From Lasiodiplodia sp. COLG20 (Eukaryota > Ascomycota > Dothideomycetes > Botryosphaeriales > Botryosphaeriaceae): a DNA stretch of 64,000 nt. Of this stretch, positions 1-64,000 are shown in pieces. Both the position numbers and the translations under genes were made by a program. How positions within the stretch are numbered: the stretch's first letter is position 1; the number at the start of each line of letters is the position of its first letter. The notes under the pieces are model-generated. The model was not told where the DNA came from, searched no databases, and saw nothing but the letters and a program-made list of their open reading frames with translations. Location: NCBI GenBank assembly GCA_009801085.1, contig VNWV01000028.1, positions 1 to 64,000 on the forward strand, written 5' to 3'.

Positions 1-122
1 CTAAACCCTAAACCCTAAACCCTAAACCCTAACCCTAACCCTAACCCTAACCCTAACCCTAACCCTAACCCTAACCCTAACCCTAACCCTAACCCTAACC
101 CTAACCCTAACTAACCCTAAAT
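1..122. repeat. Telomere repeat tract (CCCTAA)n
   Basis: The first 122 bases are tandem telomere repeats read on the C-rich strand, as expected at a left chromosome end. The outermost four units are 7-mers (CTAAACC, i.e. TTTAGGG on the other strand); the rest are 6-mers (CCCTAA, i.e. TTAGGG). The last unit is interrupted (CTAACTAACCCTAA) before unique sequence begins. About 120 bp is shorter than a full telomere, so the tract is probably truncated by the assembly. Confidence 0.97.
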
Positions 123-652
123 AATCTTCAGGTCGAAGATCTCTAAGAGAAAAAGTAGTATTATAAACCCTAGAAAATATAAGCTTTATAACCCTAAGGA
201 TAGAAAGCCTGCACAGGAAAACTCGCCGTAAGAACTAATAAGCCTTATAGATAGAAGAGCCGCACGGCCCTAAAGCCTATACAAAAATCTAGAGAATATA
301 AAATAACGGCGCGTACGAGAATACTAGTAGGTAGTAGCTAAAGCCCGTATAGGAGAAACGCCTACGAGAGCGCGGTAACTCTAGAAGAAAGTACGGACTA
401 GAAAATCCTCTATAGGACGAAGAACTATAGAGTTAAGCTAAGAGCCGAAGGTCTAAACGTATAATCGTTCTAAAGTAATATACGTAGGTAAAAAGCTAAA
501 AGATAGATAGAAGAGAAATAGATAAGATATAATACAATATTACGATCGTTTAGAAGTCTAAGAAACGCCCTAAGCGTCTAAGTTACGTGCGACCTATAGT
601 AAACCCTTACGAGTCCGGGCTTACAACGGCTTGACTTAAGCCCTTATAAGCT
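123..652. repeat. RIP-degraded subtelomeric repeat DNA, inner face of telomere
   Basis: This stretch has no open frame longer than a few dozen codons and is full of TA, CTA and TAG words, the residue of C-to-T change at CpA on both strands. It is the left flank of the retrotransposon insertion and, once the element is removed, is continuous with the sequence after position 7638. Nothing in it can be assigned to a known family by eye. Confidence 0.6.
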
Positions 653-657
653 AGAGC
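653..657. repeat. Target-site duplication, left copy (AGAGC)
   Basis: AGAGC directly abuts the TG of the left LTR and is repeated exactly at 7634-7638 after the right LTR. A 5-bp direct duplication is the usual product of Ty3/Gypsy integration. Confidence 0.85.
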
Positions 658-1086
658 TGTTATACTGGGACTCGGGAAGGGGAAAGAGGTAGAGACGTTG
701 AGGAAGGTATAGCGCGTTAAGGGTTTACTACCGCTATCTAAGATGTTACTAGACACTATATTTAGAGGATAGCAGCCGTAGTTAGGTAGAGAAGGTAACA
801 GGAGGGGTATAAGGTAATGATTGGAATTGATTACGGAGGTCCTATCTACTGTAACGAGTGTGGTCTATATATATGGAGTGATTAGTGTGATTAGTATTGG
901 TCACTTGTGGTGATCAAGGTGACTAGAGTGATTAGGATGACGAAAAGGGTTTAGTGGCTCGGGTCGGTAGGTTCGGGTGCGGCTGGGTTGGCCGGGTGGA
1001 TCGTGCTAGGTTTAGGGGGTTGGTCACGTGGGCGGTGAGTCGTATAAGATCCTAACTTCCCTACTACTGTTGAGCGTGTCGTAACA
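658..1086 (-). repeat. LTR, 3' copy of the minus-strand element
   Basis: 429 bp, beginning TGTTA and ending TAACA (5-bp inverted termini). It aligns base for base in length with 7205-7633; the differences I checked are all transitions (C/T or G/A), as RIP produces. Confidence 0.9.
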
Positions 1087-1099
1087 CTATTCCCCCTCT
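1087..1099 (-). other. Polypurine tract of the retrotransposon
   Basis: On the minus strand the sequence AGAGGGGGAATAG ends exactly where the 3' LTR begins. Purine-only runs directly before the 3' LTR prime plus-strand DNA synthesis in LTR elements, so position and composition both fit. Confidence 0.7.
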
Positions 1100-1889
1100 A
1101 GACTACTTTCGGCTCGAAAGCTTCCGTGTAGGTTCTTATAAGACCCCGTAGGTTCTTTTTACCGTTATTCTTTTTCTTTATACTGATTATATCGGGTAGT
1201 AGCGCTCGTCGGCACGCCTTAGCTTCTCGTATTCTTTAGGACGGGGCGGAGGCGTCTATTCGTTGTTAATTCTGCTCTTCCCGTTCTCATTATCGTTGCT
1301 TCGTTCTTCCCGATCGGCCTCGTTGTTATGAGTGTGTGAAGCGTGGTCGTTATTATGTTTTTAAGGCGATGACTTCTCCGGCTAAGTGTAATTATTCTCT
1401 TCTCTTTCTATGCTTATGCTGACTTTCTGTAGTTCGTCGGGTGGATTAACAACGGGATCGTATCCGGGGTTAGTTGGAGGAGGTTCAACGTTAGATTGAG
1501 TAGGATAAGGCGGAAATCCTTCGTTTAACTCGTCGAAACGTATCTTCTCGGGCTAAGGTGATTCGGCTTCTTCGAATGTTGTCTTTTCTAGATTTCTAGA
1601 GTAACGAGATGTTTGACCGGGAGCTGGCTGCGATTGAAGCAGAGGAGGCTGCTGCCTTAGGTCGGGGTTCGGCTAATTTAGGGGTGGTCGATACGGCTGT
1701 GCCGCATACGTCGGGCGGGTTCGGTGGTGACGTGGCGGGCGCCAACGGCGTGGTTCCCCGTTAGGCTTTTGTTGATCGGTTTTAGGTGTCTCTGACCCCT
1801 CCTTCGGGTTTTACGTTATGGGAGGATGTTCTGGGCTTAGACGGTCCGGGTTTTGTCGGTGGAAGTTCTCGAGAAGTTCCGGGCAGTTA

Positions 1890-3300
1890 AGATTCGGTAA
1901 GGGTTTTTAGGTGTTTTCTAAGTCATCGTAATTCTCCTACTTGACGAGGTACTTGAGCTGACCGTCGGGGTCCTATTTGCTGTTTAGAATTTTTTCGACG
2001 TCCTATTCTTATGCGTCTTCGGGCTGAATTTCTCCTTCGAGGTATTCTAGTGTTTGGGCGTTTTGTGGTGCTGGTTTAAGGAGCGCTACGTGGAAGACTA
2101 GGCTTCGGCGTATGTTTTTGGGCAATTTAAGTTTGTAAGTGATAGAAGAAAGTTTTTGTTCAATTTCGAAGGGACCGATTTTTTTGTGATCTAATTTGGG
2201 GCTCGGTCGTTTGGTTTTGAGGTTTCTGGTGAGTAGCTAGACTTTATCTTCCTTCTCTAGGGGCGGCGGCTCCTGGCGCCTTTGGTTGTAGTACATGGCT
2301 ATGCGGTAGTTAATAAATTCTATATCTCGGGCTAGGCTTTAATGTAGTTCTTTTAGCTGCTCTACCTGGAGTATTTCTTTTTGTGCGATGTTTTCTTGTG
2401 GAATAGGTTCTCCGTAGGCTCGGGGTTCGAATCTAAAGTTGACGTAGAACGGTGTCTCTTGGGTTGTTTCCGCTAGTGTGCTGTTGTAAGCGAATTGTGC
2501 TAGGGGTAGGAGTTCTATCTAGTTGTTTTGTTAGTAATTTACGTAGCTTTGTAGGTATTCCTCTAAGGTCTGGTTGAGTCGTTCCGTTTGGCCATCCGTC
2601 TGGGGGTGAAAGGCGGTGGACAGCTTATGCTTCGTTTCTAGCTTGTTTATTAAGGTTTGCTAGAATCGAGCGCGGAAGCGGGTGTCTCGGTCGGAGATGA
2701 TTATTTCTAGCATTTCGTGGTTTGCAAAGATGTATCGTAGGAAGATGTAGACTAGCTCGGGAACTTCTGAGGCTTCCTTGTAGGGGATAAAATACCTCTA
2801 TTTAGATAGTCTGTCGGTAATGACTAGAATTACGTCGTAGCATACCCCTGTGAGTGGTTCTTTGGATTTTAGTAGTTTGGTAATGAAGTCTAATAAGATG
2901 GATTTCTAGGGCTAGTTGGGAGGTGTGATCGGCTGTAGCTTTCCGTAGGGGGCGTGTCGTGCTGCTTTGTTTCGGGCGTAGTCCTCGTAATCGGCGAGGT
3001 GCTGTCGTACTCGTTTTCTAAGGTGCGGTATATAGAATGCTCTTTCGATTCTCTCTATTATAGGATTGGTGCCTCTGTGGCCGTGTGCTGGGGTAGCGTG
3101 TATTTCCTTAATAAGCTGTCGTCGGAGTCGTTGGGGGACGTAGACCAGTTTTTTAAAAAGGATTGTTTCTTCTGGGCTTAATATAAGGTCGGGATCTTCT
3201 TCTGGGTGATCGTGAATTTGTTTTAATAGTTGCTGTGCTATGGTGTCGTTTTCGTAGGTTGCCCGAATGTGCTCTTTCTATGTTAAAAGTGAGGGGTCGT
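1890..3300 (-). pseudogene. Integrase and chromodomain region of pol (degraded)
   Basis: On the minus strand, about 2624 down to 2577, the frame reads [16 protein letters not shown], the hallmark C-terminal part of the Gypsy integrase catalytic core. Downstream, at about 2040-1905, a frame resembling a chromodomain (VEKILNSK, then DPDGQLKYLVK) is interrupted by TAG exactly where chromodomains carry the aromatic-cage and WKGY tryptophans. That pattern (Trp to stop) is what RIP does to TGG codons. No protein can be made from this region. Confidence 0.8.
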
Positions 3301-3667
3301 TTTCTTGAGGGTTCTTATTTTCTTGTGTGCCTGGATTTTCGGAGGGGGCCTTCTAGGAGTTGTTTCCTGGGGTTTTGTTTCTAGGGTTTTCTTCTTGAGC
3401 TAGTTGTGCTTTTAGGGTATTTGTTTCCGGGGGTCCTTTCTAGGAGGATTGTATTCCTAGATTTGTTTCTCTAGGAGGGATCGATTTCTGGGGGTTCGGT
3501 GCTTCTGAGGAACTGGGTCTAGGGAGTGTTGTGTTCCTAGGAACGAGTTCCTGGGGGTTCGTAGGTCCTAGGGATCTTCGAGGCTTAGGAGGTTCTTCCC
3601 GGGATTGGGAGCCCCTTGCTTGGCTTCGAATAACTGGGGCTAGGAGGCGGATTGCTGTAAGTTCTAG

Positions 3668-4960
3668 TTAAGGTCGGTTAAGTTTAATGTCTCCTTTCTT
3701 ATTTTGTTCTAGAAGCGCCGGGGAGAGTTCTAGTCGGTTAAGTATATAGTCGCATCGTTGGCTGAGTGTATTAGCCTTCCCGTTCTTAGTTCCTTTCCGG
3801 TGTACTATCTTGAAATTAAAGAAAGCGAGTTGTTCCGCCCACCGGACTTGTCGCCGATTGAGGATTTTGGTTGTCATAAAGGCGCCTAGGTTTTGGTGAT
3901 CCGAGTATACGGTGATTTCGAAGTTTGCCCCTTCTAGATAATGTCGCCATTCTTTGAAGGCTATAATGATGGCTAATAGTTCTTTATTATGGATATCGTA
4001 GTTAAGTTTCGTAGGTGATATCTTTCTAGAGTAGAAAGCTACGGGGTGTAGCCGTTTTTAGTTATCCGGCTAGCTAAGGTATGCCCCTATGGTATAGTTT
4101 AAGGCGTCGGTTTCTAGGTAGATGGGTTTGTCCGGGTCGAAAAGGGCTAGGATGGGTGCTTTCGTGAAGGCTTTCTTAAGTAGGTCGAAGGCTTTCTATT
4201 GTGTGTTCTGCTAGTCGAAGCGGGTGTCTTTTCGGGTTAGTCGAGTTAGGGGTTCCGCTAGCTTGGCGTAGTCTTTGATAAATCGTCGGTAGAAGTTGGC
4301 AAAGCCCAAGAAGGATTGGACTTCTCGAAGGTTCTTAGATGTAGGCCAACTGAGGATGGATTCTACTTTTTTAGGGTCTATTACGACTTTCCCGGGTCGG
4401 ATGATAAATCCCAGAAATTCCACCTCTTAGGCGTAGAAGGCGCATTTCTCGGGCTTGACTTGTAGCCTTCTTTCCTATAATTTCTTTAGTATCTTTACCA
4501 CGTGTTCCTGATGTTCCTCTAGGGTTTCGGAGTAGATTAGAATATCGTCTAGATATGCTGTATAGAAGACGTCTAGGTATTCTCGAAGGGTGTCGTTGAT
4601 TATGGCTTAGAAGGTTGCGGGGGCGTTGGTGAGTCCGAAAGATATGACGAGGTATTTAAATAGTTCGAAGCGACTTCGCTAGGCGGTCTTCTATTCTTCG
4701 CCTTCTTTAATCTTGATTAAGTGGTAGCCGTCTCGAAGGTCGAGCTTGGTAAAATACTTGGCCTTTCTTAGTCGGTCTCGTAGTTCGTCGATTCTAGGCA
4801 AGGGATAGCGGTCCTTGATGGTGATGTCGTTTAGGGCTCGGTAGTCTACGTATAGTCGTAGCTTCCCTCCTGGTTTCGGTACGAATAGGATAGGGGAGGC
4901 TGCTAATAACTGGAATGGTCGGATGTACTCTTTTTATAGGTAGGTCTCGATGTATTTCTT
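3668..4960 (-). pseudogene. Reverse transcriptase and RNase H region of pol (degraded)
   Basis: The minus strand carries RT landmarks: a decayed PLPRIDEL / [14 protein letters not shown] stretch near 4.75-4.95 kb, the catalytic YLDD box at 4544-4555, and the connection segment EFLGFIIRPGKV through FLGFANFYRRFIKDYAKLAEP (4211-4423), which is open for 70 codons. RNase H follows; its C-terminal part (3668-3877) reads [22 protein letters not shown], then NTLSQR in place of the usual D-x-LSR. Stops separate all these pieces. Confidence 0.85.
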
Positions 4961-5506
4961 AAGCACCTGTAGTTCTTTTTTAGAGAGGGAGTATAAGGAG
5001 CCGAATTTGGGTGATGTTTTCGGCATTAGGGGTATTTTATAGTTTTATAGTTGGTGTTTTGGTAGAGCGTCTTCCCGTTTCTTCGTAAAGATGTCGAATT
5101 TTCTGTATTGTAGGGGTACGTTATTTAGAGGGTTTTCTATATTGGTGGTGTTAACTTGTCGTAGGTCGTATTTTATACGTTCTCGGGGTTCTTGGGGTTT
5201 CTAGAGTCTATAGGTTTGTTTTCTAGGAAGGTAGGCGATTTTGTAGGTCTGCCGGACCTCTAGAGGTTGCTGAGTCTCGATTTTAATTTCTTAGGGGGTA
5301 GTGCGCATCTAGAAGATTCTAGTAGGGGTGTCTTTCTTTACTTTCTTTCTAAGGGCCTTCTTAGAGATCTTGCTGACTTGTACTAGCTTACTCTAGGTTG
5401 CTTGGGGTTGTACCGACGCTGCTGTGATGCTAAATAGCTGCCGCGCCTCGTTCTTTTCTCTAGACCTGAATTTTACTTCTCCGGATTTCTAGTCGATGTA
5501 TGGTTT

Positions 5507-5797
5507 CTACTTCCGGAGCCAGGGGCGTCCTAGGATAATATTATATCTGGGGGTTTTTATAATGTCTAAATATATTCTTTCTCGGTGTTTTCCTCTGGCC
5601 AGCACGAGTCCTTGGGTTTTTATGAGTATTAACCCTCCTCTATATGTGCTGGGTAAACTATCTACGGTGATGAGCTCGTAGGGGTGTTCCTTTTCTCGGA
5701 ACTTAATGTTGTGTTTTTTTACGAAGTGGGGGTTGATATGATTGCCTTCGTTAGCTGAGTCGATTAGGACGCGGGCTCGGCGTCTATTAGCGAGCAT
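5507..5797 (-). pseudogene. Aspartic protease domain of pol (degraded)
   Basis: A 96-codon open stretch with RVLIDSANEGNHINPHFVKK near its start and the C-terminal IILGRPWL typical of retroviral-type proteases in Gypsy elements. The family active site is usually D-S-G; here it reads D-S-A, so the loop is altered. Stops lie on both sides. Confidence 0.75.
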
Positions 5798-5959
5798 GTT
5801 GATGATAAGGTACTCGGTATACTTGGCTGGGGGTTCTTCGTCGTCCGTGGTGTGCGTATGAGAGAGTTTTTCTTTAGTGTTGCCGGTCGTTGTTGTAGTT
5901 ATCTGAAGGGGCGCCGGGGGCTACGCCTCTACCCGCCCCTGGGTTGGAGGCTTCTTTAG

Positions 5960-7060
5960 TTTTTTGTCTCTGGCTAGTACCTATGGGTCTCTTTTGGTTT
6001 ACGGTGGCTTTTGTATTCGTCGTTGGTATAATCGGCCTAATGCTGCTTGTTGTGGGATTTCTCTACTTCCGTTACTTGCGTGGCTGAGGTTTGGCGTGTT
6101 GTCTTATGGCCGCCCTTGTATTAGCGGGCGTAGTGTCCCTTCTTACCGTAGCGGAGACATAGATCTTCCTTACGGCGTCGGTCTTTTTCTTCTTAGGATA
6201 GAGGCCCGTTGCGTCTGATGCTATCGAGGTCTATGGGTTCGCTGGGGCTCGTTGTGTTCTGGGTTTGGTTGGCGTTGGCTATAGGGCGGTTCGACCGGGT
6301 CGCTTTCTTTTAACGGTCGTATAGCCGAGTGTCGAGTTGGATGGCGATGCGGACTACCTTCTAGTATAAATTAGGTAGCTTAGTTCTGGCGAACTCGTCT
6401 TTAATGTGGTCCTTTAGTCCCTCGTAATACAATATTTTGAGGACGTTGTCGGGCCATTAGAGTCGGGAGGTATAGAGTCGGAACTAGGTGGTGTAGGTTG
6501 CGGCGGAGCTAGTTTGTCTGAGGGTCTGGATTTGGTGGGCTGCATCTTAATATTGGTTCTTGTCTTCGAAGGTCTCTCGGAGTGCTTTGGCGAAGTTGTC
6601 GTAGTTGTGAAATAGTTTGGTAGTTTTCTTATATTGGTCCGGTTTACTAAAGTCTTCTTGGTAGGGTTCGAACTAACGGGTAGCATTGCCGCGGAGGTAC
6701 GACCCGGTAAAGAAGATTTTTTAAGGGTTATCTTAGAAGGTCGTTTCGAATAGGTAGAAGTAGGTTTGTAGTTGTCGTAGAAATTCGTCCAATTTTCTTC
6801 TGGTCCCGTCGAAGGTGTCTGGTTTCTTAACCTTGAACTTTGGGTTGGGGTTTTAGATCGGGGCCGGCTCGGCGAGTGGCGTAGGTTTTGGAATCCTTAT
6901 AGTGCGGTTAACCGTAAAGGCTTGTCCCCTAATAAAGTATTTTAGGAGGACGTATACATAGTCCTTCGATGTATTTAAGGGCAGCCGTGGTCTGCTGATG
7001 TCGCGGGAAAGGGACGCGATCCCCGATACATAGGCTTCTGAGATGAGCATGCGTGTTTCT
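5960..7060 (-). pseudogene. gag region with zinc knuckle (degraded)
   Basis: The minus strand between the protease and the 5' LTR lacks long frames. At about 6162-6118 it reads CLRYGKKGHYAR, a CCHC zinc knuckle (C-x2-C-x4-H-x4-C) whose second Cys has become Tyr (TGC to TAC, a RIP-type change). The rest is assigned to gag by position only. Confidence 0.65.
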
Positions 7061-7204
7061 ATATTAGGGTTTCTAGGGATGTTAGGTCGGATGTTGCGTA
7101 CTTAGTCCTCCGCATCCGGGAGGAAAGTACGGATTTCGGTCTAGGTTATCATGATTAGTACTGAGGTAATCTTACCTTTGGTGCCTGTAAGGTGGTAGTT
7201 AAAG

Positions 7205-7633
7205 TATTACACTGGGACTCGGGAAGGGGGAAGAGGTAGAGACGTCGAGGAAGGTATAGCGCGTTAAGGGTTTACTACCGCTATCTGAGATGTCACTGGA
7301 CACTGTGTTTAGAGGATAGTAGCCGTAGTCAGGTAGGGAAGATAATAGGAGGGGTGTAAGGCAATGATTGGAATTAACTACGGAGGTTCTATCTATTGTA
7401 ACGAGTGTGGTCTATATATATAGAGTAATTAGTGTGATTAGTGTTGGTTACTTGTAGTGATTAAGGTGACTAGAGTGATTAGGATGATGAAAAGGGTTTG
7501 GTGGCTCGGGTCGGCAGGTTCGGGTGCGGCTGGGTCGGCCGGGTAGATCGTGCTGGGTTCGGGGGGTTGGTTACGTAGGCGGTGAGTCGTATAAGATTCT
7601 AACTTTTCTACTACTATTAAGCGTATCGTAATA
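7205..7633 (-). repeat. LTR, 5' copy of the minus-strand element
   Basis: Partner of 658-1086 with the same 429-bp length. Its outer termini are TATTA and TAATA, each one transition away from the TGTTA and TAACA of the other copy. I could not identify a convincing tRNA primer-binding site in the bases just inside it (below 7205). Confidence 0.9.
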
Positions 7634-7638
7634 AGAGC
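7634..7638. repeat. Target-site duplication, right copy (AGAGC)
   Basis: Exact repeat of 653-657, directly after the LTR end. Confidence 0.85.
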
Positions 7639-8640
7639 TTATAAGGGCTCCTTAAATTATAACTAGCTTTTCTATAATATATAGATATACTCGTTAGCTA
7701 GACTCTTAATCTTTCGTAGTTAACTTAAAGTTCTAATTAAGACTCTTTAGTTAGAGGTAACCGGCTTACTATATATCGCGTAATTACGTAATACTCTCTT
7801 ATTTAATTATTATCCTCTCTCTCTTATCTCTTTAAGGTAAACCCTACGGTTTATCCGACCTACTAAGTAACTCCGAAGCTTAGTAGAAGAAGCCTACCGT
7901 TATAATAGCGTATAGTAGATATCTAAGTATCTTCTCTATAAGTCTAACTACTAGATAAGTTATAACGTTCTCTAAAATTAAAAGTCGGTACTAAATAACT
8001 AATAAGTTTCTAGTAGGCGAGATTATATAATCGTAGAATTAGTACTTCTAGACTATAGTATATATTAGATATAGAGAAGTAGAATGCTTTATCTAAACTA
8101 ACTAATACGTCGTTATCGACGAAATTCTTATAGACTACTAAGTTTAAGAAATTCTTAGCTACTATCTATAAGAAGTATAAGATAGTAGCGAGTAGAATAA
8201 ATAACTTTATATCGCCGAAAGTTTTCGTAGAGAACTAAAACGTCGATACTATAGATAGTAAGTACGATATAAGAGCTATTATCGTATTAAATACGATCGA
8301 TATTAATAGTACTATATTTTATTAAAAGTATCGAATCTTAGGCCGTCGGCTAGATAGACCTATTACCGCGGTAGTCTTCGACTTTTCTAAAGAGAATACT
8401 TAGCCGACGAAAAAATATAATAACGTATGAGTCTAGGCGTTTCGCCTTTATAAGCTTATAGATTTTCCGTAATACGGACGCTAGAACGGCTTATATATTA
8501 TCGCGCGTTAGAGGACTAATATTAAAATTTTTTAGTTAAGAAGATGCGTGTTAGAGCTCGCTTATTCTCGCCGGATTTTATCCTCGGCCGACTAAATTTC
8601 AGATTGGTCATTCCATATAGACATTCTAACTGTAGTGTTT
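7639..8640. repeat. RIP-degraded repeat DNA with a decayed coding frame on the plus strand
   Basis: Right flank of the retrotransposon, AT-rich and saturated with CTA/TAG. A single plus-strand frame from about 8151 to 8520 still looks protein-like (for example KFKKFLATIYKKYKIVASRI and ILGRRLDRPITAVVFDFSKE) but is cut by several TAA, TAG and TGA codons at sites where Gln, Arg or Trp would be restored by reversing RIP. I do not recognise the family. The signature fades by about 8640. Confidence 0.6.
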
Positions 8641-9176
8641 TCATTCGAACTTCTACTTCTCGTTGCAGATTTCTTCATTGTAGTAAATAATAAAAAAAAT
8701 AATTGTTTAATTTTAGAGCTGGAGTTTATTTTAAAATTTTAAATCTTGTACAATTTTGCTAGCGAAGGCACACGTGTAATAAATGCAGTAAGATTAGCTA
8801 TACACGCTTTTATTTTTAGTATTTATAATTAGAGTGCTCCATTTCCGTATTTCGCATAAAATATTGCTTCGTTCGCTTTCATGTACTAATCCAATTTTGC
8901 AAATGCTGGATTTGAAAAACAGGAATACATGAATGACCGGTTCAAAAATTTTCATCTTTGTTTTGCCTACGCATAGACTTAGCTCCAACTACACGTGTGC
9001 TGCATTTGTGGTCAACTCCACGCAATTCTTGATGAGGGCACAAATGCACTGTTCCAGGATCTCCTTAATGCATTACGTGAAGATATTGGCGTGTTTCTCG
9101 TAGCACCTGGTAAGAAACAGGCTTCGTGCCTTTAGGCGTCGTAGAAGTTTCCTATGCCAAGGCTGCTCTCGAAGAT
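8641..9176. other. Transition from repeat DNA to gene space; no gene called
   Basis: Base composition returns to normal here. A short open plus-strand stretch at about 8980-9107 (ending in LREDIGVFLVAP) could be an upstream exon of the ankyrin gene, but it has no in-frame ATG and no intron of normal size would join it, so I did not include it. Confidence 0.4.
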
Positions 9177-12100
9177 ATGGTAAGAGATGCGTGGGGGGCC
9201 AAGTCCAGGCAGCAGCCCGTGCCGCACACGAGCATCTCTAGCGTCGACGCTAGTGGCATGATATCTCTGCGGGCAGCTTCCTATCTCCTCACCTTCATCA
9301 ACTTTCCAAGTGGAACAATGGAGCAGACAGACATGTCACGTTCTAGCAACCCCCCATTCCCGCCGAAATACCTCTGGCAGCACGCCATTGACAACGCCGA
9401 CGACGATGTGAAAGCCGCTCTAGACCTTGCAAAAACTGGCAAGCGCGATGTCCTGCAGGCCGTGCGTAAAACGGCTGACGATAAAAGAGAGCAAGCGGTT
9501 TGGAAGTTCTGGCAATTTGAGCCGCCCCGCCAGGGGACCGTCATTCTGCGGGAAATCGTCATTGTGCGCGATCTTCTGGAAAAGATTGTTCGCTGGATTG
9601 ATGTTCTACATGGCAGCGACGCCAAAATTCCCAAAGAATGCCAGACTGCGTGGCGTCTTCTCTGGTCTCCATTCTGGTTTCTCCTCCGGCGACCGGTTGA
9701 GGATGTCGAGGCGTTCGGAAGTCTCATCTACGACCTCGAGTACGCCGCTCGCCTGATCGTGGAGTTTGAACTCATGGATCTGCAACGGCCTGGGCTTCTC
9801 AACTCCACAGAAAACCCACCGACGAATGCTTTGGCTCTCCTTTACGATGGAATTCTACGCTTATTGGCCAGCCATATTCGCACCGCCGTCCACGAGTGTA
9901 CGGACCATCCTGGTTCAGAAGAAGCAGTTTCACGGGCGAGAGAGGAAACAACTGCCAGAGAGACCAAATTAAATCTGAGCCTTGGGTTGGATACCAACAA
10001 GACTCTTACGCCAAATCGACAAATGTACGCGCGAGAATGCCACAGGGCTACGGTGCAGAAGGTCACCGTCTCCCATGACTTACGACACCAAATTCTCACT
10101 TGGATAACTGGAGAAACTGAGGATAGCTCGTCTCACAACTCCCACTATAATGCCCCTCGAACAAGCATCCTTGCGGTTGACCATTTGTCCGGATTGAAAT
10201 CGTTCGGCTCTTGGTGGGGATCTAGCTCGCCATGCTTTCTTCTGATGCACGGCCAAGATGATGGAACCGACGGAATTTGTAACATTGTCAGAGAGATGAT
10301 ATTCCAGACAAATGCCCAACTGGAACGTCCGGCTCCAGTCTTTTACGTTGATTGCGCTGGCAAGTCTTCAGGCCATGATATTCTGAAGCAGATTGTGGCC
10401 GAGCTGGCCTTTGAAGCAGAGGACCCTTCGAAAACATGGGACAGTGTCATTGCAGAATACCACGTCAAGCAGACACAAGCAGAGATGGAAAGAACCACCG
10501 TACCCCCGATGAGTGTTCCCGGCTGCCTCGCCGCAATCCTTGACATCATAGCCCCAGGGCCAGTTACTATACTGTTGGATCAAATAGGAGAAGAGGCCGC
10601 AACCCACGTACAGAACTACATGACCCACGTCATCGACAACTCTGTCAACGTTGTGAAGATCTTGATTACAGTCAAAAATAGTACGCCTGAGAATTTCGGT
10701 TTCCGTACCGTACTGGCCCACCGCTTTACAGAGCATACAAACGGAGTCTTAGTTCTCTTACGGAACGCCCAGCCGCCACGATACCCAACTGGCGCGGAGT
10801 CATGGCTTACAACTGGTAGCTGTCTGTCGTCTGCTTCGCCCTCTGAACAGAGCGATGCTCTCCTTGCGGCCGTCAAAGGTCGTGGGCTAAGTACTCTGAT
10901 CTCGCTGGTCCGGAATACGCCCGGAATCTTGACACACCTGCCTAACAGCGTACTAACTACTGCTGTCCTCAACAACGACGCTCGCTTCCTATCATACCTA
11001 TTGACTATTCCCCAATGTGCTACAGACCCGTCTGCACTTGCCTCGGCCTTCCGTGTGGCGGTCCTGACCAACCTTATCCGCTGCACCGCCCTCCTCTTGT
11101 CCCACCAGCCCGCCGCCCCCGACCCGAACGCCCGATTCTCAAACGCCATGCCCTCCATGTCCACCCCGCTCCTTGTCGCTGCTAGCCGCAACCACGCCCG
11201 TCTCATCCACCTCCTGGTAGCCCACGGCGCCGACGTCAACCTCTTCGCCGCTTCGGACAGACACCTCACGCCACTCTTCGTTGCCGCGAGCGCCGGCGCC
11301 ATGGACGCGGTGCAGGCACTCCTCGCGGCGGGCGCGGATGGAGACGGCACACCAGCTGAGGAGGCCGCCGTTGCTGCCGCCGATGCCGGTCATGAAGCCG
11401 TTTCGAAGCTGCTGGTGGACCACGTGGCCGAGATGAGGCGCGCGGGGCGCAAGAAACAGCCAGCCGTTGGGGGATCGGGGTCGGGGTCGGGCTTTCGCCG
11501 CCGTATAACCATATACAAGTCGCTGCTCCGTAACGCGTCGCCTGGCTGGCCGGTACGAGAGAGAGGCCGGCCAGACTACGGAGAAATCGTAACAGCGACC
11601 GTGGAGCCGGCGGTGGAGGCGGAAGATGATGCGGTGCAGCGGCTTGTGCGCATGGCTGGCGGCGGCGATTTGGCAGGCGTGGAGAAAGCAGTGAAGGCGA
11701 AGGTGCAAAGGAACAGTAGAGAAAGCAGGGGAAATATGTTAGCGGCGCTAGCGGCAGCTGGACAGCTGGAAGCGGTCAGGACGATAATGGAGCAGCGTGA
11801 GCTGCTAGATATCAGTGGACGTCAGGTTGGCCAGGCTTTGGAAGAGGCCGCCAGAGCCGGGCAGTTGAGGTTTGTACAGCTCTTCTACGAGAGCGGTTTG
11901 GACTTGAGAGACCGATTCTACTCGTCTGCTCTCAGAGGATCTGTGAGAAATGGGCATATTGACGTCGTCGACTTCTTGGTTCGACAGAAAAGATCGGAAG
12001 AAATGCCGCAGAAGACAATGGATGACATCATTGTATGGGCTTGCCAGAACGGAGATACCATGGCGCTACGAGTCCTCCGGCTGGCCGAAGAGCGGTTTTC

Positions 12101-15100
12101 CGGGGAGGAACTTGACCGGGTTCGGATGAAGTCATTGCTGCATGCCGCAAGTCAGGGGCACCAAGAAGTGGTTGCTGCGATTCTCGACTCTGAGACAGAG
12201 GTTGATACCGACTCATTTCTCGCCGCGTTCAGGAATGCTTGCACAGCTGGCAGGGTGGATATGGTAAATGAGCTCATTGCCAGAGATTCCAGAGGTATGA
12301 TTCAGCCACTACATCTTGATCAGGGCGCTCGAATCGCTGCCTGTAGAGGATTCAAGCACACTTTCGAAACGCTTCTTGATCAGCGGAAGCTGGAAAGTGC
12401 GGATGAAACCATTGATAACTGCCTGATACTGGCGGCTGGCAACGGGATGCAAGAACTTACGAACTTCCTGTTTAACACGATTCAGGATGAGGAACGTCGC
12501 ATATACGCAGCCACGAGAGGACTCAGGATGGCGGCTCATAACGGCCACCATGACATAGTCGGCTATCTTCTGGATAGGGGAGCACGCATCAATGATGCCG
12601 TGCCAGATATCAGTATTCCACCGACCTACTGTTGGGAAAAAGAGAAAGCAGGGAAGTCGGCCGAGATGACCGCACTACAAGCCTGTATCAACGGCTTCCG
12701 TCGTCTCCATTATTCAACTTTGAGGGAGTGGGAGAAGGGAGACGAGGCTGCAATGACAATCACGCTCCGTCTCTTACTTGATCGCGGTGCCGACGGAAAC
12801 GCGAAGGGCGGGGCGGACCATCTCCCCATACAGAATGCCCTACGGAATTGTCCCACTAACGTCGTAAGACTGATCATCGAGGCTGGGGTGGACGTTGCAG
12901 CTGCTGCCGCTTCAAACAGCGACCTGCTCGAAGTGCTTACCAGCCGCGATTGCGAATTGGACTGCGGGATCAGATTTCAAATTTTGCTCAATACCGGTGC
13001 ACAGCTACAACGAATCCCGTCACTTGTCAAAGAAGCCCTCAAATATTTTGACGGGGACATTGACTCGGAGAATTACCACTGCGATGGTACTAGTCCGGAT
13101 GGTCGATTCGAACGTACCAAGTCTATCATAGTCGCTTTGACAGAGGGGCCCGGAGCAATCATCAAGACAGCACTTCAAATACTGCCCGAAGAGAAGGCTA
13201 CCGATCGCAGATACGGTCTCGTCCTTCAAATGGCTGCTGCCATCGGGGACTTAGCCTTCGTCCAGCTCCTCCTTGAACGCGGCGCCGATGTGAACACGGC
13301 AGGCTTTTACTATGGTACCGCCCTACAAGCAGCGTCCCGTTTCGGCCATCTCTCAACGATAAAGCTCATTCTCTCCGCGGGCGCAACGGTCAACATCCTC
13401 CAGGGCCGACACCACACAGCACTTCGCGCCGCTGTAGTTGGTGGAAGCATCGATATTGTCCAACTCCTGTTAGAAGCCGGCGCCGATGTAAACCTCTCGT
13501 TCACGACACCCCGACTTTGGAGTTACGAGAAAAACATGGCACCCACAATTATGCAGCTTGCGGTCGAGCATGGGCACCTCGAAATTGCCAAGTTGCTGCT
13601 CCGCAATGGAGCACCACCGCACCGCGACGAGCCTCAAGGGCCAAATACACTCATTCTCGCCTGCTTCGAGAACAACACGGCCATGGTATCGCTCCTACTC
13701 TCGGCTGGGGCGCCCGTAAACTACGTTGCCACACCGCCTTCAAGAATCTCGTACGGTTCCGGAGACGGATGGTGCAGCGCGCTTCACATGGCGTGCATGC
13801 AGGGCAACGCGGATACTGTTCAGCTCCTCCTCGATGCTGGCGCCGACGTCGAGATGAGTGCTGTTGACAGCAAGCGGCGGTCGCCACTCGCCACGGCGGC
13901 GGGCAAGAATCGAGCAACCGTCATCCGGAAACTACTGGCTGCAGGAGCCCATGCAGATGGGCTATCATACTACCATGGCGACAAGGGTAGGACGGCGCTA
14001 TTCGAGGCCGCCGCCGAGGGTTCGTTGGACGCCGCCAAGGCTCTTCTCGCTGGTGGCGCTGCGCCACACAACGAAGAGCGGTGGCCGAATCCACTCAGCG
14101 GTGCATGCAGGTGCGGGAAGTTAGAAGTGGTAGAGCTTCTGTTGGAGGCAGTGAGCTTCTCCGAGCTTGAAGAGCCGGCACTGCTGTGCGCGATGGATGC
14201 GGCATCTGAAGCGTGGTGTCACCAGGATGAGGTATTCAAGCTGCTGTTCGAGTACGCGCCTGCAGATGGTGACGCGCTCGTTGCAGCGGCAGCGGCTGGG
14301 CTAAACTCGGTCGTGTGGATGTTGCTGGAGAGCGGCGTCAACGTCAACTCTGCGAATCTGGCTGGTGACACAGCCCTCCTGGAGGCTGCCTACAACTTGC
14401 ACCCTGATGTTGTGGCTACACTTCTGGAGCACGGCGCGGATATCAAGATCAAAAACAAGCATCGCGGCGGGCCAATCATGTCTGTGTTGGATAAGTGCCT
14501 GGGGCGTCCGAACACAATGTTGAGGGTCATGTTCAACGGGTACAACAACCGCGGGGGCCACTTTTACACGCTGCAAGAGTACAGCCCGTATAACTGGGAA
14601 GGTGGTGCAGATTTGCCAGTCGGAGAAGAGATTGTAAACCTCTTGCTCCAGCATGGCGCGGAAGCTGGTGACCAAAGCCCAGTTCTGGACAACGGCTTCA
14701 CCCTGGGCTCTGCACTGCACCTCGCCGCCTTCCTCGGGAGTGAGGCAATTGTCTCGTCACTGCTAGGTCATGGCGCCGCCATTGATATGCGCAGCGGACA
14801 TTTTGAAACGCCTCTTTTTGCCGCCATCCAAAGCAGCCAAGCTGTCGTGGTGAAGTGTCTACTGGGACGAGGCGCCGCGTACCAGTACATGTCAGAGAAG
14901 CGGGGCACTCCTCTCCATTTCGCCTGCCACCAGCAGTCAAAGCCTATAGTGCGACTTCTGCTGAGACACGGTGCTGATGCCAACACTGTTGACAGCCACG
15001 GCGCGACCCCCCTCACGACTGCTCTGCGCACCACGGGCCCCAGCGACCGCCAATGCTTCAATGTCTTCTTGGAAGAGGCGCGAGATGTGCGAATCACGCC

Positions 15101-16013
15101 TGATGACCTGCTTGCTGCGGCCGCCACTGAATCCGACCCGCTAGGCAAGTTGAAGGCGCTCCTCAATATTGACACAGCCATCACCCCATCCGAGGACGTC
15201 ATCTGCGCTATGCTGGCCAACTGGCGCGTATCGCGCGACCAAGACCTGATCCGCCTGGTCATCTCCCGCACCCGCCATGTCGGTGTTACTGAGCGTATGC
15301 TGTGTACGGTATCAGATACCAGCGCGCTAAAGATACTTCTCGAGGAGGGCGATAGCGCCATGTCCGCCATCAGGCCCGCAGTGCTCGAAGCCGCGACGGT
15401 CCTGCACAACATCGACTACCTCCTCTGGATTGCCCCAACTGTGGTTCCCACCGGGCCTGTTGTGATCAATGCTCTCAAGGCCTACAAACCCTCGCGAGGA
15501 TACGAGCCTCTCAAGCACACCCAGCCGCTGCTCGAAGTCATCTGGCACCGCAGCCCGGATCTCGTCGTGACCGAGGAGATGCTGCTCCACGTCAGCACGG
15601 CCGACGATATGGCATTCCTGATGGGTCGCGCGCCGCCAGATCTGACCGTGTCGGACGAAGTCTTCCAGAAGGCGGTTCTACGCCTCGACCGCGCCAACGT
15701 GTTGCGCGTCATCTTCTCACACCGCCCAGCGTGGCAGATGAGCGAGGCAGCCGCCGTCAAGGGCCTGGCCAAATGCTTTGGTGAGTCCGAGTTGGAGTTT
15801 TGGGATATCCTGCTGGAGTATCAGCCTGACCTCGACATCACTGCCGCCCTTCTGCGCGAGACGAAGCTTACAGAGAAATGGGTACAGCTGGTCAAAAGCT
15901 GGGGGAGGACGTTTGTCGTGACGGAAGAGCTGAGAGAGGTCGTCGACGCGAAGCTGGCGAGTACAAGTCAAACGAAACTGAAGGCGATGGTATATTCGAT
16001 TGGTGAGCTGTAG
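9177..16013 (+). CDS. Giant ankyrin-repeat protein with degenerate NACHT-like domain
   Basis: Intronless frame of 2,278 codons from the first in-frame ATG at 9177; the frame is open upstream to at least 9126 without an ATG, so the true N-terminus may lie in an unseen exon. Residues about 1-350 are not recognised. About 345-560 resembles a STAND/NACHT ATPase: a Walker-B-like VTILLD at about 463-468, but the expected P-loop (GxxGxGKS) is replaced by GQDDGTDG at about 359, with no Lys-Ser/Thr, so nucleotide binding is doubtful. From about 660 to 1950 there are at least twenty ankyrin repeats (TPLxxAxxxGHxxxVxxLLxxGA) with a Gly-Ser linker near 765. The last 330 residues hold shorter degenerate repeats beginning V/I-T-x-E/D. 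NLR-like ankyrin proteins of this plan are common in fungi and are linked to non-self recognition; that role is inference here. Confidence 0.85.
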   Translation: MVRDAWGAKSRQQPVPHTSISSVDASGMISLRAASYLLTFINFPSGTMEQTDMSRSSNPPFPPKYLWQHAIDNADDDVKAALDLAKTGKRDVLQAVRKTADDKREQAVWKFWQFEPPRQGTVILREIVIVRDLLEKIVRWIDVLHGSDAKIPKECQTAWRLLWSPFWFLLRRPVEDVEAFGSLIYDLEYAARLIVEFELMDLQRPGLLNSTENPPTNALALLYDGILRLLASHIRTAVHECTDHPGSEEAVSRAREETTARETKLNLSLGLDTNKTLTPNRQMYARECHRATVQKVTVSHDLRHQILTWITGETEDSSSHNSHYNAPRTSILAVDHLSGLKSFGSWWGSSSPCFLLMHGQDDGTDGICNIVREMIFQTNAQLERPAPVFYVDCAGKSSGHDILKQIVAELAFEAEDPSKTWDSVIAEYHVKQTQAEMERTTVPPMSVPGCLAAILDIIAPGPVTILLDQIGEEAATHVQNYMTHVIDNSVNVVKILITVKNSTPENFGFRTVLAHRFTEHTNGVLVLLRNAQPPRYPTGAESWLTTGSCLSSASPSEQSDALLAAVKGRGLSTLISLVRNTPGILTHLPNSVLTTAVLNNDARFLSYLLTIPQCATDPSALASAFRVAVLTNLIRCTALLLSHQPAAPDPNARFSNAMPSMSTPLLVAASRNHARLIHLLVAHGADVNLFAASDRHLTPLFVAASAGAMDAVQALLAAGADGDGTPAEEAAVAAADAGHEAVSKLLVDHVAEMRRAGRKKQPAVGGSGSGSGFRRRITIYKSLLRNASPGWPVRERGRPDYGEIVTATVEPAVEAEDDAVQRLVRMAGGGDLAGVEKAVKAKVQRNSRESRGNMLAALAAAGQLEAVRTIMEQRELLDISGRQVGQALEEAARAGQLRFVQLFYESGLDLRDRFYSSALRGSVRNGHIDVVDFLVRQKRSEEMPQKTMDDIIVWACQNGDTMALRVLRLAEERFSGEELDRVRMKSLLHAASQGHQEVVAAILDSETEVDTDSFLAAFRNACTAGRVDMVNELIARDSRGMIQPLHLDQGARIAACRGFKHTFETLLDQRKLESADETIDNCLILAAGNGMQELTNFLFNTIQDEERRIYAATRGLRMAAHNGHHDIVGYLLDRGARINDAVPDISIPPTYCWEKEKAGKSAEMTALQACINGFRRLHYSTLREWEKGDEAAMTITLRLLLDRGADGNAKGGADHLPIQNALRNCPTNVVRLIIEAGVDVAAAAASNSDLLEVLTSRDCELDCGIRFQILLNTGAQLQRIPSLVKEALKYFDGDIDSENYHCDGTSPDGRFERTKSIIVALTEGPGAIIKTALQILPEEKATDRRYGLVLQMAAAIGDLAFVQLLLERGADVNTAGFYYGTALQAASRFGHLSTIKLILSAGATVNILQGRHHTALRAAVVGGSIDIVQLLLEAGADVNLSFTTPRLWSYEKNMAPTIMQLAVEHGHLEIAKLLLRNGAPPHRDEPQGPNTLILACFENNTAMVSLLLSAGAPVNYVATPPSRISYGSGDGWCSALHMACMQGNADTVQLLLDAGADVEMSAVDSKRRSPLATAAGKNRATVIRKLLAAGAHADGLSYYHGDKGRTALFEAAAEGSLDAAKALLAGGAAPHNEERWPNPLSGACRCGKLEVVELLLEAVSFSELEEPALLCAMDAASEAWCHQDEVFKLLFEYAPADGDALVAAAAAGLNSVVWMLLESGVNVNSANLAGDTALLEAAYNLHPDVVATLLEHGADIKIKNKHRGGPIMSVLDKCLGRPNTMLRVMFNGYNNRGGHFYTLQEYSPYNWEGGADLPVGEEIVNLLLQHGAEAGDQSPVLDNGFTLGSALHLAAFLGSEAIVSSLLGHGAAIDMRSGHFETPLFAAIQSSQAVVVKCLLGRGAAYQYMSEKRGTPLHFACHQQSKPIVRLLLRHGADANTVDSHGATPLTTALRTTGPSDRQCFNVFLEEARDVRITPDDLLAAAATESDPLGKLKALLNIDTAITPSEDVICAMLANWRVSRDQDLIRLVISRTRHVGVTERMLCTVSDTSALKILLEEGDSAMSAIRPAVLEAATVLHNIDYLLWIAPTVVPTGPVVINALKAYKPSRGYEPLKHTQPLLEVIWHRSPDLVVTEEMLLHVSTADDMAFLMGRAPPDLTVSDEVFQKAVLRLDRANVLRVIFSHRPAWQMSEAAAVKGLAKCFGESELEFWDILLEYQPDLDITAALLRETKLTEKWVQLVKSWGRTFVVTEELREVVDAKLASTSQTKLKAMVYSIGEL

Positions 16014-16636
16014 TCGTACTATTGATTGAGAATGTGACTTGTAATTTCTTACCAAATGAGTGAAGCCTGGCGACATATATATCTACTCTATAATTTCAAG
16101 CCTAGTTGAAAGCTATTGTATAATGCTTTTCCTTAATTTTCTGCCGAGAAATTCAAACCCAATTGTGTCTGCCAGTCGTTGGTGTGTGATGCTCAGGAAC
16201 GCGCACGTGACGCGGGATTCGGGGAAACAACGTCCGGCTTCCGCGACGCGACTTCCACCGCGACGCGATTTCCACCGCACATCTCCGCCTTTCCATCACG
16301 TCCTGCATCTACGTCATCCTTCCTGGTGCCCATCGGCCCCTTAGCAATACGCCGCTGCCTTCGCGACGCTGTCACCACCCTTCAGGCCGTCCTTGATGTG
16401 ATCCGCCCCCGAGCGGCTGGGGTTTGGCGTTTCATGCGCCCGACCATCCTTCAGGCTGTCTGTCGTGGTCCGCTTTGAGCGGCTAGGGTTCGGTGTTCAT
16501 TGAATTGCGTGTGCTGAGCTGAGCTGCCGCCAATTTGCAACTATCCTCTGGACTACGCTTGTTTTGCTCCGCTCATGAGCCGATAGCATTATTTCATCAC
16601 CTGTCTTGTGCAGCTAACAATCATCGCAGTTCCCGC
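16014..16636. other. Intergenic, with short tandem duplications
   Basis: Contains the imperfect 69-bp direct repeat listed separately and a 16-bp near-tandem (TTCCACCGCGACGCGA-like, about 16240-16285). No supported gene. Confidence 0.5.
16379..16516 (+). repeat. Imperfect tandem duplication, 69-bp period
   Basis: Unit one starts at 16379 and unit two at 16448, both opening with CCTTCAGG and both carrying a GAGCGGCTxGGGTTxGG core and a GTTTCAT/GTTCAT end. They differ by transitions and small indels. The pair lies just upstream of the gene at 16637, so it could sit in its promoter. Confidence 0.65.
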
Positions 16637-18136
16637 ATGGCCACCTCTACCGACTCGCCTCCGTGCATCAGCCAGCGCGCGTTTCCTGTCTGGCTCGACC
16701 CCGTTCTGATCGAAGAGCACACCTTCTCCCGCCTCGAATCCGTGAAACACAACTCCGTCGACTTCAAGTTCCAGGCCCATTACAATGGATCGGAAGGATG
16801 CGCAGCGATACGGTTCCTGCTGATGGTGGATCTGAACATTGGCGGAAAGTCTGCCAAGCGGCCGTTCTTATACGTTATTCCGTTGGCGCACCTTGCCAAG
16901 TCGGATCCAATGGACTGCTCCGTCGTCAGTGACAGCGAAATGGGCCACTCCCCTGTTTGCTCAGCAATCCGAGACACTGGCTTCCTCGCTTCCGGACACG
17001 TCATCCGCGTCAACCTGCGGTTACAACAGACTGGCCACGTGCTATCCAGGCCTTTCGGTGCTGGCATCATCCGGCCACGCACCAAGACTGCCCATGAATT
17101 ACTCGAACAATTCAATTCCATCTCCAATCTTCTCAGCTTCTCCTTCTGCCTCAAACATAGTGCTCCTTTGCAAAAGCAGCTTGAGGACCTGTGCTGCGGC
17201 CTTCGCTCCGACATTCTCAAGCAGTATGACGTGCCACTCCACCAGATGCAACCGGTGGATTGGAGCAAGATCGGAGTCGACAAGTTGTATTTAGTTCAAC
17301 CGCCGCCTTCGCCGGAACTGCAGCCACCGCCGCCGCAATACGAAACTGTGCCAGCCACTCCCCCAACCCATGGCAAAGCCCCTGCACCGGCCAGTCCCTC
17401 CGATCGTTCCATGATTCAGGAAACGCAGTGTGAAGACGACATGGTTGCTTCCCCGCTGCCGCCCAGTACAAGGAAACGCCGCCGAATATCTTCCCCACAT
17501 CCTCCGGACAACAATGCCATCCCCACTCCCCTGTCTAAAGATGACTTCACCCATGATCTCGCTTCCCTCTTCCAGGCAGTTATCCCCACCATCCCACCAC
17601 GCGAGTACCTCGATCCACAAATGCAATCCTACTTCGACGACTTTCGCTCTGCCGTGGCCAATGCAGACGCCTGGGCTTTCGACCGCGCATACGGCCGCTT
17701 CACTGTCCTGCTCCTCTACCACTCCATTCACCAGAATGATCCAACACCGTCCCGTCCATCCTCGCCTTCCCCAGCCTTGACACAGCAGACCAACGTTGAA
17801 GACGATGACAGCACGCACGCCGACACCACGGACAGTGCAACAGAAAACGACACAGTGGACGACGACGATGACGACGCTGCCCTTCTTGCCAGAGTCAAGG
17901 CGAACTGGCCCACCAGGCGACCCTTCTTCTATGACCTCTTCGACCTCGTCATGTGGGTGCGGTCCCGCGACCGCTGCGGCGTCCCCCACGCTTGGCCCAG
18001 CTTTTGCGAACTCGGCCGTGCTACCCGTGAAGCGACACAGGCTGGCGTCTTGTTAGAGGACGCGTTGGGGGGGAACTATGGCGCCGCAAAGGCGAGGATT
18101 ATGGCCATGGCCGTCGTTGGGACGGGTAGACGGTAA
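16637..18136 (+). CDS. Hypothetical protein, proline-rich with basic and acidic tracts
   Basis: Single-exon frame of 499 aa from the ATG at 16637 (MATSTDSPP). I do not recognise the family. The N-terminal about 200 residues are globular-looking and well mixed (FPVWLDPVLIEEHTFSRLES, later KTAHELLEQFNSISNLLSFS). Residues about 215-275 are Pro-rich; RKRRR at about 279 is a candidate nuclear localisation signal; a run of seven Asp follows at about 407. The C-terminal about 90 residues are again globular (RRPFFYDLFDLVMWVRSRDR). No signal peptide or membrane segment is visible. The basic motif hints at a nuclear protein, but that is inference. Confidence 0.75.
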   Translation: MATSTDSPPCISQRAFPVWLDPVLIEEHTFSRLESVKHNSVDFKFQAHYNGSEGCAAIRFLLMVDLNIGGKSAKRPFLYVIPLAHLAKSDPMDCSVVSDSEMGHSPVCSAIRDTGFLASGHVIRVNLRLQQTGHVLSRPFGAGIIRPRTKTAHELLEQFNSISNLLSFSFCLKHSAPLQKQLEDLCCGLRSDILKQYDVPLHQMQPVDWSKIGVDKLYLVQPPPSPELQPPPPQYETVPATPPTHGKAPAPASPSDRSMIQETQCEDDMVASPLPPSTRKRRRISSPHPPDNNAIPTPLSKDDFTHDLASLFQAVIPTIPPREYLDPQMQSYFDDFRSAVANADAWAFDRAYGRFTVLLLYHSIHQNDPTPSRPSSPSPALTQQTNVEDDDSTHADTTDSATENDTVDDDDDDAALLARVKANWPTRRPFFYDLFDLVMWVRSRDRCGVPHAWPSFCELGRATREATQAGVLLEDALGGNYGAAKARIMAMAVVGTGRR

Positions 18137-18887
18137 TTGATGAAAGGGAGCATCTATTCTTCCCGTACTTGTTCCAAATAATTTTCATTATAGATCACCC
18201 AAGACTGTTCTGTATGGATGCTTTGACTCTCCCCTTTCATCAGCCCACACTCGGACATTGGCAAGCGAGCTAACCATGACGCCAACAGCTGAAGTTTGCT
18301 GACGCAAGGCATCTTATAAGCAAAGCGCGGGGTTCGGCTGTGGCAGAGAACTGCCGCTCAAGAGGTCTAGAGAGCCGGTTCCATCCTCGCCTCTGTGTCC
18401 AGGCCAGGACCGACGTCGAATTACTACAACCAAGATCCAAGACTTAATATAGAGCTGCTCCACCCGCAACACTACGATACCACCTCGCCTCCACCGCGAA
18501 CCGGGCAAGCGGCGGCGGCAATTACAGCTTCTGGAGCTACGCCGAGCGCCTGCGTGACCGGGCGGGTGAAAGCGAAAGCGGGGAAGTTTGGGAGACGGCT
18601 CCGTCCACCTTCCCGCCTCGGGGGAACCGCCCACTTATCCCATCGGCTTTCCCGCACATTTTGAGTCAAACCTCCTGCCTGCGCACCTGCGAGAGCCGCG
18701 TCGCCACGGGCATCATGGCCGCCCGATCCGCCCCCACCCCCCAACTTCTTTCAGGCTTTGAGCGCACGCTGCCCAGCCGACGCCCGCCATAGTTCCTGGC
18801 CAACACACTCCGTCAGCCTGCTGCAAATTCAATTAGACACACTACGTCGTCCAATCTCAGTCCGCTGCGCACCCGTGTGAAACCATC
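18137..18887. other. Intergenic, promoter side of GH3 gene
   Basis: 751 bp with pyrimidine-rich segments near 18480-18620 and 18720-18750. I see no gene or clear repeat. Confidence 0.4.
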
Positions 18888-21800
18888 ATGCGGCTGGTCG
18901 CCCTCTCCGTCCTTGTCGCCGCCGCATTCCACCTCGCCCCGGGTGTCGCGGCGCAGAACCAGACTGCCAGCAAAGATGACTTCATCGACGGCCTGCTCGC
19001 CCAAATGACCGTTCCAGACCTTGGTAAGCAAGCAAAGAGGCCAAAGAATGCCTGAATGTAGAACCGAGGCGGCTCTCCATCTCTTTCGTCGTCATTTTAA
19101 GTTCATGTTACGACCCACGCCGCTGCAAAGCCTCTGCACGCCGGAACAATGATTAGCCAATGGCGTTCGACGTCATGTCAAAAAGCAACTCATCATTAGT
19201 CGAGTGATGCATGGTTGAATGAGCGCCACAGTCGACGATTGGCGCGCTGTGTGCACATGACAGAACATGCAAGAAGGGAAGTACTAATGTCTCAGGCAGT
19301 GCTTCAATTACATCTCATGTTCGGAGACAACGTCATCGGACCCAAATCAGAAAATGAGCTCTACGGTAAAGCTGCCTCCCGATTGCCTGGAATATGATCT
19401 GACGGTTTGCACAAGACTTTGCCATGCGGTTTTCCCCCGATTCGTCAATCGGGAACATGCATGATTGGTGATAGCGCATCTCGAGCCCTTTGTTTCACTG
19501 CGTCGCTAACTCTTGTCAGGTATCCTCTGAATACATCGCGCTACAATGAAGTACAGAGACTCAACGCAGACAAGTCTCGGCTCAAAATCCCCTTTCTGCA
19601 CTTCGGCGAATGCCTGCACGGTGTTGGCTCGTATAAGCAATCCATGTTCCCACAGTCGTTGGGCATGGCTGCCAGCTTTGACACCGACCTTGTCCACCGT
19701 GTAGGCCGCGCCATCGGCACCGAGGCCAGATCCATTGGTATTCATGCTTGTCTTTCTCCTGTCCTCGATCTAGGAAAGGATCCTCGGTTTGGAAGAGCCC
19801 AAGGTGCGTCTTGCAGATTATCAACTGCTTGATCAGACTGCTAACACACGCACAGAGGCTTGGGGCGAAGACAAAGTGCTGACGTCCCACATGGGAGTTG
19901 CATATGCCTCCGGCTTGTCCAAGAATGGATCCTGGTCAGATCCCGATGCCGTTGCTCCCGTGATGAAGGTTTGTCAATCTGAGACCAGCAACGAGCATTC
20001 TTTGATTCAATACTGATTCGGAATTTACCAGCACTTTGCGGCTTACGGAGCACCGCAAGGTGGGCTCAATGCTGCACCATGGATGGGCCACGGCAACCGA
20101 GAGATCAGGGAGGAACTACTCATGCCATTCAAAGCTGCCGTCGAACTCGGCGGTGTCCGTGGTGTCATGATGTCTTACAATGAGCTCGACGATGTGCCCG
20201 CGCACGTGCACCCGATGCTCTATGGAGCATTGGAGGAGTGGGGCTTCGACGGTTTCGTAATGGCAGACGACACAGGTAGGAATTTACGTGCGTTTTCAGT
20301 GAGTTCTGTCTAACGACCAACAGGAATGATCATGCTACAAGGACGCCACAAAGTTGCCAGCTCCACGGCTGACGCCATTCAGCAGTGGTTTAATGCCGGT
20401 GGCATGATCCAGTTCTACGACTACTCGTTAGAGACATACCTCAATGTCAGTATCAGCTCGCACGTGTCAATGTGTAGCTTTAAACTCACTGTTCCAGACT
20501 ACTATTGACCTTGTCGAAAACGGGACTGTGCCTCTATCAACACTCCAAGCTCACGTCCGCAAGATACTCGGCGTGAAGTACGACCTTGGACTCTTCTCCG
20601 ACGCATACATTTCCTCTGATATTGACCCACAAGCAATAGTGGATTCGCACGTACCTTTGACGCTCGAAGCTGCGCAGAAGAGCCTTGTTCTACTCGAGAA
20701 CCGCAATTCCACGCTCCCGCTCAGGCCAGCTGAGCAAAATATCAAGAAGATCGCACTCATTGGGCCTTTCGGTGACATGCTCAATTACGGTGATTACTCA
20801 GGGACTTACGGTTCGTCTCCAGTTGCCAACTCGTCGACAATCCAGCAAGCAATGCAAGACTATCTTGCATCCCTCAACAACACATCACCAGTGGAACTGG
20901 TCACCAGCTGGGGCGCCAACACCTGGTTATACAATGCGCAGTATCCAATCCCCGGCTATCATTTGTCCCCTCTGCCGTCCAACGAGACAGACCAAACAAG
21001 CGAAGGTCTTCTTGCAACATACTTTGCCGGTGTGGACTTCACGTCCCCGCTCGCGCAACGCGTGGAGGTTCCGGTCATGGACTGGAGTCTCTATCCACCT
21101 CCTGGCCTGCAATCAAACAACTTCAGCGCAACCTGGGAGGGCTACCTCACAGTCCCACCCTCGCTCGCAGCCGCAGTCGACGGCTGGCTCGGAGTAGCCG
21201 TTTCGCCCAACACAACGGCGGCACTGTACGTCGATGACGTCCTAGTATCCCACTCGCCCCTCACCACCGACGGCAATTTCCTCTCCAACATCCCGCCGCG
21301 CACGTACTCCCAGGCCAACAGCACCGCGCCGCCGCCCGGATCCGCGCCCTTCAACTTCGTTCCCGGCGCCAAGCACCGCGTGCGCATCGAGTACGTCGCC
21401 TACAACCTGTACCAGAAAATCGAGAACCTGTCCTCGGTCAACGCGCAGATCATGCTCTTCTGGAACCTCGTCAATCGCGCCAACGCCACGGCTGACGCCA
21501 TCTCGGACACTGCTTCCGACGCTGCGGCCATCTCCCACGCCCTCGCCGCTGCCAGCGCCGCCGATACCATCCTTCTCGCCCTGGGCGCGAACTGGAACTC
21601 GGACGGCGAGGGCGGCGACCGCGCGTCGCTGATGCTGGCGCCCAACCAGACGCGTCTCGCCTCGGCCGTCCTGGCGCACGCCGCCTCCTCGGTGCCACGC
21701 AAGCCCGTCGTCTTGATCCTCCAAGGGGGGCGCCCCTTCGCTATACCCTCGATTTACGCCCGCTCGGACGCGGTGCTGGCCGCGTTTTTCCCTGGGCAGC

Positions 21801-22378
21801 GCGGCGGGCAGGCCATCGTCGAGACGCTGTTCGCCGCGGGGAGTGGGGTGAGCGGTCCCGGGGGGCGCGTGCCGCTGAGCGTGCCACGAGACGTCGGGGT
21901 GCTCCCGGCATACTACAACTACAAGCAGACAGCACACGCCGTGACCTACCTCGACGCGGAGCAGTACCCGGCCGTCTACCCATTTGGTTGGGGCTTGGGT
22001 TACTCGACTTTCAGCGTCTCCTCGTTTGCTGTCGAGGGCGGCGACACTTTTTCGGACGGCGGGACGTTGACCTTCAGGGCTGGTGTGACGAATAACGGGA
22101 CGCTGATGGGGAGCTATGTGGCGCAGGTACACTTGCTTAGGCGCGTGTCGAGCATCACGCAGCCGGAGCGCCAGCTCGTGGCATTTGCGCGGGCGGATGG
22201 TGTGGCGGTTGGAGAGAGTAGGGAGCTTGTGCTGGCAGTGGATGTGGATCGGTACCTAAGGATTCTGAATCGGAACTACGACTGGGAGTTGGAGAGAGGA
22301 GACTACACTTTTTCGCTGATGGCGCACGGAAGCCCAACGGCGAGTACCGAGGTAAATGTAACGGTTGTTTGTGTGTAG
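18888..22378 (+). CDS. Secreted GH3 beta-glycosidase with PA14 domain
   Basis: Eight exons by my model: 18888-19023, 19300-19365, 19416-19467, 19520-19803, 19856-19968, 20032-20275, 20324-20445, 20498-22378; 965 aa, phases closing at every junction. The N-terminus MRLVALSVLVAAAFHLAPG is a signal peptide. The GH3 N-terminal barrel is clear: HFGECLHGVGSYKQSMFPQS, KHFAAYG, and GFDGFVMADDTG, where Asp296 takes the place of the nucleophile in the usual SDW motif (here ADD). The second GH3 domain is interrupted by a PA14 module (SEGLLATYFAGVDF onward, about 21000-21400), and the protein ends in a fibronectin-III-like domain. It should release sugars from the non-reducing end of plant or fungal oligosaccharides outside the cell; beta-glucosidase is more likely than xylosidase because of the PA14 insert. 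Intron 1 (276 nt) is unusually long. Confidence 0.9.
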
Positions 22379-22902
22379 GCTGTAGAAGAAGACCGTATAT
22401 GCTCTGGGGATGCTTCCAACAGCGCTCCTAAATGCCAAGGCGACAGTGCATGGCTTAAGTAACACCGCCTCTCAATCCGGCTGCCAATCATTTAACCCCA
22501 CGTTGAAGCCCCCATGTCGCGGCTGATGGGCGTAATCATTTAAGCGAATGTTGCGCAATGTCAATTTTGCCCACTTCCGCTAACATTCCGCTGCGGTTAC
22601 CGCCATCAACGACGCGTGCAGCACCAACTAGTGGGACTAGCTACTTCCCCTTCAAGCATGCGGAATGCCCTACGACCAGGAAACAGCGCAGTCTCGCCAA
22701 AGACGCCTTGCCAATCAAAAAAGCTTGCCGCACGCATGTTCTAGCGCGACACCAAGGAAAAGAATTCCATTGCATCCACATAGAGCCTTTTCAGAAAGCA
22801 GGACCAGATCATCAAGTCATAGAGCAAAAGAAAAAGCGAATGACAAGGAACTGAATCGTGAAAAGCCAGTCATCCATCGCTGTAGGTCTCGAATCCTTTA
22901 AA
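22379..22902. other. Intergenic; possible unseen first exon of the NACHT gene
   Basis: 524 bp. Short open frames at 22558-22901 have no recognisable content. No exon with an ATG could be spliced convincingly to 22937. Confidence 0.35.
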
Positions 22903-25900
22903 ATGAATCTGGTTCCTGACAACATCTCAATTTAAGCTGCAACACAGCCACCGTCCCACAAGAGTGATAAATCTGGTCTGGAGTACCGAGTACAGGGCAT
23001 ACCAAAGGCGTATGATAAGGAAAGAGTGCCTGAATTAGTTTCAAAAGCGTTGAGTCTTCCACCGGACACCGCCGTGAAAGTTGCCTCTGTGGCACTTGAC
23101 CCATACACACGACGGCATAAGGTGGCGACTGTATCGTTTTCCAGGACCCCAGAGTGTTTGACTTCAACTCTAGGGGATCCCGAAAACGAATGGACCTTTG
23201 AGGCTTCCAGCAGCAGCGAACATAATGAGCCACTAAGGATTTCTGTGGATACCCACTTTCGAGGTTTCACTCCACTGAACTCAGGGAGTGACACTGAGTG
23301 TGAAACGGAGTAAGTCTAAATGGTCCTTCCTATAATTATACGGTTAATTAATACTTTCCGTCATTTAAAAAGTATTATTGCAGTGACTGGGTTAGGAGGA
23401 CACGCGTTCGGTTCCTTCAAGCAAAGTGGAGGAAGTCACATGTGGCTTCGCGACAGCTTGCCGAATGATGTACCTAACGCAAGGGTTTTGATCTTTGGCT
23501 ACGACTCGGCCCTTACGGACCCAAACTCATTCCAAAATCTACGGGATTTGGGGATTACATTTCAAAGAGATATCAACAATATACGGCACTACCAACTTCC
23601 CAGTGTAGGTAATAGTAGCAAACGGTTAGTACAAAAGGCTAACAAGAAATAGGAAACTGAATGGGATCAAGCGTTCAATCCAACACGGCCAATAATCCTC
23701 ATCGGACACAGTCTCGGTGGCATCGTTATTAAGCAGGTCTGAGCACACAGAGAATGATGCAATTAGTAAAACAACAAGAATATTGGGCTGATTCTCATCA
23801 GGCTCTCCTCGAACTGAAGATGCAGTCAAACAATCTATCATCCCAGGTCAACCTCAGTGCGATACGTGGCCTGATTTTCTTTGGCGTACCAACATATGGC
23901 ATGAACATCCAGTCTCTTATACCAATTGTAGGCGACCAACCCAATCGGAGCCTGCTTCAGTCACTAGAAAAAGACTCCATGTTTCTCCAGGAACAGAACG
24001 ACCGTTTTCACAAAGAGCTTAATGGCTACGAACTTAACATCGCCTATTTCTATGAAACAAGAATGTCACCCACCGCTCAACGGGTATTAAAATTTCACGC
24101 TCTGTATCTGTCAATTTACTGATAAAGTACAACAGTCTCCTAGCAATAAATGGTGCATGAGCGGCCCTCCCGCCATTCTTGTAGACAAGGCCTCGGCAAC
24201 CAATGGATATAAGAGTCACAGCCACCCTCATGACTTAAGAGGACTCGTCAGCCATTCTGAACCAATGGACCGGACTCACTCTGAACTCGTGAAATACCGA
24301 CAGCACGATAGGGACTATAGAACAGTTTGTCATCTCATCTGTACGCTGCTAGCGTCAATTCCTGAAGGTGCGTTAGGTCTCATAGACAACAAGTTAGTAT
24401 TTTGCAAGACACTTACCAGCGTTCAGATGATTTGGAGTTGGAGATGCAAGAAAAGATGCAAGAAAGGCTAGATGGTAAGCGACTTATATTGTACCATCGG
24501 GGATGTGAGTCTGATGTTCATTATTGCCAGCCTGCTTGAGATCTTTAGCCTTCCCGGAAATGCAGTCCCGCAGGATGGAGATCGAAACGGCCGAAAATAC
24601 ATGCAGTTGGCTTCTTCAAGACAAACGATACCAAGCCTGGTCAGAACAAGACCAAGGCCTTCTTTGGATCACCGGAAAACCAGGTGCCGGAAAGTCGACG
24701 TTGATGAAGTTTGCCGTGTCATATGCTGAGGCTGCTTCATCTCGTTACGATCGGGATAAGCCCTCATCCTGTGTAGGTGAGGATGGTTCAGGAAACCGCT
24801 CTATTGGAGAAGATGTTGTACTTTGTTTCTTCTTCTTCGGACAAGGTACTTCACTTCAGAAGTCACCGATGGGCTTTCTACGTGCAATTCTGCACCAAGC
24901 TCTCCCGCGATATCGCCAAAAACTGTCAGAGCTTTCTAACACGTTCGAAAGCCGCTGTGCCAGCCAAGGAACCCCGGATAAAGACTGGTATTGGCATGAA
25001 AAAGAGCTCGAACAACATTTGTTTGAATTGCTTGAAGATGCCACACAATCCGATTCCATCCAACTTTTTGTTGATGCGCTTGACGAGTGTGGAGAAGAAG
25101 ATGCTCTCAGACTGGTTGATTTGTTCGAGCGTCTGATGAAACGGATTCTTCAGAATCAGGGCAGACTTAAAATCCTCTTTTCGTGTCGGAAATACCCCAT
25201 TCTCCACTTGGAGAACGGCACCGAGATTGTACCAGAAGAAAGCAATCAGGACGACATCAAGAAAGTTGTTTTCCGCATTCTTCAGAAAGGTCAATTCTTA
25301 GAGGCAAGAGCGCGAGAAATAGGCGAAGCGATTGTAGAAAACTCGAGCGGAGTATTCCTATGGGCTGTCCTAGTGGCTCCACAGGTTGTCGATATGAATC
25401 GCAAGGGGAAACCCATTGCGGCTATCAAACTCGGCATCAAGAAAATTCCACGGGAGTTGCACGAACTCTACAAGAGGATACTGCTGAACTCAGCAATGGA
25501 GGAAGATGACTTTCTCTGCTCTTTGAAACTCTTCCAATGGGTCTGCTTCACTGAAAGAAGACTGTCAGTCCCGGAGATGCAGCACGCCATGGCCTTGGAT
25601 CCGGACACCCAGTACAAATCGGTTGATGAGTACGTCGAGGGGCCTGACATGGCAGAAGACGAAAGCAAGATGGCGAGGATGATCAACTACCTGTCGAAAG
25701 GGCTGGTTGAAGTAAGGGGCAACCATGTTCAAGTGATTCACCAGTCAGTCCATGACTTCCTTGTTAACGAAGCGCTGTACATGATCCTTCAGAGAGTTGG
25801 AAGACCTGCATCTAGTGCTTCTGGTCTGGGCCACCTCATGATTCTTCGAACATGTCTGCAGTACCTGTCTCTTAGAGAGATTGCGAACTTGAAAGAAGAC

Positions 25901-26992
25901 TTTGCTGGAGAAAATCTTGCATCTTTCCCTTTCGAAGTCAAGTATCCACTTTTGGGGTATTCAACCACATACTGGATCCCCCATGCTTCACATGTTGAGT
26001 CTGCCGGTCTGGCAAATGAGGAGCTCTTGCAATACCTCTACAGGACCTTCAATGCTCATAACTGGGAGAACTGGTTATGGGTTCACCGCGAACTGCACAA
26101 AGAACAGGGCATCGAAAGGGGTCATTTTCCAGAATCGACGCTACTACACATTGCCGCAAGCTTCGACCTGCCGTACCTGTTTTCTGCGCTCATGAAAACA
26201 TCGGACAACGACATGAACTGTACAGACTCTGAAGGCCAAACACCACTATGGTGCGCAGTCTCCTCACAGGACAAACGGAGAGTTGCTACTCTAGTCCAAG
26301 ACAAGCGCGTCAACCCAAATTTGGCAAACAAAAGGGGCGAATCTCCGCTCCACGTTGCTGCACAGTGCAGCAACATTTTGACCACGTTACTAGCCTCGGA
26401 CAGGCTCTTGATGAATGCAAAAGACGAGCAAGGTCGGACGCCAATCTTCTTTGCACGCAACCACCCCGAATCCCTGAAAATCTTCTTATCTATGAAAGAA
26501 ATCGACTGGAATGCTCAAGACGATTTGGGGCGCACTCTACTTTGGTGGATTGCACATGATCAGAATGTTGAAGCTATCAAGATCATCCTTGATCGGTCAG
26601 ATCCGAACCTTGGAGATGCGAATGGTGTCACGCCTCTATTCCTCGCCTGTTGGAAAGGCTATGCTGCGGTGGTTGCAAGCTTACTTTGCAGTAAGAGCAT
26701 AAGCCCAGATGCGAAGACAATGGCTGGCCGAACGCCATTATGGGCGGCTGTGACATTTTCACGGATTGAGATAGTACGCCTACTACTGGCTACTGGAAGG
26801 GTGAATCCTTCAACTGAGGATATAAATGGATGCTCTCCTTTGCATATCGACCCGGAGCTTACAGCATTATTGCAGCGGGAGGGGAACTTTTCCATCATCT
26901 CACCATTCTCTAAGACGCCGCCACCAAAAAGGCCGAAACCGAAGCGCAGGTATACCCCCCCGAACTGGTCTGGGCAATATTTTGACTTTTGA
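22903..26992 (+). CDS. Alpha/beta-hydrolase-NACHT-ankyrin protein (NLR-like), 5' end damaged
   Basis: Exons: (22903)-23309, 23373-23604, 23653-23736, 23802-24083, 24136-24367, 24427-24474, 24531-26992. Together they give 1,249 codons in one frame. An N-terminal segment (YRVQGIPKAYDKERVPELVS) precedes an esterase/lipase-like fold with VTGLGGHAFGSF and the nucleophile elbow GHSLGG. Then comes a NACHT ATPase: Walker A GKPGAGKST at about 24664-24705 and Walker B LFVDALDE at about 25063-25090, a winged-helix-like region ending near HQSVHDFLVNEAL, and about six ankyrin repeats to the C-terminus. This is the plan of fungal NLR-like proteins proposed to act in heterokaryon incompatibility and self/non-self recognition. 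The oddity is the start: exon 1 has no Met except an ATG at 22903, and that ATG is followed ten codons later by an in-frame TAA (22933-22935). Either a first exon is missing from my model or the copy carries a nonsense mutation. Confidence 0.78.
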
Positions 26993-27038
26993 ATCTTGCA
27001 CTTCACGAACTTTATCTATGAAACAACCTTCCATATTG

Positions 27039-27511
27039 TTATTCTCCTATCTTGTAAGGCGGTCCCAGCTTGTTCTTGCCATCCACGTCTCGAAACTCCA
27101 GTTCCCCCATGAGATCTTCAATTCCCACGAAGGTCCGGATCTAGTAATGTCAACGACGAAAAGATAGCTCAAGCAATTATACTCTACACTTACGTTGACG
27201 GCAGTGACTTCCCTCTCAACCTCCCGATCCGCTTCCGAGAAATCAATAAGGATGCTCGTCCCGCAGACGCGGCAAAACTTATGCGGTTTCTTCTGGTTCC
27301 CGAAGCGGTACGCGGAGAGGTCATCTTCGCTGGAGCTGAAAATGACGTCTTTGCGCTTAGGATATACCAGGAGGTATCCGTTCTTGGTGCAGATGGAGCA
27401 GTTGCAACGAACGATCTTAGAGGAGCGGATATCGGCGAGGGTCGCGGTGAACTTGACTCTCCCGCAGTGGCAGTTGCCGTGGTACGTCTGGATCTGCGGC
27501 TGCGAGGACAT
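27039..27511 (-). CDS. GFA-like (glutathione-dependent formaldehyde-activating / CENP-V) zinc protein
   Basis: Two exons: 27511-27194 and 27140-27039, with a 53-nt intron (27193-27141, GTAAGT..CTAG); 139 aa. The start is ATG 27511 (MSSQPQIQTY). Zinc ligands of the family are all visible: CHCG (Cys14, Cys16), CNCSIC (Cys36, Cys38, Cys41) and CRVCG (Cys80, Cys83), and the C-terminus NIRTFVGIEDL is typical. Small one-domain members are abundant in fungi and mostly of unknown substrate. Its 3' end nearly meets that of the NACHT gene (46 bp apart). It lies just downstream of the peptide precursor on the same strand; whether it belongs to that cluster is unknown. Confidence 0.88.
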
Positions 27512-27879
27512 GGCGGGCAAGCGGGAGGAAGGGAGGCAGACGAACAAGAAGAGGAGAAGAGATGCAAGCATAAAAAATATGTCGTTGACGACACGAACGA
27601 GAGACACACAATTAGGAAGAAGATGCTTTTATCCGCCCCGCTTACGCGCATTTGGCCCCCACGTTGTGTGGTACCGACGGGTTGGATTTTGCTTATCTAC
27701 GATCCATGTGCTACGTGCCGCGTTCCCGCCCGCTGCCCCGCCGTGCGTTTGGAGTCCAGCCCCAATCCTCCCGAGCGCAAGCTTTGCCACCCGCCGCCGG
27801 CCGCCCCCTGCAACTTCCACGCCACAATGCCTCACGGCATGACCCCTCCCCTGACAACGTTGCTGTCACTGGTGGTCGC

Positions 27880-28716
27880 CTAGCAGGCCATGAAGGAGCG
27901 TCTTGAAAGCTTCTCCTTGGTGTCGGCATCCAGCTCCTCGTAAGCGTCAATCATGAATTGACGCTTCACCTTGGAAGTAGCGTCGGTGTCGAGCTCTTCG
28001 TAAGCATCGATCATGAACTGGCGCTTTGCAAGCTTCTCCTTGGTGTCGGCGTCGAGTTCCTCGTAAGCATCGATCATGAATTGGCGCTTGTCCATTGAAG
28101 TGGCGTCAGCATCGAGCTCTTCATAGGCATCAATCATGAACTGGCGCTTGCCGAGCTTCTCCTTGGCGTCGGAATCGAGCTCTTCGTAGGCATCAATCAT
28201 GAATTGGCGTTTCTCCTTGGCGTCGCCCGAATCGAGCTCCTCGTAGGCATCGATCATGAATTGACGCTTCGCAAGCCTCTCTTTGGTGTCATGGTCAAGC
28301 TCCTCGTAGGCATCAATCATAAACTGGCGCTTCGCGAGCTTCTCCTTGGTGTCGGTGTCAAGCTCCTCATAAGCATCGATCATGAACTGGCGCTTCTCCT
28401 TGGTATCGGCGTCGAGCTCCTCGTAAGCGTCAATCATGAATTGGCGCTTCTGCTTGGAGGCAGCGTCGGTGGTGTCGAGCTCTTCGTAGGCATCGATCAT
28501 GAATTGGCGCTTGGCGAGCCTGTCCTTGACGTGGGCGTCCAGGGCCCCGAAGGAGGAGGCAGAGGAGCAGAGAGCGTCACGCTTCTCCCACGGCTCGGGG
28601 GCGTTGAGCTTGGCGAGAGCGCGCTCGAGAGCGGCGCCCTCGAGCTTGGGGGTCGGGGTCGCGGCGGCGGTGGCCAGGAGAACGGCCAGTACGGAGGCGA
28701 TCTGGGTGGTCTTCAT
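27880..28716 (-). CDS. Kex2-processed repeat precursor (candidate dikaritin-type RiPP precursor)
   Basis: Single exon, 278 aa from ATG 28716. Residues 1-20 (MKTTQIASVLAVLLATAAAT) are a signal peptide. From residue 69 the sequence KR-QFMIDAYEELD occurs ten times (cores at 71-81 through 253-263) at an 18-21 residue period, separated by acidic/Lys linkers such as ADTKEKLA. Each core is preceded by KR, a Kex2 site; an eleventh, decayed unit ends the protein (RRSFMAC). The core is identical in all ten copies while its codons vary at silent positions. Fungal RiPP precursors of the ustiloxin, phomopsin and asperipin type have this plan: secretion signal, Kex2-cut repeats, one aromatic residue per core. 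Two UstYa-family genes follow at 29447 and 30937. I infer that the cores are released in the Golgi and oxidatively cyclised, perhaps at the Tyr. Alternative: a repeat-type hydrophobic surface or pheromone-like peptide. Confidence 0.88.
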   Translation of the reverse strand: MKTTQIASVLAVLLATAAATPTPKLEGAALERALAKLNAPEPWEKRDALCSSASSFGALDAHVKDRLAKRQFMIDAYEELDTTDAASKQKRQFMIDAYEELDADTKEKRQFMIDAYEELDTDTKEKLAKRQFMIDAYEELDHDTKERLAKRQFMIDAYEELDSGDAKEKRQFMIDAYEELDSDAKEKLGKRQFMIDAYEELDADATSMDKRQFMIDAYEELDADTKEKLAKRQFMIDAYEELDTDATSKVKRQFMIDAYEELDADTKEKLSRRSFMAC

Positions 28717-28810
28717 GATGAACAGAGGGGGCTTTGAGTAACGATGTCTTTGAGGAGATGGATGAGGGATGTTGAGGCGATGTGGGATATGGTGCCGCTG
28801 ACAAGCTCAC

Positions 28811-28820
28811 TTAAATATAC
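28811..28820 (-). promoter_or_regulatory. TATA-like element of the precursor gene
   Basis: On the minus strand GTATATTTAA lies about 95-104 nt upstream of ATG 28716, a plausible distance for a fungal TATA box. Assigned by sequence and position only. Confidence 0.4.
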
Positions 28821-29446
28821 GCTCTCGATGCTAGACCGAACGGTGAGAGGACGACTCTTCACTCACTCAGTGTTGCCGACCCTGCCGATACTGAAGCTTC
28901 AGGACGGATTGGATACGGGACATGATGGTGCCGCCGGAAACATGAGGTTGACGCCGACATGCGTTGCCCAATCGGTTCTCAACCGGCCGCATCTCAACAA
29001 ACTCGCCCTTGGTTCAGCCGATTGATAACGGTGGGGAGTAAGCGTCGTGGGGGGCCTTAGAAAGACGGAGCTGAAGGATGCTGCACTCTGCTCCCGCGTC
29101 CGAAGAGATCAGCGTGCTAGCAGCGAAGCGAGGTGTAGTCTGGGCGGAGGAATTATCCGCGTAGCATTGCAGCGTAGCAGGTAAGCATCCAGATGTACCA
29201 ATTTACCAATCATGTTTGCTATGTGCAGTATACTCCTGTTGTGTGGGCCCAGTCTTAGCCTGATTCAGTCGGAGACTTGACGTCGGCTACGGAGTAATAG
29301 CAGGAACGCCCGCGGGATTCTTAATGGTCCCGTAGGATTCTTAATCGTCCGGATCCCAGTGGCTGGCGTTGACCCTTGACCTTGAGGTAGAACTTCCTTT
29401 CCTGGTTAGCGTATCTTAGTATAGCGAACAGGCAGAATCCTTCGTT
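28821..29446. other. Divergent intergenic region between precursor and UstYa-like gene
   Basis: The precursor (minus) and the UstYa-like gene (plus) diverge from here, so about 730 bp may hold shared regulatory sites. Near 29310-29345 GGGATTCTTAAT and AGGATTCTTAAT occur as a direct repeat 19 bp apart. No gene seen. Confidence 0.4.
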
Positions 29447-30643
29447 ATGCAGCCAAGTTCAGCGCATGAGTGCACCGTATCTACCGTGTTCTCTCTCTCT
29501 GCCACTGCTATTGCTGCTGTGATCCATACCCGTTTCCTCCCTCCATCACCATTCTTCGACATGCTCCAAGTGCGTGTGGTCTCGTCATGCGCCTCACGGA
29601 TCCCTTGCGGTCCATCCTACCTCGCCGACATCATTCAGGACGGCGGACAGGGCGAGCACTTCATCATCGAAGCCGCGTCTGGCGCCTACCTCTTAGTCCT
29701 CACCAGAACGGACGCCGCGGGGCACTCGCCTTGGTCGACCGACGACGCCCTCAGGTTCTGCACCGATGCCATCCAGCAATCTACGTCGTCAGCCGTCTGC
29801 CTGTTTGAAGACGAAAGCAGCGCGCTAAAGTCGGAAGAGGCCTTCTGCCCCTCGTCCTCCTCCTCCTCCTCCTCCCTCGTTTCATTGCTCAGCATCTCCG
29901 ACCGAGCGGCCGCATCCGTGGGCAGCTGGCCAGCGGGCCTTTCGACCAAGAAGCAGCAAACCTGGACGATCAAGCTACGGCAATACCGCAAAAAGCTTCT
30001 CTGGCTCGTCCTGGCCCTGGTTCTCGTCGCAGCCGTAGCCACGATAGCAGCGCTGCACCGGTCCTCGCCGGCATACTGGCAGCGCTACGACACGCGCGGC
30101 AGCGTCGGGCCCCAGTACCAGCTTCAGTTCGACCACCACAACGTGTCGGCGTGGGCGGCGCGCTACCCTTCGCCCAACGACGCGTGGTTTCTGCGTATCG
30201 ACGACCAGGCCATGGTGCCGCCCGAGCTGGTCGACGCCGACGAGCTGCGCTACCAGCGCTGGTTCCGCGCGCGCTACCCGGAGGCCGACGCGGTGCGCCT
30301 CCGCGGCGACTACCTCCAGGAGGGCTTCCTCAGCGACCCGAGCGCCATCCAGGTGCCCGCCGACCGCGCCTTCCACATGGCTCATTGCGTGCTGGCCGTC
30401 AGGAGGTACTGGCTGGCGAGAGAGGGCGGCCGCCATGTTTGCCCCCGCGACATCGATTACAAGCATATGAAGCACTGCATCGATGCCTTGGACATGTGGG
30501 CCTTCCCCGAGGGGCCGCGTCGGTCTTTGCCTTCGACCATGGGCGGTGGCGCTCACGGTGCTACTGCCGAGGAAGCTGGTATTGCTGTCGACGAGTCGGA
30601 TGATACGAGGCTAGTTTGGCGCACGAAGGTCTGCTTTGACTGA
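29447..30643 (+). CDS. UstYa-family (DUF3328) oxidase-like protein, N-terminally extended
   Basis: Single-exon frame, 398 aa from ATG 29447 (or 360 aa from ATG 29561; context is adequate at both). A Ser run lies at about 136-143, then one membrane helix KKLLWLVLALVLVAAVATIA (about 182-201). The domain after it carries the two family motifs HxxHC: HMAHC at 310-314 and HMKHC at 340-344. In ustiloxin and related pathways such single-pass proteins (UstYa/UstYb) carry out oxidative cyclisation of the released core peptide; the HxxHC pairs are thought to bind metal. Usual members are 220-280 aa with a short cytoplasmic tail; here about 180 residues precede the helix. It diverges from the precursor gene, 730 bp away, which supports a shared pathway. 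Confidence 0.82.
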   Translation: MQPSSAHECTVSTVFSLSATAIAAVIHTRFLPPSPFFDMLQVRVVSSCASRIPCGPSYLADIIQDGGQGEHFIIEAASGAYLLVLTRTDAAGHSPWSTDDALRFCTDAIQQSTSSAVCLFEDESSALKSEEAFCPSSSSSSSSLVSLLSISDRAAASVGSWPAGLSTKKQQTWTIKLRQYRKKLLWLVLALVLVAAVATIAALHRSSPAYWQRYDTRGSVGPQYQLQFDHHNVSAWAARYPSPNDAWFLRIDDQAMVPPELVDADELRYQRWFRARYPEADAVRLRGDYLQEGFLSDPSAIQVPADRAFHMAHCVLAVRRYWLAREGGRHVCPRDIDYKHMKHCIDALDMWAFPEGPRRSLPSTMGGGAHGATAEEAGIAVDESDDTRLVWRTKVCFD

Positions 30644-30936
30644 TGTCTTAGTGAACTAGATAGAAAATTGACATGGCTCATTTTACACCCTTTTAAGATG
30701 CGTGTTGCCGGTGCTCGATAGCTGATTGGTGATGCTGGAGGTTAATTTCGGCAGCTTCTGAGTGCACATGTTACTGTTAGAATCTACTCAGTCATTCCAG
30801 CCCGGCTCGGTCTCCTGCTGGGTGATGCTTTCTTTCGCTGCACAGATTGCAACGGCTACATATGCTAAATGGTCCAGAATTTTATTCTTGAGCAAGCCAT
30901 GTAATATTGAAGCTATTGCTACCTGTCTACACTGCA

Positions 30937-31923
30937 TCAATTCCCGTGTCCTGGAATGTCCCAGTTGCCAGCACCATGCAGAATATGCGACCTCGTCCAC
31001 TCCTTGAGGTCATCAAAGTTCTTGCACACGTGCACGACATTGAAATCCGGCGTCGGGAACTCGTGGCCGGGGAGGCCATCCTCGGTGAGGATGGGCGTCA
31101 TCTCGGCCGAGCACTGCAGCTGCATCCTCAGGATCTCGACGCAGTGGTCCAGGTGCCCGCGGACAACGTGCGGCGGGTGGTCGACGAAAAACGTGTTGTT
31201 GGCGTAGTGGTCCGGATACGTTGCCATGCGCAATACATTCTTTCTTTCTGTCAGCTGCCAACCGTTGCATTCAGAGGGTAGACACACTCACCAAACAGTG
31301 CAATTGATGGAACACTTCTGGATATCCTGCGATCCCCCCTCCCATGGATTCAGGGATTCTGGTCCAGTTGCGCCCCGGGTCCTTTTGCAGTTCCCCGAGC
31401 TTCGATTCCTCGACACGCACGGGGACTCCGCCAACTTGAAGCTTGTCAGTCGGTCGTGTGCCCAACGTTGCAGCCAGCAGACTCACGCATCCACAAATCA
31501 TCCCATGCTTGGTCCACGTCGTCGCCAGCGCCTCTGAACGGCGACTTCCGGTAGAAGCTGCCAGTGATTGTTTGTGCCGAGTATCGAATGAGCGTCTGGG
31601 CAGGAGCTGGAGAGAATATATTTAATTAAGACCAGACGAGGGCCGCCATGAGACTTACACCACGTTGATGACTGCACAGCGCAGCTCTCTTCGTCAGGGT
31701 ACCACGTGCCGGCATCGAAGACGACAACGCTCCAGGCCACAAACGCCAGAAATGAGATGGCCATCTTGTAGGGACTCGGCCTCTGTTTCTTGCCTAGATG
31801 CTGCAATCCCTCGGCCTGGGGCTCTCCTTTCTGCTCCACGTCCACGTCATCTTCGTAGAGCAGGTGATAGGCCGGCTTGAAAGCAGCTTTCATGCGTTCA
31901 GCAGCTCTTTCGAAAGCGGCCAT
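30937..31923 (-). CDS. UstYa-family (DUF3328) oxidase-like protein, canonical
   Basis: Four exons: 31923-31659, 31606-31487, 31434-31292, 31239-30937, separated by three introns of 52 nt each; 276 aa with phases closing. A membrane helix (MAISFLAFVAWSVVVFDAG) spans about 54-72. The lumenal domain has the hallmark ITGSFYRKSPFRG...DQAWDDLW segment, then HQLHC (171-175) and HLDHC (205-209), the two HxxHC motifs of the family, and ends in KEWTRSHILHGAGNW. Length and order match UstYa/UstYb exactly. It converges on the first UstYa-like gene (30643). The pair plus the repeat precursor is the minimal set expected for a dikaritin-type peptide; function by family, substrate by inference from location. 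Confidence 0.92.
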
Positions 31924-32667
31924 GGCGGTCAGAGTGGTGAATGGTATGAGAAGAATGCGTTGTAGTGGATGCAATGGGCCTCTGTTTTCTGCCGAGTCGG
32001 ATATGGGCGCCGCTCGGATGCAAGCACGTCTGGACACACGGGCCAGCGTGCAGCGTTGGGGGTTGTTGTATAATACATGGATGGCACAGCTATCTGCAGG
32101 CTTCGGCTCCTTCGCCCCGTTCCGCTCCCGTGTTTCCCCTTCTCTCCGCCGTGGCGCAATGTAGATCTAGATAAGCGCTATCCAACTGAGCTAGAGAGCG
32201 CCTCAACCGCAGCCAAACCTATGATAAGAGCTGTGCGGGGTTGATTGTGGGGACCGTCTTGCCGACTTGGCATCTTTCTACCCAAATGGGAAGTTCGGGA
32301 AAACGCTCGCTTCATGCTGAATCCTTCGTTCGATGAACTGTCAGAAATGATCATGCTTAGAATCCTACGGTGCAACCTCGAATTTACCCGTCAGCGCGCG
32401 TAGGTCGAGACCCCACTGACAACGCGCGATATGGACTGCCTAACGACGAGGGTTGTGGTACTGTACATGCATGCGGCGGAATAATCATGGAGGTTCGTCG
32501 CCAAACATCGTATGATCTGGACAATTGGATGTTCCGGTCAGCATCAAAGCAGGCGGACGAATTCGGACCAACGGTTGCCTCCTGGCACTGGTCGTCGAAG
32601 TCGGGCATTTCAGTCCCCTCCTCGAACCGCTCCTCTCAGCACAAATTCCAGTTTCACAAACCGAACA
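31924..32667. other. Intergenic between UstYa-like and DOMON genes
   Basis: 744 bp shared by two divergent genes. At 32161-32202 (minus) there is a fragment like the 5' part of a tRNA (TAGCTCAGTTGGATA) without the rest; see rejected items. No gene supported. Confidence 0.4.
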
Positions 32668-34150
32668 ATGCGCCTCCTTAGCGTTTCTATCGTGACGCTT
32701 CTTCTTTCAGCACTTCAGGCAGGTTGCGCTGCGTTCAGCCAACTCTGCAAAGCTGATCAGATCCACGACGTCGATATTTGTATGGTCTTCGCGACGCCTC
32801 AGTATGACCCTTCAACCTATCATCTCGCCTTTTCCGGAAGGTTTCCTCAGGGTCGGGGCTGGGCAGCCTTCGGCCACGGATCCGCCATGGACGAAGCACT
32901 TATGTTTGTATTCTACCCCAACGAGCAAGAAAATGGTATGTCGCCCTTACATTGTCCTCTTTCAAGACTTTAGCTAATCAGAGCAGGGCTCACTGTGAGC
33001 GTCAGATCAACCAGGCCAGTTTGGCACCTCAGCCCGTAACTATAGACAAAGCGCTGACATTTCTCCTTCACAGCGGTCACTACCCTCCGCGCGTGTCCTC
33101 CCAACACAGAAGCCTCTCAGTGTTGCAGACATTTGTAGACAGCGAAGGATACTACAACGCCGAGATCAAGTGCGAGTCTTGCAGAGCATTGGAAAATGAG
33201 CACGACGGGTACGAAAGCTGGATATGGTCTGCCAACGACTATCAGAAATTCCAGACAAGCGAGGTAGACGAACAGCTACAAATGCACGTACTCTACGGTA
33301 AGTCTTAATCTCACGGAATCCATGGACCATGCTGAGTTCCAGCAGACAGATTTGAAACGACCGTCGAAATGTCATCAGGAAGCACTCTCACCCTGGCTGG
33401 AGACAGGATAAGCACAGGCATCAAGGGCCCAGGGTCGAAGGACGCAGTCCTATTCGACCTGATGAAGGCCCACGGCTTCCTCATGCTCCTCGCTTTCCTA
33501 GCAGTCTATCCAGCCGGCGTGCTGGCAATTCTTCATGGAGGCAAGCGGGCCTTTTGGATGCATGCAGGAGCACAATTGAGCGGAACTTCATGCGCCCTCC
33601 TCGCAGGCGCTTTTGCCATCCTTGGGTCTCACGGGCACTCCCATTCTCACGTAAGGCTTCAGTTATACCTGGATTTCCGCACCGCTGATATTCCTTGTAG
33701 GGCCCGCTCATGTTATCCCATCAGGTACTTGGTTTCGCAATTCTGATCTTGATCCTCTGTCAAGGCGGGATTGGATACCTGCACCACAGAATTTTCGTAT
33801 TGACCCAGGAGAAATCGCGTTGGTCGCGATGGCACAGGATTCTGGGCTATGTTGTGCTTCTTTCCGGCTTTTCCAATGCAGCGCTGTAAGTGTCGATGTT
33901 CCGCAGACGTATTGGTCAGGGACTAACTTGGATCAGTGGCCTTTACATCAGGCAGGTATTTGATAATTTTGGCTTTCTCCTTCTTCTAGGCGGCTTAGCT
34001 TGTGGCACTTGGGCAATGGTGGGAAAGATCATTGAGAAGTTTAGTCAAAGTCAAAGACCGGTAAGCTGGTGGAAGAGCGGGGACCCGGCTCGCTACGAAG
34101 CGGGAGAAGCGGATCTTTCGACGCTTCAAGATAACAGACTACTCCTTTAA
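32668..34150 (+). CDS. Secreted-type DOMON plus cytochrome b561 membrane protein
   Basis: Six exons: 32668-32935, 32987-33035, 33074-33297, 33343-33650, 33701-33885, 33937-34150; 415 aa. The frame closes only if a 38-nt intron (33036-33073, GTAACT..GCTGAC..CACAG) is removed. Signal peptide MRLLSVSIVTLLLSALQAG; then a cellobiose-dehydrogenase-cytochrome-like DOMON domain (about 25-175) with GWAAFGHGSAMDEALM carrying the probable haem Met; then a b561 core with five or six helices and four His candidates for two haems (KAHG His224, MHAG, SHQV, WHRI). Such proteins move electrons across a membrane and in fungi are paired with ferric reductase or extracellular oxidase functions. It might supply redox power to the neighbouring oxidases, but that is speculation. 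Confidence 0.87.
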
Positions 34151-35008
34151 TAAGAAAGATTGGCGTGCCTGCAAGAAAGAGCATTACGTTTTGTTAAGTA
34201 CGGGTGTTGCCCCGTGGCCAGCGCCACTCCCAAACAGATCATCCGCCCCAACACCTTTTCTTTATTATTTTGTCGTTTTAAATTCAGAAATCAACACGGT
34301 CAGGGTATTATGATAAGGGCGTATAAGAAAACCTTTAAAAAGAAGCTACGACATAGTTATTTTACGTATAGTTATATAATTGTATGTAGCGTTTATCAGC
34401 CTTGTATCAGCCCGAAACCTTAGCGTAGCTTAACGACGATAAGCTTTCATTGTCCCTATTGCCCACGGAGGCGCCGCCCAGTCCTACTCGCTGCTATTAC
34501 CTGCATGGACAAGGAATGCGGTCAGAAAAATCTCATCGATTAATCAGAGAAACCGGGCCTACTCGATCAAATTAGGTGCTATTCTGAAACAATAAAATAA
34601 ACTTGGGATCACTAAACATTTTGCAACCTAGGTAAAGTGGCAAGGCATCAGAATTATTTCGCGACACTAATTGATGAACAGGCTTGCGAATGGGAGTCCA
34701 AATGATGGTGTATTCGGCTAGCATTTTGCGAGATCCTCCGAAAGGCGAACGAGGAGGCTAGACAATTAAAAAAGCTTGGTTGTATGGGCAGCTCGGCTGT
34801 CAAAGTTACACCAAATTACACGAGTGCTTCGTTTCGACATGACGCCCAAAACTGCGGGGCTTCGTACGCGATGGTTTCGTAGTGTTTCGTACGCGGGGCT
34901 CGAAGCGGCTTCTTCGGACATGAAATGGCCACAGCCAGTGACTTTGGGATCAATCAGATGCACAGCGCTGGGGTCATAACTCATTACAACTCGTACTGCT
35001 CGCTAGAA
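34151..35008. other. Intergenic; no gene
   Basis: AT-rich between about 34260 and 34700. A short direct repeat occurs near 34855-34905 (CTTCGTACGCG twice-like, TTTCGTA). The two flanking genes converge here, so this is mostly 3' sequence. Confidence 0.4.
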
Positions 35009-36342
35009 TTACCAACCCTTCGCCCAATCAGCACTTCCCGTCTCGATATCCCCCCTCCGGCTCTCACGTCCACTCCTCTCTTCTCTTTCGACCTGCACCT
35101 CGACCTGTGCCACAATGACGTGTTGGCGTGAATCCCTCATCATCATGCTGTCCATATCGACAGGGATGGTTTGCGTGCTGTCGGAACGGTTTCGCCCCTC
35201 TTTCGAGGATCCCTCCACGACAGCAGGAAGCGGGAAAGTATTCGGACGGTTGATCGGGTCCGTGTACTCACTGTCGATGGTGATATGATGGTGACGCGAC
35301 CCGGTCGTAGAACCGTAACCGCCGGATCCGCCGGTACCGAGCTCCGTCGGTAAAGGCTGTGCGGTCCAGAAAGAGCGCGTAAAGAGGGCCCGAAGGACCG
35401 GGGCGTTGACGCAGAGAAGGGCGACTGTCGTCTCCCGGGTGCCCCATAAGTTGATGTTCAGCGTCGAGGGATGAGAGCCCAGCGTGATGATGACGCGGAT
35501 GACGGCGACGGTGATGGCTAGGATGCCACCGAGCAGGAAGCAGCCCATGAAGATCTTTTGCTTTAAGGGCCGCTTCAACGTCCAGAAGAGAGGGATTGGG
35601 ATTGAGAGGACGGCCAAGTCGGTAAAAATGTTGCCGAAGGAGACAATGGCCACGTTCTGGGGGTGGAAGGTGCAGTTTAGACTCGGCCGGGGTCTAACCT
35701 TCCAGTTGTCCGGGAAGCTCGGACAGCTAAAACACACGGTGAACAGGACTGCGATCCAGCTGGCCGCGACCAAGAGAGAGAGTATTATCAAAAGCTTCCG
35801 CTGCCAAAGCCTGAAAGTAAGCCGACTGCTGTAGAGCGGGTTAGTTTCACAGTGTGAAAGGAAGAGAAGTACGTACTAGAAAAACAGCATCATGGCCTTC
35901 ATGCTCCAAATTAGGCCGGGGTAAGAGAACCAGCCAATGAATTCAAATTTTGAGCCTATCCCGATGCTTCGTACCTCGGCGATCGTCATTTCATTGAGTT
36001 GATCTTCGGTAAACTCTACCGCGGTCCCATGCCGAGCTGTGTTTGTCAGCATCCAGAACACCAAAATCTCCATCGCAGCGGGTACATACTGGCGTGGTCC
36101 ACGACGATGCCATCAATCGTAAGGCAAATGACAGCGATGAATCCAAAGTAGTCATCGCCGAGAAAGCCTCCAAATCCGACCATTCTTATGCGGACAAAGT
36201 ATCGTAGCGCGAAAATGAGGACGCCGAAGCCGTATTCGCCCCAGAGTTCTACGAGAGCCGCCTGCGGTAGTAGTGAGTTAAGGACTTGTACACGAGACTG
36301 AGAACGTTTACTTACCTCATTATTTGCATGTACGGGCGGCAT
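35009..36342 (-). CDS. Fungal rhodopsin-like integral membrane protein (seven-helix)
   Basis: Four exons: 36342-36316, 36261-36090, 36036-35877, 35828-35009; 392 aa, introns 48-54 nt, phases closing. The sequence has seven hydrophobic segments with the family landmarks: GFGGFLGDDYFGFIA early, FEFIGWFSYPGLIWSMKAMMLFF, SRLTFRLWQRKLLIILSLLV, NIFTDLAVLSIPIPLFWTL, and LWGTRETTVALLCVNAPVLR. A long hydrophilic C-terminal tail (about 110 aa, rich in Ser/Arg/Glu) follows. These proteins (often annotated as integral membrane or PTH11-like) are frequent near secondary-metabolite genes; ligands are unknown and they lack the retinal Lys context of true opsins. Confidence 0.85.
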
Positions 36343-36454
36343 CGTGGGTTCTGCTGTCCAAGGAGAGACTGTGTGGAGGAATTGAAGTCATGAAGGAATG
36401 ACAGACGGACTCAGATAAAGAAATACCTTGAATGGCCCTGACTACAACGCTGCC

Positions 36455-36475
36455 TATATAGGACGCTCTATATAG
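36455..36475 (-). promoter_or_regulatory. Twin TATA-like boxes upstream of the rhodopsin-like gene
   Basis: CCTATATAGG and CTCTATATAGGG stand 14 bp apart, 110-135 nt upstream of ATG 36342. Both are near-palindromic, so strand is set only by the gene. Confidence 0.4.
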
Positions 36476-37437
36476 GGCATTAAGGAGAAACATTTGCGGG
36501 AGCGGCCATAAGCATCTTACGATGCAGGATCCCTGAGGGCTGGAACACTCTAGTCATTCAAAAAGCTTTATTGGTGATACAATTAAACTTTCGACTATAA
36601 ATACGCACGTGCTAAACGAACACTAGATGGACTCGCGTGGCCCAAAGCGTCGAGATTTGCAAAGCCCGCTCTACAAGACACGGCGGAAATGAAAACGTGT
36701 AGAAACATGTAAGACACTAGAGATTTAAGACTTTAAGGACGTGGCATGCGCTGCTGGGTGTGGGCATTAGCCACGACAGTCGGGAGTCCCCGGGTAACTG
36801 CAGCCGGCAGACATGTTACTAGACGAGAGATGTTTCAGATATGTAGTGTATTCGATTAAGCGAGCGGTAGGGCTCCAGGAGCGAAGCTCTGAAATGGTTT
36901 CAGATGGTCGAGCGGCAGACTGGTAATCTACCGGCTCCGCCGATCAACCTTCTCGTAAAAAAGACGCCGCGGAGAAGGCTTACTGTTGCCATGCTTGGCG
37001 CCGTCATCAACCTAGTACGTCATGTAAGATTCTTCACCACGGTGGAGGTCCAGTTCGAGAAGCGACCGACCGCCGGGAGGGTAGAGGTTTGTAGCAAAGT
37101 GACGGCGCTCATACTCGGCCCGGAGACGAAGTGCTTCTTTGCTGAACGGATCGGCGACCTGGCTTTCATTAGCAATGGTTTGGCGAGAGCGCTGGCGTTT
37201 TGTGGCAGGAGCAATGCGGGGAGAGGCGACGCAGGCGAAGTTTCGCGGGGGCTTACGTAGTATAATTGTTCTGATATTATGCGAGGCGTTTCCCGACAGT
37301 ATTTATAGTAGATGGCAAAGGTAGAGTGAAGGGAATTGTAATCGATTTAGAAAAAAATGTGTTATACTACATGGATACAAGATTCAAGAAATTGTAGAGT
37401 GGAGATTCGTTCATGCTCGCTGCTTCAAGAACCTTAG
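36476..37437. other. Intergenic with unassigned open frames
   Basis: A minus-strand frame at 37260-37012 (83 codons, ending HRGEESYMTY) looks protein-like (DPFSKEALRLRAEYERRHFA) and has a TATAAATA 50 bp before it, but contains no usable ATG; overlapping frames of 118 codons (plus, from 36904) and 48 codons (minus) compete. None is recognised, so no gene is called. Confidence 0.4.
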
Positions 37438-39036
37438 TTAAATTAGCGGTTCCAGCGCACCTCTACCGCTAATTTTCACCTCAGGAATCTGCTGGACTAG
37501 GCTTTTCCATTCCCCCAGCTCCTTTGCGTCAACCCAGTTACCATGGATCTGTGCCTTGACATGGAGAGGTAGCTGCACGATGGCAACGGCCTTCTCGAAC
37601 TCGCGTGTATCAATGATAACCAAGTCATTTCTGTTCTCTTTTCGCCTTTCAACCATGGCCATTATCCATCCATCTCCCTCGGCGGCCTCGTCACTTCTCG
37701 GAATGAAAATGGGTTCTTGAATCAATGACTCGTCACCCGCGTAGAAGAAATGGGTCTTTCCTGTCTCGTGGTTGTGCATTGCGAGGGCGTTTAGTCCGTG
37801 GAAGATATTCTTCCCACCGTCGCTTCGCTCCGGCAAGAATACATCCGCCCAAAAAATCTTCAACTTCTTCGCCATAAATCTCTCGTCGATACGCGGGAAC
37901 TCGGACGGCATGTCCAGAATGATTTGCGGATCCGGTACTTGTGTGTTGGTGGGCTTGCTGAGGTCGAGCTCCCAGCGAACAAAGTCGGCCTTTGCATCGA
38001 CAGCAGGCATGCGTCCATCGACGGGCGGGAAGAATGGGAAAGCATTGTCGTGGACACGGCTGGATTCAAAGAACAGCCTGGTGCTACCGTCCTGCTCGAC
38101 CTCCTCCCAGGCGCCGCCAGTATGGATGAGCATGCAGTTCCTCCAGTGGTATGTCCTCGTCTCTCCTTTGGCCCAGCCCGGGGGCATCTTCCCTCCCACT
38201 CTCCGCGGCACCACAATGAACGTAGCTGGCCTGTCGTAGCTCCACGCCCAGTGCTGCTTCCCCCTCTTCATCCTCTCCACGTCGGTCTCGAACGGCCACA
38301 GCACCAGAATGACCCAGTTGTCCGTAATGGCACAGTCGTGAATGGGCGCGCACCACGGACTCTCGAGCCAGACGACGCTATCCTTGACCACATCACCCGC
38401 CTGATCCAATGCATACACCACCACATCCTTCGTCGCCAACCCCTTCGCCTCGTACGCAAACACCACCAGCTCCTTCTTCTCCGGATCGACCCTGGGATGA
38501 GCGGTAAACGTCTTCGCCTTGACCGCGCCCTCCCTGGCGCCAAACGGATCGTACCCGCGCGTCGCCAGCGTATCCGGATCCAAGCTGTACGGCAGCGCGA
38601 CCTCCTTGAGCGCCAGCAGCTCGCCCGCCCACAGCACCAAGTTCGTGTTGGCGGTGCTGTCGACGGCGGCGCGCACGCAGGGGTGGTGCGTGAACGGGTT
38701 GCGGTACAGGCCGAACAGCGCCTCGCCGCGCCGGCGTTCGAGCAAGTACCGCTCCGTCTCGACGTACGCCATGCGCATGTCGACGCGGCCCGCCCGCACG
38801 CGGAAGGCGCTGACGCTGCCGTCGCCGTCGATGGGCACGTTGTCCGGGTGCGGCGGCACGAACGGGTCGCACATGACCCGGTAGAAGGTGCCGTCGATTT
38901 CGGGAGGAATCGTGCCTAGCACGGGCAGGTCAGCGATGGCGCCTTCGAGGCGGCAGGGCTGGTTGCTGCCCGCCAGGTCGAGGGCTTGCGGCCATTTGGA
39001 GCTGAGGGTGCTTGTTTCGGTTGTTGTGGCGGACAT
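37438..39036 (-). CDS. Carotenoid-oxygenase-family (RPE65-type) dioxygenase
   Basis: Single exon, 532 aa from ATG 39036. The seven-bladed propeller enzyme family uses four His to hold Fe(II); matching sites are TAHPRVD (His180), IHDCAIT (His233), LIHTGGAWEE (His305) and QIHGNWV (His498). The N-terminal VLGTIPPEIDGTFYRVMCDP and DGDGSVSAFRV are diagnostic. Fungal members cleave either carotenoids or stilbenoid C=C bonds (lignostilbene dioxygenase type); the soluble N-terminus and Tyr/Lys-rich pocket region cannot be assigned by eye, so substrate is open. It has its own TATA box (39081-39092). Downstream neighbours include an aldolase and P450 that could process small aldehydes. Confidence 0.9.
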   Translation of the reverse strand: MSATTTETSTLSSKWPQALDLAGSNQPCRLEGAIADLPVLGTIPPEIDGTFYRVMCDPFVPPHPDNVPIDGDGSVSAFRVRAGRVDMRMAYVETERYLLERRRGEALFGLYRNPFTHHPCVRAAVDSTANTNLVLWAGELLALKEVALPYSLDPDTLATRGYDPFGAREGAVKAKTFTAHPRVDPEKKELVVFAYEAKGLATKDVVVYALDQAGDVVKDSVVWLESPWCAPIHDCAITDNWVILVLWPFETDVERMKRGKQHWAWSYDRPATFIVVPRRVGGKMPPGWAKGETRTYHWRNCMLIHTGGAWEEVEQDGSTRLFFESSRVHDNAFPFFPPVDGRMPAVDAKADFVRWELDLSKPTNTQVPDPQIILDMPSEFPRIDERFMAKKLKIFWADVFLPERSDGGKNIFHGLNALAMHNHETGKTHFFYAGDESLIQEPIFIPRSDEAAEGDGWIMAMVERRKENRNDLVIIDTREFEKAVAIVQLPLHVKAQIHGNWVDAKELGEWKSLVQQIPEVKISGRGALEPLI

Positions 39037-39080
39037 GGTGGTGGTGATGATGATGATAACGGGGAGTGTTTCTTTTGTGC

Positions 39081-39092
39081 TTTTTATATACC
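39081..39092 (-). promoter_or_regulatory. TATA box of the dioxygenase gene
   Basis: Minus-strand GTATATAAAAA lies 45-56 nt before ATG 39036, a strong TATA match at a short distance. Confidence 0.5.
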
Positions 39093-40421
39093 ATTTCAGC
39101 TCGGCGGCAGTCTATGGCAATTCTAATGCCGATGCCGATGGGATGTCAGGCGTTCTTCAATTACAAACATTGAGTGTTGACAGCGGAAAGGTATGTGCAA
39201 TGTATAGATGTGGGGTTAGTCTCGTGATTCGCCCATTATCGTATATACGTACTTTAACAGCTAACCTATTAATCAGGGTGCCGGATCTCGGCGGAAACCT
39301 ACCTACGACACCCCAATCTGCCCGGCGGCAGATGGCGGCAATCCATGTGGGGAACGATGCGGGGACGAGCGTTGTAGTACGGGATGTAGCTCTCGAGGCG
39401 ATGCCGTACTCGTTAGTGCGAGTCAGAATCACCGTGCAGGCCGGGGAGTTATTCGGCCGCGTTAGATACTTAGACGCATCGCATCGCATGGCCGGGTATC
39501 GTCCCCGCAAACGTAGACCACAGCACCGCATTGCCATCTCGCTCTCCTCTGTAATACAGCTTTGCTTGCAGGATGTGGTTTCCGACCAGGAACGTGGCGC
39601 TAAACGTGGCCCGCAATTTTTACTTCCCGAGCATGAGAGATGCGGGCGAGATAGCTATAGTTGGTAGTCAATCGTTTCGTGACACCAAGATGTTTCTTGA
39701 TTCATATCGCCCTTTGTGCAGACTGCACGCTGTTGCGAAACGGGTGATGAGACTAGAGCTGTGGTTGAAAGAAATCACCTGCCCGGCTACCGACTGACAT
39801 GTGTCTTATTATTTCAAAAGCCCTGGAGGTTACTTGCAGATAAAAATTTAATGGAAACTTGAGGTGTTCTCCGCTAGACATGCTCGTAAAGAGCTGCACG
39901 CTCTGCAGGTCCAATGGGCGCGTGGAAACACTACCCAAAGGAAACGTCGCCACTGGAATTCCAGTATGCATATCGTAGGAAGTGGCGGAAAAACCTTGAA
40001 CTGCATGGAAAGGCTCGGCCCCCGCCAGGTAGACTGCGGAGTAGACCAGCTAGAGGGGTTTGTGATAGATTCAGTATGATTTCTTCAGACTAAAGCGGGG
40101 CTTGCGTTGATCCCATGCGGGGCAACACTTGAACACCGCAAAAATTGACATTTTAGAACTGATGATACTGATTGCAGCTCAAAGTTTGAAATGTAACGAT
40201 GGGCATGAGAAACATTACCAGTTTGAGCTTTTAGGGCTGGGAGTGTTTTAAATGCAAGACGCCAACACTTCCCAATTAGGCAAAAGTATGCGCACATAAT
40301 ATGTTCCATCCATACATTGTACAGGATGTATAAATGCCACTTCACTGTTACTTCTCAAACCAATTTCGAACTCTACCGACACCTCACGCACATTTATCAT
40401 CAAAGCGGGAACTACGCCAGG
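39093..40421. other. Intergenic; no gene
   Basis: 1.3 kb between divergent genes. I see no domain-bearing frame. The frame upstream of 40422 is open back to an ATG at 40326, which could extend the aldolase by 32 residues, but the extension is not family-like. Confidence 0.4.
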
Positions 40422-41472
40422 ATGCAGGCCGCGAATCGCTTCCAGAAAGCTCTTAAAAGGGGGGGAACTACCTTCGGAGCATGGCAGGTATTGCTTCGCC
40501 TCCTAAAAAAGTAGCTTGGTAGCTAAATATGTAGATGCTGCCTGGATCCAATCTCTCTCGTGCCATTGCCAGTGCCGACATGGACTGGATTTGCTTGGAT
40601 ATGGAACATGGGAACATTGACGGTTGGATTCATACGCGCTTATCCCGTCCCATCAGGCAAACTGACGATTTCACAGATGGACAGATGCATGAATGTGTGG
40701 CAGCAGTTGCGGGTTGCGGCGTCAGCCCTGTGGTTCGCATTGCCGCAAATGAGGCGTGGATGGTCAAGCGTGAGTATATATCCCAGCCAAACCTCAGACA
40801 AGCTCTGAACCCTCAAAGGAGCGCTTGATGCCGGTGCCCATGGTGTATGCGTGCCACTTCTCAACACTGCAGATGATGCCCGCAAGCTCGTCTCGTCGGC
40901 CAAATTTCCCCCGCAAGGAAAACGTGGATTCAGCCCGGAACTCGCGATAGGCAAGTTCGCCAGTAAGAGGTGTGTCGATTACCTTCTGCAGGCCAACGAT
41001 GCTCTGGTCACCATTGCTCAGATTGAGACCAAGGAGGCACTGGACAACGTACGCATTCAACTCTGAAGTCCATCATATCCATCTGACGCTTTTACAGGTC
41101 GATGAGATCGCCGCAGTACCAGGAATTGATGTTCTCTTCATTGGCCCTTTTGATCTTGCCAATGATATCGGCCACCCCATCATTGGTGGCATCATGCACG
41201 AGGAGCTGAAAGCTGCCTTTGATCGTATTTACAAGGCCGCTATCGACAACGGCAAGTGGGCCGGCATCTATTGCAACAATGGCACTGAGGGCCACGAGTA
41301 CGCACAGAAGGGCTTCCATATGGTGAGTACTTCGCTCTAGCTGTTTTGGCTAAATCAAGAGAGGGTTTTTTTAACCGAGTAACAGGTTTCCATTGGCGCT
41401 GATCTTGTCGATATTCCAAGCCACTTCGACAACGCTTTGTGTATGGCCAGAGGCGAGGGTGTGATTGGATGA
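40422..41472 (+). CDS. HpcH/HpaI-family aldolase
   Basis: Six exons: 40422-40487, 40535-40622, 40677-40769, 40819-41048, 41098-41322, 41386-41472; 262 aa, the family length, with all phases closing. The start MQAANRFQKALKRGG is the typical opening. Landmarks: WICLDMEHG (catalytic His region), VVRIAAN, GAHGVCVPLLNT, the metal-binding IAQIETKEAL and GIDVLFIGPFDLAND. These class II, metal-dependent aldolases split 4-hydroxy-2-oxo-acids into pyruvate and an aldehyde, usually at the end of aromatic-ring degradation. Intron 2 starts with the uncommon donor GTTGGA. It stands between the ring/stilbene-type dioxygenase gene and a P450, consistent with a catabolic group. Confidence 0.92.
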
Positions 41473-42063
41473 GCCATTTATCTTAAAAGTTTTCAACTGC
41501 GCGTGGAATGATGAAATGTTGGTCGTGAAACTTTTTCAAACATGCGTGGGTAAAAGAAAGTCGAGGCCGTCGGGGACAGGGATCGGACGACGTAGAAAAT
41601 CAGTTGTGGGGCGCAGCTGACGCGGTGCAAAAACGAAAGAAGCAAAACAGAGATCCTTTCGGTTGCGTTCTTGACATGCAAAATTTCCGATTCGCTGTAC
41701 TCAGCAATCTCGACTATCGTGGGGTCGTTGCCAGTCCTCTGACCCAGCCAAGAGATATATCAATGCACAAATAGTAGAGCGAGCATTTTCGGATGACATG
41801 ACGGTCGCCTATGCACCATTCCAGACCAGGCAGGTGTTCCATGCCAAGCTGCGGGTCGACGGAACATCTCGGTTAGGGCTGGCTCCGTGCACAAACTGCT
41901 TTTGTCGACCTATGCCCTGATATAGGTATTCTCCGATCCCGCCTTGCTGGGACGGTTTGGCCCCAGTCAGTAGCTACGAATGGATATAAGGAAAACTGAT
42001 TCTCTCCAAACATCGATTGATGCATTCCCTTGCCTATCCAAATTTCACACTCCGGGAAGCAAA
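41473..42063. other. Intergenic, promoter side of P450
   Basis: 591 bp; no gene or repeat identified. Confidence 0.4.
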
Positions 42064-43749
42064 ATGGCGCTCTCGATTCTATTCTGTGCCGGCTTGCTTG
42101 TTGCCTTTTGTGCGGGATGGGTTGTCTACCAACGACTCTTTTCACCCCTCGCCAAGATCCCTGGTCCTTTTTGGGCATCCATCTCGCGACTGTGGTACCT
42201 TCAACGGATCAACGCCGAGGACATGCACCGCTATACTAAAACGTTGCATGAGAAATACGGTTCATGATTGCCATTTCGAGCCGACCTTTGTTTTCGCTAA
42301 CTTTTGGTAAAGGTCCCATTGTTAGAATCGCACCGAATGAGTGCTAAGTGTGTGATCCACAAGCTTGGAAGGAGATCTACGCCGTCAACGGTGGCTTCAC
42401 CAAGACAGATTTCTACCTGACCCAGGCCCCGAATCTCTCTCCACATGCCGACAGCTTTACGCAACTAGATGAGAAGAAACACACATTTCGCCGCCGCATG
42501 ATCCAGCACATCTTTACTTTCAAGACAGTTTTGGACAACGAAAAATACCTAGACGTAGTCACCGAGTTGTTCATGCAGCGCATGGCAGAGCTCGCCGACA
42601 AGGGTACTGTATTCGACATCTCCGAGTGGGTGCACTGGTACGTTCTCAACCAAATGACTCGAACACAGACAATAACACCCAGCAAGGTACACGTTTGATG
42701 TTATTGGGGAGCTATTCTTCGGCCGTATGTTCGGGTTCCTTCGCGAACGCAAGGACATCGGAGGTTACATTGCCGCCGTGGACATTATCCTACCGCACGC
42801 CATCCGCGTGGCAGTACTTCCGAAATTATTGTGGCCTCTGCAAATCCTCATTCTGCCATTTTCCGCAAAGCTGAGACATAGCATATCAGTCTTCAAGGCT
42901 TTGACTGAAGTATCGAAGAAGCTGGTGGACGAGCGTGTCGAATCGGGCAAGGGCCGACCGGATATGCTCGAAAGGCTGCTTGACGTGAGCCGCGAAAAGT
43001 CCCCCAATTTCGATATAACAGACGTCTACACAGAGTCATACACAGCAATTTTCGCCGGTAGTGACACTACTGCTGTCGCAATCCGCTCCGCGTTGTACAA
43101 TCTCTGCAAGAATCCCGATGCGTACGCAAAGCTGCAGAGAGAAATCGACCAATATCAGGCCGAGGGCAAGCTCAGCTCTATCATCACGTATGCCGAAGCA
43201 TCGAACATGCCTTACGTGAGTGCAGTCTGCAAGGAAGCCATGCGTGTATTCCCTTCGATTGCTCTCAGCTTCCCGCGTCACGTACCAAAGGGTGGTCGCA
43301 ATTTATGTGGTCATTACATCCCAGCTGGAGTATGTTCGCTGATCGAAACATCCCGAATGAAATGATGCTAACAAATTCAGTACCGGGTTGGCGTGAATCC
43401 CGCCGCCTTCCACTTTGTGAAATCCATCTTCGGCGAAGATGCTGACAATTTCAACCCCGACCGTTGGTTCCGCCCTGATGCGAAGGAAATGGAGAGGCAC
43501 ATGTTCCAGTTTGGACAGGGCAGCCGTCAATGCATTGGAAAGAACGTACGTTTCCATACAATACTATCTTTACATAGGTACTGACCTTTTCATCTAAAAC
43601 AGATTGCTGCTGCGGAAATTTGGAAGTTTCTCCCGCAATTTCTTCGGTCTTTTCGTATCGAGCTTGCCAATCCTAAGGCTGAATGGAGGGAGATCAACTA
43701 TTGGTTTGTTAAACAAGTTGATATTAATGTTCGCGTATATAAGAGATAA
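42064..43749 (+). pseudogene. Cytochrome P450 with one in-frame stop codon
   Basis: Five exons fit: 42064-42259, 42313-42637, 42687-43329, 43381-43545, 43603-43749, giving 492 codons in one frame. A membrane anchor (MALSILFCAGLLVAFCAGWV) and KIPGPFWA hinge open the protein; then come the I-helix AGSDTTA, the K-helix E-x-x-R (CKEAMRVFP), FNPDRWF and the haem loop FGQGSRQCIGK with its Cys. All catalytic features are intact. The exception is TAA at 42345-42347 (codon 77), between RIAPNE and VCDPQAW, both conserved family segments; no intron can remove it. A single C-to-A change in a Ser codon would explain it. Either a very recent pseudogene, a strain-specific null, or a sequence error. Confidence 0.8.
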
Positions 43750-44109
43750 TAGAAAAGCAAGGTACTGCGCTTGGGAGAAAAGAAGTCGCAGCATCGAGAA
43801 GCTATTTCCCACTAACTGGAGTAGAATCGGGCGCTCGATGGCGAATAACAGCGCGGGTAGATAAATGTTCCAAAATACTTGCATGACGCTTTAATTATAG
43901 TCAAAGACGGCGAAGGAGTGGAGTAGACCTTTAATTTCGAGTCCTAAACTTTGCAGCAGTACCTTTCAGCAGGGCAAGAATCGGGGTTCTATATTAAAGA
44001 CAGTGAAAGCCACGAAAATCTTTATTTGTGCCGCAAACTCTCCTGTGCCATTTTCAGTTATGTTTGATTGACAAAGCAGAGTAGCGAGCTCGAGTAAGCT
44101 AGTGTGGAC
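43750..44109. other. Short convergent intergenic region
   Basis: 360 bp between the 3' ends of the P450 and the regulator. Nothing seen. Confidence 0.4.
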
Positions 44110-46062
44110 TCATATGGCAGGCAAGAATGAGTTTGCGTCGTCGAGCAACCATTGACCCTCGTAAGTCAAGTCGATGTCTTCGAACATACTGAAATCGTCA
44201 AAGCCTCCTTCCAGACCCAGTGATAAAACATCCCCGTGCGCAGATACCATGTTGGATGAGACACCGCCCTGACTGTTTCCATCACGGGGGATGAGGTCAA
44301 CCTTCTTCCGCTTCAAAGACACCTTCCCAAAGAATGGCAATACAATCGTTTGAGTTTGCCCATGCTCCAACGCTCGACTCTCATCTACAAGATCTTGTAA
44401 TGAAACAAGGCACTGCTTAGATAATGAGCTGTCTCGAATGCTAGCACATTGCTTGATTGCCACTAACGTCTCAAGAATGAGGCGTTCATCATTGGCTTTT
44501 GTACAGTGAATTGATTCCTCCTGCTCCGGAGTTCTCCCGTACCCCGCCGAGTGTAGGAACAATACCACGGCACAGGTGAATGCAGCAAATACCTCCAGGT
44601 TAGCAACAACTCCGTTGAAGAAAAGACTATTCCCGGACATGATCAGAAATGCCTCCAGGAGAGTTCGGGAGCTGTCAATACAGGTCTTTCTGCTGTAGCC
44701 TTGTCGATCTCTTGTCTGGAGAAACAGCGGCAGATGAAGAAATGCTTTGAGCTGATTTCCGTAGCGTATTCGTAGAAGACGAGTGTATTTTTCCGTAGGC
44801 TCAGAGCACGTAGATATCTCGGCAAGATCTAGGTAATCCAACGGGAGATGCGAGACCACCTTATCCATCTGCTCTTCGATTTGCAAAGTTCTGGATAATA
44901 AGCACCCGTTGAGATCTTGCAAGCATTCAATTGCACGTCCTGTAAGAACTGCAAAATGGCGATGATGGAACATTGATGGCGGCATGCCGGGCCCGATCGG
45001 CGGAATGTGGAGATCGCATAGAATGTCCGGAACAGGATACGGCAGGCCGAGCATCAAATGAACCCAGCGATCGGCGTGGAAAAGCTGCCAGAAGATTGAA
45101 TCCAACTCCCTCGACGCGCGGTGAGTTCGATGAATCCCGTTCATCTGCATAAGCGTGTTGGCTCTACGGAAGACCGAAACAGCGCGGCGGGGCTGCATGG
45201 TAGCCACTAGAATCAGTCCAAGTCCCAGTGAGCACCTCAACCCGTGCAAGCAGCCAGCGAGCTCATCGTCACTCAAAATCCGCCGCTCGACAGGGTCCAG
45301 GTATCGTTGGTATTCGTCCGTGCTGATGGCAAGGCATACCAACAGGTTTCCGAGTAAAGATGGATGTTCAGACGACAGTGCCTTTTCAGCAAACATCTCC
45401 AGTGTGAGATCTGCTTCGTCACCCAAGAATAAATCAAGCGATGTTCTCCAAGCAGTCCACCAATTACTTTGCTCGTCGAAGATTTTTTTCAATTCTGAAC
45501 CAGATGGAATGACGGAACGTAGGTCTTCCACTATGGTAGAATATTGCATAGTGTTTGATGGACTCGCAAAGGTTGAGATATCGGTAACTTCCACGCTGGC
45601 CCTTTCTCTCTGGTCGTCCGGTGGTGAAAGCTGCACACAGATTAGCGGGGTATTCCATGGTTCCCATCAATGCAGAATTGCCTACAGTTGAATTGTGGAA
45701 GAGCCTCAAAAGTGGTGCGGTTTCATTCCGCATTCCCTCGGTGTAGGGAAAGCTCGATGGATCTTGAGCTTGCATTTTTCGCAGCGGAGGCGACGAGATG
45801 CGCTCAGATGGTCGAAGTCGATCTGCTCTCCACGTTGGTGTGTGAGTGGACTGTAAATTGCCAGATACTCCAGTGCGTTGAGGGATACAGCTGTCGCCGC
45901 GTCGTAAACACTGGACGCATACTTGAGACTGGCTAGACGGGAAAATGCACCGGACCTTTCGGCTTCGACCTGATACATTGTAAATACTCACGATAGACAT
46001 TCAACGAAAGTGTTCACTTTGCAAAACTCACAAGATGTACAGGAGTGGGTCCCTTTTCTCAT
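44110..46062 (-). CDS. Zn2Cys6 transcription factor with fungal-specific regulatory domain
   Basis: Three exons: 46062-46032, 45969-45686, 45630-44110; 611 aa. Intron 1 splits the zinc cluster inside a Cys codon; once removed the cluster reads C8-x2-C11-RSRKVR-C18-x9-C28-x2-C31-x6-C38, a complete binuclear motif. The middle region (DDELAGCLHGLRCSLGLGLI through ELDSIFWQLFHADRWVHLMLGLPY) is the fungal transcription-factor domain, and the C-terminus is acidic (GGFDDFSMFEDIDLTYEG), as in activators. It probably binds CGG triplets. It is convergent with the P450 and could control the adjacent catabolic genes. Confidence 0.92.
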
Positions 46063-47239
46063 CCCTTTCGCCCTGTTATGATATACATTTGATCTCATAG
46101 TTAGCAGGCTAATAGTGAGGTGTGATCGAGGTGCAGTGCCGAAAAAGTTGTGACTATATATATTCAGATGCACAGACGCAGTCCAGATTAGATATCAGGC
46201 GGGTAGGAGCACAGGTTTCGAGGCGTGATAGTACATATCACTACAAACTTCAGAGGAATGAGTGTATTCGGAGCAAACTCCGCTTGTGGGAAAGGGGACG
46301 GCGCGGCTGCTGGGAGGTGGCGTTCGCTAGGACGATGGAGAACTCCAGTATTTCTTCTAGGAATCGTTGAATGGTGAATATAGATGCAGTTGACAGCGAT
46401 TTATGCGCGATGTTGGCCAGCATGAGTGTTGATGTTGCTGCGATAGATCAGCACGATAGCGGGTATAAAAGAACGGTGAAAACCCGGCACTCGTCCCGAT
46501 TGGTTGATGAACCGAGCCGCCGAGGGTTCTTTGCAGCACACTACGGAGAGACGGTATGTTGACATGCCTGATCCAAAGCTTTTAATGAACAGGATTGAGT
46601 GCCACGTATGGCGTTTTTGCATTGTGGGATTTCTTATATACTTCTCTTTCAGCTGTTATAGAAACATATTTCTTTCGCAATTGCAATTGAGAGTGCAGAC
46701 CATAACTCACAGCGGCGTGCGGTAGGAACTTAAGATTAGCTACCGCGCCATGTTCCTTTACCTTGTCGTTTATTAGAGAGGGCAGTTATATCATTGTTTG
46801 GCTTAGAAATTAGCTGTCTCTTCCACTCCGGGCCGTATAAGCCAATTTTGATGGGCGCGAATGGAAACCCCTTCCAGCACTTAGAATTTCAGTACGTAAT
46901 TAGGACTCTGCTTAATCTAAACACGTGGCCAGTAGAGATTTATCCTACATCTCGTTGGTGCAGGATTCGGACGAACTGTTGCTGAGTTCGGACGTATCGC
47001 TTAGGCTCGGACCAATTAGTATGACCCTCGGACGAATGAGCGCGCTAGGGACAGAACTTACCTAGCAGAGATAACAGTCATTCCCAATAAAGTGCACCAT
47101 GTGGAGATTATGTTTGTTTTATGCGTGAACTACTTATTATATATATCTGCTGACACTGGCCTTCCAGACGCAAATCCAACTCAGACCACTGCCCTGCTTT
47201 TCGGACTTTGCACACGGCCCCACAGCCCACAACACCAAA
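46063..47239. other. Intergenic, divergent promoters of regulator and GNAT gene
   Basis: 1.18 kb. Contains the phased TCGGAC array listed next; otherwise no gene or repeat identified. Confidence 0.4.
46967..47034 (+). promoter_or_regulatory. Four phased TCGGAC sites upstream of the GNAT gene
   Basis: TCGGACG at 46967, TCGGACG at 46988, TCGGACC at 47007 and TCGGACG at 47028: starts are 21, 19 and 21 bp apart, about two helical turns each, so all face the same side of the DNA. They lie 205-275 bp before ATG 47240. Zn2Cys6 factors recognise CGG half-sites, and such a gene is divergent from this region, so these are candidate operators. Confidence 0.45.
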
Positions 47240-47917
47240 ATGACTTACTCATGCATCCGGATCGATCCACAGTCACCTTCAATATCCCATCTGGCGCAGA
47301 AGTATAAATCACTCCGCCTTTCTGCACTCGCCGAATCCCCTCACTCGTTTTCATCAACCTACGACAAGGAATCGCAATACACCGAAGAATGGTGGGAAAG
47401 CCGCCTCCAGTTGCCAGGGCGAGAGACTTTCATCTGCTCCACGCATGATACCCACACCTCCGCCAACGAAGGGGAATGGATTGCGCAAGTCACGCTCCTC
47501 GGGCCCGTGCCGGCAAAATCATATGCCCTGCCGGAAGCAGCACAGCAGCCGCCTGTATGCTTAGATGAAGATGAAGAGAAGTGGCAAATGCTGAGCCTGT
47601 ACACGCTGCCCGCGCACCGTGGCAAGGGAGTTGGAAAGATGCTGTGCCGCGAGACCTTCAGCTGGCTGCAACAGAAGGATGTGGGAACTGGGAAGCAGCA
47701 GCACAAGCAAATACGTGTACGGATCATGGTCAAACCAGAGAACACGGCGACGGTCAGGATGTACGCAGGGCTTGGATTTGTGGATGCTGGGAAGTGCACG
47801 TTGGCTGAGGCATTGAGGGCGAATGGAGACGGGGAGATGGTCCCGGAGGATGGAGGTGGTCCAAAGTTCAATCAGCGAACGGGTTTGATCATGGCGGCGA
47901 CGTTGACCAAGGAGTAA
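47240..47917 (+). CDS. GNAT-family N-acetyltransferase
   Basis: Single exon, 225 aa from ATG 47240. The acetyl-CoA-binding motif A is clear at about 119-135: LSLYTLPAHRGKGVGKML (R/Q-x-x-G-x-G/A), preceded by the usual strand and followed by KPENTATVRMYAGLGF, the C-terminal GNAT motif. An N-terminal LRLSALAESPHSFSSTYDKE is common to fungal members of unknown substrate. No signal or membrane segment: cytosolic. Confidence 0.9.
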   Translation: MTYSCIRIDPQSPSISHLAQKYKSLRLSALAESPHSFSSTYDKESQYTEEWWESRLQLPGRETFICSTHDTHTSANEGEWIAQVTLLGPVPAKSYALPEAAQQPPVCLDEDEEKWQMLSLYTLPAHRGKGVGKMLCRETFSWLQQKDVGTGKQQHKQIRVRIMVKPENTATVRMYAGLGFVDAGKCTLAEALRANGDGEMVPEDGGGPKFNQRTGLIMAATLTKE

Positions 47918-48041
47918 GGTGATCAATAATACTCGTGGAATCGGAGATGGTGAGGGTGAAATGATCAATTGAAACTTCTTCCGAATCATGACAGTGTAAA
48001 TTATTCCGAGATCTACTAATAGTGAAGGTTCCGGTCTGTGA

Positions 48042-50179
48042 CTACAGCTTCGTCTTCACACAACATCCACCGCCTTCCTCGGTGACAAGAGTGCTCTGGT
48101 TGGCATCCTGTGTCGAGATGGCAACATCCAACCCGGGGTTACCAAGGAAAAAGTTGAGAGGCTTCAATCCCACCACCATCTTCTCACACGGCATCACGGG
48201 CCAATCTTCGATGCGTGGGTTGTGCGTGGATCCAAATGTATGCCAGACGACAATGTCCTCGTTTCTGACAGAGGATGACTGCTCGGCATCCTTCTTCCGG
48301 TCACGAATCCACGAGGCAATTCCTTCACCGCCCTGGGACTGCATTGTATGCTTCCCAGCCGCATACAGCTCATCGTCACTGTAGCGGGTCACCCAAACCG
48401 CGTGAGCGGCGTACTCAGACCGACGAGCATGGTATGAACTGGGATGTGCAAGCAGCATCTGGCTATAGCAAGGAAGAAGCTTGAAACCGACAGGCGTGTG
48501 TGTGATAGGGTTGACCTTGCCTTCGTTGATGATTTTGAAGACGCGGTTGCTCGCAAAATCCAAGTCCAAGCCAGACTCCTCCGACACGATGTTTGATTTG
48601 GTCACGTAGCCGACTCCGAACGGGTTCTGCGCATCATCAATCGGCATGGAGTGTGACTCTTCCACAGCCAGGGAGTTGAGGCGGCCATCAAGTGCAGGGT
48701 CGATACGGAGGCAGAAGAGGTGCTGATGGTATGGCGCAAGCACACCAGGAGCTACTGTCGTCCCATACGGCACCTTGTCTCCGACGTCGATTGGAGCTGT
48801 AGAAAGTATCCCAGTTGCACGGACTTCATAGTGGATAGATGCATCCTGGCCAAAATAGAAGAGGAAAATGTACTCGTAGTTGCTGACCGTGATGATTGTT
48901 TGAAGGACCAGCACGCGGGATCTTGTCACGACGGCGTTTCCGGTCCGAGGATTGGTGTGCTTCCATAGGATACCATCATCAATCTCGTGGCAGCAGATGA
49001 CGTGCGGCAGCTTGACAGGGTCACCAGAGCTCGTGTTGTGCCATGCGTCGATGTACCTGATATTTCCGAGACAGTCACAGCCGAGCTTGAGATTGTTCGC
49101 GTTGACGCCGGCTCCGTCATTTCCAAGGTCAAATGCGCCCTTCCGAGGGTAGGGACAACGGCTGTCACCGTAAGGGACAAACATCTCAGAGAGGGAAAGC
49201 CGGTAAAACAAGCTTCGGCTGTCATAACGAATGTCGTGCAGAGTCATGCCTTCGCGGTAGTTGAACCCCACCCGGAGAGTCCATTTCTCCCAGCTCAGAG
49301 AGTTTCCAACAAATTTGAAAGAAGGACCTTCGGTCTGCGATACATGGTATGGACGTGTGGTTTGCCGGCGCTCTTTGGCAAGGTCCGGATGATATTCGCT
49401 TGTGCTATGGATCTTGCTGGAGTCAAATTGCTTTTTGACATCATTGATGCGTTCTTCTGCGCCTGATGGCAGACGATACAGCTTGGTGACCTCAAGTGAT
49501 TCCGAGACTTCAGCGCAGAGATCAAGCGGATACGCGTAGTAGTTTGCATCGGGGTGTGGAGAGATTCGCATGTAGAACCAGCACTATCTTCTTCTTAGTG
49601 AGAGTTTCTTTGGGGGTTCAATGTCTGAATCCTTACCATAGTGACGCGCTCATTCATGTCGTTCATTCCATCCGTTGCATACGCCCACGGTTCAACTACC
49701 ACAGTAGCACCTTCAGGAAGATCCAGTGATCGGATTTCGTCTTGAACCCTGGAGTCCGCAAGACAGGCCTTTTCGACCTGGCGCATGTAATCGGCATCGA
49801 TGTACGAATGCTTGCCTGGAAGCTCTTGCTTGGACTGGATGGATCCTGTGTTGAGATTGACCATGAACTCAGTGAACTTCTTCTTTTCTCCAGCTTTCCC
49901 GACATAGGCTTGAACCTTGGCTACTCGAGACGGGGGCAAAACAGAGCCGATGCCCGAATGCTCATCCTCGAGAAAAGGGATCATCTGGTCTTTTGTAGGC
50001 TCAAGCAGTGTGATGACTCGAAAATTAATATCCACACCAGCCACATCATTGCGGACAATTTGTCCTGCCTTGGCATTGTTAGAATGCGGTGAATACTACA
50101 GCAGCGTCGGCATACTGACAAGTCGGATTTCCTCGGCCGACAAAGGATCGAATGGGTGGGAAAAGGGAGAGGCGCTCAT
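48042..50179 (-). CDS. Copper amine oxidase
   Basis: Three exons: 50179-50120, 50068-49637, 49583-48042; 677 aa. The start MSASPFSHPFDPLSAEEIRL is the standard opening of fungal peroxisomal-type amine oxidases. The cofactor site VSNYEY contains Tyr400, which would become topaquinone; Asp316 (KGAFDLG) is the catalytic base; copper ligands are His450 and His452 (YHQHLF) and His618 (THNPRIED). All are intact. The enzyme oxidises primary amines to aldehydes with release of NH3 and H2O2. The C-terminus is KTKL, close to but not a standard SKL peroxisome signal. A TATA-like element (about 50262-50271) precedes the gene. Confidence 0.94.
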
Positions 50180-51633
50180 GGTGGTAGATGCAAAGACGAT
50201 CTAGCGGTAAACACGTGGGTTGCAAAACGATAGGTAGTCGCTTGTGTGAGGTCAAACCAGCTTAAATATATCTTTGAGGATCTTCCCGCCATTGGCGCCA
50301 CGAAGGAGATATGTATCATGCCGAGATGCCGGAAAAAGAGAAGATCGCGATGCAATCAATAAGCGATGTGCAGCCTGCAGGCGTGAGACGCTAAAAAAGG
50401 GCTGCATCTGATAGGTAATAGTTTGCGCAGAACTCCTCTTTGTATTTGTCACACATTCCGGGAAGGGGAGGTTTTTGCGCATAGACATGACATTTTCCGC
50501 TAAGAGGATGTTTCGGCGATCTATTGTTTACATTCTTGCGCTTATTCCTCCCAAGGGAGGTTCCGGCGAGGACGAACCTCCGTACTCGTTGCACGTTCTG
50601 CTAAGGTTAAGTTTAGGCGGGGCGTTATCGTCAGGTTCGGCTCGGGCCCGGATTCGCCGCCCGAACGCTGCCGGAACCTTTGAAATGCGGGGAAACGCTG
50701 CGGCGAACGGCGGGTGTGTCAACTGTTGATTCCACAACATTGCAAATTGCGAATCTGTAACAGGGTGCACTGTTGGGACAATATATTGCTCCAGGCCATG
50801 TCTAAAGCCTCTGAAACATGTTCCCCGCCATTTTAAGAACTTCGCGCTTATCTCGTGCTTTAATCCTGTGTGCTTTCCATGAATCCGCCAGCCACAGCTT
50901 TACACCATGGGTGAGCCCCACAAAATTAGAAGTTCTCTTATACTTCCTAGTGAACTTGCTATATTGTTAAGCAAAACCGCTCCCCTTTCACAGTCATGTT
51001 GAAAAGTAGATAGCTCGTACGATTGCCTGGTCCGGCCACAATAAGAGCTACGTAATTGCTACAATCAGCCTTGCCATGCTACGGAATATTTAGGCAGTCG
51101 AGGAACTTGTACTTGTGGATCAACTCGAGTTCATACTCAATATCGATCTCTACCTACTGCACGATACTGACCCATCCGGGACAATGTGTTCTGGCCAGCA
51201 GCTGAACCATATCTCCAGGCTTGAGAGACTTCACCCCTGCTGATAACTTTAGCTAATGTTATTGGTTGCTTGTCAGCGCCATACTAAATACGCCAAGCCG
51301 TGCATGCAGTCTACTTTGGCGCTGTGTAGGCTGCCGGTAATACCACTTATTCTTAAGTACCATTAGCCGGCGGTTCAGATAAGGAAAGTGCAGTCGATTT
51401 TTAGTGTCCAATATTATATATAAAATAATACAAAACTTCACATGTACAGCGTTAGATATCGATTAGACCTCTAATAGATGCATTTTCTACAGCCACGAAC
51501 GGCACAGCCAACTAAGCTATCTACAACGTGGTTACAGTAAAAAGTACAATATACAGTGCAACATCCCCCCTTAGATATAGCTGCCTGTGTAGTCTCGACG
51601 ATGCCTCGAGACAACACTGATGCAGTGAAGAAA
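50180..51633. other. Intergenic with a possible gene relic
   Basis: 1.45 kb between two minus-strand genes. On the minus strand at about 51245-51079 a frame with one TAG reads GVKSLKPGDMVQLLARTHC and VEIDIEYELELIHKYKFLD; it looks like decayed coding sequence of unknown family. The 51240-51470 part is AT-rich. Confidence 0.35.
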
Positions 51634-53292
51634 TTATTTCGCGTACGCGCTGTCTTGGATCCAGGCGACACCTCCGCCAATACCCTGAAAGACCCTGCCT
51701 TCGGGGCCCAACTGAATGTGCGAGACGCCACCGCTATACACTCCACCGGCGCCTAACCTCGCACGCCAGACCTCCTCTCCAGTGTTGAAGTCGTACGCTG
51801 CAACATACCAGACATACTGGCCTTGCTTCGCCAAATCTGCATCCTGAGTATGGCCGTAGAGGAGTCCCGTAGCGGTCGACAGCGTCGTCATAGTCACGCG
51901 ATCGCTGATATCCCATACGAGACTGCACTCGCCGGTCTCAGTGACGTCGACGCGGGCAATTCCAGGTGCGGTACTGCCGAGGTCGTTCTGCGGGCCGTTG
52001 ATATCGCCGGTAGTGCTGATCTGATCAAAGGACCAGGACGAATTGTACCCGTTGAGGATCGAGGCGCTGTAAGTCGTGCCGTCGTAGTAGGTGGTCAGGG
52101 CCGCCTCGTTGGCACTGGCATTGGGCTGAAACAGCGGAACCGAGCAGACGAAGGCAGTCTCACCGTCGGTCATGGCACCGGCCTGGAGGTAGACATTCAG
52201 ATTTACCTGAACGTCAGCGTTGTCGGTGATGGCGACGTATTTCTGGCCAAGAAGGCCGACGGACGAGCCTGAACCGCGCGACAGACCGCCTGCCTTGAGT
52301 CCGCTACCGGCATCATATGTCTCATCGTAGACGACAGTGACGCTACCGTTAATGCCGGCCTCAACGGCATAGAAATGGCCAACGGCGTTGGCATGAGCCT
52401 CGGAGCCAGCGGGACCAGTCACAACGTACATGGTGCGGCCGTTGATTGCTGCAGCGTTCTCGATCAGAGCGTTTTCGACGTCGAGCGTATGTATGGTGCC
52501 ATCCGCGGGCTGAATGTAGCCAATGGTTGAGACGTTGGTGCCCCCTAGCCCTACAAGAGGGGCTGACGTGGACGTGAACCAGAGGTTGCCGTCGCCCGTA
52601 TAGCCCACAGTAACAATGATCGACCCGGACGCGATATAATCCGAGACGTCCCATTCGTGGACTTCAGTGAAAGACAGCGTTCCCTCTTCGGCTTGGGTGA
52701 GCTCGACTTCAACGATAAAACCTTCGAGGGTGGGAACCACGGCACGGCCGTTGATAATCTGCCAGTAGTTGGACATGGTTGTCCGATTTTGCGGTGTCCA
52801 CTGCGCAAGCGGCTCAAGCGTGGCTGGGTCCAGCGCGGCCAGACACCAGGCGAGGGGATCTTCGCCACAGACCAGCGAAGCCAGAACAGCACCGGTGGAC
52901 GAGACGGCGTCCATGTCCCAGAAGAGGTAGCCGACGCGCGTGGTGCTGCTGTAGGCCTGAGGGCTGTTCCCCAGGGGCCCGGCAAAATCGTCGCAGCGCG
53001 TGTTGCCGCCGTCGATGTGTGCTTGCCGCGCATCCGGCACAAACCGCGGCTTTGGCGCCATCTGATGTCCGGCAAAGGCGCTGCCAATGAAGGATGGGGC
53101 CGAGACGTTTTGCGAATCGGGCACCGCAGCAGTTTGGCGCACATGAATTTCATTAGCATATGCCATAGGCTTTGAGAGCTAAAGGCGCTTGTTAGTGGAA
53201 GCGGACTGGAGCATGTATACGGATAGACTTACTGCCTGGGCTGGCAAAGAAGATGCTACTGAAAGTTTGACGAGTGAATTGAATATCTTCAT
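51634..53292 (-). CDS. Secreted hypothetical protein, probably a beta-propeller (PQQ-like repeats)
   Basis: Two exons: 53292-53233 and 53178-51634, intron 54 nt; 534 aa. Exon 1 encodes a signal peptide (MKIFNSLVKLSVASSLPAQA). No family is recognised with certainty. Repeated blocks of the type GDGNLWFTSTS, NGRTMYVVTGP, GQKYVAITDN, TGLLYGHTQD and TGEEVWRARLG, spaced 40-60 residues, resemble blades of a quinoprotein-like propeller; several N-glycosylation sequons (NVS, NRT, NGS, NSS) fit an extracellular protein. No catalytic site can be named. Confidence 0.8.
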
Positions 53293-53925
53293 GTTGAAGG
53301 TTCGAAAAGAAATGCGAGTTCCAGAAATGAACCGGGGCGTTGGTGATCTGGTGTTGAGTTGAGAATTTGCTTTGTTGGTGATGGCCGCTCCATTAAGGGG
53401 TTGTAGCTCTCTTTATATCTGCTTCCTGTGATGGCGTACCCCGATACCTTCCAAGCCCAGGGACAAGTCCATCTCTCGTAAATGGAATGCACGGTGTTTC
53501 TTCATCATGGGCTTGGCTGCTTGTAAACAGATACTCCCGCCATGGATGACGGCTGTACAAAACGAGCATTGTGTCGATGAATTACGATATGAGAGAATAG
53601 TCGTATGCTGGAGGGAGTTGCTAAGGTCATCAAGTGGCCGAAGCGCATAACTCTTTGTAGAAATCGGGATTTTCAGACGACCAAGTGCACCTGCAGGAGC
53701 CTTGGGGGAGTACGTGGGTGCTTGGCATGGTGTTCTTCGTTGTCGGATTCGTCGTCGCATCAACCACTGACCATCACACGTTAAGAATGCTGGGTTCCTA
53801 ATGCTGGTTCTATAGTTACTAGCCCTGAGTGAAATGAGGCAGTGTTTTCGTGGATTGGGTTCTACAGTTGAACCATCCAGATGCACCGAATTTTCACCTC
53901 ACATTCAGTCGCCTCCAGAGCGGAT
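53293..53925. other. Intergenic; no gene
   Basis: 633 bp. A 157-codon minus-strand frame at 53413-53886 is low-complexity in composition, shows no motif and is probably the regulator's 3' UTR. Confidence 0.4.
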
Positions 53926-55508
53926 TCAGTCTTGCGGTGCAAATGGATCTACACCACCCTTACCCATTTCTCTCACATCAGCTCCCTCTGCGATGCACCT
54001 GATGGGCCATTGTATCCACTGTCTCCACTCCTCCCCTGTTGCGGCCAGCGCCTCCTCGACCACCCCACTCACCGCTTCACTCCACCCCTTCAGATACCAA
54101 GCATCCTTCTCATAACACCGCACCATGGCTGCATAATGCACTAGCACTACCAATGCCACGGGCTCCCCCCTTCCCAAACGCTCCACAAACGCTTTCTCCA
54201 AACTAATTGGCCACGACCAGATTCTCACTCTCTTCCCCTCCTCCTCAGCGCACATTGTGACGTACATAGCCTGTAGTGCCTCAACAGCAACGGAAGAAGA
54301 CGAAGAAAGAGCTGTCTCATTGCTGGGTGACATGGGTGGCGGACGGACAATGTCGACCAGGGCCTTCAGGCGAGCCGCAAAGGCACCAACCGGGGGCGCG
54401 GCAGGTGGCGGCATGGAGATGAGCGGGGCGATCGGACCGGAGGTGATTGCGGACCAAATTGTCGGCGAGGCGAGGATGTTATAGACGCCTTGGACGAGAA
54501 TAAAACACTGAACTATATCGTCCAGGCTTGCCACGCCGTCTCGGTAGCGGTTGGTAAAGGAGAACATGGCCGTGATAAAGGTGAAGGATGCGAAGAGGAC
54601 TGCGGCATGGCAATTGTCCGAGTTGATGTTGGACAGATGCGATGCGAACTGCGTGACCGCCAAGTTTTGGTGGCGGATTGACGCTAGTGTGAAAGGTTCT
54701 TTTTGTGACGGGTTCATATGGCCGAAATGAAGGGCAGAGAGAGCAAGCACGGCGTGCATTAGGTATTCCTACATCCCGTTGTTCATTAATACGGTTGGCA
54801 TAAAACCGTGCGTGCATATGGTTTGCTCACATGAGACAAGGCAAGTTGTAAGATGGTGTCTTTCCAGATGTGGTGAGTAGATGGCTCCCAGGCAAGGGTT
54901 TCGTATACCGATGTCAAGTAGTGGTCCACAAGCTGAAAATCCCGCATCCAGTCCTGTTGCTCTTGAGCCGCTTGGCTAAGCGGTTTGTTTAGATTGCTTT
55001 TCGAGTCTTGTGTGGCTGTTTCACTCTCTGACATTTGCTCAATTTTGCCAGCAAGTTCCTCAAAGAGCTTCGTTACGCCTGCTGCCTTTGATGCGATAGA
55101 TCCAGACTGGATCTTGGGGATGATTCCGTCTGTCTGGTCCCTAGCAAGACGAGTAGTACTGGGGGGGCCGTTCTCGGAGGGGATTGCGGGGGGATTGCAC
55201 CCGCTACTCTCCGCTGGAGCTAGTCGCTGTAAGGAGTCTCGGCCTCTCGGGGAGGAACCCCCTAAACTGCAACTTACTCCATGAAGTGCGCAGTTGGTGC
55301 AAGGTCGCCGTTCATCGCACTGCGCAGTGTGTCAGAATACATGCCGTGAATCAGTGTGTGTGTAGGCCGCGGCCTTGGGCAAGCACAAGAAAGCAATTTC
55401 GGCTTTGGCCCGAAATAAGCTTCGAAGGTGCCCTACCTTGACTCGACGGGCTTTACAGCGGACACATCCATTTCTAGACTTCTTGAACCCAGTACGTCTG
55501 GGGGCCAT
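53926..55508 (-). CDS. Zn2Cys6 transcription factor
   Basis: Three exons: 55508-55437, 55319-54831, 54768-53926; 467 aa. The first exon (MAPRRTGFKKSRNG...) ends inside the zinc cluster, and splicing a 117-nt intron restores a perfect motif: C15-VR-C18-KARRVK-C25-DERRP-C31-TN-C34-ALHGVS-C41. A Ser/Pro/Arg-rich linker follows, then the helical regulatory domain (HIWKDTILQLALSHEYLMHA, LALSALHFGHM). This is the plan of the sterol-uptake/Upc2-like group of small regulators. It lies upstream of the truncated TPR gene and the BBE/MFS/PhyH genes on the same strand and may regulate them. Confidence 0.9.
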
Positions 55509-56301
55509 CTTGGAAAGATCCTCAGCTGTTGGATTTGAAAGAGTGACGTGTTAATATACCCGACGACGAATGCGAATGCGAAAGAAGGAGGCCTGAGCTC
55601 TGCTGCGCCACACGGACATACTTATTACAGTCGAATCCCGCTGAAACGTTCATCGGCACCACATTATTGATCGCTCAAATCGGATGATCGTTCTATACGC
55701 CTCGGCCCCACTACTGCAGCCTCTGCACTCCGTTAGGCGTGCATCGCCAGTGTATAAGTTGTACATACGGATAGCTCGGCCAAACCGGTCCCGGATCTGC
55801 TCCTCATCCGCGCCAGCCGGAAGTTGTGTGCACCATCCCCAACACGGTCAGACAGCCATGATCAACCTTTGCGAGCTGTGTTCCTCAATACAGTCCCCTC
55901 TCGCGGCCGATGGCTAGCGTGGATATGTCGTGGGTAGGTGACGCTATCGTCCGGACGTGTATATAGAATTTTTAATTCGACATTCTCGTCCGGACGATAG
56001 CGTCACCTACCCACGACATATGTTAATTTCTCTAAGGCAGAGCTGGGGCATAGTTACGCTATATTTTACACCCCTGCTATTCTTCGCGCTATCCCTCGGC
56101 TGCGAGAGGGGGCTGTATAGCGACTGACGCTCACTTTAATGGATAGGATAGTGGTAGTGGACATCTCAATCTATTTCCAGGTCCCTTTTTTTTTTTTTTT
56201 TTTTTAATAATTTTGAATAACAGAGAAGACTTAATTTAACCCTAAAAGAAGTACAATTTATAGCTACCGTGATATATAAAAAACTTTTTTTTTACAGTGT
56301 A
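55509..56301. other. Intergenic with hairpin element and poly-T run
   Basis: 793 bp. Holds the perfect hairpin at 55923-56021 and an uninterrupted T tract of about 20 near 56187-56206, followed by AT-rich sequence. No gene. Confidence 0.5.
55923..56021. repeat. Perfect 35-bp inverted repeat (MITE-like hairpin)
   Basis: Left arm 55923-55957 and right arm 55987-56021 are exact reverse complements; the 29-bp spacer is AT-rich. Counting the TA at 55924-55925 and 56019-56020 as a duplicated target leaves 32-bp terminal inverted repeats starting TGTCGTGGG, the form of a very short Tc1/mariner-type MITE. The inner end of each arm holds the self-complementary CGTCCGGACG. Transcribed, it would fold into a long hairpin RNA. 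Confidence 0.85.
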
Positions 56302-57408
56302 CTACAAAACAATCCGCCCACCCCGACAGAAGCAAGACGCCTCTACCTTCACATCCGCACCAGCGCTCACCTCATCCAGCTGCTTCCCAACATCTCTCGC
56401 TTCCTCTTCCCGGCTAAGCCTCACCAAGCAATCACGATACCCATGCAACGCCCAAATATTCCTCGGATGCTGCCTCGCCCGCGGTAGCGCATCACTCAGC
56501 CCCAGATCCGCCTTATACGCCGCCTCCGCCCGCTGCAAATCCCCCTGCTCGAGCGCCAGCGCCCCCAACGCATGCCGGATCGGCTGCATCCATCCCGGCG
56601 GCTCGCTATACACGAGCGCATCCTCGCGCGCTATGCCGGCCTCCAATTTCGCAAATGCCATTACGAAGTTCCCCCGCCGGTACGCGATCTCTCCGTCCAG
56701 CATCTCCGCCGCCACCGCCAGCACGTCGACACATTTATTCGGGAAGTCCATGCGCGAGGGAGGTACGCGCGTCGCTGCAGCGCGGAAGAGCTCGCGCTGC
56801 GCCTCGGCCTCGGCGATGCGTGTGGTTGCGGCGAACGCGATGGCTTTGCCGTAGTGTAGCATGACGGTCGTCATGCAGTAGAGGGCCTGGTCGGCGGGCA
56901 GGGGCAGCGCGATAATGTCGTCCCATTTCCCGAAACGGATAAGGACGTGCACGCGCACTGTAAGAAACGTCTCGAGCCAGTCAGCCATGGGCGGCGAATC
57001 GATCCGGAGCAGCGATTCGGGAACGAATTTCTCCATGCGCTCGACGAACATGGCGGCGTAGATGAGGCTGTGGTAGTTGTGCAGCCGGTAGAAGGTGTAG
57101 AAGTCTGTGGTGTTGGACGGGTCGGCGAGGCGGTATTTCTCGTCCGCGCGCGTGGCGGCCGTGTTGGCGGCTATGGAGGAGTGCCAGTCGCCGAGGATGA
57201 CGTCCAGGTGCGAGGGAATGTGCTGCAGATGGCCGGCGTCGGGAACGAGGTTGCGGAGGCGGTTCGCCGCGGGTAGCGCTGCTTCGGGAGTGGGCGACAT
57301 TTCCATGAGGTGGATGTACATGTGGAGGATGCCTGGATGGCGCTGACCGCCGGAGTCGAGGGCTCGCCCGAGGACTTCTTTTATCTCGGGTGTGCGTGCG
57401 TGCGGCAC
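56302..57408 (-). pseudogene. TPR-repeat protein, 5'-truncated
   Basis: A 368-codon frame open on the minus strand ends at 56302. It is recognisable as the C-terminal two thirds of a fungal/bacterial TPR protein (HPGILHMYIHLMEMSPTPEAA, DAGHLQHIPSHLDVILGDWH, then TPR helices such as AYRRGNFVMAFAKLEAGIAR and ALEQGDLQRAEAAYKADLGL). The usual first 150-200 residues are absent: the frame begins just after a stop near 57440 and has no ATG before codon 30. The BBE gene's 3' end is only 200 bp away, so the missing part was probably lost by rearrangement. A short protein from an internal ATG cannot be excluded. Confidence 0.75.
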
Positions 57409-57610
57409 GCCCGACTCAGTTGGGCATCCGTAGGCACCGCCTCAGTAACACGGTCAGATAGCACAGCAAGGCCAGGGCTCAACAAGCTGTCCGGTAGTGC
57501 AGTTGCACGTGTCTCTACATGAAGTCTTCTTGTTTGAAAGATATCCAAGCGTGTTATAAGTGAAAGATTGACATGTCTCCGTAAGAAAGAACACAAAGGC
57601 CACGCCCTAG

Positions 57611-59436
57611 CTACCTCTCAAGCTTGTATCCACCAGCACACAATCGCTGGAATGTCCGCTTTGGGTCATACTTGACCGAGATCTCCAGAAGCCTATTCCA
57701 GTTGTCTTGCCCGTAGCTCGCAAGGACATCATCGTCAGGTCCGGCATTGTTCATCCAGATCTGCGGCATTAATACACCATGTGCCTCTGCTGCTGTCCGG
57801 AGCCGAGCAATGCACCGGCTGCCCATGCTCAGCATCATCTCGTCATCCGTCTCATGAAGCCAAGCGCTGTCGAGAAATATGACTTAACAAGACCGGCGTG
57901 TTAGTGGAATCTTGAGACGACATAGGCAATCCTACTTACTGCTTTGCTCCGTCTCTGCCCAGCCGCATGGATTGCCACCACGGTTGTTCGAACTCCGAAT
58001 TGTGTTTGCAGTGATAGCAGAAATGTTCAGGCAAGTGATAGCGTCCGTGTTGCTCAAGTCTTCGTGCTCAGAGTAGAAAATATCGACGGCTTCGTTGTAG
58101 AATTCAAGACTGGCTTTGACGATCAAGCACAGCATCTGCGACCTGAGCAAGTTGAGTTAGCTCGCATCTCCTACTCGGCGTTGCTTCACATACCGCGTCT
58201 GCTCGGAAAAGTAAAATGACTGTGGGCCGTCAGTCGACGCCGTATCATGTGATGCAAGCTCCGATGCCAGACAACTTCCAACCTGCGCGGAAGCCGGCTC
58301 CAGGGCGAAGAAATCGTCGAAGGCTTTCGGGTGGCCATCGCCCGAGACCGGCCTATCAGCTGAAAGGACATGTTGGATGAACTTCTGGCTACCCGTTTTG
58401 CCCCATCCGGTAATGCTCTCAACACCAGGGTCCTCAGCTATGCCCTCGATTTGGAATTTGTAGAAAGCTTCTGCCGTCTTCCTCTGGAGCCGATGGCTGT
58501 GCTCATAAGTCACGAACCCGCCCCACACTCCATTCGGCAACGAGAAGGTCGACATGTCCAGGCGAGTGACAATGCCGAAATTGTTTGAACCTCCTTTCAG
58601 GGCCCACCACAAGTCCGAGTTCTCATCCTTGTTGGCGCTCACGATCTTGCCACCGCTGACAACAACTTCGAAGTTCAAAACATTATCGCAAGACCATCCA
58701 TACTTGTGGAACCAAGGAGAATTCCCGCCTGGGTGACGTTAGTACTGTTACGTTCGATTGAGGGGAAGCTTACATCCTGTGATCTGTCCAACACAGCCCA
58801 CGGGAGCAGAGTGGCCCCCGGTGACCAGGACTCCGAGCTTCTCAAGGTACTTGTACACCATGCCCCACCGGTTCCCGGCCCCGATGCTCACGATGCCGGA
58901 GGTCGCGTCGAAGCTGAGGTTGGTCAGACGATCCATGGAGATGAGAATACCCCCCTCGATGCTGGCCCAACCTGGGTTCGGTGAATGACCTCCTCCGCGG
59001 ACAGCAAAGGGTTGACCGTAAAGCTCGATGATCTCCAAGGCCTTGGCGACCTGTTCTGGGGAGGATGGGTGGAAGACGGCCGACGCCTCTCTGCGAACAC
59101 GGGCGGACCTGAGAGGAGCATGCATCAACTCCATCTAATTTCCATCAAGCGAGCGGCTTTCGCCCTGGTCCAGTCGAAAATACGTTGATGTGAAAAAAGG
59201 ACAAAGATAAATAGAACTAATTACTAATGGAGAGGAAAAGCTTCGAAGACGTACCAGTTCTGTTTCGACGAGAGCGCAAAGGCGGCCGTGCCTGGAAAGT
59301 CGACAGCATCGGGATAGAGCTTTGCGAGCGCATTCTCGGCATGCTTGCTGTGCTGGGTATCAAGACTCTTGGTAGGGTCAACCTGATCCTGGCTCGATGC
59401 CAGAGATAAGGCCATCTGTTCTGGAGTCCGAACCAT
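57611..59436 (-). CDS. BBE-type FAD-linked oxidase
   Basis: Five exons: 59436-59255, 59108-58774, 58728-58194, 58142-57940, 57882-57611; 508 aa with phases closing. Landmarks of the berberine-bridge-enzyme family: AVRGGGHS with His102, the covalent FAD attachment site; GIVSIGAGNRWGMVYKYLEK; the substrate loop ending YGWSCDNVLNFEVV; LWWALKGGSNNFGIVT; and the C-terminal BBE motif with YGQDNWNRLLEISVKYDP. The second flavin-linking Cys region reads VGCVGQITGCGG rather than the usual GGGIS loop. Many such enzymes are secreted; here no signal peptide is seen, so it may act in the cytosol. Fungal members oxidise alkaloids, sugars or polyketides, commonly in metabolite clusters. Confidence 0.92.
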
Positions 59437-60514
59437 TCTCTCCTCTTTTGATGGGTATTCGAATGAATCTTTAGGAAGCCAAGGTATGATATTCTGAAGT
59501 CTTGGTGTTGGAATTCAACATGATATAAATACTCTACTTAATTGCAGCAGGTGGGAAAATTATTTCCCCGACTTGTCAACAAAACATCTCTGCTGATAAG
59601 GTTTGAGCAATCACGTGGAAAGCACATCAGAGTCCAAGAGCTGGTGGGTAACTCACGGGCGCCGCGGATTCCGAAGCTGATAATAGATACTTTCCGCGGA
59701 CAGCAGACTATCAATCCCACGTTCAATGTTACCTGCGAGTACCCTAAATGGGAAATTCGTCCTTGGTTGGCGAGCCGCATGGCCGGAAGACCTTGGCTTC
59801 TCTTGCGGGTTCCGCGGGTTCCGCCAAACGGCCTTGGCTGACCTATCACGCTAGTGCTAAGATAAAGTCTTCCGGACGATGAGAGATAAATAATCGTCTA
59901 ATCGGGCAGCGGTTAACGAGATGGTTGCTGATACAATATCTTATCGACGGTGATGACTTCGTCAGTATGTGAGAACTGACACGGTCGCAGTCTCTAGTCC
60001 ATCGCATCTATTTTCCCTTTCTAGCACTGAGTTCCTAGTAGTCACAGCAACCATGTCCATCCTCGATCTCTCTAGAGTCTTCCGATTGAATGCTCCTGGA
60101 ATCTTGTCCGATTATCGGACACAGCAGACGCCGTGATCGTTGCAGGCAGTGCGCAGATTGCTTCCATCACGGACCAACCTCGCAAACACGAAAATGACCC
60201 TACTCTCGAGGACCCGGCCACCTAGGTCACAGCAGCCGACGAAAGCACTAAAGCTAATCTAATCATGGCTAGTCTAGAAGACCATTTCTAGACAGTCTTT
60301 ACCATGAGCCAGACGGTGATATTGATACTGATATTGATATAGCATTCAAATTCCTCAAATAATGGTCATCAAATTACAGGTATTTACTGCACTCTAAGCC
60401 ATCCGAATCAATATGTGACTTCTCTATAGGATCTACAGGGCAACACCTCACTATGGATTATCATGTAGTAATAGTCTTGTGATCCATTCAAAAAATTGAC
60501 TCGGTCGAGCAAGC
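59437..60514. other. Intergenic; no gene
   Basis: 1.08 kb between two minus-strand genes, including the BBE promoter. A small palindrome (GTCCGATTATCGGAC, about 60107-60121) stands in it. No supported coding region. Confidence 0.4.
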
Positions 60515-62358
60515 TTACGCTGAATGAGGCTGTCGAGAAACAAGCTCGCTGACATCGTAGGTGGCAAAATGCCTCGCATTGATATTGTGCTCGAACAGCA
60601 CATCCAGTTCTTCTGACGGGCGGTTTGTTTCTGGGACGTAAAAGAAGATCAGAACAAGACAGACCAGATTGCTTCCTCCGGCCACGAATCCGTTGTATCC
60701 TTGGAGAGCTGCCTGGTCAGGGCTGAGGAGATACGGAAAGATTACTTGAGCTACTGCAAGCAGCACAAACTGAGCGGCGCTGGCAACCGCGATGGTTTTC
60801 GATCGGAGTCGTGCGCTCGAAACTTCACCCATAACGGCCGTCGAGAAGGGGCCGCACACGGCACCGTAGACAAGGTTCCACACTACGAAAAGAGTGCCTT
60901 GACCCCACACTATATCTGGCCTCGAGTAGTAGTTTGGCGCGGCTTGGAGGGCGCCCACAAGCAGGAGGATGACGGCCGAGAGCACTTGGGACCAAAGGTA
61001 CAGGCGGCGTCGGTTGAACTTGCTGAGGAGCACTAGGCCGAACAAAGAGCCTACGAACGAGCTGCTGTAGGAGCCGAGGGACATTTTGAGCGCGGCGTTG
61101 GCCTCGACGCCAGCCACTGGACGCAGTGTAATCAGTATCCGTTTTCACACTCACATGTACCGGTAGACCTACGTTGCATGAAATAGGCTGTGTTACCAAT
61201 CAGCATGTTCCCGGTCACGCATATGGTGATGTAGCAGCCTGTAGCGATCATGGTGCGGCGCAGGTTGGTGTGTTGGAACAGCTCTTTGTAGGTCGTTGAT
61301 GCGTTCTGCTCTCGTTCATGGCGATCAGTCTCCTCTATCAACTCCAGCGTCGGGTGAACGTTGAAGTCTGCTGTTGAGAGGCGTTTCAGCACCTTCTCGG
61401 CTTCGTCTTTCCGGCCCTGCCGAATCAACCACACAGGGCTGTGTTGCAGTTAGTATTATATACAATATCAATCGGGAATAATTGCCTCGAAGGCTTACCT
61501 CTCCGGGGCCAAAAACGTGATCGGCAACAAGATGGCAGGCCAGGCCCACTGCATAGCGTAACCGGTCCTGTAGGCCCAACCGCTTTCCAATGCAGCAGTT
61601 CCGGTGGACACGGCGGCGGCGATGAGCAGGCCTAGGACTAGAAAAGTGTTGTACATTCCACTGGCCATGCCTCTTAGTGGGAAAGGCGCAAGCTCGATAG
61701 CATAGGTAAGCGAAAGAACGCAAAAGGCACCGAGAGCACATCCCAGGAGCAGCCCACCGACAAGCGTCGTGCTGAGCGTGGTTGCGAAGAATTGAACAAA
61801 AATAAGCCCGGCGGTCAGTACGTATGTCCCGAGAAATACGGGCTTGCGGCCGAACCTGTCCTGTGATCAGGCTGGTCAGGGTCCTTTTTTCCAATGGTAG
61901 ATGTATTGGAGCACACTTACCATAAGAATGGCGGCAATGGGACAGCTAAATACCTGACCTATCATGGCGCATGTCGAAAGGGCCGCCTGCCATCCCGCTC
62001 CGATGATGGACACCCCGCCGTACTCGTATCCGAAGTGGGTGGTGAATGCAGGCATGGCGTATAGCAAGGAGATCCAGGCGGGGCTGTAGGCTACGCTGGA
62101 AGAGGTGATCAGTGCCCGAGTCGCTCGAGTTCACTGCCGTTTAGCAACTTACAGGATCACTGGGAGCAGGCCTATGGATGACCATACGACCGCGTACGGC
62201 CACATCATCATGGCCTCGGTCGCGGTCATGCCAACCGGAGAGGGATCAAAATCAGCAGCCAGCACTGATCCTTGGCCTACGCTGCCGGCATCGGATTTGC
62301 TCTCGGCGTCCCGAATTTGACTCTTGACTTTATCGTCGGTGTGGTTACTGATGTCCAT
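60515..62358 (-). CDS. MFS sugar-type transporter
   Basis: Five exons: 62358-62153, 62095-61921, 61860-61499, 61438-61173, 61116-60515; 536 aa, introns 56-60 nt. About twelve membrane segments. Signature loops: DRFGRKPVFLGTYV between helices 2 and 3, PFPLRGMASGMYNTFLVLG, the PESPVWLIRQGRKDEAEKVL after helix 6 (PESPR-L type), and YVPETNRPSEELDVLF at the end (PET motif). This is the sugar porter branch (general alpha-glucoside permease-like), usually a proton symporter in the plasma membrane. Being next to oxidases it may instead carry their product or substrate. Confidence 0.93.
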
Positions 62359-62830
62359 GGTGGTGTGGATGAGCAAGTAGTACTCCTTGACGAGATGACA
62401 GCCTTCGAACCGATTTTTCGAGTCGCTGCCTGGCTGTTGGATGAGCAAGAACATTGGGCCAGGCATAATTGAGGACTTATATGCTCTTTAGCAGCGATTC
62501 TCATTGCAGAGCAAACGAATGGTCACTATCTCTCTCGGCTGGACATTAATAAAGTGTAGATAAGTGAAACAAAATGCCGTCGCTGATTGGGTCGTCATAA
62601 GTTACTCGATAAGGGTTAGCGGGTTCAAGGTAGCCGGAGCTAACCCTATATGAAACATGTTCTTATCACAAGCCTCTGGCGCACACGCGTCAAGTCTTCA
62701 ACAGTCACCACCTGCTGTATGAATATACATTGGGAGAGTCACGCGTGCCGGTGAGGAGTCTCGGGAAGGTAATGAGGTGGATTCATTAATTGTCTACGTG
62801 AACGCTCCGTTCCATAACATGATGCTCCGG
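62359..62830. other. Intergenic; no gene
   Basis: 472 bp between co-directional genes; promoter of the transporter. Nothing else seen. Confidence 0.4.
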
Positions 62831-63862
62831 CTAAGCAGCCTTCTCTTTCTTCAGCTTGAGAAACTCCAATGGCGAGAGCATGTCGCAGTAGCCGGAGAAA
62901 GGGTCGCCGACCCCATAGCCAACATCATACAGCGTTTGCTCGTCATAGCCCATGCTAAGTAGCTTCTCAGGATCGACAGAAATGTAGAGATTCTCCTCCT
63001 GTCTCAAGAACGACTTGGTGAAGAAGGCGCTATAGATCAAGCGCTCCTGGTCGGTGGTGTTGTTGGCCGAGGCACCGTGGAAGGTGCTGGCCAGGAGCAG
63101 CATTGCGTCACCGCGGTTCAGCTCGGCCGGCACGGTAAGGCTCTCGTCGGGCGGAGTCATGTGGTCCCAGAGGTGGCTGCCAGGGATGAAGCGCGTGGCA
63201 CCGTTGGCCTTGGTGGAAGGCTTCCCGGCGACGAACCAGCCAATGGCCGTGTCCTGGCCCTGCTCGTACTGGGCCGCCGTCTTGCGCCGGCAGACGTTGT
63301 GCGCAATGACGTCGTCGCGGTGCAAGCTCTGGTCCTTGGCTCCCGGGCGCACGGAAAAGACAATGGCCGTGTTCAGCTGCGGCTTGCTGTGGCTTTCGAG
63401 CAGATCGCCGCCCCACCAGTGCTTGAAGTGGGCGGTAAGCAGCTCGTCGCGGACAGCCTTGTAGGTAGGGTGCTGCACGATCTGCTCCATGTAGGCCTTG
63501 GACTTGCCTGGCAGCCCGAGGATCCGCTTCGACTCCTTGCTGAAGAACGAATCAAGGGGGGCGTCGCTGGCCTCGAGTGGGTCGCCGAGCTCGGGACGCA
63601 AGTCGTGCTCAATCTGGTCGAGGTGCTCGGGGGCAACGGCGTTGCGGATGATAACGGCCCCAGTGACGATGAGTGCCTTGATGATCTCGTCGTTTGAGGC
63701 CTTGCCGCACTCGAACTCCATGACCGGGGGCAGCGGGCGCTTTCGGTCGTCGGTGATGGAGGAGAGATCCTCGACCGGGGCCTTGGTGGGGGCTTCAACA
63801 ACGATGGTAGAAGACATGTCGGCGTTGGGAAAGACGTATTTGAAGATGGTATGGATGCTCAC
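62831..63862 (-). CDS. PhyH-family Fe(II)/2-oxoglutarate dioxygenase
   Basis: Single exon, 343 aa from ATG 63862 (or 328 aa from ATG 63817, MSSTIVVEAP, which fits family starts better). The iron triad is His181 and Asp183 (LHRDDV) plus His262 (FHGASANNTT), and Arg274 is the 2-oxoglutarate anchor. The flanking FIPGSHLWDH and GDAMLLLASTFHG are diagnostic. The closest known relatives of this type hydroxylate, desaturate or form endoperoxides on alkaloids (FtmOx1-like) and other fungal metabolites. It is the last gene of the window, on the same strand as the transporter, BBE oxidase and regulator. Confidence 0.93.
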   Translation of the reverse strand: MSIHTIFKYVFPNADMSSTIVVEAPTKAPVEDLSSITDDRKRPLPPVMEFECGKASNDEIIKALIVTGAVIIRNAVAPEHLDQIEHDLRPELGDPLEASDAPLDSFFSKESKRILGLPGKSKAYMEQIVQHPTYKAVRDELLTAHFKHWWGGDLLESHSKPQLNTAIVFSVRPGAKDQSLHRDDVIAHNVCRRKTAAQYEQGQDTAIGWFVAGKPSTKANGATRFIPGSHLWDHMTPPDESLTVPAELNRGDAMLLLASTFHGASANNTTDQERLIYSAFFTKSFLRQEENLYISVDPEKLLSMGYDEQTLYDVGYGVGDPFSGYCDMLSPLEFLKLKKEKAA

Positions 63863-64000
63863 TTGTGCAGTGTGCGAATTGCCTTATATGCCGATGCTCT
63901 CGGCGCGGCGCCCGGAGTCCGCGGGTGCCGCGTGAAGGAGTGGTGAGATGAATAGATGCAACGCTCCAAGGACTGGACGAAGAGTGAAGGATCCCAATGC
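63863..64000. promoter_or_regulatory. Upstream region of the dioxygenase gene
   Basis: 138 bp of promoter sequence at the window end; no defined element. Confidence 0.3.

What the first reader, a model, noticed from the sequence alone, without database searches (positions are those of the whole stretch)
27880..31923. Candidate new dikaritin-type RiPP cluster: ten-copy QFMIDAYEELD precursor plus two UstYa-like proteins
A secreted precursor with ten KR-bounded identical cores sits beside two proteins that carry the paired HxxHC motifs of UstYa oxidases (HMAHC/HMKHC and HQLHC/HLDHC). That combination defines ustiloxin-, phomopsin- and asperipin-type peptides. The core is unlike those I know (YAIG, YVIPID, FYYTGY types) and has a single Tyr flanked by acidic residues. 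I infer a cyclic peptide of about 7-11 residues with an oxidative link through Tyr or Ile/Asp side chains.
Basis: partly seen in the sequence, partly recalled or inferred. Interest (0 to 1): 0.88.

Follow-up and report, generated by a model that had tools for sequence, protein, structure and literature searches.

The report
Fungal peptide cassette with electron donor
A Lasiodiplodia-like fungus carries a compact gene set that probably makes a small chemically cross-linked peptide cut ten times out of one precursor; next to it lies a gene that could feed electrons to its two copper enzymes, a partner that researchers have postulated for this enzyme family.

Summary
A secreted-looking precursor (27880-28716, minus) carries ten identical QFMIDAYEELD cores, each directly after KR; the ten DNA copies differ only at silent positions. 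Neighbour U2 is a clear UstYa/DUF3328 protein (PF11807 E 1.6e-46). U1 is a divergent relative, below Pfam's cut-off, with paired HxxHC in 34 of 36 family members. This is a dikaritin-type cluster, a known and common kind (1758 of 7878 published KEPs have DUF3328 neighbours); three more KEP-like frames lie near UstYa hits in this genome. The core was not found in the searches made.

Unexpected, outside the given coordinates: a DOMON-cytochrome b561 (CYBDOM) gene at 32668-34150, divergent from U2. Its promoter and that of precursor/U1 each hold two GAATCCTWCG sites, the only four in 64 kb. DUF3328 copper enzymes need Cu(I), from a partner that was only postulated (PMC12435403); a plant CYBDOM reduces Cu(II) (PMC10784544). 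I propose the CYBDOM as that partner. Cyclic product and electron step are inferred. Verdict: new variant of a known kind.

The parts
27880..28716 (-). KEP precursor, 278 aa: signal peptide (by eye), two leader pieces, ten Kex2 units beginning QFMIDAYEELD, C-terminal SRR-SFMAC
28474..28506 (-). core copy 1 of 10 (first in the protein)
28411..28443 (-). core copy 2
28357..28389 (-). core copy 3
28294..28326 (-). core copy 4
28231..28263 (-). core copy 5
28174..28206 (-). core copy 6
28111..28143 (-). core copy 7
28051..28083 (-). core copy 8
27988..28020 (-). core copy 9
27928..27960 (-). core copy 10
28717..29560 (.). divergent intergenic region (promoters of precursor and U1) with two GAATCCTWCG sites: 29331-29340 (-), 29435-29444 (+)
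29561..30643 (+). U1, divergent UstYa-like protein (360 aa from this ATG; in-frame ATG also at 29447): cytosolic alpha/beta domain, TM helix, luminal domain with HMAHC-x25-HMKHC
   Evidence: the downstream ATG is favoured because most aligned homologues begin near there and a promoter site lies just before 29447 (inference)
31659..31923 (-). U2 (UstYa/DUF3328) exon 1, start codon and TM helix
31487..31606 (-). U2 exon 2
31292..31434 (-). U2 exon 3, holds HQLHC near its end
30937..31239 (-). U2 exon 4, HLDHC and stop; full protein 276 aa, PF11807 159.3 bits
31924..32667 (.). divergent intergenic region (promoters of U2 and CYBDOM) with two GAATCCTWCG sites: 32319-32328 (+), 32360-32369 (+)
32668..34150 (+). 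DOMON-cytochrome b561 (CYBDOM) gene, six exons 32668-32935, 32987-33035, 33074-33297, 33346-33650, 33701-33885, 33937-34150; 414 aa; presumed heme ligands M74, H177, H223, H253, H289, H327
   Evidence: exon borders set by hand

Best explanation
A four-gene dikaritin-type RiPP cassette. The precursor enters the secretory pathway and Kex2 cuts after each KR, giving ten QFMIDAYEELD-plus-tail peptides (inferred from sequence). U1 and U2, membrane-anchored enzymes facing the lumen, each with a paired HxxHC dicopper site, oxidise the core, most likely joining the single Tyr to a side-chain beta-carbon in an ether-linked ring (inferred from AprY/UstYa; partner residue unknown). Other proteases trim the acidic tail (inferred). 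The neighbouring CYBDOM protein would carry electrons from cytosolic ascorbate across the same membrane and keep the copper as Cu(I) (inferred). Shown here: the genes, repeats, motifs, conserved residues and shared promoter sites. Confidence: modified KEP product 0.85; macrocycle 0.65; CYBDOM part of the cassette 0.5; CYBDOM as electron donor 0.35.
For: Ten cores identical in protein, all different in DNA. U2 is PF11807 at E 1.6e-46. In U1's family 15 of 36 members match PF11807 at E<=0.1, best 1.2e-5, and 34 of 36 hold the HxxHC pair, spacing 25 in all 34; in the models of U1 and of U2's homologue P0054 the motifs lie on helices. DUF3328 proteins are dicopper, O2-dependent and need Cu(I); an accessory electron-transfer or Cu(I)-delivery protein was postulated (PMC12435403, passages). 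CYBDOM gene model with the expected Met/His residues. The plant CYBDOM HYP1 moves electrons from ascorbate across the membrane and reduces Cu(II) (PMC10784544, passages). GAATCCTWCG: four exact hits in 64 kb, two in each divergent promoter, 0.27 expected, 0 of 100 shuffles reach 4; only 50 of 16,545 control segment pairs share such a two-by-two motif, this pair being one of the 50.
Against: U1 itself is under the PF11807 cut-off (9.8 of 25 bits; 12.4 for the luminal part); profile comparison with U2 is weak (probability 15%; 5% global and 46% local). No precursor homologue was found, so conservation of the precursor beside U1/U2 elsewhere is untested. Of the UstYa hits in this genome none other lies near a CDH-cyt or b561 hit (all lists are lower bounds), so the CYBDOM is not a general partner. 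The promoter motif was found by comparing the two promoters, hence post hoc: a longer form with two mismatches allowed is not clearly enriched (9 in the window, 4.25 expected, 4 of 100 shuffles reach 9), sharing a 12-mer is not rare by itself (185 of 2278 segment pairs), and the 12-base form occurs 21 times in the genome. No expression or chemistry was seen.
Confidence: 0.75

Rival explanations
1. Ordinary KEP/UstYa cluster; the DOMON-b561 gene is an unrelated neighbour and electrons come from a housekeeping source or small molecules.
For: The three other KEP/UstYa loci in this genome have no CDH-cyt hit nearby; ascorbate, NADH or NADPH each boosted CctR in vitro (PMC12435403); adjacency seen in one genome only; looser motif tests are weak.
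Against: Divergent promoter with the same two motif variants as the precursor/U1 promoter; few such genes found in this genome (5 CDH-cyt hits; one more DOMON-b561 found only; lower bounds).
Confidence: 0.5
2. U1/U2 modify the peptide without closing a ring (hydroxylation, halogenation, desaturation).
For: DUF3328 members hydroxylate (CctR) and halogenate (ApnU) (PMC12435403); the core has a single Tyr and an unusual acidic context.
Against: [quoted passage not shown] PMC6514808 passages), and each core here keeps its Tyr.
Confidence: 0.25
3. The precursor gives a linear secreted signal (pheromone-like) and the UstYa-like genes serve something else.
For: Mating-factor KEPs are linear; 6120 of 7878 KEPs (78%) have no DUF3328 neighbour.
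Against: No pheromone domain among the Pfam hits; KEPs annotated as mating factors or pheromones lack DUF3328 neighbours with three exceptions (abstract of PMC7329392); here two are adjacent.
Confidence: 0.08
4. Repeats are a chance or low-complexity artefact.
For: None beyond weak Pfam hits to families of unknown function.
Against: Ten identical 11-mers with silent-only divergence; open frame with leader and Kex2 sites.
Confidence: 0.01

Closest known systems
Asperipin-2a cluster (aprA, aprY, aprT, aprR; Aspergillus flavus)
   Same: KEP precursor plus UstYa-type oxidase, four genes with no tyrosinase listed (PMC6514808 passages)
   Different: Core FYYTGY versus QFMIDAYEELD; one oxidase versus two; no transporter or reductase gene recognised directly beside ours; CYBDOM here
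Ustiloxin B and phomopsin clusters
   Same: Repeated KR-delimited cores and two or more DUF3328 proteins
   Different: Their EDYXI core motif (PMC6339444 passages) is absent; a tyrosinase is essential there and none was found on this contig
KEPs with DUF3328 neighbours (1758 of 7878, Umemura 2020, PMC7329392)
   Same: Fits the criteria of section 13: signal peptide (by eye here), at least 3 repeats of at least 8 aa between dibasic sites; DUF3328 adjacent, Tyr in the core
   Different: Specific core; whether it is in that paper's supplement could not be checked (no supplement look-ups; Diplodia, Botryosphaer-, Lasiodiplodia, Macrophomina, Neofusicoccum and Dothideomycetes are absent from the main text)
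CctR (DUF3328 copper hydroxylase, cyclochlorotine pathway)
   Same: Cytosolic N-terminus, TM helix, luminal helical domain, HxxHC(x)nHxxHC
   Different: U1 has a modelled folded cytosolic domain where CctR's N-terminus is disordered; substrate differs
CYBDOM proteins (HYP1, Arabidopsis)
   Same: DOMON fused to b561; HYP1 shows ascorbate-dependent electron transfer and Cu(II) reduction (PMC10784544 passages)
   Different: Plant plasma-membrane iron homeostasis; the fungal gene lies beside a peptide cluster and its activity is untested

Membership tests
Dikaritin-type RiPP cluster | DUF3328 protein with two HXXHC motifs (DUF3328 suggested as class-defining, PMC12048977 passages) | tested here: met
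   U2: PF11807 159.3 bits, cut-off 25; HQLHC/HLDHC
Dikaritin-type RiPP cluster | Precursor with signal peptide and repeated Kex2-flanked cores | tested here: met
   Ten cores after KR; signal peptide judged by eye, no predictor run
Dikaritin-type RiPP cluster | Precursor within a few genes of DUF3328 (mean 3.09) | tested here: met
   U1 and U2 are the next two genes found
Dikaritin-type RiPP cluster | Oxidatively cyclised product | not testable with these tools
   No chemistry or expression data
Ustiloxin/phomopsin subtype | EDYXI core motif | tested here: not met
   Core is QFMIDAYEELD
Ustiloxin/phomopsin subtype | Tyrosinase in the cluster | tested here: not met
   40 PF00264 hits in the genome, none on C21 (the tool calls its lists lower bounds)
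UstYa (PF11807), for U1 | Curated Pfam score cut-off | tested here: not met
   9.8 bits, 12.4 for the luminal part, cut-off 25; 15 of 36 relatives match at E<=0.1
UstYa (PF11807), for U1 | HxxHC pair on helices after a TM helix | tested here: met
   34 of 36 relatives; helices 307-327 and 338-352, helix 176-203 over the hydrophobic stretch
CYBDOM | DOMON heme domain | tested here: met
   PF16010 50.8 bits, cut-off 27; M74 aligned in four paralogues, H177 in the one that covers it
CYBDOM | b561 domain by Pfam cut-off | tested here: not met
   PF03188 19.4 bits, cut-off 23
CYBDOM | Four transmembrane heme histidines | tested here: met
   H223, H253, H289, H327 align with histidines in L020, L021 and L024, three of three paralogues that cover them; that these are the b561 ligands is recalled
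Fungal alpha-type pheromone precursor | Pheromone Pfam domain | tested here: not met
   no such family among hits at E<=1

The most novel reading that the evidence does not exclude
The CYBDOM gene is the dedicated electron supply of a DUF3328 pathway: cytosolic ascorbate feeds luminal dicopper peptide cyclases through a transmembrane b561-DOMON wire, a fungal counterpart of cytochrome b561 serving the copper enzymes of animal secretory granules (animal comparison recalled). U1, with its extra folded cytosolic domain, would be a separate DUF3328 subfamily tuned to this arrangement.
Probability: 0.33. Interest if true: 0.75.

Novelty: new variant of a known kind. Interest (0 to 1): 0.52.

Why it matters
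It adds a peptide core not found in the searches made, and points to a UstYa-like subfamily that falls largely below Pfam's reach (15 of 36 members match PF11807 at E<=0.1) and so could be missed by domain-based mining. It also names a concrete, testable candidate for the electron donor of the DUF3328 copper enzymes, which the CctR authors postulated without naming a protein. If true, adding a CYBDOM could become a practical way to make these enzymes work in laboratory hosts.

Tried and rejected
Precursor homologues: none at E<=0.01 among the 7998 best-sharing candidates. This is inconclusive, since only proteins of 0.55-1.75 times its length are considered and diverged cores share few words. 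Paralogues in the own genome: only itself. Core in print: (five substrings, full texts, 0 papers); supplements not searchable.

Relatives' DNA: two viral-contig scans gave nothing.

U1/U2 co-divergence over eight taxa: correlation 0.65, Mantel p 0.0015, but several U2 rows are fragments and shared ancestry alone would give this; not used as proof. Low-complexity frames in L018 that the repeat scan listed were dropped by eye.
Full report
Setting. The window is the start of contig C21 of a 43.5 Mb genome in 88 contigs, beginning with telomere-like AACCCT repeats at 4-120. U2 is 97% identical to a Lasiodiplodia theobromae protein, so the fungus is probably a Lasiodiplodia or close kin, a genus of woody-plant pathogens (abstracts in the listing).

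Precursor. The minus-strand gene at 27880-28716 encodes 278 aa. After a hydrophobic start (signal peptide by eye) and two leader pieces come ten units, each KR-QFMIDAYEELD followed by 5 to 8 variable acidic/lysine residues before the next KR (RR after the last), and a short SFMAC end. All ten cores are identical as peptide and all ten differ as DNA: ten variable positions, all third-base and silent, 4.33 differences per pair on about 5 silent sites. Only 15% of random single changes would be silent. Selection has kept all 11 residues. Kex2 would thus release the core with an N-terminal Gln and a tail; tail removal needs other proteases. In two other KEP-like frames of this genome (YAWYNF and YVWASS cores) the core lies at the C-terminal side of the unit, so here the order is the reverse.

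U2. Four exons within 30937-31923 give 276 aa with PF11807 at E 1.6e-46. Its close homologue P0054 was modelled in its place, with the HxxHC motifs on helices 168-182 and 199-220 (mean pLDDT 76).

U1. A single-exon gene; homologues favour the start at 29561 (360 aa), with an in-frame ATG at 29447. It is under the Pfam cut-off. The protein search gave 53 hits, in Diplodia, Apiospora, Xylaria, Daldinia, Parastagonospora and others, two of them 98% identical and so probably the same gene in close kin. I aligned 36 sequences, U1 and 35 of the 53. 34 of 36 have HxxHC-x25-HxxHC; P0015 and P0017 each lack one histidine of it. 15 of 36 match PF11807 at E<=0.1, best 1.2e-5. Direct profile comparison with the U2 alignment is weak but aligns the two motifs. 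The model (mean pLDDT 78.7) shows a confident cytosolic alpha/beta domain at about 41-160, a helix at 176-203 over the hydrophobic stretch and a luminal domain with the motifs on helices 307-327 and 338-352. This matches the layout described for CctR except for the folded cytosolic domain. U1 has no paralogue in the genome at E<=0.1. I treat U1 as working like a UstYa protein and as a probable, divergent member.

Pairing. Among the 12 closest of 25 U2 hits (P0054-P0065), 7 are listed with a contig length equal to that of a U1 hit: Diplodia seriata, Apiospora (two), Biscogniauxia, Xylaria (two), Daldinia. Where numbered tags exist (four cases) they are consecutive. None of the 13 more distant U2 hits pairs this way, and 46 of 53 U1 hits are unpaired, many of them on short contigs. 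The pair spans Botryosphaeriales and Xylariales (orders recalled).

Fourth gene. Divergent from U2, six exons at 32668-34150 encode 414 aa: signal peptide by eye, DOMON domain (PF16010, 50.8 bits), b561 domain (PF03188, 19.4 bits, under the cut-off of 23). M74 aligns with Met in four paralogues, H177 with His in the one that covers it, and the four transmembrane histidines with His in three of three. The genome search lists five CDH-cyt hits and two PF03188 hits (which misses the window's own gene); a further DOMON-b561 at C1:2018800 came only with the protein search. None except the window's lies near a listed UstYa hit. All these lists are lower bounds.

Shared promoter motif. GAATCCTWCG occurs four times in 64 kb, two in the precursor/U1 intergenic region and two in the U2/CYBDOM one, with one T-form and one A-form in each; 0.27 expected, and 0 of 100 shuffles reach 4. 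The motif came from comparing these two regions (two shared 12-mers, four shared 11-mers against 0.25 in shuffles), so the fair control is how often two 800-base segments share any such two-by-two, one-degenerate 10-mer: 50 of 16,545 pairs, including this pair (186 segments of the window and ten fetched loci, those over the precursor and pairs within one fetched locus left out). Against it: the 13-base form with two mismatches gives 9 hits where 4.25 are expected, and sharing some 12-mer happens in 185 of 2278 segment pairs. In the whole genome the 12-base form occurs 21 times against 6 for the reversed control; three are here.

Mechanism. From passages of PMC12435403: DUF3328 enzymes hold two coppers at HxxHC pairs, need O2 and Cu(I), face an organelle lumen, and an accessory electron-transfer or Cu(I)-delivery protein was postulated. 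From passages of PMC10784544: the plant CYBDOM HYP1 moves electrons from cytosolic ascorbate, by the authors' model through three b-hemes, and reduces Cu(II). A full-text search for papers holding two or more of UstYa, DUF3328, cytochrome b561 and dikaritin gave 15, 14 listed, none of the 14 with cytochrome b561. Hence the proposal that the CYBDOM feeds U1/U2. It is an inference from position, promoter and chemistry; no other genome was checked for the adjacency.

How ordinary. Umemura (PMC7329392; abstract and sections 6, 7, 13 read) found 7878 KEPs, 1758 with DUF3328 neighbours. In ten other UstYa regions fetched here, three hold further KEP-like frames: C34:9587-10333 (YVWASS; signal peptide by eye), C1:4098248-4099684 (VDDQKYAWYNF, 11 copies of YAWYNF), C36:89162-89686 (seven KVKVD units, no Tyr in the core). 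For the last two no signal peptide was established. So the cluster type is known; the core, the U1 subfamily and the CYBDOM make it a variant.

Noticed in passing
L025 and L010, G000:C34:9587-10333 (minus): Second KEP in the genome, ten near-identical units (nine with YVWASS, one YVWAST), about 3 kb from a group of three UstYa hits (C34:13567-17679).
   Followed up: partly
L013, G000:C1:4098248-4099684 (minus): KEP-like frame, 11 copies of YAWYNF directly before KR, about 3 kb from a UstYa hit at C1:4102873; start and signal peptide not established.
   Followed up: partly
L015, G000:C36:89162-89686 (minus): KEP-like frame with seven KVKVD units and no Tyr in the core, about 2 kb from a UstYa hit at C36:86929; signal peptide not established.
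   Followed up: partly
32155-32205: By eye, on minus, a stretch resembling the 5' half of a tRNA gene (GCGCTCTCTAGCTCAGTTGGATAGCGC) in the U2/CYBDOM intergenic region; ARAGORN and Rfam report nothing there.
   Followed up: partly
9114-16010: Stop-free frame of 2299 aa full of ankyrin repeats near the telomere.
   Followed up: no
24515-26989: Protein with an NPHP3_N (NACHT-like) domain and ankyrin repeats, possible fungal NLR-type gene.
   Followed up: no
37441-39111: RPE65-family (carotenoid oxygenase-type) gene on minus.
   Followed up: no
48045-50095: Copper amine oxidase on minus, 14 kb beyond the CYBDOM gene.
   Followed up: no
[not shown]
   Followed up: partly
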